Assembly (NCBI RefSeq): GCF_025061645.1
Contig: NZ_JANYMP010000051.1
Coordinates: 1 to 43,009 of the forward strand
Source: Umezawaea endophytica
Lineage (GTDB): Bacteria; Actinomycetota; Actinomycetes; Mycobacteriales; Pseudonocardiaceae
Length of the DNA stretch: 43,009 nt
Direction of reading: 5' to 3'
Part shown: positions 1-43,009 of the stretch, piece after piece
How the letters are laid out: each line of letters begins with the position of its first letter
Position numbering within the stretch: the stretch's first letter is position 1
The notes under the pieces: model-generated
Told to the model about the DNA's origin: nothing
Seen by the model: only the letters and a program-made list of their open reading frames with translations
The model's database searches: none
Made by a program: the position numbers and the translations under genes

Positions 1-562
1 AGCCTCTTAGTCTCCGGCGTGCGGCAAGTAAGCATTGTCTGCTCCTATTAAAGTAAGAACAGCGACAACTTGAAGGAGCTCGGGTCGCGTTTATTTGTCA
101 GTACAGCTGATGGGTAATTCGAACATCAATCGGTGATGCCTGCTGGTGTGAAACCGGCAGCGGAGAGCTCTCCGGGCATGCGGGACACCGGTCTGGTCGC
201 CATATGAGCGGCGCGAGCGGTTTCCTGAAGGGCTGTTTGCGATGTTGCGAATGTGGAAGGACTTGCCGGGCGTGCAGATTGGAGTGTTGCGCTTAAGGTC
301 GCATGGTTCACCGGTGATGCTTTCACAGGTCGCACTCCCTTTCTCCTGCGGGTCACGTAAATGCAGCAGGGGCTCAGAACCGACTAAAAGTGCAGGTCAA
401 TCGTCATTGATTCAAAAATCATCGGTTGTGAATCGCAATGCGTGCAATCAGGATTGCGCCGTTCGGTCCTGTGTCGCATGTGGGCATGCGTGGGCGTAGT
501 GCAGTTCAGGAGTTGCAAGGACGGTTTCCTGTGTGGTGAAGTTTGTTTCCCTGTCCAATTCT
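1..562. other. Left-end stretch without a convincing gene
   Basis: I see no ORF here with a recognisable product. A minus-strand reading frame ending at 126 (66 codons from a GTG near 326) has a fair ribosome binding site but a composition without clear domains, so I do not call it. Base composition is lower in GC than the prophage to the right. This fits decayed island DNA. Confidence 0.5.
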
Positions 563-1000
563 TCACGCTCCACATACGCTGGAAATGCAAGCGGCTGCAA
601 GGATGCCAGCGCCCGATAGAGCGGCCGCCACGACAACGCACCCAGATCCTGTGGTTACCCAGCTTTCCCTGGTGGTTGTCAACTTGTCATGTATTGTTTC
701 GCGCCGGTCCTTTAGTAGGAACACGGCTGCTTGCTCCGAAGATTGACCTTCCGGTACGGCGTAGGCGATCCACGCTGCCACACCGGGAAAGGTCATGAGC
801 AGTACATCGTTTTCCCATCCTGCCTCGCGAACTCGCAAGGCCGCTTGGGCCTCGGTAGAACCCTCCGTGCCCGTTTCTAGATGAGCTTGAAGATCTTCTT
901 GCGCTTCTTGTTGCGTGTTGAAGTACCTTCCATGGTCCGATACCGACAAGTCGGCTTCGCCCTGGATTCTGATGCAAGCCCAACTCCATCTCACCGCCAT
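563..1000 (-). CDS. Hypothetical protein, 145 aa, hydrophobic C-terminus
   Basis: No family recognised. I start it at the ATG at 1000 because GGAGG lies about 10 bases upstream; the open frame extends further, to 1117, without a comparable signal. The N-terminal half is acidic and helical in character (residues about 28-60 rich in E, Q and A). The middle has a hydrophobic stretch (LLMTFPGVAAWIAYAV). The C-terminal 30 residues are small and hydrophobic (VVVAAALSGAGILAAAC) with three cysteines, and could be a membrane segment. It stands alone between non-coding DNA and a degraded toxin-like locus. A membrane-associated accessory protein is possible, but no function can be assigned. Confidence 0.5.
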   Translation of the reverse strand: MAVRWSWACIRIQGEADLSVSDHGRYFNTQQEAQEDLQAHLETGTEGSTEAQAALRVREAGWENDVLLMTFPGVAAWIAYAVPEGQSSEQAAVFLLKDRRETIHDKLTTTRESWVTTGSGCVVVAAALSGAGILAAACISSVCGA

Positions 1001-1170
1001 GACCTTCGCTCCTCCGCGTGTCGCTGCGCCAGTCAAATTTACCATCCTATAGGATTGTTGGAAAATATGAGCATTCCTACCTGGGTGGATAACTGCTGAC
1101 CAATCGAGGTTCGGCAAACTTCACCGACCGCACCCACTGGATCTTCGCTGGCAGATGTCGATGGGGACGA

Positions 1171-1742
1171 TTGGGGCTCCGACGACGAAGGTTCACTCAA
1201 TCGGAGGAAGGTAATTCATGCGTCACGACGATTGGCAGAGGGCGGCCTGAGCCACTCGGAGCACGCGACTTGGGTCTCGCGGGCGCGCAAGCGCGAGTTG
1301 GACATGGTCTGCTTGATACAGGAGTCAAGGCGCTGAAGGCGTACACCAAGGGTGACCGCACCCATGCCGTCTCAGACCTGTCCGCTGGTCAGTCCATTGC
1401 GTCACCGAGGTGGTGTACCGCGCCGCCACCGAGGGCGAGTACACCGGCAACTACCAGGGTGAGCCACCTGGACGGCCGATCTTCGAGGTTCCGTACGGTG
1501 GACAGACGCACTACGCCACGGTCCAGATCGGTGACAACGGCTTCATCGTCGATGCCAACACGCGCAGCGCGGACACGCCCTTCGAGGGCCCCAACGTGAT
1601 CCGCGCGCGGATACGGACCCGAACTACCGAGGTTGGGAAGAATGGGCAGGCTGCCTTCGATCCGTGTGACATCCGAGTGGGGTGCATTCCCGTTCTGGGT
1701 CCGCGTTTCCAGGGAAGTGATCCCCGACAACTGCTCGGCTGA
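1171..1742 (+). pseudogene. Decayed toxin-like coding remnant, frameshifted
   Basis: Protein-like sequence switches reading frame around 1390-1410. Upstream, one frame reads like the tail of a secretion-associated helical protein (GVKALKAYTKGD). Downstream, another frame (from 1401) gives a well-ordered stretch with GEYTGNYQGEPPGRPIFEVP followed by HYATVQIGDNGFIVDANTR. That pattern looks like the C-terminal globular domain of a polymorphic or type VII-exported toxin. No intact start or full-length frame joins the two. The next gene encodes an immunity-like small protein, which is the usual order for such modules. Calling it a toxin is inference from style and position. Confidence 0.4.
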
Positions 1743-1968
1743 GCGGCTGGTGTCCGAGTACGGGGCGCTTGGAGATATGGCGGCTGCTACCGATGCCTGG
1801 GATGACGAGTTCCAGGCCGTCTACAACCGCAGCGACCCGGAGAGCCTGGGCTTCCCCGGCGAGGCGACCACGGCGGCGTGGCACGAGCGGGGTGAGCGGT
1901 TGGCCGCGGCGTTGCCGGTGCGGTCCGAGTTTCACACCGCACGTGGGGATCGTGTGTTCGGTGTTTGA
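1642..1968 (+). CDS. Immunity-like small acidic protein (about 108 aa)
   Basis: The product belongs to a recognisable actinobacterial type. An N-terminal strand (SEWGAFPFWVR) is followed by a two-helix region with DAWDDEFQAVYNRSDPESLG and FPGEATTAAWHERGERLAAAL. Small proteins of this pattern usually lie directly downstream of secreted toxin genes and are taken to be their immunity partners. I choose the ATG at 1642; a TTG at 1633 is in frame and equally possible. It overlaps the end of the decayed toxin-like remnant in another frame. It may be an orphan immunity gene left after toxin decay. Confidence 0.6.
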   Translation: MGRLPSIRVTSEWGAFPFWVRVSREVIPDNCSAERLVSEYGALGDMAAATDAWDDEFQAVYNRSDPESLGFPGEATTAAWHERGERLAAALPVRSEFHTARGDRVFGV

Positions 1969-2093
1969 GGCTGGCACCTGTTGGTGCCGTTCACACTGCG
2001 GTGTGTGGAGCAAACCTGGAGCAGACGGGAGAGCCGAACGGCGTGCGACGGCTTCGAACGGCGGTGAACGGCACCGGCTGACGTGCTGGTTCT

Positions 2094-3755
2094 CTATTTG
2101 TGCTGGTCAGGGCGTCGGCCGGGCCGCGCTGGCAGTGTGAGGGTCAGGGGTTCGAGTCCCCTCAGCTCCACCAGAGGTAGACATGCACGAACACCAGGAG
2201 CGGAAGCCGATAATTCGGTTTCCGCTCCTTTTGCGTCTGCCGGTTGTGGTACCCGAAAGACTGGGACTATTCGGTCCGGGCTCAGGATCTTGATCTGCAC
2301 AACCAGCGCTTCTACGACTGCCTTACGTTGATTCGCGTTGCCACCACCGAAGATCTCGGTGATGTGGTTGTTGACCTGGGCGAGGGTTGCCGCGTCGGGC
2401 ATGGTCGGTTCGGTTTCCAGTTCCGCCACGAGTTCTGCTTGGCGTTCACGAAGTTGTCGCTGTGTAGTGCGGTGCCGCAGCAGGCGTTCCTTCGCGGAGT
2501 CGTCATTGGCGTCGAACAGGTCGGCCTCGAAGGCGTCGAGATACTTGTCGATCTTCGAGGTGACCTTGCCGATCTCAGCTTGGACGGTGCGTAGTTCGGT
2601 GGTCGCGGTGTCGTGGTTGGACTCGTGAAGTTGGCGGGCAACGTCGACCGCTTGCTGCATCAGGCTTTGCTGACTGCGGTAGAACGATGAGACCGCGCCC
2701 AGGACGGCTTGGTCGAGCGCGTCTGCGTTGATGCGTTCCATGTCGCACGTGTCCGTGCCGTACTTCTGCCGCGTCACGCAGGTGTAGTAGCGGTAGGTCT
2801 TGGTCTTGCCGGTTGCGCGCGTGCCGACCATCGCCTTGCCGCACTTGGGACAGGGAAGACGACCGGTGGCGATGTAGTCCGAACCGCTTGCGGCGCTGTG
2901 GGAGGCGCTCTCGCCGCGTTGGTCGAGAAGGTGTTGCGCCTCCGCGAACTGCTCGGGGCTGATCAGACCCGGATGAGCGTTCTCCGTGGTGATCTCGCGA
3001 AAGCTGATCTCCCCGATGTACATCCGGTTCTCCAGGATCTGGAGTATGCGTCGATACGACCACAGCCCTCCAGAGCCTGACCGGAAGCCGCGCTCGTTCA
3101 ACACCTTTGCCACCGCTCGTGATCCGAGCCGATCCTTCGTGTAGAGATCGAAGATCAACCGGATGATCGCGGCCTCGGAATCGTGCGCGTAGAGGACGTG
3201 AGTCTTCGGATCCTTGAGATATCCGAAAGGCCTCTTCCCGCCCTTGTACTGCCCGCGAGCGGCCTTGCGTTCCATCCCGGAAGTGACGCGATCGATGATC
3301 ATGTCGCGTTCGAATTGAGCGAACATCGACAGCATCTGGAGCAGCAATCGCCCCATGGGGGTGGATGTGTCGAACGGTTCGGTCGCCGAGCGGAAGGCCA
3401 CTCCGGACTGGTCCAGTTCATCGAGGAGGGTGACCGTGTCGCGCAGGTTTCGAGAGAAGCGGTCGACCCGGTACACCAGCAGCACGTCGATCCTGCCCGA
3501 CCGCGCCCAGTGCAGGGCTTTCTGAAGATCCGGCCGGTTGGTGTTCGCCCCCGACGCGTCATCGCTGAACTTCTTGACGATCCGCCACCCCGGCTGCGAC
3601 GCGACGTAGCTCTCCAGCCGTGTGTCCTGTGCGTCGATCGTGTACGGCTGGTTCTCGTCGTCGGTGCTGCGGCGCGTGTAGGTGGCGACTCGCACGTCCG
3701 AGAGTTCGACCTGTGCCGCTTTCCGGACTCTCGCCGTGGTGGCGCGTCTAGACAA
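2094..3755 (-). CDS. int: Large serine recombinase (prophage integrase), 553 aa
   Basis: It catalyses site-specific integration, and with a directionality factor excision, through a phosphoserine DNA link. The N-terminal resolvase domain (about residues 20-170) has the nucleophile region YTRRS, with Ser30 the likely catalytic serine, and the arginine motif YRVDRFSRN. A recombinase domain follows. A zinc ribbon (CPKCG...C...C) lies near 305-345, then a long coiled coil near 370-440, as in phiC31/Bxb1-type enzymes. The TTG start at 3755 is preceded by AAGGGGGG. The last 35-40 residues (VELRGLEPLTLTLPAR...) are the antisense translation of the terminator and tRNA-Ala half. The native C-terminus probably ends near the FRVPQP segment, so this tail is host-derived. 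Confidence 0.95.
   Translation of the reverse strand: MSRRATTARVRKAAQVELSDVRVATYTRRSTDDENQPYTIDAQDTRLESYVASQPGWRIVKKFSDDASGANTNRPDLQKALHWARSGRIDVLLVYRVDRFSRNLRDTVTLLDELDQSGVAFRSATEPFDTSTPMGRLLLQMLSMFAQFERDMIIDRVTSGMERKAARGQYKGGKRPFGYLKDPKTHVLYAHDSEAAIIRLIFDLYTKDRLGSRAVAKVLNERGFRSGSGGLWSYRRILQILENRMYIGEISFREITTENAHPGLISPEQFAEAQHLLDQRGESASHSAASGSDYIATGRLPCPKCGKAMVGTRATGKTKTYRYYTCVTRQKYGTDTCDMERINADALDQAVLGAVSSFYRSQQSLMQQAVDVARQLHESNHDTATTELRTVQAEIGKVTSKIDKYLDAFEADLFDANDDSAKERLLRHRTTQRQLRERQAELVAELETEPTMPDAATLAQVNNHITEIFGGGNANQRKAVVEALVVQIKILSPDRIVPVFRVPQPADAKGAETELSASAPGVRACLPLVELRGLEPLTLTLPARPGRRPDQHK
2129..2173 (+). tRNA. 3' half of tRNA-Ala(GGC), attachment-site scar
   Basis: This is the anticodon-loop-to-CCA half of a tRNA. 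The loop is CTGGCAG with anticodon GGC at 2131-2133, the T stem-loop is AGGGG/TTCGAGT/CCCCT, and the 3' acceptor strand CAGCTCC is followed by A and an encoded CCA. The sequence to the left does not form the 5' half: no acceptor or D arm, and the anticodon stem fails. Identity starting at the anticodon loop is the usual duplicated block left by tyrosine-integrase elements. The intact gene is not in this window. Confidence 0.8.
2196..2232 (+). terminator. Rho-independent terminator behind the tRNA-Ala half
   Basis: A 15-bp stem (arms 2196-2210 and 2215-2229, one G-T pair) with a TAAT loop is followed by TTTT. It lies 23 bases after the tRNA CCA end and reads in the same direction, so it is probably the native tRNA terminator. 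The integrase gene on the other strand reads through it. Confidence 0.75.
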
Positions 3756-3886
3756 GAATTCCCCCCTTGAGTCGGCTTTGGAATGACTGAATGGGCGAGG
3801 ATTTGCACAAGGCTTTGCTTGAGGTGCTTATTTCACGGTTCACCTGTTCAAATTACCATTTAATTGAGTTCTGTAATGCTTGACTC

Positions 3887-4057
3887 CTATTTATTTCCCT
3901 GGTGCTCATTCCATGAGTTGACCAATGTTGCGAGATGGTTCACAGCAGCGGAATGGGCAGCCTGTTCGAGCGGCACGGTCTCGACGTGATCCACGGTCCA
4001 TGCCACGGTGTGGGGTTCAGGGATGGCGTTCAAGACTTCCTCGATTGGATCGGTCAT
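3887..4057 (-). CDS. Small phage protein, 56 aa
   Basis: The ATG at 4057 overlaps the stop of the GP88 gene in an ATGA junction, so the two are translationally coupled. The product is acidic in its first half (MTDPIEEVLNAIPEPH) and helical in its second. No family recognised. It lies inside a longer open frame that has no other sensible start. An AT-rich stretch (3756-3886) separates it from the integrase and probably holds the integrase promoter. Confidence 0.65.
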   Translation of the reverse strand: MTDPIEEVLNAIPEPHTVAWTVDHVETVPLEQAAHSAAVNHLATLVNSWNEHQGNK

Positions 4058-4809
4058 CGGCGTACACCGTCGGAGCCTCGTGACCTGCGAGCCCGCTCGG
4101 AGGCCTGCCATTCCCGGAAGGTTCGTTGGCCGATCACGCGCTTGAGGTGCGGGATGTTGTTCTGCCGCATCCCGACGGGTGCGGGACCGAGCACGGCGAG
4201 AAGGTCGCTCGCGGCGTTGGAGTGCCACCCCGCCGTGGTGATGGCTTGCTCGTCGGGGAAGACGTCGGCAACGCGATCGGTGTCCGGGTCCAGCAGGTGG
4301 TCTTCCTTGCCGCCGTAGGAGAAGACGTAGAGGAAGTTGAGCGGGGAATCGGGTTGTACGAGTCGTCGGAAGCGACTGACTTCCTTGGTGTAGCTGTAAA
4401 ACGTCACGTCGGGTACTTGGCGAGCGATGCGAAGCCAGGCCGATAGGTAGTCGTCGCTGAAGTAGTCCCCGGCGTCGTGTACTCGCAGGAACTTGCCTCG
4501 GTACTTCGGTGCGGCCAGTTCGGAGAGCACGTCCTGTTCCCACTGCGGCAGGTCGTCCAGGATCCGCATTAGGTTGCGTTCATGCTTGGCTTTGACTGAG
4601 GCGAAGGCGTATCGGCCGACGCGGGCGTAGCAGACTGCCGCGCACACTCCGGCTGCCGGACAGGTGTTGTAGGTGCGGCCGTCGGGCAGACGTCCGGCCC
4701 ACGCCGGTAGGGAGAAGGTGAAGATCCCGTACCGGCGCAGGCCGGAGTTCTGCGTGATCAGCCGCTCGGGTCGACGACGTCGTGGGGCTGTGTCGCCCAG
4801 GGTGGTCAC
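4054..4809 (-). CDS. GP88-family actinophage protein, 251 aa
   Basis: It resembles the mycobacteriophage gene product 88 family, widespread in actinophages and without an established function. Features seen: an N-terminal NSGLRRYGIFTFSLPAW segment, the cysteine cluster TCPAAGVCAAVCYAR with an upstream GRTYNTC, a conserved HERNL, and HDAGDYFSDDYLSAW. The cysteine spacing could bind metal or an Fe-S cluster; that is inference. The start is the GTG at 4809 with a GGAGGTG-type signal a few bases upstream, 4 bases after the holin-like gene stop. It is the last but one gene before the integrase. Confidence 0.85.
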   Translation of the reverse strand: MTTLGDTAPRRRRPERLITQNSGLRRYGIFTFSLPAWAGRLPDGRTYNTCPAAGVCAAVCYARVGRYAFASVKAKHERNLMRILDDLPQWEQDVLSELAAPKYRGKFLRVHDAGDYFSDDYLSAWLRIARQVPDVTFYSYTKEVSRFRRLVQPDSPLNFLYVFSYGGKEDHLLDPDTDRVADVFPDEQAITTAGWHSNAASDLLAVLGPAPVGMRQNNIPHLKRVIGQRTFREWQASERARRSRGSDGVRR

Positions 4810-4812
4810 CTC

Positions 4813-5085
4813 CTACTTGAAGCCGAACGGCATCGGCTCGGGTGCGGGGATCAGTGGGGTGCCGTCGGTGTCGCGCGGATCGGACACGGGGGTGACCTTG
4901 TGCTCGGTGGCGATGACGACGCCGAAGGTGCCGAGCAGGACCAGGACCGCGTTGATCACGGCGGCGGTGGCGGAGCCCTGGGTGTCGGTGAGCACGCCCG
5001 CGCCGACGAGGCCGGAGACCAGGGCGAGGGTGCCGCCGATCCAGGACGCTGCGGTGCGCAGCGGGCGGGGACGGGGGTCGGTCAT
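4813..5085 (-). CDS. Holin-like membrane protein, 90 aa
   Basis: Two hydrophobic segments (about residues 14-33 and 41-60: ALVSGLVGAGVL and VINAVLVLLGTFGVVIA) are followed by a polar, proline-rich tail. It sits directly downstream of the endolysin gene. That layout fits a two-helix phage holin, which would form the inner membrane lesion releasing endolysin. The ATG at 5085 has AGGAGG about 9 bases upstream. The frame is also open further up to a GTG at 5193, which would add a third hydrophobic segment (LALALWLAYKAARAFVVW). So either a 126-residue three-helix form exists, or a very short upstream membrane peptide runs into this frame. Confidence 0.7.
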   Translation of the reverse strand: MTDPRPRPLRTAASWIGGTLALVSGLVGAGVLTDTQGSATAAVINAVLVLLGTFGVVIATEHKVTPVSDPRDTDGTPLIPAPEPMPFGFK

Positions 5086-5237
5086 GGGGGTTTCCTCCTG
5101 TGTTGGGTGGTCGGTGCTGTGGTGGTCGAGCCACACGACGAAGGCGCGGGCCGCCTTGTAGGCGAGCCAGAGGGCGAGGGCGAGGCTGACCACGAGCGAG
5201 CCGCCCGGCGCGAGACCGAGCGGCTCGTGGTCGTGGG

Positions 5238-6212
5238 TCAGGGGCGGTTGATCCACGCCCCTGCTCGGATCAGGTTCGGGTTGGGGATGCCGTTGAGGCT
5301 GGCGATGGCAGCAACGGTGGTGCCCCACCGGATCGCGAGTGCGGAGAGGGTGTCGCCGGGCTGGATCTGGTAGGCCTCGCCGCTGCCGTCTCCGCCGGAG
5401 CCGGGCACGCGGAGCACCTGGCCCACGCCGATGAGGTCGGGGTTGGGGATGCCGTTGACGCTGGCAAGCGCGGCAACGGTGGTGCCGAAGCGGACGGCGA
5501 TGCCGGACAGGGTGTCGCCCCAGACCACGGTGTAGCTGCTCCAGTCGGCGGGCGGGGTCGGGTCTGACGGACCGGGACCGGGACCGGGGGCGGGCGCGCC
5601 GTCGAGGACCATCGAGGCCAGCGACCAGCCGGGCATGGTGACGTTGCGGTCGACGTGTCCGGCGAACCCGTTCACGTTGCCCTTGCTGGTGTGCTGGTGC
5701 ATCCCGAGTCGGGGGTGGACGTAGTCGACGGTGCCGGGGTCGCCGTTGTACTGGGCGCACCACAGGATCACGTCGCCGTCGGTCCATTCGTCGGGGCGTA
5801 GCCGGGTGGTGAACCAGTTCTGGTTGGCGTAGACGAGGATCTGGCGGCGGCCGGAGCGTTCGCGGTAGAGCCGGATGAACTCGGAGATGAAGCCGTTGGG
5901 GTCGCCGAAGCCGTCGGCTTCCATGTCGAGCATCGGCCACAGCGACCCGGAGTCGAGCAGGCCGCGGGCGAGCAGGTTGGCCACGAAGTGGTCGACCTGG
6001 GCGCTGATGTTGCCGGGCTGGGCGAAGTGGTAGCCGCCGGTGCGGATGCCGACACCGCGGGCGCCGTTGATCTGGCTGTCGGCGGCGGGGTTGGTGTAGT
6101 CGTCAGCTTCGGTGACCTTCACCGAGCACCCGGTGATGTTGTGGTCGCGCACGGCGGTCCAGTCGATGCTGGTGCCCTGCCACGAGCTGATGTCGACGAG
6201 GTAGTCGGTCAA
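5238..6212 (-). CDS. Endolysin: GH25 lysozyme with two LysM domains, 324 aa
   Basis: It cleaves cell-wall peptidoglycan at the end of the lytic cycle. The first 200 residues form a glycosyl hydrolase family 25 domain: LVDISSWQG at the start, the acidic pair in LDMEADGFG, and YANQNWF later. A Pro/Gly linker follows. Two LysM wall-binding repeats come next ([18 protein letters not shown] and [18 protein letters not shown], both followed by LNGIPNP or VNGIPNP). I choose the TTG at 6212 because AGGAGGA lies 8-9 bases before it; an ATG 27 bases upstream has no such site. No signal peptide is present, so export would depend on the holin next door. Confidence 0.93.
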
Positions 6213-6298
6213 GCGGGTGTTCCTCCTGATTTCGGGCATGACGAAGCAGCCGAGCACCGGGGTGGTGTCGGCTCGCGGGTCTGCTGGTGGGTGTGGAG

Positions 6299-6631
6299 CT
6301 AGGTGGTGTGGCCGCGTAGGGCTTGGGCGGCGGCGTCCTCGGCGACGCGGCGGCGGTCGCGCTCGGCGTCCAGTTCGTCCTCAAGCTCAGCTAGACGGCG
6401 TTCAAGTTCGCCGAGGCGAGCACGGAGGGCGGTGAGTTCGGCGGCGTGCGCGATGCGCATCGCAGACAGTTCGGCGGTGTGCTGGGTTTCGCGGGCGGAC
6501 AGCGCGGCGAGGTACTCGGCGCGGTCGGCGCGGTTAGCAGTCATCAAACGGTGATTGGCAGAGAGCAGATAACCCACGACGATGACGAGCGCCCCCGCAA
6601 TACCGAGGTTCGGCAGTGCAGCGAGGTCCAA
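6299..6631 (-). CDS. Membrane-anchored coiled-coil protein of the lysis module, 110 aa
   Basis: One N-terminal membrane helix ([17 protein letters not shown]) is followed by a long charged coiled coil with heptad-like [22 protein letters not shown]. This architecture is common next to actinophage endolysins (DUF2746-like), and resembles spanins or accessory holins; the exact role is not known. I start at the TTG at 6631, since AAGGAGG lies just upstream. The larger open frame would add a basic non-helical leader. It lies between the tail genes and the endolysin. Confidence 0.7.
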
Positions 6632-6924
6632 GCAGCCTCCTTTCTGTTGGCAGTGAGAGCAGAAGCCATCACGTTCAGCTGAACGGGTGACACCATCACG
6701 CGGCGATGAGCGCGCAGACACGAAGTGGTACCGTTTGGCAGGTCTGGGACGAACACCTCGGACCGCGTGAAGAGACAACACCTTGTTTGACCGGAGTGTT
6801 TCGTCGACCGTTGGACTGGCGGTCGTTCGAGCCGGAACACTCTGAACACCTTGTAGTTGCGAAACGAACCACCCGCCAGCATGGCGGCTGGACGCTCGAA
6901 CCGGTTGCCGGAGCTGGAGCGCGC

Positions 6925-7170
6925 GTGGTTTCGTCGATTATTTGGGCTTTCGTCCTCCTTGTGCTGGCCTTCTTGGTTGCGTTCAGCGCCTACCAGGCCC
7001 GTGTGATGTGGAAGGACGACCCGAAAGCTAGGCGCATGAGCGCGCGCGCACAGGTGTGGCGGATGTCCGGCACCTTCGAGATCGAGCGCGAGATAGATCC
7101 CAGCCTGACGCCACCCACAGCTGTTACTCGATCGAGGAGCAGCTCTCGGCGTCGTTCTCGCCGCCGTTAG
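6925..7170 (+). CDS. Possible small membrane protein on the opposite strand, 81 aa
   Basis: A plus-strand frame from the GTG at 6925 encodes a clear membrane helix (IIWAFVLLVLAFLVAFSAY) followed by a polar segment (YQARVMWKDDPKARRM) and a very basic tail of alternating Arg and Ser. GGAGCTGGAG lies upstream. It sits in the gap between the last tail gene and the lysis genes, facing them. This is a typical position for a cargo gene (moron) expressed from the lysogen. The frame stays open upstream to 6706, but that part looks non-coding. No family recognised. Confidence 0.45.
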   Translation: MVSSIIWAFVLLVLAFLVAFSAYQARVMWKDDPKARRMSARAQVWRMSGTFEIEREIDPSLTPPTAVTRSRSSSRRRSRRR

Positions 7171-7171
7171 C

Positions 7172-9379
7172 TCAGGGCACGCGAATGCCCTCGCCCAGCA
7201 GGACCGCGCGGGCACCGGGATCCAACAGCGGATCAGGGGACAGCCCGGCGTCGAAGGGTGGGCCGGGGCTGAGGGTGGCGCGCAGGGTAAGTACTTGTCG
7301 GACGCGTCCTTGGTCGTCGCCGTTGGTGCGGATGCCGACCACCCACGCCGGAGTGGTCAGGGCCGCGCCGACGGTGTCGGTGATGCGCACGAGGTCGCCG
7401 AGTTGGATGCGTGGGTCGGGCAGGATCTCGACGTCGCCGAGCACGGGTAGCGGGCTGGACGCGACGGCCAGCAGGTAGGCCGCGACCGATGACGCCGCGG
7501 TGGAGGTCTGGAGCCAGGGTGTGGCGGGGACTTGGTAGACCTGTGGGCCGTAGCGGCTGACGCTGGTGGTGTCGGTGCGCCGCAGAGACCGGCGGGAGGG
7601 GCTGCCGGTGGCCAGTTCGACGGAGTAGATCGACAGCGACGCGACGTTGGCCGAGGTGACCATGAAGACGGTGGCGGATCCGGTGTTGCGGAAGGTGATC
7701 CGCATCTGTGCGCCGTCGCGTTCGGTGGTGGATTCGACTTGTCCGTGGACGCCGCCGCTGCCGTCGCTGACGGTGGCCCACCGGACCCGTGAGGTGGTGC
7801 TGGGTGTGGTGGTGACGTAGGCGATCGGGGGTGGGCTGTCGTACTCGGTGACGTCGTAGTCGTAGGTCAGGGTCAGGGAGGAGAACCCTGGGATGCTGCG
7901 GCGGACGGTCTCGGTAAACCGTTCCCGCGTGGTCCCAGACGAGGTGTAGATGGAGTAGGGGACGTCGATGACGTTGCGGACGGAGTCGATCGCCTCCGAC
8001 ACTTGCAGGCTCGCGATCTCCCGCGCGCTGGCCGCGGTGAGGACCGGGGTTCCGGGTGTGGTGAAGCGAGAGTTGTTGCGGTAGCGGAAGATCCCGTGTT
8101 CATCGAAGGACGCGGTGGCTTGTTCGGCCTGGGCGACCGCGCCGATCACCTCCCACGCCGAGCCCTCGGTGGGTGGGATCGCGGTCAGGGTACTGGTGAT
8201 CGCGTCGAGTACCGCGCCGCGCTGCCAGACGTAGTCCTCGAACTGGGCACGGGTGGGCGGGAAGGTCATCATGGCGACCTGGACGGCCTCGACCGGAACC
8301 CCGGCGGTCAGCGACACGTAGTTGAGTTGGGTGCCGCTGGCGGGCAGTCTGCCGAGGGTGCCGGGGTCGAACTCGCGGTAGAACCCGCCCGGCCCGGACA
8401 TGTAGATGCGCGCGGTCGGTTGGGTGCCGGTGAACGACCAGTGGCAGCCTAGGTGCCAGCGCCCGAGCGGCAGTGTGTCGAAGAAGATGACCACGGTCCC
8501 GCCGTCGGTGGCAGCCGTGGCGCGGTTGTTCTTGAAGTCCACGCCGAACTCGACGGAGTTGGTGGCGCCGTCGGCTTGGTAGAAGCAGGACAGGAACGCG
8601 GTGCCGGTGTCGGGGCCGATGGCGCTGGTGTCCACCCACATCTCGGTCCACAGGTTGCGTCCGGGAACGGTGGTGCGGGTACGCGGATCCCAGCGGACGG
8701 TGAACGAGACCGTGGTGGCACCGGGGAGCGCGGCCATCTCCCACGGGGCGCGGTCGCGCAGGTAGCCGATGGATCCGGAGTGGGTGCGGTAGAAGCCGAT
8801 GTCGGGGGCGATGCCGCCGTGCATGGAGGAGTAGAAGATGCACTCGGGGCGCGGTGGTGGTGCGGTGTGGATGTCGGCGTCGCGCAGCAGGCTGTCCACG
8901 ATCCACACCCCCGACGCGATCGGCACGGTGTTGACCGAGACGGCGACCGGGAGCCGTGCGGCGCCGCGGAGTCGTTCCGCGCCGTCGAGCGCGGACAACT
9001 CGACCTGCCCGGTGCCGGAGTCGGCGGACCGGTCCCGCACCAGGCCCCGGAACGCGGGGAGTGCGTCTTCGGCCAGGCCCCAGCCGTGCAGCACGGATTG
9101 GCGGGGGCGGGCGATGTCGGCGGTGGCGTGGGGTGCGTAGGGGCTGTAGAGCTGGGCTGCGGTCTGGGTGTCGGTGCCGGACAGGGTGAGCCGCAGTTCT
9201 GCGGCGGCGCTGCCGTTGGTGGCGCGCATCGGGGCGGGTAGGTCGGAGTCGTAGGCGCGGTCCAGCGACCAGGAGGTGACCTGGTCGGTGAGGTCGCGTC
9301 CACCGAGGCGGGTGAGGCTGGTGTGGACGCGTTCGGCCTCGCCGAGGGCGGCGGTCAGTTCGGGGTCAGCTTCGAGCAC
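7172..9379 (-). CDS. Tail/baseplate protein with LamG-like region, 735 aa
   Basis: By position (second gene after the tape measure) and content this is a tail-tip or baseplate hub component. The N-terminal 180 residues resemble a tail hub domain (DQVTSWSLDRAYDSDLP, then SVLHGWGLAEDALPAFRGLV). The middle looks like a concanavalin-type jelly-roll (SFTVRWDPRTR ... FFDTLPLGRWHLGCHW). The end has strand-rich modules with GDLVRITDTVGA. The middle may bind host surface carbohydrate; that is inference. The GTG start at 9379 overlaps the previous gene by 14 bases with GGAGGTG in the overlap, so translation is coupled. Confidence 0.8.
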   Translation of the reverse strand: MLEADPELTAALGEAERVHTSLTRLGGRDLTDQVTSWSLDRAYDSDLPAPMRATNGSAAAELRLTLSGTDTQTAAQLYSPYAPHATADIARPRQSVLHGWGLAEDALPAFRGLVRDRSADSGTGQVELSALDGAERLRGAARLPVAVSVNTVPIASGVWIVDSLLRDADIHTAPPPRPECIFYSSMHGGIAPDIGFYRTHSGSIGYLRDRAPWEMAALPGATTVSFTVRWDPRTRTTVPGRNLWTEMWVDTSAIGPDTGTAFLSCFYQADGATNSVEFGVDFKNNRATAATDGGTVVIFFDTLPLGRWHLGCHWSFTGTQPTARIYMSGPGGFYREFDPGTLGRLPASGTQLNYVSLTAGVPVEAVQVAMMTFPPTRAQFEDYVWQRGAVLDAITSTLTAIPPTEGSAWEVIGAVAQAEQATASFDEHGIFRYRNNSRFTTPGTPVLTAASAREIASLQVSEAIDSVRNVIDVPYSIYTSSGTTRERFTETVRRSIPGFSSLTLTYDYDVTEYDSPPPIAYVTTTPSTTSRVRWATVSDGSGGVHGQVESTTERDGAQMRITFRNTGSATVFMVTSANVASLSIYSVELATGSPSRRSLRRTDTTSVSRYGPQVYQVPATPWLQTSTAASSVAAYLLAVASSPLPVLGDVEILPDPRIQLGDLVRITDTVGAALTTPAWVVGIRTNGDDQGRVRQVLTLRATLSPGPPFDAGLSPDPLLDPGARAVLLGEGIRVP

Positions 9380-10160
9380 GGCGCACCTCCACCAGGGTCA
9401 GCGACAGGTCACGGGCGGTCGCGGTAGGGCGGTCGGTGTAGCCGGTGACGGCCATCGCGGGGCACCCGTCCCCGATCGGCAAGGGGCTGGGGAGCGGGGT
9501 GGGATCGGCGAGGCGGAGCAGTGCCGGGCCGACGGGGATGGGAGTGGTGAGCGGGCCGGGGACGATCGCCGGTTTGACGAACAGTGTCCGATCCGGCGGT
9601 TCGGCGGTGATCGTGGCTCCGGCTCTCGACGTCCAGGAAGACAGCCCGGCGGCGTTGAACCAGTAGAGCTGGACTTCGCTGGTCGATGCGGGAAACGAGG
9701 TGGTGAAGGTGAGCCGCTGGCCTGCGGGCACTGGCCAGCCTGGCCAGAAGGGGTGTTGCCAGCGCAGCACCGAGGTTGAGCTGGTTCCGGTGAGGGTGAC
9801 CGTCCGGTCCGGCTGTTGGACGAGGCTGCCTTGACCTGTCAGTTCCCAGGAACTGACAGGTCCGAAGCCCTGAGACTGCGTGCCGTCGAGCAGGTTGCGC
9901 GTGCTGGGGTCGAGCACCGCGAGCGGACTCGGACCGAACACGCGCCGTGCCAACGCGTCCAGCCATTCGGCGTCACCGGGTTGCAGCCCGGTCCAGGAGA
10001 GAGCAAGGCGGCGGGGCGGCGTCGGCAGACTGGTCACCGTCACCGCCCCACCCAGCGCCTGGAACTCGGTCACACTCAAGGAGACCGACCGGTCGAACTC
10101 TTGTGCGGCGTCATCGACGGCGCGCAGCCGACCGGGCGGCCCGATCCACAGCGATGGCAT
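9366..10160 (-). CDS. Distal tail protein-like, 264 aa
   Basis: It is the first gene after the tape measure, a place usually held by the distal tail protein linking tail tube to baseplate. The start MPSLWIGPPGRLRAV and the segment RRLALSWTGLQPGDAEWLDALARRVFGPSPLAVLDP are typical of actinophage minor tail proteins of this kind. The C-terminal half is strand-rich, with SPLPIGDGCPAMAVTGYT. The ATG at 10160 lies 4 bases after the tape measure stop. No enzymatic motif seen. Confidence 0.75.
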   Translation of the reverse strand: MPSLWIGPPGRLRAVDDAAQEFDRSVSLSVTEFQALGGAVTVTSLPTPPRRLALSWTGLQPGDAEWLDALARRVFGPSPLAVLDPSTRNLLDGTQSQGFGPVSSWELTGQGSLVQQPDRTVTLTGTSSTSVLRWQHPFWPGWPVPAGQRLTFTTSFPASTSEVQLYWFNAAGLSSWTSRAGATITAEPPDRTLFVKPAIVPGPLTTPIPVGPALLRLADPTPLPSPLPIGDGCPAMAVTGYTDRPTATARDLSLTLVEVRRARS

Positions 10161-10164
10161 CGGG

Positions 10165-13077
10165 TCACCTCCGGGACAGCACGCGGTTTCCCTCGGCGGT
10201 GGCGCGGGCGATCTCGGTCGTGCCGACCTGCACCACGACCGGGCGGGCCGCCAGCTCCCGAACGGCGTCGGTGAACGCCGCCAGGTCCGCCGCCGTGACG
10301 GGCTGTTCCGTCGACCTCGGCTCGGCCGCGCCTACGGTCCGAGTTACCCGACTGGTGATGTCCACCGTGGAGCGTTCGAGGGTGAGCGGGATGCGTCGGG
10401 TGAAGTCGGCCAGGTAGTTGCGGACGGCGGGTTCGCCGTCCTCCAATCCGGTCACCAGGCCTCGCATCAACAGGACACCGTTGGCACGCAATAGGGTCCG
10501 GTCGCGTGCGGGTGGGCCCTTCCACGACGGCAGGAGATTGGTCAACTGGGCGAGCTTGTTCTTGACCGTCTGGAACATCGACTCGATCCCGCGTAGCAGG
10601 CCGCCGATGATGTCGCGGCCGATCTGGAGCAGCAGGGAGCCGACGTCGCCCAGCGCCCCGACGATGCGGCCCGGCAGGTTGGCGACGTAGCTGAGCAGGC
10701 CGCCGGTCGCGAGGTCGATCCCGGACACGATCGAGCGAAACGCGCCGAGCACGAGTTCCTTCGCGCCGTTCCAGGCTCGGTCCCAGTCGCCGGTGAAGAT
10801 CCCGATGAACAGATCGAGCCCGCCTTGCAAGGCTTGCAGCGCGCCGGAGACTACCGAGACGATCCGGTCGAACACGGGCACGACGACGTAGTCGATCAGG
10901 AACGTCAGGACCGGGATCAAACCGTCGGTGAACGCCGCCGCGACCTTCGCGATGGCGGCCGTCCAGGTCGCGAGCAGACCGGCCGCTTGGAGCACAAGCG
11001 GCAGCAATTTCGTGATCAGCTCCACCGCTGGTGGCAGCAGCGCGGACACGAGTTCCAGCAGCACGGGCAGCAGCGGCACCAGGCCCTCGGACCAAATCCG
11101 CATCCACGCTTCCGCCAACGGCGGCAGCAGCGGCAGCAGTCCGACTAGCGCGGTGGTGAGCACCTCGCCGAGCAGTCGGCCGGTCTCCACGAGGCTCGGT
11201 GTCGCGGCGGCCAGTCCGACGCTGAGCACGTCGGCGAGCTGCTCAACCACGCCCACGACGACCGGGAGCACCGGCATGACCGCCTGGAGCGCGGCCAGCA
11301 GCACCGCCGAGAACACCTCGGCCAGTTGACCGACCAGCGGGAGCACGGCCGCCAACGCGGTGAGCAGCGATCCCGCCAGCTCGGCCGCGATCGGTGTCAG
11401 GACCGTGAGCAGCGCCGACAGCGCGGGTGCCGCGATCCGTAGGGCTTGGACGAGCAACTGTCCTAGTTGGACGATGATGGGCGCGGCGGCGCGGGCCAGG
11501 GCGAGTAGCGCGGGCGAGAGTTCGCGGACACCGTCGGCGAGCGCTCCGCCGACGAGTTCGTTCACGACCAGCGACACGGCCGGAGCCAGCTCCGCCACCA
11601 CGCCCGAGAGCAGCGTCAGCACCGGTACCAGCACCGACGCCAACGCCTGCGCGGCAGTCCCGGCCAGCGGAGCCAGTGCCCCGAGGATCGCGCCCAGGGG
11701 GGTGGCAGCACCGGTCAGGGTGCCCAGCGCGGCGGCGACCATCGGCCCCAACACCGCGATGGCGGGAGCGACGTCGGAGGCGAGCACCGACGCGAGCGAC
11801 ATCAGCAGCGGCAGAAGCGCTCCCGCGACTGCTCCCAGACCGCTGAAGATCTGTTGCAGTGCAACGGTTCCCTCCGTGCTGCGGAGGAAGGCGAGCAGTC
11901 CGCCGGTGACGGCGTTGAGGGTGCCGAGCAGTCCAGCGCCGCCCTGGTCGGCCGCCGCGAACAGCGTGCCGACGATCCGGGCCACGTTGGTCAGCAACGT
12001 GAACAGGTTGCCCAGCGCGGACAGCCCGGCGGACATCCATTGCCGGAGTTGGCCGGTCTCGCGCGCGGTGGCGATGAACGTGGCGAAGGTGTCCGCGCTG
12101 TCGGCTAGCCCGGAGGCGAAGCCCGGCAGGAAGTCCGAGCCCACGGCGGCAATGTCGCGCAGGGCCCGCAGCAGCGGCGCGAACCCGGCCGAGAGGTAGC
12201 GCACCGATTGGCCGGTGTTGTCCAGGATCAGCGTGACGTCGTCGACGGTGCGGGCTTCGCGGCCGAACTCGCCGAGTCCGCGGGCACCGACGTTGAAGCC
12301 CGCGGCGACCTCGGACAGCCCACCGCGCAGGACCGGCAGGTAGGTGCCGCCCAGCTTGGTGACCTGTTCGCCGAGGTCGGCGAACAGGGCGGTTTGGATG
12401 TCGAGCTTGAGGTCGTCGAACTCGGGTTTCAGTGCGCGGACGGCGTCGCTGGTGGCCCGCATGGCGGGCGGGAAGTCCTTGACCGCTTTGGCGTACTTCT
12501 CCGGGGTGTCGGCCTTGAGCGCGTCGGACAGGCCGTCGACGCCGAGCTTGAGCGTCTGCACCGCCACCGCCGCCGCGATACCCACGGCGGGCAGCACCAG
12601 CAGCGACCCCGACGCCGTGGCCGCCGCCGACCCGAGCCCACCCACGAGGCTGATGGCCTGGGCCAGGGCTCCGGCCAGCGCGGCGTACTTCAGCGTGGAA
12701 GCGCCGACGGCGGCGGTGTTGCCGGTCAGTCCGGTGACGCCCCGGTCCAGATCCGCCATCCCACGCAGCGCGGTACCCAGGGACTTGTCGAGCACGACCT
12801 TGAGCGAGACGTTCTTGTTCGACAGGCGACGGTGGACCTGGTCGAACTGGGCTTCGGCGGTCGCGGAGTCGAGTTCGGCCAACAACCGGATCGCGGTCTG
12901 ATCGCCCTCGCGAGCGGCGGCTACGAGCTGTTGGCGCAGCAGGTGGGTCTGGATCTGCGCGGTGAGGGAGATCGAGGGGGCGCCGCGTTCGGCGGCGTTG
13001 ATCTCGCCGCGCAGATGCTGCCCGAGTCCCTGCAAGGAGGGCAGGATCTTGAGGTAGGCGTGTCCGACTGTGGCCAG
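10165..13077 (-). CDS. Tape measure protein, 970 aa
   Basis: It sets tail length and helps DNA pass into the cell. It is by far the longest gene of the cluster and lies directly downstream of the tail assembly chaperones. It has many hydrophobic Ala/Leu/Val-rich helices (about residues 115-160, then almost continuously from 350 to 700), as expected for this family. I place the start at a CTG at 13077. It gives the family-typical N-terminus ATVGHAYLKILPSLQG, an in-frame stop lies only two codons upstream, and GAGGGG precedes it. The first standard start, a TTG at 13035, would remove that conserved segment. At 970 residues it predicts a tail of medium length. Confidence 0.9.
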   Translation of the reverse strand: MATVGHAYLKILPSLQGLGQHLRGEINAAERGAPSISLTAQIQTHLLRQQLVAAAREGDQTAIRLLAELDSATAEAQFDQVHRRLSNKNVSLKVVLDKSLGTALRGMADLDRGVTGLTGNTAAVGASTLKYAALAGALAQAISLVGGLGSAAATASGSLLVLPAVGIAAAVAVQTLKLGVDGLSDALKADTPEKYAKAVKDFPPAMRATSDAVRALKPEFDDLKLDIQTALFADLGEQVTKLGGTYLPVLRGGLSEVAAGFNVGARGLGEFGREARTVDDVTLILDNTGQSVRYLSAGFAPLLRALRDIAAVGSDFLPGFASGLADSADTFATFIATARETGQLRQWMSAGLSALGNLFTLLTNVARIVGTLFAAADQGGAGLLGTLNAVTGGLLAFLRSTEGTVALQQIFSGLGAVAGALLPLLMSLASVLASDVAPAIAVLGPMVAAALGTLTGAATPLGAILGALAPLAGTAAQALASVLVPVLTLLSGVVAELAPAVSLVVNELVGGALADGVRELSPALLALARAAAPIIVQLGQLLVQALRIAAPALSALLTVLTPIAAELAGSLLTALAAVLPLVGQLAEVFSAVLLAALQAVMPVLPVVVGVVEQLADVLSVGLAAATPSLVETGRLLGEVLTTALVGLLPLLPPLAEAWMRIWSEGLVPLLPVLLELVSALLPPAVELITKLLPLVLQAAGLLATWTAAIAKVAAAFTDGLIPVLTFLIDYVVVPVFDRIVSVVSGALQALQGGLDLFIGIFTGDWDRAWNGAKELVLGAFRSIVSGIDLATGGLLSYVANLPGRIVGALGDVGSLLLQIGRDIIGGLLRGIESMFQTVKNKLAQLTNLLPSWKGPPARDRTLLRANGVLLMRGLVTGLEDGEPAVRNYLADFTRRIPLTLERSTVDITSRVTRTVGAAEPRSTEQPVTAADLAAFTDAVRELAARPVVVQVGTTEIARATAEGNRVLSRR

Positions 13078-13083
13078 AGGGGA

Positions 13084-13763
13084 TCACGCCCCTCGCATCC
13101 ACAGCGCGATCTCACGCAGGGACTTGGTCTCGGGTTCACCCCCAGCCGCAGCCGGGGCGGAAGTGTCCGAGGTGGATGGAGGATCGAGAGGACTGGTCAA
13201 GTCGTCGTCAGCGACGGTGTGCCCGAGGGCCTGGGCGACGGTGGCCCACAACAACGTGACTCGGCGTTCCAGCACGGCTAGCAGCAACCCTTGACGGGTC
13301 CAGCCCGCATCCGGTCCGGCGGTGCGCCACACAGCAGCGTCCTCGGGGAGGTTGGCCACGAGCGCGCAGACCCGCCGCAGGGGCAGGGTTCCCCGGTAGA
13401 GGTCGAGCAGGTCGACCCCGTAGCGCAGCAGGTCGGTTTCGAGGGCTTCGGCGGTGGTGTCGTCGGCCAGCAGGCGGACGACGGTCAGGGGTTTCCCCGC
13501 CCCAACTCCCTCATCACCGAGCGGGAGAAGTCCTCGGCGTCGGCGGCCGTGGACGCCATCGACCGCCACGTCCGGTACTGGGCATCGCCCAGGATGAGCC
13601 GCAGCGCGGCCAGGTGGCGGCCGTCTTCCTCGGCTTCCATCGCGTCGAGGGGGAAGGTGTCGGCGGTGGGCAGGGTGAAACGGGTGCCGCGCCACATCAC
13701 CGCCCGATCGGACCGGACGGCCGGGGGTTGGCGGGTGGCCTCGCGGCGCTGGCGGTTGCTCAC
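13084..13763 (-). CDS. Tail assembly chaperone fusion made by -1 frameshift, 226 aa
   Basis: The longer chaperone (lambda GT-like) shares the first 91 residues with the short form, then switches frame at GGGAAAC (13491-13497) and continues for 135 residues: TVVRLLADDTTAEALETDLLRYG, then WTRQGLLLAVLERRVTLLWATVAQ, ending WMRGA. The downstream frame has no start of its own with a ribosome binding site near the junction. It stops at 13084, just before the tape measure. These proteins bind the tape measure protein and recruit tail tube subunits. Confidence 0.85.
13485..13763 (-). CDS. Tail assembly chaperone, short form, 92 aa
   Basis: This is the unshifted product (lambda G-like). It contains the WRGTRFTLPTADTFPLDAMEAEEDGR segment and a helical end with LILGDAQYRTWRSMAS. 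The GTG at 13763 overlaps the stop of the major tail protein gene (GTGA) and has GAGGAG upstream. It ends one codon and a stop after the slippery heptamer, which is the usual layout of this gene pair. Confidence 0.85.
   Translation of the reverse strand: MSNRQRREATRQPPAVRSDRAVMWRGTRFTLPTADTFPLDAMEAEEDGRHLAALRLILGDAQYRTWRSMASTAADAEDFSRSVMRELGRGNP
13491..13497 (-). promoter_or_regulatory. Programmed -1 ribosomal frameshift site GGGAAAC
   Basis: Read on the minus strand in the upstream frame it is G GGA AAC, the X XXY YYZ pattern also used by phage lambda G/GT. A stop codon follows in the zero frame two codons later. Slipping back one base continues as PLTVV in the chaperone extension. Position, order and heptamer all agree with the known tail chaperone mechanism. 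Confidence 0.85.
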
Positions 13764-14404
13764 AGGGCATCTCCTCGATCAGGCGTCGTGGTGGCGGCGA
13801 GTGCGCCGCCACCGGGTGCGGCGAGCAGGACGGCGGGGTCGTCGGTGAGCCACACGGCCAGCGCGGTCGACCCGCCGATCGGGGCCAGCGCAGCGAAGGT
13901 CAAACCCCAGCGGGCCTCTTGGGTGCGTGACCACTGGGCGTCCTGGGTCTCGGAGACCTCGGCGCGCGGGACGTAGAGCCGGTGGTGGTAGACCTGGGTG
14001 GCCGAGACGTAGTCGACCCAGTCCACGCACAGCGCCCGTTCGTCGCCCTTGGGGACGCTGGAGATCTCGGCCCGGTATTTCTTGGACCCGGCGGCCGTTT
14101 CGGCGAACACCAGCCCACCGAAGTACGCGGACAGCACGATGCCCTTGGTCTCCTGAAACACCGAGGCGACAGTGAGTTCCTGCTTGGTGTAGATGTAGCG
14201 CGCCGGGGTGAGCTGCTGCCAGTGCTCCGTACCGGTCTTCTCCACCGCCCGCTTCATCGTCACACCATCGTTGGTGGACAACCCCAGCCCGGTCCACGCC
14301 GCCGGTAGCGCCGTGGTGGCATCGGGTGGCTCGGGGGTGCCCGGTGGGCCGAGCGAGAGTTCCCCGGTACCGGGGACGCGGACAAGGGAACTGTTCAACG
14401 CCAA
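13760..14404 (-). CDS. Major tail (tube) protein, 214 aa
   Basis: Its position immediately before the chaperone pair is that of the tail tube gene in siphoviruses. Composition fits: a beta-rich middle (YIYTKQELTVASVFQETKGIVLSAYF), a conserved-looking GDERALCVDWVDYVSATQVYHH segment, and a flexible Pro/Gly/Thr-rich N-terminus. The TTG at 14404 has AGGAGGT upstream. No extra Ig-like domain is obvious at the C-terminus. Confidence 0.8.
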   Translation of the reverse strand: MALNSSLVRVPGTGELSLGPPGTPEPPDATTALPAAWTGLGLSTNDGVTMKRAVEKTGTEHWQQLTPARYIYTKQELTVASVFQETKGIVLSAYFGGLVFAETAAGSKKYRAEISSVPKGDERALCVDWVDYVSATQVYHHRLYVPRAEVSETQDAQWSRTQEARWGLTFAALAPIGGSTALAVWLTDDPAVLLAAPGGGALAATTTPDRGDAL

Positions 14405-14407
14405 GGG

Positions 14408-14827
14408 TTACCTCCTGGTCGGCGTGCGCGCGTAGACCGCCACGGCGGCTGTCGCGAGGGGTTGGTCGGTGTGCGGGTCGAGTCCGGCGACCGGTCCGGC
14501 CACCGGCTCGGCGGTGATCAGGACGCCCGCGTCGTGGTGGTCGCACAGCAGCGCCAACGCCAGTCCCGCAACGGCTTTCGCGGTGTGTTCGCTGCGGTGC
14601 CAGCAGGTCAACCGGATCACCGCGCGTTCCACGGCGGGCCACGTCCAGGTGTGGCCGTCCTCGGCGACCAGCAGCCACGGCAACGACGGCGGACCGCCCT
14701 GCGGACCGTGGCCGGTCTCGGTGGACACCTTCGCCCCCGCAACTTCGAGTTCGGGTCGGGCGGCCAGTAGCGGGCGCAGCATCCGGACGACCAACTCGGC
14801 CACGTCGACCGGGACCGGCAGGGTCAC
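14408..14827 (-). CDS. Tail terminator/minor tail-like protein, 139 aa
   Basis: This gene lies between the gp10-like protein and the tube protein, where the tail terminator normally sits. The sequence DVAELVVRMLRPLLAARPELEV, then WPAVERAVIRLTCWHRSEHTAKAVAGLALALLCDH, matches the style of actinophage proteins at this place. The GTG at 14827 overlaps the previous stop by 4 bases. The role is assigned from gene order more than from motifs. Confidence 0.7.
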   Translation of the reverse strand: MTLPVPVDVAELVVRMLRPLLAARPELEVAGAKVSTETGHGPQGGPPSLPWLLVAEDGHTWTWPAVERAVIRLTCWHRSEHTAKAVAGLALALLCDHHDAGVLITAEPVAGPVAGLDPHTDQPLATAAVAVYARTPTRR

Positions 14828-15138
14828 GCTTTGTTCACCTCCAGACCTGCCACGGTCAGCCCGGCCGCCTCGGCGGCGCGTTTGAGCACCCCGTGGCGGG
14901 CTTCCATGCCGACCCCGGCGGGGTGCCGCACGGCGACGGTGACGCCCACCCGGTCGCGGTTGGGGTCGTCGAACACGTCGACCGGCAGCGGCTCGCCCGA
15001 GGCGACACGGTGGCTGCCGCTGCGGGCGATCCCGGCCACCTCGTCGGCCACGCCCTGGATCACCGCGCCGAACTCGGCGGAGGCCAGCAGTTCGGCGACC
15101 CCGTCACGGTCGATCTCGACCCTCTCGAACGCAGGCAT
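14824..15138 (-). CDS. HK97 gp10-like head-tail joining protein, 104 aa
   Basis: A small protein starting MPAFERVEIDRDGVAELLASAEF, with a helix (VIQGVADEVAGIARSG) and a strand region (VDVFDDPNRDRVGVTVAVRHPAG). This is the common pattern of gp10-like neck/tail completion proteins. It lies next to the head-tail adaptor and the putative tail terminator, with overlapping stops and starts. The ATG at 15138 follows the adaptor stop by three bases. Confidence 0.75.
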   Translation of the reverse strand: MPAFERVEIDRDGVAELLASAEFGAVIQGVADEVAGIARSGSHRVASGEPLPVDVFDDPNRDRVGVTVAVRHPAGVGMEARHGVLKRAAEAAGLTVAGLEVNKA

Positions 15139-15141
15139 CGG

Positions 15142-15471
15142 TCATCCCTCCACGTGGGTGAGTCGGGCTTCGTAGTGGGTATGGCCGAACCGCGGGGACC
15201 ACTGCGCGGGCTCCCCGTCGACCTGGAACACGCGGTCGCGCCACACGATGCGTTCTCGGGCGGTGATCGTCGAGGTGGTGAACAGTCGCCAAGTGGTGAC
15301 GACGGGTTGACGGCCGCGCTCGGTCGGCTCGCTGGACCCGCCGGGCTGGAGCAGGCCCCAGATCGTGCGGCGGACGGCGTCCGGCCCGTAGCCCAGCGCG
15401 GGGACGGGGTTGTCGTATGGGTCAGGGGTCTCGGTTGGGGTGATGACCGTAAGCCGATGGGGAAGTTGCAG
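15142..15471 (-). CDS. Head-tail adaptor/stopper, 109 aa, CTG start
   Basis: The frame is open from 15471 to a TGA at 15142, with phage-neck-like sequence: TPDPYDNPVPALG, WGLLQPGGSSEPTERGRQPVVT, then RIVWRDRVFQVDGEPAQW and a terminal THYEARLTHVEG. This strand-rich pattern resembles the SPP1 gp16/HK97 stopper type. No ATG, GTG or TTG is available near the beginning. GAGGAGG lies 6 bases before a CTG at 15471, so I take that as the start. Because of this start the gene is easily missed. The plus-strand DUF3800 gene begins 63 bases away, back to back with it. Confidence 0.75.
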   Translation of the reverse strand: MQLPHRLTVITPTETPDPYDNPVPALGYGPDAVRRTIWGLLQPGGSSEPTERGRQPVVTTWRLFTTSTITARERIVWRDRVFQVDGEPAQWSPRFGHTHYEARLTHVEG

Positions 15472-15533
15472 AACAAGCCTCCTCGTGGAGAAATCGTGCT
15501 GATGTCGGTGTCCCGGTACTGCACACTTGTCCG

Positions 15534-16568
15534 ATGAGCGAGGCAGAACCTGCGGTGATCTACGTAGACGAGTCAGGCAACACCGGAGAGAACTTGAGGG
15601 ATGACGCGCAACCGGTCTTCACGTTCGCGGGTGTGCGGCTGAGTGACGAGCGCGCGTCGGAACTTGTGGGTACGGTGGCCACGAAGCTGCGCAAGTCGGG
15701 ACCCGAAGAACTCAAGTCTCGTTCGCTGCTGAGGAACGACAGGACTCAGAAGATCCTTCTTGATGCTCTGCAACAACTTCCCGCCGAGACCGCCTTCACG
15801 CTGGTGGCCGACAAGCAGTACGTGACCGTCTCGAAGCTCGTTGACCTGCTTGTCGTGGAGACCATGGCGAACAGCGGCTACGACATGTATTTGGATGGTT
15901 CCGCACGCTCTCTCGCGCACCTCTACTACTACATCGGACCAGTCATTGGAGACGCTGAGGCGTGGCAACGACTTCTTGTCACCTTTGTAGATTTCGCCGT
16001 AGGCAAGGAAGAGGTTTCACCTGACCGGTTCTTCGCCTCGATCGAGGCCTACTTGGCCACTGTCAGTCTCGACGAGCACGATCCGTTTTCGATGCTGGGA
16101 TCGATCCAGCTCGAAGGTTGGAAGTGGTGGACTAGCCGCCGCCGAGGTGAGTTCAAGGACTCCCTTGATCCCGCGCTCGCGGCATTCGCTGTCTTCTCCC
16201 ACGAGATCGGTCAACGGATCGGGCCGTTCAAGCTCGTCTGCGACGAGTCTGCGGTGATCCAACGTCACGCGTCGTTCGTGTTGAACGTTGGTGAATACCC
16301 AGACCTTGCAAACCCTGGAACGAACTTGCCTTCCTCACCGATCACCGAGCTCGTCTTTGCCGACAGCGCTACGAGCGCCCAGATCCAGATCGCTGACTGG
16401 ATTGCTGCCACGTCCCGACGGTATGCGGCAACCCGGCTCAAGGACTCGAAGGCGAAGCCGGTGTTGCCTGAATTTGGCGAACTCGTTGAGAGCTGGATGG
16501 TGTGGAACATCTGGCCGGATTCGGTCGAGCAGTTTCAGGCGGATCTAGGGCAGGGAGCTGGTAGCTAG
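15534..16568 (+). CDS. DUF3800 protein, cargo gene within the head-tail region, 344 aa
   Basis: The N-terminus has the family signature YVDESGNTGEN (residues 10-20), followed by FTFAGVRLS. Later come a YYYIGPVIGDA segment, and near the C-terminus the QIADWIAATSRRY motif. DUF3800 proteins are thought to have an RNase H-like fold with acidic active-site residues (here D12 and E13). The function is not established, though members often lie in mobile or defence regions. It runs against the structural operon, between the adaptor gene and a connector gene, and meets the latter tail to tail with a 4-base overlap. GC content is lower than in the neighbours. It is most likely a lysogen-expressed moron. 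Confidence 0.85.
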   Translation: MSEAEPAVIYVDESGNTGENLRDDAQPVFTFAGVRLSDERASELVGTVATKLRKSGPEELKSRSLLRNDRTQKILLDALQQLPAETAFTLVADKQYVTVSKLVDLLVVETMANSGYDMYLDGSARSLAHLYYYIGPVIGDAEAWQRLLVTFVDFAVGKEEVSPDRFFASIEAYLATVSLDEHDPFSMLGSIQLEGWKWWTSRRRGEFKDSLDPALAAFAVFSHEIGQRIGPFKLVCDESAVIQRHASFVLNVGEYPDLANPGTNLPSSPITELVFADSATSAQIQIADWIAATSRRYAATRLKDSKAKPVLPEFGELVESWMVWNIWPDSVEQFQADLGQGAGS

Positions 16569-16930
16569 ATCGTCCAGATGGAAAACGCACCGCGTGGCAG
16601 TGGCAGTGGCATGGGCGGACGCAGCAGGTCCAGTTCGTCGTTGGTGAGGTACAGGCCGCCGCCCTCGTGCGCGGCGACCCGTGAGTGACTGCCGGTGGTC
16701 TCGGATTTGTTGCCGTCCGCAGGCGAAGCCAATGCCCGCAGCACGGCTGTGACGATCACACCGGGCGTTGTTGCCGGTGGCGGGTCGGAAAGATCCGGGA
16801 CGCGGACGCGGATGATCGCCGAGGCGTCGCCTATGAACACCGCTGCGCGGGCTTGCTGTTCCGGGGTGAGTTGTACTTCGGTGCGGGCTTGGACGTCGGC
16901 GACGGTGGCCAGCGGGATGGGAGCGGACAC
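16565..16930 (-). CDS. Head-tail connector protein, 121 aa
   Basis: The sequence starts with PLATVADVQARTEVQLTPEQ, followed by AAVFIGDASAIIRVRVPDL and PGVIVTAVLRALASP. This is the helical gp15/HK97 gp6-like connector pattern found after capsid genes. The GTG at 16930 has GGTGGAG upstream; the frame is open further but without a start signal. The C-terminal segment LYLTNDELDLLRPP is typical. The plus-strand DUF3800 gene separates it from the rest of the neck genes. Confidence 0.8.
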   Translation of the reverse strand: MSAPIPLATVADVQARTEVQLTPEQQARAAVFIGDASAIIRVRVPDLSDPPPATTPGVIVTAVLRALASPADGNKSETTGSHSRVAAHEGGGLYLTNDELDLLRPPMPLPLPRGAFSIWTI

Positions 16931-16965
16931 GGTGACTCCACCCCCGTCCCTGCCGTGGTCGGCCG

Positions 16966-17163
16966 CTAGGCCGGGTCCTTGCCGGTCTTCCCGGTGACCG
17001 CGCTCGGCGGTCGACCTCCGGCCGCGCGCACGCCCAATTCGGCGGGTAGTCCGCGTAGGGCCTCGATGGTGTCCTTGTCGGTTACCTCGGCCTCGCCGTC
17101 GACGAACGTCACACCCAGGTCGTGGACGACGAGCTGCGGGTACTGCGGGCTGACGAACTTCAC
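16966..17163 (-). CDS. Small head-region protein, 65 aa
   Basis: A GTG at 17163 overlaps the stop of the capsid gene (GTGA). The product begins KFVSPQYPQLVVHDLGVTF, then has a charged segment (DGEAEVTDKDTIEALRGL) and ends in a basic, flexible tail. Small proteins like this are common after actinophage capsid genes and may serve as decoration or connector components. No firm family assignment. Confidence 0.65.
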   Translation of the reverse strand: MKFVSPQYPQLVVHDLGVTFVDGEAEVTDKDTIEALRGLPAELGVRAAGGRPPSAVTGKTGKDPA

Positions 17164-18155
17164 GTGCCACCCCCGACCGGGGCCGTGGCCAGGCCGGTGA
17201 TCTTGCCGTGGGCGATCTCCGGCCCGTACTCCAGGCCGATCTCGCCGTAGATCTGCGCCCGGTCGGTGCTGCCGGTCTTGGCGAGCGGTTCGGAGAACAG
17301 GAACCCCTTGCCGGGCGACTCCAGCAGGACGGGGGCGCACTGGTCGAGGCTGACCACCTGGACAACGTCGGTGGGCATGTACCGGTTGAGCATGATGTTC
17401 AACCTGCCGAAGTCCGTCTCGATCGTGGTGACCGCGACGCCACCGACGTTGCGGGTGGCCTCCTGGTAGTTCTTCTTGGTCACGAACTCGGTGGTGAGCT
17501 GCCGCTTCTGCCACGCGTTGCACATCAGAGTGGCGGTCTCGGACACCTGGATGCCGCCGTTCTCCCAGACCTTTTGCAACAGGTCGATGACCATCGCTTC
17601 GGTCAGCGGCTTGGCGGTGGCGTTGGTGATGACGTTGGTCCGGGTGGCGTCCAGGATGCCCCTGGTCTTGCGCGCGGTGCTGTTGGTGGTGGGTTCCTGG
17701 TAGATGCCGGTCAGGAACGTCAACTCGACGTCACGGGCGATCTGCACGAGGGCCTGGCGGGTCTGCCAGTCCATCTCGACCGCAACCGCGTTGCTGCCAC
17801 CGATCGCTGCGGCGTTGGGGTTGGCCGCCCCGGTCCCGGCGAACATGTTCTGCGTAGCCTGCCGGGTGTAGGTCACGCCCACCGTCTCCTGGTGGATTTC
17901 CAGGACGTTGCGGTCCTGGCCCCGGATGCGGGTCTCGGCCGGTGGCGCGTCCGCGCCTTCCAGACGCTGGCGTGCGGGGTCGGGTGGGCGCAGGTCGTAG
18001 ACGGTCCAGGTGTGCACGATCGCGTTCGCACGGCGCCCGCCGGTCAACCCGCCGATCGAGCTGAGGAACGGCGTGTCGGTCGGCGTCAGGCCGAAGAGTT
18101 CACCGACGTAGTTGGGGGAGTTGTAGGTGTTGGCGATGGCAGCGATTCCGGGCAA
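17160..18155 (-). CDS. Major capsid protein, SU10/DUF5309-like, 331 aa
   Basis: It forms the icosahedral head. The N-terminus NYVGELFGLTPTDTPFLSSIGGLTGGRRANAI and the later QTVG-type segment (HQETVGVTYTRQATQNMFAGTG) match the SU10-like major capsid family, which has an HK97 fold. The C-terminal half contains a P-domain-like stretch (FGRLNIMLNRYMPTDVVQVV) and KTGSTDRAQIYGEIGLEYG. The TTG at 18155 has AAGGAGG upstream. It follows the scaffold gene, as usual. Confidence 0.9.
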   Translation of the reverse strand: MPGIAAIANTYNSPNYVGELFGLTPTDTPFLSSIGGLTGGRRANAIVHTWTVYDLRPPDPARQRLEGADAPPAETRIRGQDRNVLEIHQETVGVTYTRQATQNMFAGTGAANPNAAAIGGSNAVAVEMDWQTRQALVQIARDVELTFLTGIYQEPTTNSTARKTRGILDATRTNVITNATAKPLTEAMVIDLLQKVWENGGIQVSETATLMCNAWQKRQLTTEFVTKKNYQEATRNVGGVAVTTIETDFGRLNIMLNRYMPTDVVQVVSLDQCAPVLLESPGKGFLFSEPLAKTGSTDRAQIYGEIGLEYGPEIAHGKITGLATAPVGGGT

Positions 18156-18188
18156 GGAACCTCCTTACAGGTCAAGGGAAAGCGGCGG

Positions 18189-18836
18189 TCACCGCTGGGT
18201 TCGGGCTTGCTCGACGAGCCGCTGGTTCTTCAGCGAGATCGCCGTGGCCCAGTCGCCGCGGGCTTCGGCCTCACGGATCTGCTCGCCGATCCCGGACGGC
18301 CCGCCCGACCGCTGCCCCTGCGAGGGATCCGGGGCAGGGCGACGGGGGCCGTCGACGCGCGCGAGGTGCGGACGCTGAGCGAGCACCGTCGCGAGGTCCG
18401 CGGTGATGGCGGTCGTGTCCACCGCGCCGTCCGCGCCGAGGTAGCGGTCTCGGTCGTCGAGGTAGCGGGGTGCGTCGGTGGGGTCGGCCCAACTGGTCGC
18501 GGCGGCGCGGATCTCCGCGTCCACGGCCGTGCGCCGCAGGGCGACGAGCTGTGCTTCGGCGGCTGTTGCGCGCTCGACGGCCTTCTCCGCGTCGGTCTTG
18601 GTCGCGGCCTCGATCTCGTCCAGCTTCGTGGCCTTGGCCTTGTGGTCCCGCGCGGTCTGCTCGGCACGGGTCAGCTTCGCGCGGACCTCCTCGTACAGCG
18701 CCCGGTAATCCGGTTCGGTGGCCTTGCCGGTGCCCTCGACCGGTGCGGTCAGGGCAGGTGATTCGGTGGCCGGTGGAGCTGGTGAGGGCGGCTGTGCGGG
18801 AGGTTCCGGCGTGGGCGGGGTGGTGGTTTCGGACAG
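18189..18836 (-). CDS. Capsid scaffold protein, 215 aa, CTG start
   Basis: A Pro/Ala/Thr-rich N-terminus leads into a long charged coiled coil (YEEVRAKLTRAEQTARDHKA, then AEKAVERATAAEAQLVALRR), then a Pro/Gly-rich linker and a C-terminal helix with SGIGEQIREAEARGDW. This is the usual layout of actinophage scaffolds directly before the capsid gene. The frame is open far upstream without ATG, GTG or TTG close to a ribosome binding site. AAAGGGGG lies 8 bases before a CTG at 18836, giving MSETTTPPTPEPP. I choose that start. Confidence 0.8.
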   Translation of the reverse strand: MSETTTPPTPEPPAQPPSPAPPATESPALTAPVEGTGKATEPDYRALYEEVRAKLTRAEQTARDHKAKATKLDEIEAATKTDAEKAVERATAAEAQLVALRRTAVDAEIRAAATSWADPTDAPRYLDDRDRYLGADGAVDTTAITADLATVLAQRPHLARVDGPRRPAPDPSQGQRSGGPSGIGEQIREAEARGDWATAISLKNQRLVEQARTQR

Positions 18837-18894
18837 GGCGAAAACCCCCTTTCGTGTGACGTGAACGGGAGCGCGGACATGGGAAAATCCGCGC

Positions 18895-19107
18895 GTGAAG
18901 AACCGGCCGATGCGCACGCCCGCTGTCGCGGTGCTGCTTGCTGCCTCGGCTGGTGCCCAGGTCATGGCCGGAGTCGACGGCGGGATGACCACGTGGCTCT
19001 GGACTTGGCTGGCAGGGACGGTGATCGCCGCAGGTGCAGCCGGACTGCTAGCGGGCGCTGGTCCTGCTTCAAAAAAACCCTGTTTCGGCGGGCCAAGGCG
19101 AGGCTGA
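18895..19107 (+). CDS. Possible small membrane protein on the opposite strand, 70 aa
   Basis: A GTG at 18895 opens a frame with an N-terminal hydrophobic segment (AVAVLLAASAGAQVMAG) and a second one (WLAGTVIAAGAAGLLAGA), then a short basic tail ending in a run of Lys codons. It lies in the 312-base gap between scaffold and MuF genes, against the late operon. That gap, plus codon usage with GC-rich third positions, suggests a small cargo gene. The upstream region is AT-rich (GGGAAAATCC), but no clean promoter can be defined. Confidence 0.45.
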   Translation: MKNRPMRTPAVAVLLAASAGAQVMAGVDGGMTTWLWTWLAGTVIAAGAAGLLAGAGPASKKPCFGGPRRG

Positions 19108-19148
19108 ATTAGCCGCTTGATCAGCAAAAATGACCGAAATAGCGGCCG

Positions 19149-20114
19149 TTATCGGATGTAGCCGAACCGCTTGAGCTGGTGGACCAGTTCCGCGCGGTCG
19201 TCGGCCGCGTTCACGAGCTGCGCCGGGGTCGGTCGATCGACACGCGAGCGGACGTAGCGGGAACCGGGTCGTTTGGACAGCTCTCCGAGCTGACGACCGA
19301 CACCGCGTTTGGTGGTGGCCTCGCGGGTGAACTCGTAGCCACCGGCGGTGTAGACCGCGCCCCGGCGGCGGGCGTTGACGACACGGGACATGTCCGCCCC
19401 GGTCCGGATCGCCTCAGCGGCATCCGCACCGAACGCCTTGTCCTGCTGGGCACGGGTCATCCGCTCGAACAAGGTGCCCGGCGATGCGCTGGCCGGGCCG
19501 GTGCCCCACTGGTCGTGGGTGACCGGCTTCATCCCGCAGTCACAACGCGGATGCCGCAGGAATCCTTGGCTGTAGCGGTAGAGCCGACCGGACAGGATGA
19601 CGCACCGCCCGCACGCGGGCAGGACCACGACCCGCTCGTATCCCGCGATCTCGGGTTCGACCGTGGCGGCGATCTGAACGGCAAGGCGGCCGGTGTCGGC
19701 GACCTCGGTACTGACGTAGGTCAGCAACCGGTGCAACCCCAACGCCCGCGCCTCCGAGGGCGGCGCCCCGAGATCCAGTGCGCGCCGTAGGTAGCCGACC
19801 GCGAAGTCCAACAGCGGCGCGAGCAGCAGCCCGTTGGCCGCCATCCCCACGAACGCACCCGCCACCAGCAGACCGAGCGGAGCCGATACCGCCGCCGCGG
19901 CGGCCAGCGTGCCGAGCACATAGGACTGCGCCAACCCTGCGGCCTGGGCCTGAGCCTGTTCCACGGCGGTGACGACTTCCGGCCGCACGTCGGCTTCCCA
20001 GGACTGTTCCAGGTCGGCGACGTCGAGTCGGGTCCACGCGGTCTGGGCTTGCTCGACCGCCTGGCGGACGGTGACCTGCTGGGCGGTGTACTGCTGGGTA
20101 TCCAGTGGCGTCAC
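19149..20114 (-). CDS. MuF-like minor head protein, 321 aa
   Basis: It lies between portal and scaffold, the usual place for Mu F-type head morphogenesis proteins. The first 130 residues are helical with an Ala-rich stretch (VLGTLAAAAAVSAPLGLLVAGAFVG). A zinc-type cluster follows: CGRCVILSGRLYRYSQGF, then HPRCDCGMKP. This is characteristic of actinophage MuF-like proteins. The C-terminal region is basic (RRRGAVYTAGGYEFTREATTK). No toxin domain is obvious at the C-terminus. The GTG at 20114 is the first start. A 144-base gap separates it from the portal gene. Confidence 0.85.
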   Translation of the reverse strand: MTPLDTQQYTAQQVTVRQAVEQAQTAWTRLDVADLEQSWEADVRPEVVTAVEQAQAQAAGLAQSYVLGTLAAAAAVSAPLGLLVAGAFVGMAANGLLLAPLLDFAVGYLRRALDLGAPPSEARALGLHRLLTYVSTEVADTGRLAVQIAATVEPEIAGYERVVVLPACGRCVILSGRLYRYSQGFLRHPRCDCGMKPVTHDQWGTGPASASPGTLFERMTRAQQDKAFGADAAEAIRTGADMSRVVNARRRGAVYTAGGYEFTREATTKRGVGRQLGELSKRPGSRYVRSRVDRPTPAQLVNAADDRAELVHQLKRFGYIR

Positions 20115-20258
20115 GGGTGATCACCGCCGGACCGCAGAAATAGGGGTAACGGAGATCGGCGGATGCGCGACAATCGCGGTGGCGGCCACCCCCCGGCCGC
20201 CGTATCCCCGGTCGGGGTTCTCGACCCCCCTGAGCACCCCGACCGGGCGCACACACCG

Positions 20259-21779
20259 TCAGCGACCGGTCAGCGCCGCTTCACGGAACACCACGGCGGC
20301 GTTCCCCCGTCGAGGCGCGGGAACCCGCGGTAAGCCCTGCGCGCTGTCGACTGGCGGCACAGGGGGCGTCTGGCCGGTGTCAGGTTTCGGGCCGAACTCG
20401 GCGGCTTGGTCTTCGCCCGTGATTCGCTGGTAGGCCTGCTGGTCCTCGGCTTCCATGTCCAGGATCTGCGCGTCGGAATAGCCCAAGGCCCGCCGTGCGG
20501 AACGGCGGGGCAGGAGCTTGTCTGCCGAGTACAGCTTGACCACCCCGTCCGCCTGCGCGGCGAAGGTGGGGGTGGATGGGTCGACCCACTGGGTTTCGAC
20601 TCGCAGCGCTTCCTGCGGTACGCGGCCGTCGCGCACGTGCAGGACACGGCGGACGACTTCCTCCCAGCCGTCGCCGAAGCTACGTTGACGGCGTTCGGCG
20701 CGCTTGATGTGACGGGACTCCGAAGACCGGATGCCGTCCGCCGACGCCGGGTTCTCCGTGGCATAGCCCAGGAAGTGCGGCGGCAACCCCGACAACGACG
20801 CCACCAACCTGGACAGTGCGTTGAGCGTGTTGTGGAAGTTCGACAGGTCGGCCTCGGGGAACTGCCCGACCGCGACCCCGTCCTCCTTCGGGGACTTGGA
20901 CGAGGCCCATAGGACCCCGGCGACCGCTTCCCACGGGGTCAGCGGCTTCCCCTGCGCGTCAACGAAATCTTCCTTGTCGAACCCCAGCGCATACCTTCTG
21001 GGCATCGCGTGGAACTCAGCGCTGATCATCATGTCGGTGGCGATCTTGCACGCGGCATCCGAGAGCGGGAGCACACTGGCCAGCTCGGAGCGCCCGAGCC
21101 GCGGAGGTGCGGTGCGGCGTCTGCGAGTCCGCGGGCGGTTCACCAGCGGGACGACGGGGACCGCGCCCATGCCGTGTTCGTCGCGGTCGCTCTCCTCCCA
21201 GACCGCGCCGCCGTTGTCGGAGGAGTACCAGATGGTCTCGTTGGGCAGGTAGAGGGTGGCGTAGGCCTCGGTGAGGCCGTCGCCGCTCTCGTCGTCGTAC
21301 TGCCGCTTGACCGCAGCCCGAACCTTGCGGGTGCGCGGGTCCAGATCGACATGGACGTCCAAGGGGGATTCGACCGTCACCAGCGGCGTGTTCGTCCGGT
21401 CCTCGTTGGTGCCGACGATCGCGAACGACCGGCCCAACGTGAGGGCGTCGATGTGGGCCTGCTCGGAGTGCAGGTCCAGCCGGTTGGCCTGCCAGATCGC
21501 CCACAGTTCCCGATCGGCCGCCTGCTCGCCGCCGAGCCGGAACCCGGTGACGTCGAGGCGTTCGTCCAAGGCGTCCACGACGAGCTGCGGCCAGTTGATG
21601 ACGACCTGGCGGACCCTGTTGTCCAATCGGCGGATCAGCTCCGGGTGCATGTACGACAGCGACTGTTCGCCCTCGTAGTAGGAGTCGAGCACCTCCAATT
21701 CCGGGATCTGTGCGTTGTGCAGCCGAGACAGGCGGGCCACCCACTGCTCAGGGGACAGCTCAAACTTGGTGGTGATCAG
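20259..21779 (-). CDS. Portal protein, SPP1 gp6-like, 506 aa
   Basis: It forms the dodecameric ring through which DNA is packaged and ejected. Motifs seen: LHNAQIPELEVLDSYYEGEQ near the N-terminus, VVINWPQLVVDALDERLDVTGFR, IDALTLGRSFAIVG, a central PLVNRPR, then FHNTLNALSRLVASLSGLPPHFLGY and ENPASADGIRSSESRHIKRAERRQ. All are standard for actinophage portals of this family. A CTG at 21779 with GGTGGTGAT upstream gives a sensible N-terminus (ITTKFELSPEQW). The ATG at 21803 lacks a ribosome binding site and would add eight hydrophobic residues. The C-terminus after residue 440 is disordered. Confidence 0.92.
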   Translation of the reverse strand: MITTKFELSPEQWVARLSRLHNAQIPELEVLDSYYEGEQSLSYMHPELIRRLDNRVRQVVINWPQLVVDALDERLDVTGFRLGGEQAADRELWAIWQANRLDLHSEQAHIDALTLGRSFAIVGTNEDRTNTPLVTVESPLDVHVDLDPRTRKVRAAVKRQYDDESGDGLTEAYATLYLPNETIWYSSDNGGAVWEESDRDEHGMGAVPVVPLVNRPRTRRRRTAPPRLGRSELASVLPLSDAACKIATDMMISAEFHAMPRRYALGFDKEDFVDAQGKPLTPWEAVAGVLWASSKSPKEDGVAVGQFPEADLSNFHNTLNALSRLVASLSGLPPHFLGYATENPASADGIRSSESRHIKRAERRQRSFGDGWEEVVRRVLHVRDGRVPQEALRVETQWVDPSTPTFAAQADGVVKLYSADKLLPRRSARRALGYSDAQILDMEAEDQQAYQRITGEDQAAEFGPKPDTGQTPPVPPVDSAQGLPRVPAPRRGNAAVVFREAALTGR

Positions 21780-21832
21780 AACGATCACCACCAAGATGGG
21801 CATGCCGAGGATGTCAGCAGCAGTGGAACCTC

Positions 21833-21838
21833 TAGGCT
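21833..21838 (+). promoter_or_regulatory. Candidate -10 element (TAGGCT) for a leaderless methyltransferase mRNA
   Basis: TAGGCT lies 6 bases before the GTG at 21845, and no ribosome binding site is present. This is the spacing seen for leaderless transcripts in actinobacteria. No good -35 box is visible. It suggests the methyltransferase is expressed from its own promoter, independent of the opposing late operon. Confidence 0.45.
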
Positions 21839-21844
21839 TCCGGC

Positions 21845-22810
21845 GTGACCGCTGACCCCATGCTCCCGTTTGATACTGAGGTTGACGGCAACAGGGTGGA
21901 GCACGGTGACGCCTATGACCTGCTCGCGACCTTGCCGGAGGCCTCAGTCGATCTGATCATTACCTCGCCCCCGTATTGGGGGCTGAGGTCATACGGGCAG
22001 CAACACGACGAGTCTGTTTTGAAGAAGTGGCTCGATTTGGGGAATGACGTTAGCGACGCTCCTAGTTACGATTGGTACCGCCAGAACGGTGGCATGCTGG
22101 GATTGGAGCCACTTCCCGAGTGGTTCGTTGCCCACCTGGTCGAAATCTTCGAGCGCGGAAAGGATGCGCTCAAGCCAGGAGGGAGCATGTGGATCAACTT
22201 GGGGGATACCTATTTCGCTCGATGGTCAAGCATTCGGGAAAATGGACGGCAAGGCCTAGGTGGGAATGCGCGAGAACGTCGCCGCACTCCAATGGGTGGA
22301 TTTCGCCAAGAAAAGCAGTTGCTGATGGTCCCCGCGCGCTTCGCTATCGCAATGCAAGACAACCGATGGATTTTGCGAAACGACCTAATTTGGTCTAAGC
22401 CGAATGTGCCTCCGCGGCCGGAAGTTGACCGCCTACGACTTTCTCATGAGCACTTCTTTCACTTCGTTAAGCGCCAAAAAGAAGGCCGTCCGAAGTATTA
22501 CTACAAGCTTGACCAGGTGGAGGACGGGACTCGCGACGTTGTTGAAGTCAACGTTGGGTCTGGTTCGGGCGGACACTCGGCGACGTTCCCACTCAAGCTC
22601 ATCAAGCCGCGCATTGTCAGCTCTTGCCCGCCTCGCGGAACTGTGCTGGATCCGTTTTGCGGTACGGGGCGGGCGCTGACCGTTGCTATCGAGACCGGTC
22701 GAAAAGCAATTGGTTTCGAAATGAATGAACCATTTGTGAAAGCCGCGCGCCTCGGCCTGCTTGGAGTGAGCAAAAAAGAGCAAGCGCAAGGGGGAAAGCG
22801 TGAGCGGTAA
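21845..22810 (+). CDS. Site-specific DNA methyltransferase (beta class), 321 aa
   Basis: It transfers a methyl group from SAM to an exocyclic amino group. The catalytic motif TSPPYW comes first (residues 40-45) and the SAM-binding motif DPFCGTGRA last (about 269-277), the beta-class order. SPPY is more typical of N4-cytosine than N6-adenine enzymes. A target-recognition region lies between, including LIWSKPNVPPRPEVDRLRLSHEH. The neighbouring restriction gene starts 11 bases before its stop, so the two form one operon. GC content is lower than in the phage genes around it, a sign of separate acquisition. In the lysogen it would protect host DNA from the partner nuclease. Confidence 0.9.
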   Translation: MTADPMLPFDTEVDGNRVEHGDAYDLLATLPEASVDLIITSPPYWGLRSYGQQHDESVLKKWLDLGNDVSDAPSYDWYRQNGGMLGLEPLPEWFVAHLVEIFERGKDALKPGGSMWINLGDTYFARWSSIRENGRQGLGGNARERRRTPMGGFRQEKQLLMVPARFAIAMQDNRWILRNDLIWSKPNVPPRPEVDRLRLSHEHFFHFVKRQKEGRPKYYYKLDQVEDGTRDVVEVNVGSGSGGHSATFPLKLIKPRIVSSCPPRGTVLDPFCGTGRALTVAIETGRKAIGFEMNEPFVKAARLGLLGVSKKEQAQGGKRER

Positions 22811-23921
22811 AAGTAGTAGAAGTAAGCGCGAGCCCGGCAACTTTATTGCCGAGTGGTTTGGTCACCGCGTCTACCCAATTGTTGCCAACAGTGGCAGAGC
22901 TTATGAGGACCAGGACGGTAAGCGGTGTCCCTTCGTCTCTGACGTCACAGGCACTTCAACTGGCTGCGTCAAGCCAACATCAAAAGGTGTCTGCACTGTC
23001 AGCAGCACGAGCAACGGTGTGAGGCAAGATTGGCTTGCGTGTCCGTATCGGGTTCTTGACCCAGTCCTCTTGGACAACGCCGCGCGCCGCTTGTTTGGCC
23101 ACGAGGCTGACTCTCATGTAAACCTCGTACCGATGACCACTCTGGAACATCGTCCTGGTGCCACCCGTTTCCGCGAGGCGGTCAGGGAAGGCGTGCCGAG
23201 TATCGTGTACTTCCAGAACCGCTTGGGAGGTGAAATCGGCATTAGGGCCACGCCGAGGTCTCCACAGCTTTCGTTCGACGCCACGATGATCGAGATTTTG
23301 CCAGGCGATACGCCAACAGGCCTAAAGCTTGGCCGGTATGGCATCTTCGAGATCCAGACAATGGATTTTCATGGTAGCTACCGTGCAGCGATGAAGAATC
23401 TTGAGAATGCGCTACATCTTCACAAGGAAAAATTTGCCGAAGCTGTTCAGGGCAACCCGCAATGGGTCTCAGAGGGCATGGAAGGCCCCAACATTGCGAA
23501 CGTGTTCAAGCGTACTTTCTATCAGATGATGTTCAAATTCCAGATTGGTGGCCACGGCGACTCTACGGGATGCGTGTTCGCGCTGCCGCGCGCCGTATGG
23601 GACAGTTGGCAGCGCCACCTTGGGGCACCCGAGCTGGTCGAGCAAGAAGACGGAACTTGGCGTTTGCGAACAGACAAATTTACTTTGCCGTCGAAGCCCT
23701 CTTCCTGGATCTATGTATTCGACATTGAGGCTGATAGTGACGTTTCGCCGAGTCCCATCAAGCTCTGGCGAGTAATCGGCACCAGCGCCGAGATCCTTGC
23801 TCACTACGCGCTCGACGTCGCGCCCGCGGCAGCACTGGAAGTAGGGGGATCGGTCGAACAGCTTTTGAATTCAGTCAGGACGAAACTCCGTAAGTGTCTT
23901 CCTGAGCTTGCGCTTGGCTAA
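22800..23921 (+). CDS. NotI-family type II restriction endonuclease, 373 aa
   Basis: Four cysteines (C43 in RCPF, C56, C65, C81 in ACPYR) fit the N-terminal Cys4 metal fold that sets NotI apart. A nuclease core follows: D160 in LSFDATMIEIL and the E184-x-Q186 pair in YGIFEIQTMDFHGSYR, a PD-(D/E)xQ-type variant as I recall for NotI. Length is close to that of NotI (about 380). It overlaps the methyltransferase by 11 bases, so the two are co-translated, and it ends 3 bases from the end of the convergent terminase gene. Together they would cleave unmodified incoming DNA, and protect the lysogen from other phages. The recognition sequence cannot be read from the gene; GCGGCCGC is a guess by homology. 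Confidence 0.85.
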   Translation: MSGKSSRSKREPGNFIAEWFGHRVYPIVANSGRAYEDQDGKRCPFVSDVTGTSTGCVKPTSKGVCTVSSTSNGVRQDWLACPYRVLDPVLLDNAARRLFGHEADSHVNLVPMTTLEHRPGATRFREAVREGVPSIVYFQNRLGGEIGIRATPRSPQLSFDATMIEILPGDTPTGLKLGRYGIFEIQTMDFHGSYRAAMKNLENALHLHKEKFAEAVQGNPQWVSEGMEGPNIANVFKRTFYQMMFKFQIGGHGDSTGCVFALPRAVWDSWQRHLGAPELVEQEDGTWRLRTDKFTLPSKPSSWIYVFDIEADSDVSPSPIKLWRVIGTSAEILAHYALDVAPAAALEVGGSVEQLLNSVRTKLRKCLPELALG

Positions 23922-23924
23922 GAC

Positions 23925-25696
23925 TTATCCAAGCACTGTCATCTTGGATGACTTGCGAGGTTTCTGGCCGCGCAACCGCCATCCACCCACCGCCATCGCC
24001 GCAGTCGGCACGGCGTCGATGCGCTTGCCGGTCTTACCGCGTTCAGGCTTGTCCGGCCGGATGAGGTCGGGTTCGCCAGGTGGGTGGCGGACTTCGACAG
24101 AGTCGAAGCAGAACGCCGCGACGGGGTTGCCGTGGTGTGACCACGCCCGTGAGCGGGTCAGGGTCATCAGTTCGGTCATGCCGTGGGTCATGCCCTTGTA
24201 GGTCTGCGGTACCGGGTACATCGGCACGCCGGTCCGGCGTTCCAGGCGTTGCCGCACCGGTTCGCCCGACCACTCGTCGTAGGAGATGTCGGCGACGCGC
24301 AACAGGCCGGTGTCTGCGGTGACGTCGTCCTCGATCACGTCGTAGTCGATGACCTCGCCATCTGTGACGGTGATCCACCCCTGCTCGACCCAGCGGGACA
24401 CGCGGCCCTCGGTGAAGTCGTCCAGAAAGCTCACGCCGGTCTCCGGGAGCCAGAACCTCCACAGCACCGACGGGTGGCCGTCGATGCCCTCCGGCACGAC
24501 CAGGCACCACGCGGTCAGGTCCAGTTTGGACGCGAGGTCGAGTCCGCCCCATGCGGGTCGACGGGCCAGCGCTTCGCGCAGCCGTGCCGGGTGGTCTGTT
24601 TCGGTGCCGGTGCACGCGGTGTAGAGGTGCATTGGCATCCACCGCGTGGTCTGCGAGACCCACTGGTTGAGCCGGTACTGGCGAAACGAGTTCTCCCGCG
24701 CGGGGTCATTGAGGGCTTCAAGGGCTTCCTCCCGTAGCGCGGACAGCGACAGGAAGTCCCCGAGCGCGGGGTTGGAGTGAAACCAGTTCCTCTCGTCCCA
24801 CGGGTCGGCGTCCTCAGGCAGGTTGCGCAGGTAGACGAACCTGTGCGGCGCCCGTGACGGGTCGTCGGCGATCTTCACGCACTCGTCGTGCTCGGCCTTG
24901 GCGAACGAGCTGGGGTCGTCGCCAGCGGGGTCGCCGCGAGCAACAGCGGCTCCAGTCGGGTGCCCATGCCGGTGCGCATCGCAGTCCAGAACCGCCCATC
25001 CGGCTGAGTCAGGACCTCGTCGAAGATCACACAGGACGGGTTGGAGCCCAGGTTGCCCAACGCGTCGGAGGGAACGACGACGTAGACGGAGTTGGTCTTC
25101 TCGTCCACGATGCGCGCGGAGTGCTCGATGACCCGCAACCGCTTGGACAGCACCGGGGACAGAGCGACCATGCGGGCGGCGACGTTGAACACGAGCTTGG
25201 CCTGATCGGTGTCGCGGGCACAGCCGTAGACCTCGGCGGACTCCACGCCGTCGCCGACGAGCATGTAGAGCGCGACGAACGCCAACAGCTCGGACTTGCC
25301 GTTCTTGCGGGCGAGCTCGATCCAGCCGATACGGAACCGACGCACGTAGCACTGGGCTTCGTCGTCCCACCGGACCTCGCCGAACAACGGCCGCACGATG
25401 TCATCGCGCTGCCACGGGGCGAGGACGAACGGCTTGCGCGCCCACCTGTCCTTGGTATGGACACAGATTTCCTCAGCGAACGCCTGGGCGTGGTCAGCGC
25501 GAGGCTTGCAGAGGTGTTCGCCGCGTTTGCGGCAAGTGTGGCCATCGAAAGTGCGCCCGCACACCGGCAACCGCGCCCCGCGATGGGGTGTCTTGGTGGT
25601 TGTTCGGGGCGTAGCGGTGCCGGTGCGCGAACTGGTCGTGGTGCGCTGGTGGTTTGCGCGGGACTTAGCTGAGGAGGCGGCCCGGTCCGCCCGCAT
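23925..25696 (-). pseudogene. Terminase large subunit, split by a one-base frameshift
   Basis: It is the packaging motor ATPase and nuclease. The first part (25,696 to about 24,930) has the Walker A-like ELARKNGKSE (residues 128-136) and Walker B VIFDEV (223-228), and begins with a Cys/His cluster (CGRTFDGHTC...HLC). After LLLAAT the frame breaks. The family sequence resumes in the -1 frame as PAGDDPSSFAKAEHDECVKI and runs to the stop at 23925, including the nuclease-side motifs GGLDLASKLDLTAWC and DDVTADTGLLRVADISYDEW. The break is at a run of four C (24,927-24,930, G on the plus strand) where five would keep the frame. Unshifted translation stops at 24,875 (273 aa). It may be real inactivation, a sequence error or, least likely, ribosomal slippage. 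Confidence 0.85.
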
Positions 25697-26123
25697 TGTG
25701 GTCGCCGCCCACCTCCACCTTGATGGCCTGACGATCCGACGGCGTCAGGCCGAACCGGGCGGCGTAAGTCAGGAATGTCCGCTCAGCCTCGGCCTGAACT
25801 TGCAACGCGGGGTTCTTCATCAGGCCGGATCCGCCCTGCACCAGCAGCGCAGATCCGTTGACCAAGGCCGTGGCATTGCGGTAGCGGTTGAGCGCCTCGC
25901 ACAGCACAAGGAACGCATCGGCGTCCCACGAGGTGAGTACGCCTCGCTGCTCTAGTCCGGGACCAAGCCGCGCCCAGATTTCGCGGGCACCATCCGAGGC
26001 CCAGTCTTGGCAGGCGATGTCCTGCGTGGGCGGAATGGGCTCGGTGTCGTTGATGCGGTCGGTGCGATCGCCGTGCAGGACGCGGAGTTGTGTCGGCTTC
26101 GCCGCCGGACCGCGCTTTCCCAC
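25665..26123 (-). CDS. Terminase small subunit, P27 family, 152 aa
   Basis: It recognises phage DNA and hands it to the large subunit. The opening GKRGPAAKPTQLRVLHGDR is typical for P27-type small subunits, followed by IPPTQDIACQDW, WARLGPGLEQRGVLTSWDADAFLVLCEALNRYR and a C-terminal TYAARFGLTPSDRQAIKV. I choose the GTG at 26123, since GGAGG lies 8-9 bases before it; a GTG nine bases upstream lies inside that signal. It overlaps the large subunit gene by 32 bases, a normal arrangement. Confidence 0.9.
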   Translation of the reverse strand: MGKRGPAAKPTQLRVLHGDRTDRINDTEPIPPTQDIACQDWASDGAREIWARLGPGLEQRGVLTSWDADAFLVLCEALNRYRNATALVNGSALLVQGGSGLMKNPALQVQAEAERTFLTYAARFGLTPSDRQAIKVEVGGDHNAGGPGRLLS

Positions 26124-26132
26124 TTCGAACAC

Positions 26133-26697
26133 CTCCGATGGACCGCCATGCTCATCCGATCGGGTGGCATTTTGGTTGCGGTGCGTTATGGGGGACGTGA
26201 CAAATACAGGTCGGCGCGCTGTACCTGCTGTCCGCGATGGACAGAAAGGTCATCGAAAGTTCTCGGTGGTCAGGGCAGCGTAGATCGCCCGATACAGTTA
26301 TTGGCGGATCACAGGTGGCCCACCGTCCCGGCAACATGCATGGGTCGGGAAGGTCTCGGCCCTGCCCACTTTGGTGGGCAGACCTTAGGGAGACCGAGTG
26401 ATCCGTCGTAAGCAGGCTGGGGACGGGGGGCGTAAGCGTCGCCGAGACGACGACCCAAGAGGAAGTGGAGTTCCGCAAGGGTCGCCGTCGTTCTCGGCCT
26501 TCTGGTACAGGTCGTGGGATTGCTGAGTAAGCTTTCCGACCTGTTGACCAGGTAATCGCTGGTCGGGTGGCGTGCCGCGAGGCATGTCACCCGACCAGAC
26601 TGTAGGACTTAACGCATGCGTACTGTCCTACTTGTCCGCAACACAAGTCTGTCACAGTGTCGGAACCGGTTGTGCGTTAGGTACACGAGAACGGTAT
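26133..26697. other. Intergenic stretch upstream of the terminase genes
   Basis: No gene is called in these 565 bases. The right half is the structured region at 26350-26631. The left part holds a possible plus-strand -10 (TACAGT at 26293) but no matching -35. In many actinophages the cohesive-end site lies upstream of the terminase genes close to an HNH gene, so the packaging signal may also be here. Confidence 0.4.
26350..26631 (+). ncRNA. Candidate structured RNA (or packaging-site) region, 280 nt
   Basis: This gap between the small terminase and the next gene holds a chain of stems that pair best as plus-strand RNA. They are: 26362-26381 (8-bp stem, TTTG loop) enclosed by AAGGT/ACCTT; 26442-26456 with 26479-26497 (15 pairs with bulges); 26502-26514 with 26537-26551 (13 bp with a 2-base bulge); 26559-26598 (18-bp stem, GCGA tetraloop, two G-U pairs); and 26602-26608 with 26625-26631 (7 bp). 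No protein frame is convincing on either strand. I do not recognise a known RNA class. A cos/pac region rich in dyads is the main alternative. Confidence 0.45.
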
Positions 26698-26793
26698 TTA
26701 GGTTCCTGAACTACGGCCTCGGGACGGGCTGGAAGCGCGGCGGGTCAGGACGCGGCGGGCGCCCGCGAGCAGGCGGCCGAGTCGGTTGCGCAT
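26698..26793 (-). CDS. Very small arginine-rich peptide, 31 aa
   Basis: A strong AGGAGGAG lies 8 bases before the ATG at 26793, and the ORF ends with TAA at 26698. The product, MRNRLGRLLAGARRVLTRR followed by a Ser/Arg/Gly tail, is highly basic and could bind nucleic acid. It starts 7 bases after the stop of the preceding gene. Unknown function; small basic proteins of this type are often seen near actinophage packaging genes. Confidence 0.55.
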   Translation of the reverse strand: MRNRLGRLLAGARRVLTRRASSPSRGRSSGT

Positions 26794-26799
26794 GGTTGG

Positions 26800-27213
26800 T
26801 TACTCCTCCTCTCGTAGGTCGGGGTTGGGCATGGCGACGCCGAGGACTGCGGCAGCCGCCAGACCATCGAGGTACTTGTCTCCGATGTGGAACAGCCGCG
26901 CGGCGTGCAGAAACGCGTCCTTCTCGTCGCGGGACTTGAAGCACAGCGCGAACCAGAACTCCGAGTCGGTGGCGAGTCGGAACCGTTCGTCCTCGCGCTT
27001 GGTGCGTTCGCGGAAGCCGATGGCCAGCGCGTCGAGTTCGGCGGTGGAGTCGGTGGCCAGGTCCCCGCTGTACTCGACGCCCTCCAGTGGATCGGATTCG
27101 GGTTCGGCGTTGAGCTGCGCCAACAGGTCGGCTTGCGAGGTCGGTCCGCCGATGGCGGCGGTGGCCTGGAGCTGGGCCAGGAGGTCAGCGTTGGGGTCAG
27201 CGGGTGAGGTCAC
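26800..27213 (-). CDS. Hypothetical phage protein, 137 aa
   Basis: The GTG at 27213 has GGAGGTG about 8 bases upstream. The N-terminal 60 residues contain two near-repeats (ADLLAQLQATAAIGGPTSQ then ADLLAQLNAEP) and acidic linkers. The C-terminal 75 residues form a conserved-looking domain with FRERTKREDERFRLATDSEF, then FALCFKSRDEKDAFLHAARLF and GDKYLDGLAAAAVLG. The second part looks like a globular domain found in other actinophage proteins near the PP-loop gene, but I cannot name it. It overlaps no gene and lies 17 bases inside the end of the PP-loop frame. Confidence 0.7.
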   Translation of the reverse strand: MTSPADPNADLLAQLQATAAIGGPTSQADLLAQLNAEPESDPLEGVEYSGDLATDSTAELDALAIGFRERTKREDERFRLATDSEFWFALCFKSRDEKDAFLHAARLFHIGDKYLDGLAAAAVLGVAMPNPDLREEE

Positions 27214-27946
27214 GGCGGAACACCTCCAAGTCGGCGAGCGGGAACCACTCCAGGATCCGGGCGTAGTCGTCGGGGGCGTGGCGCCGGATCGGGTCGAGGA
27301 ACCGGAAGTCCATGCCGTCGAAGCTGCGGCCGAACCACTCGTACTCCTCGGGCAGCGGACAGTTGTGCCGTGCCAGGGCTTCGCGGACGTCGGCGATGCG
27401 CCAGTCCCACACGATCGACACCTTGCGCAGGTGTTCGCGCTTGGGGCCGTGGGTGACCATCGCCATGCGCCGGTTCGGGGAGTCCGCGGCGCGCACGCCG
27501 TCGGCGTTCCAGGCCGCGGGCAGGTCGAGATCCGCACGGATCAGCTCGGCCAGCTCCTCATACGTGGGCTCGGGGAGCTGGGCGGACTCGATGACCGCCG
27601 CACGTTCCGGTGGCTGGAACAGCAGGCCGTTGAGCCACCGGTACAGCGAGGGGTGCGGCAGGTTCAGGATCGGCACGCCGAAGAAGTCCTCGTAGAACTT
27701 GCGGGACTCCTCGACAAACCGCAGGTCCGGCACGAGGTACAGGTGATACGGGACGACCTCGATTCCGGCGTCGCGCATCGCCAGCCACGAGGCGAGCGAG
27801 TCCTTGCCTCGGCTGAAGCCGAGCAAAACCGGTTTCCCTTCGGCCGCGAGTTCGGCGCGGATCTGTTCGGACGGGGTGATTCCGTCGATGGTGATCGGTA
27901 CGGCACACCTCCGGTGGTCGTGATGCGTGGCGGATCGGTGATGCAC
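27197..27946 (-). CDS. PAPS-reductase-like PP-loop protein, 249 aa
   Basis: The PP-loop motif is FSRGKDSLASW (residues 44-54), as in PAPS reductases and the DndC-type adenylating enzymes. After it come VVPYHLYLVPDLRFVEES and a helical core with PHPSLYRWLNGLLFQPPE, then WDWRIADVREALARHNCPLP and EWFGRSFDGMDFRFLDPI. Such proteins activate substrates by AMP transfer. Actinophage members have no proven role; sulfur metabolism or modification of DNA or tRNA are proposals. The start is uncertain. The GTG at 27946 is the only standard start before the motif, yet a strong CGGAGGTG (about 27,912) precedes codon GTA at 27,901. An inverted repeat overlaps the GTG. Confidence 0.85.
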   Translation of the reverse strand: MHHRSATHHDHRRCAVPITIDGITPSEQIRAELAAEGKPVLLGFSRGKDSLASWLAMRDAGIEVVPYHLYLVPDLRFVEESRKFYEDFFGVPILNLPHPSLYRWLNGLLFQPPERAAVIESAQLPEPTYEELAELIRADLDLPAAWNADGVRAADSPNRRMAMVTHGPKREHLRKVSIVWDWRIADVREALARHNCPLPEEYEWFGRSFDGMDFRFLDPIRRHAPDDYARILEWFPLADLEVFRRDLTR

Positions 27947-27958
27947 GGTGCATCACCG
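27936..27958. repeat. 23-bp inverted repeat over the start of the PP-loop gene
   Basis: Arms CGGTGATGCA and TGCATCACCG (10 bp each) surround CGG. The GTG proposed as start lies in its centre. A related GTGATGCG occurs about 20 bases to the left. It could be an operator or, in RNA, a hairpin blocking that start. Confidence 0.6.
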
Positions 27959-27969
27959 GGCGAGGTGGT

Positions 27970-28224
27970 TCAGGCCGTGGTGTCGCGGGCGAGGATCCGG
28001 CTCACCGTGGACTGTGCGACCTGCGCGTGCGGGGCGATGTCGTGTTGGGCAGCGCCCAGCTCGTATGCTTGTCGCACAAGGGTTTCGTGCTCGTCGACCC
28101 AGGCGTGGACCTGGTCGGCGGCCAGGGCCAGGCGGTCGAGCACAGCGGCCAATTCGCGCCCGGTTTCGCTGTCCTCGGGGACGGGTCGGCGGACGTGGGA
28201 TCGGCGTTGCCGGAAACCTGGCAA
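27970..28224 (-). CDS. Helix-turn-helix protein, 84 aa
   Basis: The C-terminal 30 residues form a clear HTH: LVRQAYELGAAQHDIAPHAQ followed by VAQSTVSRILARD. The region before it (LAAVLDRLALAADQVHAWVDEHETL) is helical. It may be a small DNA-binding regulator or a terminase-associated protein. The TTG at 28224 has no good ribosome binding site, so the true start may lie further in. It lies between HNH and PP-loop genes in the same direction. Confidence 0.7.
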   Translation of the reverse strand: MPGFRQRRSHVRRPVPEDSETGRELAAVLDRLALAADQVHAWVDEHETLVRQAYELGAAQHDIAPHAQVAQSTVSRILARDTTA

Positions 28225-28336
28225 GACAGGATCGGGCCTCAGTGGCTTGTGCCCTTCCGGACCAGTCAGGGGTCACCCCCCTGGGGTGGAGCGTGCCCGG
28301 TCCACGAGGTCGTCTGGTCGGCGCTTGGAGCTGATC

Positions 28337-28735
28337 TCACGGGCTGTTCCACCCTCCTCGGGTCCGGGGATCCACTGCGGTGACACGGGCATGGCACGGC
28401 CCACACAGCCCCCGGCCCCTACTCGGGTCATCCGGGTCAAGCCCAGCGGCTACCAGCTCACGGCGGGTCAGTGGCCAGTGATCGGCCACCGTGGGTGGTT
28501 GTCCACACCGGTTATCCACATGCTGTGGACACCCAATGTGGTCACAGCGGCACACTCGGTCACGGGCGAGCACTGCCGGACGGAAGCGGGACCGGTGAGC
28601 ACCGGTGTAGCCGCGCTGTGTGCTCGTGCCGTGGGCGCGGCGGGAACGGCTGCGGCAGTCGGGGCACATGCCGCCGGTCGTGGTGGCGTTCCCGCATCCG
28701 GGGCGGGTGCAGGTGCGGGAGGCACGGGCAGGCAA
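28337..28735 (-). CDS. HNH endonuclease, about 132 aa
   Basis: The zinc-and-histidine layout of a phage HNH nuclease is visible: an N-terminal CTRPGCGNATTTGGMCPDC, then RRAHGTSTQRGYTGAHRSRF, a HNH first part around TVADHWPLTRRELVAAG, and the end GLCGPCHARVTAVD. Such enzymes often act with terminase at the cohesive-end site. I choose the TTG at 28735 because the frame further up runs into a transcription terminator (28,758-28,790); a GTG at 28774 would start inside that hairpin. Three DnaA-box-like sequences lie within the coding region (28,499-28,532). Confidence 0.85.
   Translation of the reverse strand: MPARASRTCTRPGCGNATTTGGMCPDCRSRSRRAHGTSTQRGYTGAHRSRFRPAVLARDRVCRCDHIGCPQHVDNRCGQPPTVADHWPLTRRELVAAGLDPDDPSRGRGLCGPCHARVTAVDPRTRGGWNSP
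28499..28532 (+). repeat. Cluster of three DnaA-box-like 9-mers
   Basis: TTGTCCACA (28499-28507) and TTATCCACA (28512-28520) are exact matches to actinobacterial and E. coli DnaA boxes. TGTGGACAC (28524-28532) is the reverse orientation with one mismatch. They lie inside the HNH gene, within 34 bases. The coding constraint is an alternative explanation. Confidence 0.5.
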
Positions 28736-28757
28736 CGGCCTCGACCCCCGAGCACCG

Positions 28758-28790
28758 GACTGCCCCCGGCACACGGTACCGGGGGCAGTC
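28758..28790 (-). terminator. Hairpin terminator between the DUF932 and HNH genes
   Basis: Perfect 12-bp arms (GACTGCCCCCGG and CCGGGGGCAGTC) with a 9-base loop lie 29 bases after the DUF932 stop. There is no T-tract, which is common for actinobacterial terminators. It would end the DUF932 transcript before the HNH and late genes. Confidence 0.65.
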
Positions 28791-28818
28791 GGTTAGCCAG
28801 ATTGGCTAGAGGACTTGG

Positions 28819-30120
28819 CTAGAGCCCTTCGGACAGCAGATTCAGAGCGGTCTGTGCGGTATTGCTGCTCTCCCTGGCAGGGAACAGGACGGCCATGTCA
28901 CGGGCCTTACGGGCATCCTCGGTACCGGGCTTGACGGGCTTGACGGTCTGGGTCCAGCACAAGACGGCCAGCAGAGCGGCCCACCTGGTGCTCTTGATCT
29001 TTTCGGTGAGGTCCACCTCACCCCGGAACAGCTTGCCCACCACCCCGGAACGGAGGTCGTAGAGGTCGAACAGGGCCTTGCCGGCACCGGGCTGCGGCTT
29101 GTCCTTCAATACCGTGTCGGCGAACGTCTCGAACTGCTGAGCGGTCATTTTCTTATGGCTCAGCTTGGTGGCGATCTCGCCGAACCCCTCCGCGAACCGG
29201 GTGAACAGGTCCAGGGCTTCACTGGCTTCGGTGATCCTGGTGTCGGAGTTGTTGTCCGGGGTCAACTCCACCCGGTCGGACAGGTCCGGCAAGACCACCG
29301 GGATGACGGTGTGGGTGCCGGTGTGCACCGGCATCACCCGGAGCACGGAACCACGGCCGGGCACCAGGGAGTTGACCAGGACGGCCCTCATCTCCACGGT
29401 GTCCACCTTGCCCACCGGCACCATGTCCGGCACCCGGACAGAGGCAAAAGCTCCGGTGGAGTCCCACAGCGGACCGGCGGGACCGGTCTTGGCACCGGTG
29501 GACTTGAGGATCTCGGTCAGGATGCTGCCCCGGACCTCAATCGGTACCGGGTTGGCCTCACGGATGGTGTGCCCGATGTGGCGGAACCCGAATTCCTCGG
29601 CCTTGTCCACCATCACCAGAGACCACACACCCGGTGCTGCCACCGGCACGGTGGTGTGGTCCGGCTCCACCAACCCCTTGTCATTGGGGTAGTCGGCCAG
29701 CATGGGGCACCCGGAGGTGTGCTTACGGCCTGATACCTGGTCACAGTCGGTGCACTTGTCGGACGGGACCAGAGCGGCCATCGGCTGACGGGTGACACTC
29801 CACCCGGACACCCCTGCCTTTTTCAGCAGTTCGTTCACGGTCCGGCTGCTGTTGTTCGCCGTCGCGAGCCGCGACCACACGTCCTTGTCCGGCCGGACCT
29901 GCACCGGCTCCTCCACCTTGGCTTTTGCCGGTGCCTTGACGGGCTTGCCCTCTGCGGGGGCGGCTACGGGCTTGGCCGGTGCCTTGTCCCTGGTGGTCTT
30001 GGCCGGTGCCTTGCCCTCCACCTTGGTCGGTACGGCCTTGACGGGTACAGGTTTGGTTTCCACCTTGGCCGGTGCCTGCTGGGACTCCTGGATGGGGGCA
30101 GGGGTCTTCGGTTCAGTCAT
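28819..30120 (-). CDS. DUF932 phage/plasmid-like protein with K/A/P-rich tail, 433 aa
   Basis: Residues about 85-430 match the DUF932 (phage/plasmid-like) pattern: TVNELLKKAGVSGWSVTRQP, then EEFGFRHIGHTIREANPVPI, ITEASEALDLFTRFAEGFGE with MTAQQFETFADTVL, and LFDLYDLRSG...IKSTRWAALLAV. A CTDCDQ...SGCPML cluster could bind zinc. The first 80 residues are an unstructured tail of Lys, Ala, Pro and Val (VETKPVPVKAVPTKVEGKAP), unusual for this family. It could bind nucleic acid. The function of DUF932 is unknown; a role in phage DNA metabolism or recombination has been suggested. It is isolated, with its own promoter and terminators on both sides. Confidence 0.85.
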   Translation of the reverse strand: MTEPKTPAPIQESQQAPAKVETKPVPVKAVPTKVEGKAPAKTTRDKAPAKPVAAPAEGKPVKAPAKAKVEEPVQVRPDKDVWSRLATANNSSRTVNELLKKAGVSGWSVTRQPMAALVPSDKCTDCDQVSGRKHTSGCPMLADYPNDKGLVEPDHTTVPVAAPGVWSLVMVDKAEEFGFRHIGHTIREANPVPIEVRGSILTEILKSTGAKTGPAGPLWDSTGAFASVRVPDMVPVGKVDTVEMRAVLVNSLVPGRGSVLRVMPVHTGTHTVIPVVLPDLSDRVELTPDNNSDTRITEASEALDLFTRFAEGFGEIATKLSHKKMTAQQFETFADTVLKDKPQPGAGKALFDLYDLRSGVVGKLFRGEVDLTEKIKSTRWAALLAVLCWTQTVKPVKPGTEDARKARDMAVLFPARESSNTAQTALNLLSEGL

Positions 30121-30188
30121 GGGATTTCCCTAGAAACGGCCAGCACTCTTCTCGGGTGCTTGGCGGTGGGATTTAGGTGACACCCAAG

Positions 30189-30216
30189 ACATTACCGGCC
30201 ACATAACCCCTTTCAA
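30189..30216 (-). promoter_or_regulatory. Sigma-70-type promoter of the DUF932 gene
   Basis: On the minus strand TTGAAA (30211-30216), a 16-base spacer and TAATGT (30189-30194) precede the ATG at 30120 by about 65 bases. AGGGA lies before the start. The motifs are close to consensus for an actinobacterial housekeeping promoter. Confidence 0.6.
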
Positions 30217-30301
30217 GCCTTTTAGGGAATCTCCGGACAAAGTGACTACGAACGGTCTAACGCATATTCGGACGATCTTCGACGTGGAGTCGTGGCAATG
30301 A

Positions 30302-30334
30302 AAAAGGGGCCGCGAACAGTGTCCGCGACCCCTT
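30302..30334 (-). terminator. Rho-independent terminator upstream of the DUF932 promoter
   Basis: On the minus strand a stem of AAGGGG-CGCG type (arms near 30321-30334 and 30304-30315) is followed by TTTTT. It lies between the divergent DUF932 gene and the plus-strand cargo genes, and would insulate the DUF932 promoter from leftward readthrough. Confidence 0.65.
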
Positions 30335-30657
30335 CCCGTTCTCGTCGGACCAGTGTCACCTAAACCCGAGGGAACGCCGGACATCATGTCGCATCACCGT
30401 GACCACTGTCGAGTCATGGCCTCTCACCAGCGAATACGGTCGACATGGCACGGCAGTGCGTCGCATCATCGAAGTCATCACCGGAAAAGAAATCGCATTC
30501 GTCAACATTCAATGGATCACAGGAGAGGGTTTCTGCTCCATTCGGGTGATCTTTGCTTGTATTCATTGTCCGGACATAAGAGAATTGACATTGTGCGGAA
30601 TTGCTCGGTCTGGGGTGTGGCAACACCCCGGACGGGAAACGAGAAGCGGAGTGAACA
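30335..30657 (+). other. Leader region of the plus-strand cargo genes
   Basis: No gene is called with confidence. A plus-strand frame from a GTG at 30399 (94 codons) runs through the hairpin and past the next start, has no ribosome binding site and becomes AT-rich, so it is doubtful. TTGACA at 30585-30590 may be a -35 box, although a clear -10 is missing. The end of the stretch holds leader hairpin 1 (30612-30629). Confidence 0.4.
30612..30629 (+). repeat. Leader hairpin 1 (GGTGTGGCAACACC family)
   Basis: Stem GGGGTGT/ACACCCC (7 bp) with a GGCA loop lies 28 bases before the ATG at 30658. Between hairpin and start is an A/G-rich stretch with CGAGAAGCGGAGTG. The core is shared with two other hairpins downstream. 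Confidence 0.8.
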
Positions 30658-31161
30658 ATGGCAGTGGAAATCGACGACCGTGAACCCCGGACGGAAATTG
30701 TCCGGGGGCGACGTGTGTACGGCGCCCAGTGGGCGCGCACCGCGGAACTGGGCACGAAAGCCTTGGCGCGGCGGATCGTGCTGGACGTGGAGTACAAGTA
30801 CGGCCTGACCCACGCGCCGCTCGACCCGGACCGGCCGTTCGGGATCGCGGCATGGGTCTACCGCGCACCCTCGGGCGACTGCATCGACTTCGAGGTCTAC
30901 GGCATGACCGACAGCCTCCTGCGCGACCCGCAGTGGAGCGGGCAACTGCGCACCGACCTGGGGCACCTTGTGGCTCGGTACAACTGGGTCAACCGCGAGC
31001 GTCCGCAGGACCAGAGGTTCGGCGGTGGCGCGGTCTACCTGTGCACCGAGGCCGAGGAGCGCGCCCGCGACGGCCGCTCCGGACACGTGAGGGTCTACCG
31101 GCGCTGGCTGGGTTGGCTGGGACGGCGCTTCCGGCCGTACCTGCCCGTCGCCTGCGACTGA
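30658..31161 (+). CDS. Unknown cargo protein, 167 aa
   Basis: No family recognised. It starts with the ATG at 30658 behind an A/G-rich ribosome binding site (GCGGAGTG). The sequence is basic at the start (DDREPRTEIVRGRRVYGAQW), then mixed: LDVEYKYGLTHAPLDPDRPF, FGIAAWVYRAPSGDCIDFEV, and a basic C-terminus (RVYRRWLGWLGRRFRPYLP). The middle looks like a mixed alpha/beta globular fold. It is the first of four same-direction genes with shared leader hairpins. The GC-rich third codon position agrees with a true gene. Confidence 0.75.
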   Translation: MAVEIDDREPRTEIVRGRRVYGAQWARTAELGTKALARRIVLDVEYKYGLTHAPLDPDRPFGIAAWVYRAPSGDCIDFEVYGMTDSLLRDPQWSGQLRTDLGHLVARYNWVNRERPQDQRFGGGAVYLCTEAEERARDGRSGHVRVYRRWLGWLGRRFRPYLPVACD

Positions 31162-31194
31162 TCACCCCGGATACAGCGACGCCCCCGGTCAAAC

Positions 31195-31208
31195 GGTGTG
31201 GCAACACC
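31195..31208 (+). repeat. Leader hairpin 2 (GGTGTGGCAACACC family)
   Basis: GGTGT/ACACC stem (5 bp) with a GGCA loop lies 34 bases after the preceding stop and 40 bases before the ATG at 31249. The motif GAGAAACGG follows near the start codon, as in the other two leaders. Confidence 0.8.
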
Positions 31209-31248
31209 ATCCCAGGGGCGCGCTGTCGGAACCCGAGAAACGGCGAAC

Positions 31249-31671
31249 ATGAATTCCGACGAACCGCAGACTAGCAACCCCGACGAGCACGCGGTCTTCC
31301 TCGCCCACGGCGTGCTGGAGATCGCCCGAGGACAGTTCGGCCGCGCGGTGACCAGGCTCGCCACCCAGTCGAGCGCGGAAGCGACCGCGTTGCGCACTGT
31401 GCTGACCGAGCAAGCCTCCGAGGTGCGCGCACTGCACGCGCTGTCTGTGGGCTACGGGTGGAGCGACGCAATCCACCGCGTCACCACTCCGGACGCGCTC
31501 GCCCGTGCCCGCGAACACGGCCACGTCGGCACCGACCTGGCGACCGGGTGCCCAGTGCTCACCGGGACCGGCCAGCGCGCGCTGTCCCGGTGGCGGGACT
31601 TCGTCTTACCACTGCGGGACCTGCCCGAGTACGCGCCTATGTGGCTGTTCGTCCACGGGCTGGACGGCTGA
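31249..31671 (+). CDS. Unknown cargo protein, 140 aa, helical
   Basis: The ATG at 31249 follows GAGAAACGG; an upstream GTG at 31198 lies within the hairpin and is unlikely. The product is mostly helical: EHAVFLAHGVLEIARGQFGR, then SAEATALRTVLTEQASEVRA and a C-terminal WRDFVLPLRDLPEYAPMWLF. The polar N-terminus (NSDEPQTSNPDE) is disordered. No family recognised. It is followed directly by leader hairpin 3. Confidence 0.75.
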   Translation: MNSDEPQTSNPDEHAVFLAHGVLEIARGQFGRAVTRLATQSSAEATALRTVLTEQASEVRALHALSVGYGWSDAIHRVTTPDALARAREHGHVGTDLATGCPVLTGTGQRALSRWRDFVLPLRDLPEYAPMWLFVHGLDG

Positions 31672-31680
31672 CCTATTCAC

Positions 31681-31712
31681 CGCTGCCCCGGTGTGGCAAC
31701 GCCGGGGCAGCG
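31681..31712 (+). repeat. Leader hairpin 3 (GGTGTGGCAACGCC family), 14-bp stem
   Basis: Arms 31681-31694 and 31699-31712 pair over 14 bp with one G-T pair, again with a GGCA loop closed by T-A. It starts 9 bases after the previous stop and ends 20 bases before the next ATG. CGAGAAAGG follows, parallel to the other leaders. The G-T pair replacing A-T keeps the stem as RNA. Confidence 0.8.
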
Positions 31713-31732
31713 CTTCGAGAAAGGCACTACGC

Positions 31733-32446
31733 ATGACGGAACCAGCGGACACCGCCCATGACGGGCAGGAAGACCTGGACGTGCACGGCATGTTCCTGAT
31801 CATGAACCTGTTGGGCGGCTGCAAGGGATTGCGGCTGCGCGAGGGGATGAGCGAGTACGTCACGATCGAACACGGCGAGACGGTCGACTACGACGACGTG
31901 CAGCGGGTGTACGCGCGGGCGGATCTACTCGAACTCCCGGTCCGCTACTCCGACACGGTCGGCAGCGACATCGACGTGGTGAACCAGCAGGAACTCGTGG
32001 TCGAGTTCGGCGCATCGACGTTCGTCGTGCTCCACAACGAGTTCGCCGACGCGCACGGTCTCGCGTTGCCGGTGTGTCGACCGCTTCCCGGCGACGCCGA
32101 CAACTCCCGACTTCGCCGACTGTTCGAGATGGTGACCCGCTTGAGCGATCACCCGGTGTTGAACAAGGAACGCCACGCCCGCTACCTCAACGACTTGGCG
32201 GACATGGCATGGCGATCACACGTGCGCCGCTCCGTGATCGCGGCTCTGCCCGACCTGTCGCCGGATGACGAAGGCGACCAGCGGATCACCGGTGCCGCCC
32301 TTGACACCCGCGAGCCGATCAAGACCGCCTACTTCGGGTTCGAGGACACCACGTGGACGGCCACGACGCGGTACACGGTCAAGAACGCCCGTCACGACGA
32401 TGCGGTCCGGTATGTGGCCGTGACCCTGTTCGGTTGGGAGGTCTGA
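31733..32446 (+). CDS. Unknown cargo protein, 237 aa
   Basis: It starts at the ATG at 31733 behind GAGAAAGG; the longer frame upstream belongs to readthrough of the previous region. The sequence is acidic with alpha/beta character: VHGMFLIMNLLGGCKGLRLR, EYVTIEHGETVDYDDVQRVY, then IDVVNQQELVVEFGASTFVV, and a helical block LRRLFEMVTRLSDHP. The C-terminus ends in strands with RYTVKNARHDDAVRYVAVTL. No family recognised. The next gene begins 2 bases after its stop, so the two are coupled. Confidence 0.75.
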   Translation: MTEPADTAHDGQEDLDVHGMFLIMNLLGGCKGLRLREGMSEYVTIEHGETVDYDDVQRVYARADLLELPVRYSDTVGSDIDVVNQQELVVEFGASTFVVLHNEFADAHGLALPVCRPLPGDADNSRLRRLFEMVTRLSDHPVLNKERHARYLNDLADMAWRSHVRRSVIAALPDLSPDDEGDQRITGAALDTREPIKTAYFGFEDTTWTATTRYTVKNARHDDAVRYVAVTLFGWEV

Positions 32447-32448
32447 TC

Positions 32449-32835
32449 ATGGCGAAGCTCGACAGGAGCGCGGTGGACCTGCCGCCGTTGCCGGTGCAGT
32501 ACGAGGACTTCTACGACGGCCACGAGTGGCGCGGGGAGATGCAGCAGCGCGGCTGGAGCGTGCCCGGCTTGTGGGGCCGAGACGGCTGGAACCTCGGCAC
32601 GTGGCCGCTTACAGCGGTCGCGCTGTTCGCCGCGCCGACGGCGAAAGTCTGGGCCTATGTCACCTATGTGGAGGGTGACGTGGACGTGCACGCGTTCGAC
32701 AGCGAGGACGAGCGCGACCGGGCGGTCACAGAGGAAGTGGTGTTCTGGTGGCGCAACGGGGACGCGGTCGGCCCCGAGGACCTTCCGGAGACCGGCTACC
32801 TGGAGCACCACCACGGCCCGTTTCCGGGATTCTGA
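32449..32835 (+). CDS. Unknown cargo protein, 128 aa, Trp-rich
   Basis: The ATG at 32449 lies 2 bases after the preceding TGA, with GGGAGG upstream in the end of that gene. The product contains seven or so tryptophans (YDGHEWRGEMQQRGWSVPGL, GRDGWNLGTWPLTAVALF, VVFWWRNG) and an acidic strand region (VTYVEGDVDVHAFDSEDER). No family recognised. A strong terminator follows at 32861. It has no leader hairpin of its own, consistent with coupling to the gene before it. Confidence 0.75.
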   Translation: MAKLDRSAVDLPPLPVQYEDFYDGHEWRGEMQQRGWSVPGLWGRDGWNLGTWPLTAVALFAAPTAKVWAYVTYVEGDVDVHAFDSEDERDRAVTEEVVFWWRNGDAVGPEDLPETGYLEHHHGPFPGF

Positions 32836-32860
32836 TCGCAGCGAACTGAACACGTGAACT

Positions 32861-32890
32861 GAGGGGGACCGGTGTGCACCGGTCCCCCTC
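32861..32890 (+). terminator. Terminator of the cargo operon
   Basis: A perfect 14-bp inverted repeat (GAGGGGGACCGGTG with its complement, 32861-32874 and 32877-32890) around TG is followed by TTG. It lies 25 bases after the last cargo gene. Confidence 0.8.
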
Positions 32891-32981
32891 TTGCATGTCC
32901 GGCCCCGGACGGCTCACAGGGCCGGACAGCGGCTCTACCGGTGACGGAGCGGGTTGCTCTGCCGGTCACTCGGATGCAGTA

Positions 32982-32997
32982 TCGAACGCGTGTTCGA
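32982..32997 (+). promoter_or_regulatory. LexA (SOS) box, perfect actinobacterial consensus
   Basis: TCGAAC-GCGT-GTTCGA is an exact match to the mycobacterial/actinobacterial LexA site TCGAAC(N4)GTTCGA. It lies 28 bases before the GTG at 33026. The downstream gene is therefore likely repressed by host LexA and induced by DNA damage. Confidence 0.75.
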
Positions 32998-33025
32998 AAA
33001 TTCAGCTCAGGACTCCCCGGACCTC

Positions 33026-33319
33026 GTGAAGGTCTGCGACCCCGTTGAGCTGGTCTGGGTGGACCTGGGTAAAGCCCATCGGCCGGAGGTTCCGTCGGAC
33101 ACGCCGCCTGAGTTGAAGGTGCGCAACAGGGGGTTGGTCTTGTCCGGCACTGTGCAAGGCGAGCTACGCGCGTGGGTACGCAGCGCACGCGGCACTTGGT
33201 ACGGCTTGGTCGACTACGCCGTGCCGTGGTTCGCCTTCGGCACTATTCCCGTGCGGCAGTTGGTGCCCCGCGCGGCGCTTGCCAAGCGCCGTCCGGGAGA
33301 GGTCGAGCCACCGTTCTGA
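33026..33319 (+). CDS. SOS-controlled unknown protein, 97 aa
   Basis: The GTG at 33026 lies downstream of the LexA box; earlier in-frame starts overlap the box and would give an untypical leader. The sequence is strand-rich: DPVELVWVDLGKAHRPEVPS, KVRNRGLVLSGTVQGELRAW, then SARGTWYGLVDYAVPWFAFG, and it ends in RQLVPRAALAKRRPG. It resembles a small OB- or SH3-like barrel, but that is an impression only. Short proteins of this pattern are also common on actinobacterial chromosomes. A terminator follows at 33337. In a prophage, an SOS-driven gene may be an antirepressor or a host-modifying factor. Confidence 0.65.
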   Translation: MKVCDPVELVWVDLGKAHRPEVPSDTPPELKVRNRGLVLSGTVQGELRAWVRSARGTWYGLVDYAVPWFAFGTIPVRQLVPRAALAKRRPGEVEPPF

Positions 33320-33336
33320 GGTGAAGGTGATGGGCG

Positions 33337-33372
33337 GAGCCCTCGCGACGGGGGGAGTGGCCGCGAGGGCTC
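33337..33372 (+). terminator. Terminator after the SOS-box gene
   Basis: Arms GAGCCCTCGCG and CGCGAGGGCTC (11 bp, perfect) with a 14-base loop lie 18 bases after the stop at 33319. The rest of the 33,320-33,587 gap contains only a 12-bp palindrome, ACCTGATCAGGT (33497-33508), which may be an operator for the next gene. Confidence 0.7.
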
Positions 33373-33587
33373 GACGCCCTGTCCCAGGGGAAAGCGTCGG
33401 CCGGAGGTTGTGTCGACGTTGGCTGTGATGACCTGGCCTCGTTGTGGTTGCCCTTCGGGGCTGTGAATCGCTGAGGCCAGGGGGTGACTCTTGATCACCT
33501 GATCAGGTAAGCATTGTCGTTGCGAGGCCGTTCGCGTCGGGAGCGCCGTTAGGTTGCGCGAAACGACCTTGAAGGAAAGGAAAGCCC

Positions 33588-33836
33588 GTGTTGGCCTCCC
33601 GTATCGCCGGTGCGCTCATCGCCTCAGCCGGTTCCGTTCTCCTGGCTGCTACGCCTGCACTGGCGGACAACGACTCCAACTTCGGCGGTGGGGTGAACGC
33701 CCCTAACAACTGGAACTTCACCGCTGCCGCAGTCTGTCTTCAGGAGGTCGCGGTCGTCCCGGTGCTCGGCGACTACGTCAGCGACCACGTCAACAACTGT
33801 TCCAACGGCAACGTCATCGACCACAGCGGTCGCTGA
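33588..33836 (+). CDS. Small secreted protein, chaplin-like, 82 aa
   Basis: A classical signal peptide (LASRIAGALIASAGSVLLAA, cleavage after TPALA) is followed by a 55-residue mature part rich in Asn and Gly (DNDSNFGGGVNAPNNWNF). It has two cysteines (AVCLQEVAVVPVLGDYV and NNCSNGNV), as in short chaplin/rodlin-type surface proteins. Similar proteins are common on Pseudonocardiales chromosomes. GTG start with GGAAAGGAAAG upstream. In a prophage it would be a lysogenic-conversion gene altering the cell surface. It stands alone between terminators. Confidence 0.75.
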   Translation: MLASRIAGALIASAGSVLLAATPALADNDSNFGGGVNAPNNWNFTAAAVCLQEVAVVPVLGDYVSDHVNNCSNGNVIDHSGR

Positions 33837-33900
33837 GTCCGAAACACGCCGAAGGCCCCGCCACTGAGATGTGTGGCGGGGCCTTCGGCGTGTTTCGGAC
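33837..33900. terminator. Bidirectional terminator with 28-bp perfect stem
   Basis: Arms 33837-33864 and 33873-33900 are perfectly complementary over 28 bases, with an 8-base loop. They separate the plus-strand secreted protein gene from the convergent minus-strand early operon. The stem starts immediately after the TGA. Confidence 0.85.
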
Positions 33901-33983
33901 ATACGTGTACCCAGTCAGGTCATCATGCTCGCTGAAGCGACTGAAGGTCAACTCCAATCGGCCTCATTCACGTGTGATGCCGG

Positions 33984-34703
33984 TCACGTCGTTTCCTGGT
34001 GGAGTTGCTCGTCCAGGGTCTGGGCGAGCTGTGCCCAGACGTCCAACGGCCAGCGCTGCTCGCATCCGGCGCACACCGCCTCCACCTGCTCGGGGTCGAT
34101 GCTCAGCGCCGGACGTCGGACGAAGTCCATCTCCTCGTCCGACCACACCTGCACCGTCGCCACCCCACACACCGGACACGCCCGGCCCCGCAACGGGTAG
34201 CGGGGCACCGGGTCCAACAGCAACCGTGCGGTGCGCACCCACTCGGCCGCGAGGTCGGCGGCCCACAGCACGTAGTCGGCGGCGGCGTGCTGCCAGTCCT
34301 CGGCGTGCCCGCCCCAGGTGCGCACGACCTCCAGCAGGTTCGCCGGGTTGCGGTAGGAGTGCCGATGGCCCACGCAAGCCCGACGGACCTCGTGGCGGAT
34401 CTCGGCCAGCAACTCCAGCGCTCCGAGGCTGGCCGGCGGACGGCTGCCGAGCTTGCCGGTCGCCCCCGCGCGCTTGCTCCCCGGCGTCACTGCCTCCTGG
34501 ACCTGGGCGAGCAGCGGCAGCACCTCGGCCACCTCGTGCCGGTCGTCCTGGCGGTGCAACACGTACAAGCCGGGCTGGACAAGCTGGTCGACGGCGGCTT
34601 CCCACGCCAAACGTGCGGCGGCAGCCTGATCACGCGTCGGGGCAGGCGGAACCTCGTCGAGGTCGACGTGGTCGAAGCTCTCGGCGTTGTGGGCGGCGGT
34701 CAT
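33984..34703 (-). CDS. Phage early protein with zinc-ribbon C-terminus, 239 aa
   Basis: The N-terminal 150 residues are helical (DQAAAARLAWEAAVDQLVQP, LGALELLAEIRHEVRRACVG, then WGGHAEDWQHAAADYVLWAA). The C-terminal 70 residues carry two CxxC pairs (CPVCGVATVQVW and VCAGCEQRWP) around a DEEMDFVRRPALSIDPEQVE segment. This layout occurs in many actinophage proteins near the replication genes. The function is unknown; DNA binding through the zinc ribbon is plausible. The ATG at 34703 overlaps the preceding stop by 4 bases. Last gene of the early operon. Confidence 0.75.
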   Translation of the reverse strand: MTAAHNAESFDHVDLDEVPPAPTRDQAAAARLAWEAAVDQLVQPGLYVLHRQDDRHEVAEVLPLLAQVQEAVTPGSKRAGATGKLGSRPPASLGALELLAEIRHEVRRACVGHRHSYRNPANLLEVVRTWGGHAEDWQHAAADYVLWAADLAAEWVRTARLLLDPVPRYPLRGRACPVCGVATVQVWSDEEMDFVRRPALSIDPEQVEAVCAGCEQRWPLDVWAQLAQTLDEQLHQETT

Positions 34704-35242
34704 GCGGTGGCTCCTGGTGTGGTGGTCACGGCGTCGAGTCGGCTCGGGTGCGCGCGGCTGTGCAGGTCGCGGGTTTCCCTGCCGCCGTTACGAAGTCGAG
34801 TGGTGCGTCGGCACGTGACGCCGGGTAGCGCGCCACAGACTGGGCAGGTGTGGCCCAGGGCATCCGTGGCGCGGGAGGGGTCGGCGCGCGTCCATCCGGC
34901 GGCGGCGTAGACGGCCGCGATGCCCCGCCGCCCGGCCGCCGCGAACAGCGCCCGGTCGTTGTCGGTGGGGCGGCGGCGCGGTGTGCGCGCCTCGGTGTAG
35001 CGGCGGGCGGACTTGATGCGCTGGATGATCTCGGCCGGGGTGATTCGGTCGGTGACCTTCCCGGCGGCCAGTACGGCGGCGTGACACTCGCCGAGGCTGT
35101 ACCCGGCCAGTGCTGAACGCCACGCCCGAACGTCGGCCTCGCCGGGGGCTTGGCCCCGGAAGTGCGCGATCATCGCCAGCACCGAAGCCACCTCGGCACG
35201 GCTCATCATCTGCTGGTCGAACCGGGTCGTCACGGCGCTCAT
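34700..35242 (-). CDS. Helicase-loader-like N-terminus with zinc finger, 180 aa
   Basis: Residues 10-75 (MMSRAEVASVLAMIAHFRGQ, DVRAWRSALAGYSLGECHAA, then DRITPAEIIQRIKSARR) resemble phage helicase loader/inhibitor proteins of the G39P type. The C-terminal part has CPVCGALPGVTCRR followed by HSRAHPSR, an actinophage zinc-finger pattern. The neighbouring O-like replication gene stops at its start (35,242), so the pair probably recruits the host replicative helicase to the phage origin. The ATG at 35242 sits in an overlap with the preceding stop. Confidence 0.75.
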   Translation of the reverse strand: MSAVTTRFDQQMMSRAEVASVLAMIAHFRGQAPGEADVRAWRSALAGYSLGECHAAVLAAGKVTDRITPAEIIQRIKSARRYTEARTPRRRPTDNDRALFAAAGRRGIAAVYAAAGWTRADPSRATDALGHTCPVCGALPGVTCRRTTRLRNGGRETRDLHSRAHPSRLDAVTTTPGATA

Positions 35243-36414
35243 CAGGCCACCCCCGCCAACGCGGGCGCGCCAACGAAGGATCCCGAGCCGCCCTTGGGAA
35301 CGTCCCCGCGGCCTGAGGCGACGCCCAGAACGGCGGCCAGGTGCTGCGGGGCCGGGTCGTGCTCGCCGATCTCGCCGTCCTCGATCGCCATCCGGCGCAC
35401 GAGTTCCATCGCCGCGGCCACTGCGTCGTCGCTGCGGGACCGCCCCGCGGCTTGCGCGATCACCGGTGCCCGCATTGCTTCGGCGACCAGCTCCGGGAGC
35501 AATCCCACCCCGAGCCGCTTGCCCGCCCAGGTCCGAAGACCGGTCACGACGTGCTCGGCCGCTATTCCCTCGCCCAGCAGCCCGGACACCTGGCCCACCA
35601 GGCGGGAAACGACCGTGCGGGGCAGGTTCGGCACGAGCTCGGCAACCAGCCGCGCGGCGTCCTCGCGTGTGCGCACACCCTCGTGTGCGGGCGCGACGCC
35701 CTGAACTTGAGTTTCACTCAACGAGACAGGGACTACGAACCCCTTCCCCCTACCCCCTTCCCCCTGACCCAACGCGGAAGGGATCTCCGAAGGGATCCGG
35801 GAAGGGGTCCCCGATCCCTTCCCCAAGGTCTCGACCACGAGTGGCGCAGGGGTCGGCCGCGACTGCGTATCGGGTGCGGAGTCGGGCTCGACGGACGCCG
35901 TCGACGCCGTGCCGGTATCGCGACGTCGGCTCGGCGCGCACGCGGCCTTGACCTCCGAGGGCATCGTGCCCACGCCGTCGACGAGCGCCGCGGCGGCCAA
36001 CCCCGGCGCCGCTCCGCACCGTGCCGGTAGACGGTGCAACTCGGCGGCCACCGCCGCCCGCAGGATCGGACTGGAGATCGCGAACGACTCACGGATCGCG
36101 GCGGCCAACGTGTTGGGTTGCTTCCAGATGCCGTCGTTGCGCACCAGCGACCGGACGAGCACCTCCTCGGTGTCGTGGTCGGCCAGCGCGAAGCGGGAGT
36201 CGTGCAGTTCGGCGAGCGCGGTGGTGATGGTGTCCACGCTGGTGGTCGAACACATCGATGCCCAGCGGCGCAGTCGCATCGGCACCAGACCGCAGTAGGA
36301 CAGGTCCTCTTGCGACAGCAGAAGCATGTAGAGCCGCTGGGCGTCGCCGGACAGGGCTCGCCAGTCCGGGTCGTTCCAGATGGTGATGATGAGTCGGGCA
36401 TGGTCACGCGCCAC
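35242..36414 (-). CDS. O-like replication initiation protein, 390 aa
   Basis: The N-terminal 130 residues form a winged-helix-type DNA-binding region as in phage replication proteins: HARLIITIWNDPDWRALSGD, YMLLLSQEDLSYCGLVPMRL, VDTITTALAELHDSRFALAD and VRSLVRNDGIWKQPN. A long Ser/Pro/Gly linker follows (residues about 160-235). A helical C-terminal domain (LVAELVPNLPRTVVSRLVGQ, then LRTWAGKRLGVGLLPELVAEAM) probably contacts the helicase loader next door. The linker-coding DNA contains iteron-like repeats (35,740-35,822), reminiscent of the lambda origin lying inside gene O. The start is the GTG at 36414. Confidence 0.8.
   Translation of the reverse strand: MARDHARLIITIWNDPDWRALSGDAQRLYMLLLSQEDLSYCGLVPMRLRRWASMCSTTSVDTITTALAELHDSRFALADHDTEEVLVRSLVRNDGIWKQPNTLAAAIRESFAISSPILRAAVAAELHRLPARCGAAPGLAAAALVDGVGTMPSEVKAACAPSRRRDTGTASTASVEPDSAPDTQSRPTPAPLVVETLGKGSGTPSRIPSEIPSALGQGEGGRGKGFVVPVSLSETQVQGVAPAHEGVRTREDAARLVAELVPNLPRTVVSRLVGQVSGLLGEGIAAEHVVTGLRTWAGKRLGVGLLPELVAEAMRAPVIAQAAGRSRSDDAVAAAMELVRRMAIEDGEIGEHDPAPQHLAAVLGVASGRGDVPKGGSGSFVGAPALAGVA
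35740..35822. repeat. Iteron-like repeats, candidate phage replication origin
   Basis: GGAAGGGATC-type decamers start at 35776, 35788 and 35800, exactly 12 bases apart (the second begins CGAAG, the third ends GGGTC). An inverted perfect copy lies at 35813-35822. CCCCTTCCCCCT occurs twice next to them (35740-35751 and 35754-35765). All lie in the linker-coding part of the replication gene. Confidence 0.6.
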
Positions 36415-36652
36415 GGAAGGATCCCCCGGTCTGTGCGTGGTGTGCGGGCAAACGAAGCCGTGCCCGGATACGGGCAGCGGTGTAGGTACTCAGGTGCGTG
36501 CGCGTGGCGATCTGCGCGTCGGTGAGGCCGCGGCCGTGCAGCCACGCCACCACCAACTCACGCGCGCCGGTGGACAGTTCCTCCGCGACCAGGCCGTCAC
36601 CGAGGAACTGACGAGCGGCTTCGGCATCACCGTGAGCGGCAGCGGAAATCAT
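36404..36652 (-). CDS. Small helix-turn-helix protein, 82 aa
   Basis: A HTH lies in the middle: LSTGARELVVAWLHGRGLTD, then AQIATRTHLSTYTAARIRAR. The first 20 residues are an acidic-to-neutral helix (AAAHGDAEAARQFLGDGLVA). The ATG at 36652 has no good ribosome binding site. Start may differ, or the message may be leaderless. It overlaps the start of the replication gene by 11 bases, so it is probably co-transcribed. It could regulate the early operon. Confidence 0.65.
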   Translation of the reverse strand: MISAAAHGDAEAARQFLGDGLVAEELSTGARELVVAWLHGRGLTDAQIATRTHLSTYTAARIRARLRLPAHHAQTGGSFRGA

Positions 36653-36732
36653 CGATCCGGCTACCGGAAACTGTTGGTGCGCATGGCAAAGCGACGCTCC
36701 TTGGCGGGATGCGTGAACGAGGATCGGTCGAG

Positions 36733-37206
36733 TCAGACCTGAGTAATCGGCGCGAGTGGCTTGCTGTGGTCGCGTAACGGCTGTGTGGCCAGGTTCAGCG
36801 CGTAGACCGGCATCAGTTTGCCGCCGTTGCGTCCACGGGTGTCGGTGCTGCGCACGTAGCGGTCGGTACCGACCAGGATCCCGGCAGCGAGCAGCCTGCG
36901 GACCGTGGCCCCGACCATCGGAGGACGCACCCACGCGGGCAGCAGGCCGCGCCACCGGTTCGCGCTGGTCTCCCGGAACGGATCGGCCAGTGCGTCATGG
37001 ACGATCACCCGCACCACGGCTGCGACGTGCGTGCTGTTGCGGGGATCGGAAGCCAGCAACGCGGCGATGTAGTCGACGGTGACCCCGTAGTCCAACGGCA
37101 GCCCGATCAGGTGTCGGGTGATCTCGGTGGACAACTCGGCCAACGGGGTCGGGGTACGGGTCCGACCGGCCCCCCGAGACCGGTCGGACCGTATCCCCGC
37201 GCTCAC
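36733..37206 (-). CDS. Unknown early phage protein, 157 aa
   Basis: The GTG at 37206 overlaps the preceding stop (GTGA), with GGAGG upstream. The sequence is helical with LAELSTEITRHLIGLPLDYG, then VTVDYIAALLASDPRNSTHV, AAVVRVIVHDALADPF and a winged-helix-like end (MVGATVRRLLAAGILVGTDR followed by YVRSTDTRGRNGGKLMPVYAL). It may be a DNA-binding protein. No family name can be given. About 80 bases separate it from the small HTH gene. Confidence 0.7.
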   Translation of the reverse strand: MSAGIRSDRSRGAGRTRTPTPLAELSTEITRHLIGLPLDYGVTVDYIAALLASDPRNSTHVAAVVRVIVHDALADPFRETSANRWRGLLPAWVRPPMVGATVRRLLAAGILVGTDRYVRSTDTRGRNGGKLMPVYALNLATQPLRDHSKPLAPITQV

Positions 37207-37529
37207 ACGGCCTCCGTGAGCCGGAACGTCCTGACTTCCGTGATCTCTTCGCAGTCGGCGAGGACTTCCGGATGCAGAGCCTTGATCAGCTTCTGGGACA
37301 AGGCCACCCGCAGGGTGCGTCGCCAGGTGACGGCGGGCCGTCCGTCGACGAGGCCGACTTCGGCAAGGCCTAGACGGCTTTTGATCTTGCGCTGGAGATC
37401 GGCTTTGACGTTCTTGAGCGTGTCGAGTTGTGCATCGACCACGCGCAGGAGTTCCACGCTGTCGGACAGATCGTCCAGCGGCACGGCGTTGGCAGGCGTC
37501 ACAATGGCGGCGGGCTGTGATGCGGACAT
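37203..37529 (-). CDS. Early phage protein, recombination-associated type, 108 aa
   Basis: First gene of the leftward early operon. I start it at the ATG at 37529 with GGGAGG upstream. A helical N-terminus (DLSDSVELLRVVDAQLDTLK, then NVKADLQRKIKSRLGLAEVG) is followed by a strand-helix motif GRPAVTWRRTLRVALSQKLI and LHPEVLADCEEITEVRTFRL. The second part resembles the segment that follows the nuclease domain in YqaJ-type viral recombinases, here without the nuclease. It could be a free-standing accessory domain. Function unknown. Confidence 0.65.
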   Translation of the reverse strand: MSASQPAAIVTPANAVPLDDLSDSVELLRVVDAQLDTLKNVKADLQRKIKSRLGLAEVGLVDGRPAVTWRRTLRVALSQKLIKALHPEVLADCEEITEVRTFRLTEAV

Positions 37530-37959
37530 GAGAAGGGCCGCCTCCCTGGCGACCGGTAGTGCTGTGGGTGGTGGACAACGACGGGTAACACCGCTAACCA
37601 CGCCGCGAGTAGCGCGCCCGAGTCGTCCACGCCCTGCGCTCGTGCTGCGAACACCTTCATCACCGACCCCCCGTCGCTGATGTCACGCCACCCGAACGGA
37701 GTAGCTAACGTGACCTTCCGTCATGTTCGCGACCAGCTTACGCACAACGTGTCAAATTTTCATGCACAAAAACTTATTTCCGTGGCACGGAAAATCCCGC
37801 ACGGCGGAAGTTTCTGTGGTGTCCGACTCCGGTAGGTAGCTCGGGGAGTTGGGGATGCGACAGGATTGAAGCCTGCTGGGGGGCAGTTTGATCATCACTG
37901 CGACAGGGAACCGGGTCATGGTCGACGGGGACCGGCGTGACCGAGGAAGGTGTGCAGAC
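37530..37959. promoter_or_regulatory. Divergent control region between early operon and repressor
   Basis: No gene lies in these 430 bases. The stretch 37,740-37,800 is AT-rich. It holds a minus-strand TTGACA (37750-37755) that could serve the early operon, and an operator-like palindrome at 37777-37793. This is the likely immunity region of the phage. Confidence 0.55.
37777..37793. promoter_or_regulatory. Operator candidate, 17-bp palindrome
   Basis: TTTCCGTG and CACGGAAA (8 bp each, perfect) flank one G. It lies 22 bases from the TTGACA box of the early operon, between divergent repressor and early genes. A half-site TTCCGT occurs near 37717 too. Confidence 0.6.
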
Positions 37960-38385
37960 ATGGCGCGATCCGCCCATGAAGCCAACGATGGCAAGCCGCG
38001 CGAGTACGCCTTGGATGTCCTGATAGCGAGGAAGAAGCCGGGGGTCAGCATCCGGCAGATCGAACGCGACGCCGGGTTGCCCCCAGGGTCGCTTGCTCAT
38101 CATCTCAAGACCGCGAAACGGGGTGCGATCCCGCGCCTTGCGACCATGCAGCGGTTCGCCGCCGCGATCGGCGCGGACTTCACCGAGGTCACCAAGGCCT
38201 TCGCGGCGGACTCCTTCGTAGCCCCCGACAGCTCGTCGGTGCTTACCAAGGACGAGCGCGAGGTGCTGGACCTCTATCGCCAGCTTTCCGAGGCGCACAA
38301 GGGGTTGGTACGAGCCCAACTGCAAGCGGCCGTCGATTACGTGGCGAAGGTGAGCCCGGCCCGAACCGGGACGAAGCGCTCGTAA
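37960..38385 (+). CDS. Phage repressor-like HTH protein, 141 aa
   Basis: The N-terminal 75 residues carry an XRE-type helix-turn-helix: VLIARKKPGVSIRQIERDAG, then LPPGSLAHHLKTAKRGAIPR, followed by LATMQRFAAAIGADFTEVTK. The C-terminal helices (SSVLTKDEREVLDLYRQLSE, then AHKGLVRAQLQAAVDYVAK) probably dimerise. I choose the ATG at 37960 with GAGGAAGGTG upstream; earlier starts add a basic leader. It is divergent from the early operon across an operator candidate, as expected for the immunity repressor. There is no peptidase domain, so it would not be cleaved like lambda CI. Confidence 0.8.
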   Translation: MARSAHEANDGKPREYALDVLIARKKPGVSIRQIERDAGLPPGSLAHHLKTAKRGAIPRLATMQRFAAAIGADFTEVTKAFAADSFVAPDSSSVLTKDEREVLDLYRQLSEAHKGLVRAQLQAAVDYVAKVSPARTGTKRS

Positions 38386-38522
38386 CCGCCGTAGTGCGAC
38401 AGATCTCACCGCAAATCTCGGGTTATCGGTGGCGCGGCGAGGCCTGCACCGGTTGAGTGGTCTTCTTCGTCTGAGACCGCAAGCAAACGGAGAGGCAACT
38501 GTCTAGCCGCCGCCGGGGAGGG

Positions 38523-38581
38523 CCGTGCGCGAGGCAGAGACGACCCGCCCTGCGCACCACGCACCGCAGGGCCGCGCACGG
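38523..38581 (+). promoter_or_regulatory. Structured 5' leader before the 124-aa gene
   Basis: Two nested stems, CCGTGCGCG/CGCGCACGG (38523-38531 with 38573-38581) and GCCCTGCG/CGCAGGGC (38547-38554 with 38565-38572), stack directly before GGAGGAAAGAC and the GTG start. The 3' arm touches the ribosome binding site. It may control translation, or mark the prophage end. Confidence 0.5.
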
Positions 38582-38591
38582 GAGGAAAGAC

Positions 38592-38966
38592 GTGGACGTG
38601 TCGCTACCGGGATACCCGCTCGTTGCGATCAGGCCGGCCCTCGAAACACCCTGGGACTACGAGGTCAATCCCGACGGGACCAAGACCTTGCTGATTCGCG
38701 ATGACCTCGGCCTCGCGCAAACCCTAGAGATGATCAACGACCTGCTGCACGACCGCCTCAACGGCTGCCAGATCTGGGCCGATCACGTACTGAAGGTCCT
38801 AGGCGCCGAACAGGGGATCGACGCTGGAAACATCACCGATCGCATGACCTTCGAGTTGGCGCAGCACCACATCGTGTGGACCACGGTCGACAACGGTGTC
38901 GTCAGGCCCCGCGTACCTGAAAGCCGTCAATCGGAGGACTCTCACTCCTCCGAGGCTCGTTGCTAG
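38592..38966 (+). CDS. Unknown protein, 124 aa
   Basis: The GTG at 38592 has GGAGGAAAG 3 bases upstream. The sequence is acidic and mixed alpha/beta: SLPGYPLVAIRPALETPWDY, KTLLIRDDLGLAQTLEMIND, LHDRLNGCQIWADHVLKVLG, and a polar tail rich in Ser and Glu. No family recognised. It is followed by a strong terminator. It may be the last gene of the prophage or the first gene of the right flank. Confidence 0.65.
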   Translation: MDVSLPGYPLVAIRPALETPWDYEVNPDGTKTLLIRDDLGLAQTLEMINDLLHDRLNGCQIWADHVLKVLGAEQGIDAGNITDRMTFELAQHHIVWTTVDNGVVRPRVPESRQSEDSHSSEARC

Positions 38967-38983
38967 AGAGAGGGCTGTCAGGG

Positions 38984-39038
38984 CTGATGTACTGCGAAGG
39001 CTCCCACGATCCTGCTGGGAGCCTTCGCAGTACATCAG
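38984..39038. terminator. Bidirectional terminator with 23-bp perfect stem
   Basis: Arms 38984-39006 and 39016-39038 pair perfectly over 23 bp, with a 9-base loop. It separates the 124-aa gene from the convergent reductase-like gene at 39,045. Confidence 0.85.
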
Positions 39039-39044
39039 CGCAAC

Positions 39045-39524
39045 TTACGTTCGCCAGCTTCCCGCCCCCACGGCAGTCCTGTCTTCATCGACTGCCATGC
39101 TTGCCCTTTCGTCGATGGTGAAGATTCCCAGCTTGCGGCGGTCTTCGGGGCTCATGAAGTCGAATGCGAGACGTCGGAACACGTAGTCCATTACCGAGGA
39201 TGCTTCAGGGATTTCCGGATCGTCTGTCATGCCCATCGGCTCGTAACGCGTGCTGGTCAACTTCTCGACCATGATTTCCAGAGGTACTCCGTACTGGAGT
39301 CCGACCGATGCCAGGATGGAAACTGCGTCCATCAGGCCGGAAAGCGTAGAGCCTTCCTTGGCGAACTTGGCGAAGACCTCCCCGAGGCTCCCGTCCTTCT
39401 GAGGGTTGCCGGTCAGGTAGAACTCTGCGCCTCCGATGGTGAACGAGGTGGTTTGCCCGGATCGACACCTCGGCATCCGATGGCGCTCGGGAGACCGATC
39501 GGTTCCGCACGTCGGGCACGTCAT
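39045..39524 (-). CDS. Class II ribonucleotide reductase C-terminal-like protein, 159 aa
   Basis: Residues about 30-130 match the C-terminal part of B12-dependent (NrdJ) reductases: GAEFYLTGNPQKDGSLGEVF, AKFAKEGSTLSGLMDAVSIL, SVGLQYGVPLEIMVEKLTST, and RYEPMGMTDDPEIPEASSVM followed by DYVFRRLAFDFM. The catalytic barrel is absent. The N-terminus has CPTCGTDRSPERHRMPRC, a possible zinc site. So it is a stand-alone fragment-type homologue, a class that exists in actinobacteria without known function. I choose the ATG at 39524 (GAGGATG upstream); 39566 is also possible. Confidence 0.8.
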   Translation of the reverse strand: MTCPTCGTDRSPERHRMPRCRSGQTTSFTIGGAEFYLTGNPQKDGSLGEVFAKFAKEGSTLSGLMDAVSILASVGLQYGVPLEIMVEKLTSTRYEPMGMTDDPEIPEASSVMDYVFRRLAFDFMSPEDRRKLGIFTIDERASMAVDEDRTAVGAGSWRT

Positions 39525-39635
39525 GGAGCATCCTCGCAACATGTAGTAGGTGAACGGGTACGACACCCTAGATGTGGGTCATCCTGTGGTCTTGGTGAGG
39601 GTGGGGCAAGCCGCCACGCCGCCACGGCCTGATGA

Positions 39636-41249
39636 TCAGTTCCGCAGGCGGCTCACGATGCCGTCGACGTCGGCTACCGCTCGCGCACGCTGCTTGGCTC
39701 GACCCTCGATCTGCGGCCCCCAGGTCCGCAGTGCAAACGCCATGCTCCGAAGTCGGGCAGTTGCTTCGCGCAAGTCGTCAAACCCGACCGCGAGGTTCCC
39801 GCGCAAGATGAAGGTGTCGTCCGGGTTGTCTGGTCGATAGCGATAACCGAACAGTTCGCCTGGCAGTAGCGCTACCCCGGTGTCTGTCCGATCCTCTCCG
39901 TAGTGCAAAAGGACGGCGAACGCGTCGATACTGCTGGTGAGCTTGGTCGAGAAAATCCTGGGTGACACGCGAAGCGAGGCGTACCAGCCACCTTCGGGTT
40001 TGTCCAAGTGAAAGGCGTTGAAACCAAGCGCATCGTTGATGTTGGCAAGCTCGGATTGAAGAAATGCAAGCTTGCTGCGATAGACCCGGTTCCAGTCGTC
40101 CACCCAGGTTTGTGGGGTAAGGCATAAGGCGGCTATTCCGCTTAACTCGTCTATCTGCGGAACGCGACCGTAGCTGAACAGGGTGCGATAGTGTGCAAGA
40201 GAGTCACGGAGCTTCTGGTTGGTTGTGGCAGCAAACGCGATCCGGCACGTCGGGTAAGCGAAGGTCTTGCTTGGCGTCGTGACGGTGACCGTGTAGTCGC
40301 TCATTCTGCCCAGGGTCGCGTCGCCGAGATCGTGTCCGGTGATGGCCCCGATGGGCTGCGGGTGCAGGTCGGCGGTGAGGTAGCTTCCCTCGTATACATC
40401 GTCGCCCAGGACGAAGACCGGGCTGTCGGGGTGTCGCTGGTTGTACCGCAGCACGGCCGCGGCGATACCCAGCGCCCGATCACGGCTCAAGACCCTGCCG
40501 TTGGCGTTGTTGACGATCGGCACGTACACGGCTCGTCCGGTGTGGCCTGTCGTGGTCTGCAACCAGTGATTGACCGACTCGGCGGTAAGGTCGGGCGTCA
40601 CCGACAGTTCCGCGCCGAGGAGCGGAGGAATGAGTCGTAGGCTTTGGTAGTAGCCTTCGGGGACGAGTATCCGTCCACCAAGTGGGCGAAGTTCCTCGTA
40701 GTCTCGCTCGTAGAGCAAGCTGGCGCAGAACCCGAAAAAGACCCCCTTGAAACCACCCGAGAACACCATGACGTCGTCCATCGTCACGGAGAATTGAAGT
40801 TGATTCCAATGGGCGACCGCGAATGATCGAGCCTCGTCGTCCAGTCCGCTTGACCCGCCACGGTATGCGCCAAGTCTGTGTTCCCGTTTGACGAGGTAGC
40901 TCAGGAAGCTGTCTGGGGATTCATCGCGACGACGGCATTTGTTACTCAGAATGTCAAAAGCTGCGCGAACCGATGTGCGGGGGCGGTGTTGTAGATCGAA
41001 TTCGTCCAAGTCATCGACGGTCGGTGGTCGTGTGCCGTCCCTTTGGGAGCACGCATAGGAGAATAGTCCGCGTTGTTCGCGGAAGAAGTGCTGGCCGAAG
41101 TCGGTGACCACTTGGTGAGGGTTCGCCGAGGCGTGGCTACCTTTGTAGAGCTTGACGAGACGATGCTTTTTCTTGGCCTCATCGAGAATTCTGTACACGG
41201 ACGAATAGAGATCGTCGAACTTAGCCTGAGGTCCGGATTTCGTTGCCAC
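39636..41249 (-). CDS. PLP-dependent aminotransferase class I/II, 537 aa
   Basis: Fold-type I signatures are present: VFVLGDDVYEGSYLTADLHP with the Asp and Tyr that contact PLP (D284, Y286), and TVTVTTPSKTFAYPTCRIAF with the Schiff-base Lys (K328). A C-terminal domain ends near LPGELFGYRYRPDNPDDTFI. About 110 extra N-terminal residues, including FDDLYSSVYRILDEAKKKHR, make it longer than the usual 400. The substrate cannot be told. The GTG at 41249 has GAAGGAAC upstream; the frame is open to 41312. It is probably part of the host chromosome or another island rather than the phage. Confidence 0.88.
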   Translation of the reverse strand: MATKSGPQAKFDDLYSSVYRILDEAKKKHRLVKLYKGSHASANPHQVVTDFGQHFFREQRGLFSYACSQRDGTRPPTVDDLDEFDLQHRPRTSVRAAFDILSNKCRRRDESPDSFLSYLVKREHRLGAYRGGSSGLDDEARSFAVAHWNQLQFSVTMDDVMVFSGGFKGVFFGFCASLLYERDYEELRPLGGRILVPEGYYQSLRLIPPLLGAELSVTPDLTAESVNHWLQTTTGHTGRAVYVPIVNNANGRVLSRDRALGIAAAVLRYNQRHPDSPVFVLGDDVYEGSYLTADLHPQPIGAITGHDLGDATLGRMSDYTVTVTTPSKTFAYPTCRIAFAATTNQKLRDSLAHYRTLFSYGRVPQIDELSGIAALCLTPQTWVDDWNRVYRSKLAFLQSELANINDALGFNAFHLDKPEGGWYASLRVSPRIFSTKLTSSIDAFAVLLHYGEDRTDTGVALLPGELFGYRYRPDNPDDTFILRGNLAVGFDDLREATARLRSMAFALRTWGPQIEGRAKQRARAVADVDGIVSRLRN

Positions 41250-41386
41250 TGCCGACGTTCCTTCGGTAGCCAGTCTAGTAAATTCGCCGGTCGGGAACTG
41301 GTGGTGCGGCACGCCCCGGCCGCTGGGGGAGCAGCAGCCGGGGCGCGTGGGGCTACTCAGGGGGTAGCCTGCTCTGTGGCCACCGC

Positions 41387-42379
41387 TTACACGGCGGCGC
41401 TGGACAGCTCGACCTCGTCGGCCGCCCTGGGGTCGTTCTTCCGCAGGGTCTGCATGATCCAGCGGTACAGGGACGTGAGGTCTGACCAGATGCCAGCGCC
41501 GTTGCGGCCGTCGGGGGCGGTCGTGCAGACGTTGGGCCGCAGCTCCCAGTCGTCGCCGTCACCCGAGGTCGCGCCGATCAGGACTTCGCGGCCGTGCCGG
41601 ACCTCGACCTGAGGGCCGCCGGAATCACCGAAGCAGCCCATCTTCTTCTTGCCGTCACGCGACACCGTGCACAGCTCGGTCGCCGGGTCGAAGAACCGGA
41701 CACCGGTCTGCGGGTCGGCCACCGAGCATCGACGGTCCGGTGCGATCTTCGTGTCGAGCTGCTGCAACATCCGCGACGCCGCGATGCACGACGGGTCGTT
41801 GAAGTCCGAGTCGCAGGTGATGCCGAAACCGAAGATCCGCGTCGGAGTGCCCGGCTGGCCCGCTCGACGGGCGATCGGGATCGGCTTCTGCGGCACGGCC
41901 TGGTCCAGCAGGATCAGGGCGACGTCGTTGCCTGCCTTGTCCGGTGCTCCCAGCGGGTGGGAGAACACCTGCTGGATACCGGCCAACGTGCCGCCGGTCG
42001 TGCGATCTGCCGAACCGATCCGGACGTGAAACTGCCCCGGAACGATGCGAGGGGCGCAGTGCCGCGCCGTGATCACCCACCTGTCAGCGATCAGAGAGCC
42101 GCCGCACTCGTGATCACCGTCGGGGTACTGGATGCTCGCCATGTAGGAGCGGGCCTGAGCGTCCTCGCCACCCACGACGAGCGGCGCTACGGGACCCTGC
42201 GAGTTGCCGCCCTGGTTCCCCCATGGCTGCATCGGGTTGTCCATCGTGTCGATCTCACCGACGTTCACGCCGCGGTGGTTCATCGGATTCGCCGCGGCGC
42301 CTGCCGGAGCTATGGCCGCCAACCCCAAGGAGGCCGCGCAGACCGCGAGGGCAACGCGTCTCCAGTCATACATTTTCAC
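41387..42379 (-). CDS. Secreted trypsin-like serine protease (S1), 330 aa
   Basis: A signal peptide (residues about 1-29, ending APAGAAA) is followed by a propeptide rich in Asn and Gly and the protease domain from VVGGEDAQARSYMASIQYPD. The catalytic triad is His107 (ITARHC), Asp152 (GNDVALILL) and Ser253 (GCFGDSGGP). Cysteine pairs typical of S1 proteases are present. It is exported and cleaves peptide bonds outside the cell. Actinobacteria carry many such proteases. ATG at 42379 or 42373. No link with the prophage is visible. Confidence 0.92.
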   Translation of the reverse strand: MKMYDWRRVALAVCAASLGLAAIAPAGAAANPMNHRGVNVGEIDTMDNPMQPWGNQGGNSQGPVAPLVVGGEDAQARSYMASIQYPDGDHECGGSLIADRWVITARHCAPRIVPGQFHVRIGSADRTTGGTLAGIQQVFSHPLGAPDKAGNDVALILLDQAVPQKPIPIARRAGQPGTPTRIFGFGITCDSDFNDPSCIAASRMLQQLDTKIAPDRRCSVADPQTGVRFFDPATELCTVSRDGKKKMGCFGDSGGPQVEVRHGREVLIGATSGDGDDWELRPNVCTTAPDGRNGAGIWSDLTSLYRWIMQTLRKNDPRAADEVELSSAAV

Positions 42380-42396
42380 TGACTCGTCCTCGGTTC

Positions 42397-42825
42397 TTAT
42401 CGTGGGATCGAACTGTGGAGTTGCCGCCTAGGCGATGCATGCGCGCTCACGTCGACGGAGAACTCCTGCGTCTCCGCGTCCGCCACCTCGTCCTTGCGGA
42501 CGTGGCGACCAGTCGCGGACACCCCCGAATCCGCCCCTTGAGGGAGGTAGGGCCGTACCCGTCTAATGCGCACTTTGGTATCGGCCATCGAGGAAACGCG
42601 GTGTTGGTCGGCTCGGGAGGATTTGATCGGAGGACGTTCAGTGACAGGTGACTGGCAGGTTCGCTCGGCTGGTGCAGATACCTGGCTTTGTGCCCACTTC
42701 GCTGCGCGCTTCTGACGTCGTTCACGGAGCAGGGAGCGCGCAACCCAGCAGGCAGCAAGCCCGACCAGGACGATCAGGAGCAACCATGCCCCTGTCCGGA
42801 TCCAGGCCACCGTTTCCCAGCTCAC
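42397..42825 (-). CDS. Single-pass membrane protein, 142 aa
   Basis: The N-terminus has one membrane helix (WLLLIVLVGLAACWVARSLL) followed by a very basic stretch (RERRQKRAAKW) and a polar tail with no known domain. This gives an N-out, C-in orientation by the positive-inside rule. The GTG at 42825 has AGGAGGAC upstream and overlaps the stop of the small gene before it (GTGA). It reaches to within 20 bases of the protease gene. The last 60 residues might be non-globular. Confidence 0.6.
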   Translation of the reverse strand: MSWETVAWIRTGAWLLLIVLVGLAACWVARSLLRERRQKRAAKWAQSQVSAPAERTCQSPVTERPPIKSSRADQHRVSSMADTKVRIRRVRPYLPQGADSGVSATGRHVRKDEVADAETQEFSVDVSAHASPRRQLHSSIPR

Positions 42826-42935
42826 GGCGTCCTCCTGCGTGATGACTTGCCAACCTGCGCAACACCAGTGACCAAGCGCTCGGTGCGTCCCGAATCGCGA
42901 AGACGTGGGTGAGACTGCTTCAATTTGCCCAGCAT
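42822..42935 (-). CDS. Very small basic protein, 37 aa, coupled to the membrane protein
   Basis: The ATG at 42935 has AAAGGAG about 6 bases upstream. The product (MLGKLKQSHPRLRDSGRTER, then a Lys/Ser/Arg-rich end) is basic. It overlaps the next gene by a GTGA junction, which supports real translation and coupling. Function unknown. Confidence 0.5.
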   Translation of the reverse strand: MLGKLKQSHPRLRDSGRTERLVTGVAQVGKSSRRRTP

Positions 42936-43009
42936 TCGAACTCCTTTCGCGTCGTTCGATTGCTGGAATAAATCGCTTACGCGAGTTTCAGTCCTTGGCC
43001 TCAAGTGGT

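Follow-up and report, generated by a model that had tools for sequence, protein, structure and literature searches.

In the lambdoid phages the N/nut system uses boxB hairpins with phage-specific loops on variable stems, which are read by cognate proteins. In phage Mu the Com protein binds a hairpin loop upstream of the mom gene and activates mom translation, as described in the cited part of that work (PMC6483171), and in phages T4 and RB69 the gene 43 operator includes an upstream hairpin with loop bases that matter, according to the section of the study used here (PMC3014915). The SAS and ESAS repeats of the cluster K phages are located upstream of several phage gene starts, with an ESAS consensus that differs by subcluster (cited sections of PMC3203893 and PMC12699233); in the corresponding section of PMC3203893 the ESAS authors see little support for mRNA hairpins. 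A description of an element like the one presented here was not found in the literature, as covered by open-licence papers.

The window (the whole analysed stretch of 43,009 nucleotides) is an entire contig of the 11-Mb genome of Umezawaea endophytica and contains a prophage. The plus-strand gene set g1-g4 (30658-32835) is oriented opposite to the listed minus-strand prophage genes. The features are the following.

2094-3755, minus strand: serine integrase
10165-13035, minus strand: tape measure protein
13760-14404, minus strand: major tail protein
17160-18155, minus strand: major head protein
19149-20114, minus strand: protease
20259-21803, minus strand: portal protein
23925-26132, minus strand: terminase
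28819-30120, minus strand: DUF932 protein
30538-30553, plus strand: CCATTCGGGTGATCTT upstream motif, read by eye, possibly a promoter or operator
30608-30633, plus strand: hairpin 1 in the g1 leader, 11-bp stem with one T-G pair, GGCA loop with T-A closing (hexaloop TGGCAA), exact core 30614-30627
30658-31161, plus strand: g1, 167 aa, no family match, proposed loop reader
31173-31226, plus strand: hairpin 2 in the g2 leader, long two-part arm, inner stem GGTG/CACC, hexaloop TGGCAA, exact core 31195-31208
31249-31671, plus strand: g2, 140 aa, model resembling MarR-type winged helix proteins at a non-significant level (best E 0.2)
31681-31712, plus strand: hairpin 3 in the g3 leader, 14-bp stem with one G-T pair, hexaloop TGGCAA, exact core 31690-31703
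31733-32446, plus strand: g3, 237 aa, function not assigned
32449-32835, plus strand: g4, 128 aa, begins 2 nt beyond the g3 stop codon and lacks a hairpin
35242-36414, minus strand: replication initiation protein

Full prophage annotation covers the window among the 15 elements described below. Pfam and PADLOC models gave no match to g1-g4, the best PHROGs values for the four proteins were only E 0.028 (g2) and 0.081 (g3), and NCBIfam returned for ten proteins a single match (FtsL, E 0.02), which is below the cut-off. PDB sequence profiles yielded nothing at E 1 for g1 and g2, and Foldseek yielded nothing at E 0.001 against PDB (g1, g2) or BFVD (g1); the predicted g1 model has a mean pLDDT of 77.5. 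The search of plasmid and phage records gave no match. Amid the minus-strand structural genes a DUF3800 protein, a DNA methylase and a neighbour without assigned function are encoded on the plus strand (15534-16568 and 21845-23921), and this set is possibly further cargo. A perfect 13-bp hairpin at 32861-32890, located 3' of g4, may end the operon transcript, and its other strand has a sub-threshold Rfam match (BjrC68).

The first-pass annotation described three GGTGTGGCAACRCC hairpins ahead of consecutive genes, and this observation was reproduced with 3 exact matches in the window versus a mean of 0.00 in 100 dinucleotide shuffles, all three preceding a prophage gene. With 3 mismatches allowed the 22 matches correspond to background (15.3 expected). 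Across the 11 Mb of the host genome there are 4 matches to the 12-nt core, including the 3 window sites, versus 6 for the reversed control; outside the window sites the core is at background level. The core combined with downstream CGAGAA was found in 3 of 100 genomes, namely the window's own, G002 (six sites) and G041 (one site). The window sites are spaced by about 500 nt ahead of successive genes in one operon, with 34, 44, and 33 nt from the hexaloop end to the ATG and 24, 22, and 20 nt from the stem base to the ATG for hairpins 1, 2, and 3, respectively.

Several details of the initial description need correction. Stems of 7, 5, and 14 bp had been proposed; the last value holds for hairpin 3, while hairpin 1 has 11 bp and the 5-bp stem of hairpin 2 is the tip of the longer two-part arm (ACAGCG-A-CGCCCC opposite GGGGCG-CGCTGT). 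The (C)GAGAA(A/G) motif does follow the window hairpins, but it is variable in relatives (CCAGAAAGG in G128, GAAAGGA in G055), and CGAGAA occupies the expected Shine-Dalgarno position. The coupled fourth gene indeed lacks such a hairpin. The scan for intrinsic terminators (GC-rich stem and T run) gave a sole site at 31584-31599, which is none of the three hairpins; Rfam 15 covariance models gave no match overlapping the hairpins in 30300-33000 at E up to 5, and no gathering matches in loci L049, L050, L051, L053, and L054. Loosening the loop by up to 2 extra bases on either side produced scattered extra hairpins, for example at window position 33279 on the other strand, which are not common to the loci.

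The proposed search of relatives for hairpins before gene starts identified 36 hairpins in 15 distinct elements. Group I includes the window, two elements of G002, G128, L057, and G055, with three sites each; group II includes G009, L070, L071, G769, G242, L069, G764, G249, and L068, with two sites each. Twelve of the 15 elements come from genomes in the same family as the window (G handles) and one from Actinosynnema, and nine are found also, or only, on IMG/VR viral contigs; repeat copies were counted once (L059-L067 where they repeat L057, G055, G242, G009, or G249, as well as L072, L084-L098, L106, and L107). In protein searches g1 relatives were found in 7 and g2 relatives in 8 of 399 genomes; across the class g2 was found in 1 of 394 genomes, the window's own, while g2 of the second type was present in 6 of the 24 genomes searched in one genus and in 1 of the 8 in a further genus. 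The four-gene set occurs twice in G002 of the same genus and once in G128 of another genus, each time with three hairpins and none before g4. On C1 of G002 the two copies, located near 6.27 Mb and 11.66 Mb (L055, L056), are diverged and have the same loop. In L057 (Actinosynnema pretiosum DSM 44132, Pseudonocardiaceae) g3 was not found and g4 is preceded by its own 10-bp hairpin.

The loop is identical at all listed sites of each element, and eight loop forms of 6-7 nt are distributed over the 15 elements.

TGGCAA: window, G002 (twice), G128
CGGCAT: L057
CAGCAA: G055
CTAGCA: G009, L070, L071, G769
CTGACA: G242
GTGAGA: L069, G764
CTGGTAA: G249
CTGATAA: L068

The GGCA loop with its closing T-A pair, which had been regarded as invariant, is so only in the window element and its three close relatives (both G002 elements and G128), while elsewhere it is replaced by other loops, each uniform within its element. 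The group II loops were first spotted by requiring loops that occur twice. In a test without this filter but with the loops found by it, which covered 12 of the 15 elements (without G002b, G769, and G764), all 12 g2 leaders contained a hairpin with their own element's loop and none with the other seven loops, a result seen with shuffled leaders in no more than 0.1% of 2000 trials. From the loop end to the start there are 29-44 nt in the group I rows, and in group II 36-40 nt for the g1 rows measured and 67-73 nt for g2. An exception is gene b, the second gene of its elements, which in G009 (L049), L070, and L071 is preceded by a strong hairpin of 12-13 bp whose loop (TCCCCT or AGCACT) is not that of the other sites.

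Coupled starts without a hairpin are those of the window g4, of the overlapping second g1 copy (g1b) in G055 (L053), and, in group II, of the second copy of g2. The DUF932 gene of G055 has a hairpin with its element's loop, whereas the window DUF932 gene has none with a TGGCAA loop. Upstream of both the g1a and DUF932 leaders of G055 (minus strand) there is a TTGACT with the inverted repeat AGTGT-N11-ACACT, a shared arrangement resembling a single operator-promoter that the element employs at two places. The CCATTCGGGTGATCTT motif or its near variants are present upstream of g1 also in G002, G128, L057, G055, and G226, the last being a locus without a repeated-loop hairpin. In G226 (L052), which contains related genes, no repeated loop was found among 6-7 nt loops closed by TG/CA; the stretches directly upstream of the g2-like genes at three chromosomal loci (L081-L083) also showed no hairpin with a repeated loop (partly judged by eye). 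These three loci are chromosomal relatives of the second g2 copy and lie beside genes that, judged by reading of the sequence, are glycosidase-like and LacI-like. No leader hairpin was recognised by eye at the distant g3 homologues L026-L028, and the weak g1 matches L034 and L036 are without a TGGCAA feature, the only loop looked for there. In seven longer IMG/VR loci (13.7-20.4 kb) no further hairpin with the element's exact loop was found on either strand.

In minimum-energy folds the hairpin is present at all 36 sites. The alignment of five g1 leaders (L056 was left out, where a bulged A broke the register) has 98% of cells paired, both-side changes in 5 of 10 pairs and a covariation score of 0.67 versus 0.25 in shuffled alignments, with none of 500 shuffles as high. 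In six group II g2 leaders, of which 5 are distinct (L049 with an extra C was left out), 100% of cells are paired and the score is 0.233 versus 0.135 (5 of 500 shuffles), the count of both-side-change pairs not being above shuffles. Four g3 leaders are 88.5% paired with a score of 0.282, reached in 72 of 500 shuffles, which is weak covariation. Because the best-sampled stems covary, an RNA (or single-stranded DNA) structure is favoured over a duplex operator, and the original proposal of an "RNA or DNA" element can be narrowed to a single-stranded one, most likely RNA. Its designation as a selected start-associated control element is supported by the retention of the hairpin in relatives with compensatory stem changes and by the separate hairpin of the L057 g4 gene where g3 is absent. 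In summary, the hairpins are a real and selected leader element, specific to these elements and most likely RNA; the initial interpretation was correct as to the type of element and mistaken as to its invariant core.

Compared with the described systems, the resemblance to mycobacteriophage start-associated sequences suggested earlier holds for the layout of repeated elements upstream of gene starts (PMC3203893, PMC12699233, in the sections cited) and not for the sequence, since the SAS 13-mer GGGATAGGAGCCC has in the window one match with 2 mismatches at 22099 versus 1.07 expected, that is, at chance. RNA pairing has little support for ESAS according to the authors of PMC3203893, whereas here pairing is kept by compensatory change. 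With Mu com/mom the locus has in common a phage RNA-binding protein, here a candidate, that reads the loop motif of a short hairpin upstream of a start codon, predicted six-residue loops, and the location of Com and mom in one operon; Com is a zinc-finger activator with the single target mom (PMC6483171), whereas here there are 2-3 sites per element, the loop varies from element to element, and no known family matches g1. The gene 43 operator likewise has a hairpin ahead of the start of a phage gene that regulates itself, with loop bases varying between phages (UAAC, UAAA), but it overlaps the ribosome-binding site and is bound by a DNA polymerase, according to the cited section (PMC3014915), while here several leaders of one element have a common loop. 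Like phage translational operators, the hairpins have a leader position close upstream of the start and compensatory stem change (weak for g3 leaders). In its logic, the regulon proposed below would resemble both Com/mom control in Mu and the gene 43 operator of T4.

What the loop follows within the operon can be seen in group II. Among seven of its nine elements (G249 and L068 were omitted because of uncertain g1 starts) the 21 pairs have a g1 identity of 58-97% when the loop is the same versus 26-35% when it is different, while for g2 the corresponding ranges of 52-97% and 45-95% overlap; these pairs are not independent and represent three g1 types with essentially one clear replacement. L069 and L070, a natural case of g1 replacement with DNA 77-87% identical over most of 8 kb, have 92% identity in g2 and 35% in g1, and their g2 hairpin has the same stem and a different loop. 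Their operons differ in the segment of hairpin 1 and g1, in gene b, present only in L070, and in an extra g2-like gene of L069. G009 and L070 have the same loop with 54% identity in g2 and 83% in g1, and G764, found later with g2 as bait, combines an L069-like g1 (58%) with the L069 loop. In G249 and L068 (g1 28%, g2 53%) the loops are one base apart.

Among all 15 elements, 10 have a same-loop partner, and for these the nearest g1 relative has the same loop in 9 of 10 cases and the nearest g2 relative in 7 of 10. The misfit is G128, whose nearest g1 relative is L057 (73%), yet the loops differ; private changes of L057 versus G128 (15 versus 8 in g1, 14 versus 19 in g2) bear on it as a weak hint. 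In the longer loci further segments vary too, but they do so also in the same-loop pair L093/L096. Taken from sequence comparison, the loop mostly tracks first-gene identity, which suggests a built-in RNA-recognition switch.

Several other explanations were considered. A phage protein acting on the nascent-RNA loop and modifying RNA polymerase, as in antitermination or termination of the lambda nut/boxB type, is unlikely: element-specific loops on variable stems do recall phage-specific boxB loops, and the G055 sites lie in the leaders of two promoter-like regions, but there are several sites per operon, before individual and successive genes about 500 nt apart in the window. Moreover, a boxA-like YGCTCTTTA pattern (up to 1 mismatch) has 2 window matches versus 5.4 expected, neither near the hairpins, and the group II g1 proteins are without strongly basic composition. 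For a trans-acting antisense RNA, whose loop would pair with the element's loop, a specificity shifting as a set is easy to evolve. Against such a partner, which we regard as quite improbable, no hairpin with a complementary loop is conserved in nine loci beyond the antisense strands of the sites themselves, and in regions of about 3 kb from 13 elements the sense strand contains the loop complement 9 times versus 6.7 expected, 6 of the 9 being self-overlapping CTAGCA sites.

Duplex DNA operators of a repressor, palindromic through dimer symmetry, would account for the core GGTGTGGCAACACC being a 12/14 palindrome, and Pope et al. favour DNA-binding proteins for the ESAS repeats in the cited part of their study (PMC3203893). 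This is very unlikely here: the arms covary between elements, and within one element an unchanged centre is flanked by differing arms that stay complementary, as in L057 with GGTG/CACC and GGCC/GGCC around CGGCAT. Least probable of all are passive mRNA hairpins that need no partner and serve stability, processing, or protection of the ribosome site; they agree with the stable predicted folds upstream of ribosome-binding sites but leave unexplained why the loop is the same within an element, varies from one element to the next, and in L069/L070 is different along with g1.

In the preferred reading, which we consider somewhat favoured by the sequence comparisons, the hairpins would be sites in leader RNA at which a prophage-encoded, loop-specific regulator acts; together they would make up a post-transcriptional regulon, and the g1 product is the likely reader. 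Points against this reading are the G128/L057 misfit, the dependence among the group II pairs, the additional gene differences between L069 and L070, the lack of a significant structural relative of g1, the deviating loop before gene b, the weak covariation of the g3 leaders, and the contrast between the DUF932 genes of the window and G055. The same loop per element on differing but still paired stems indicates that the loop would be read by an element-encoded regulator and that the stem would present it; loop uniformity and its co-tracking with g1 call for such a reader. The g1 product is the best candidate because it is encoded by the first gene of the operon and because g1 and loop change together in group II, and it would bind its own mRNA and that of the element's other genes. 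A slightly acidic composition is seen in the g1 proteins of group II and in the first G055 copy of g1; in group II this counts against a classical basic RNA binder. Control, as repression or activation, would probably act on translation initiation or mRNA stability, as suggested by the leader position (in the window the stem base lies 20-24 nt ahead of the AUG) and the absence of sites at coupled genes. With one known exception, sites precede genes with a translation start of their own, and genes overlapping or nearly touching the previous gene are without a site.

It is a more tentative proposal that g1 may be the founder of a new family of RNA-binding proteins with prophage-specific loop codes, that is, of mutually distinct loop/protein pairs, in which g1 exchange would retune the element's other leaders and related prophages would be without cross-regulation. 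If the preferred reading is right, actinobacterial prophages would have a post-transcriptional regulon for which at least eight loop specificities exist in nature, including one case where a replaced g1 is accompanied by a different loop at a second site. Such a regulon would be a tractable system for the evolution of RNA-protein specificity, could supply candidate orthogonal RNA tags, and would give an initial functional clue to several prophage genes that lack annotation.
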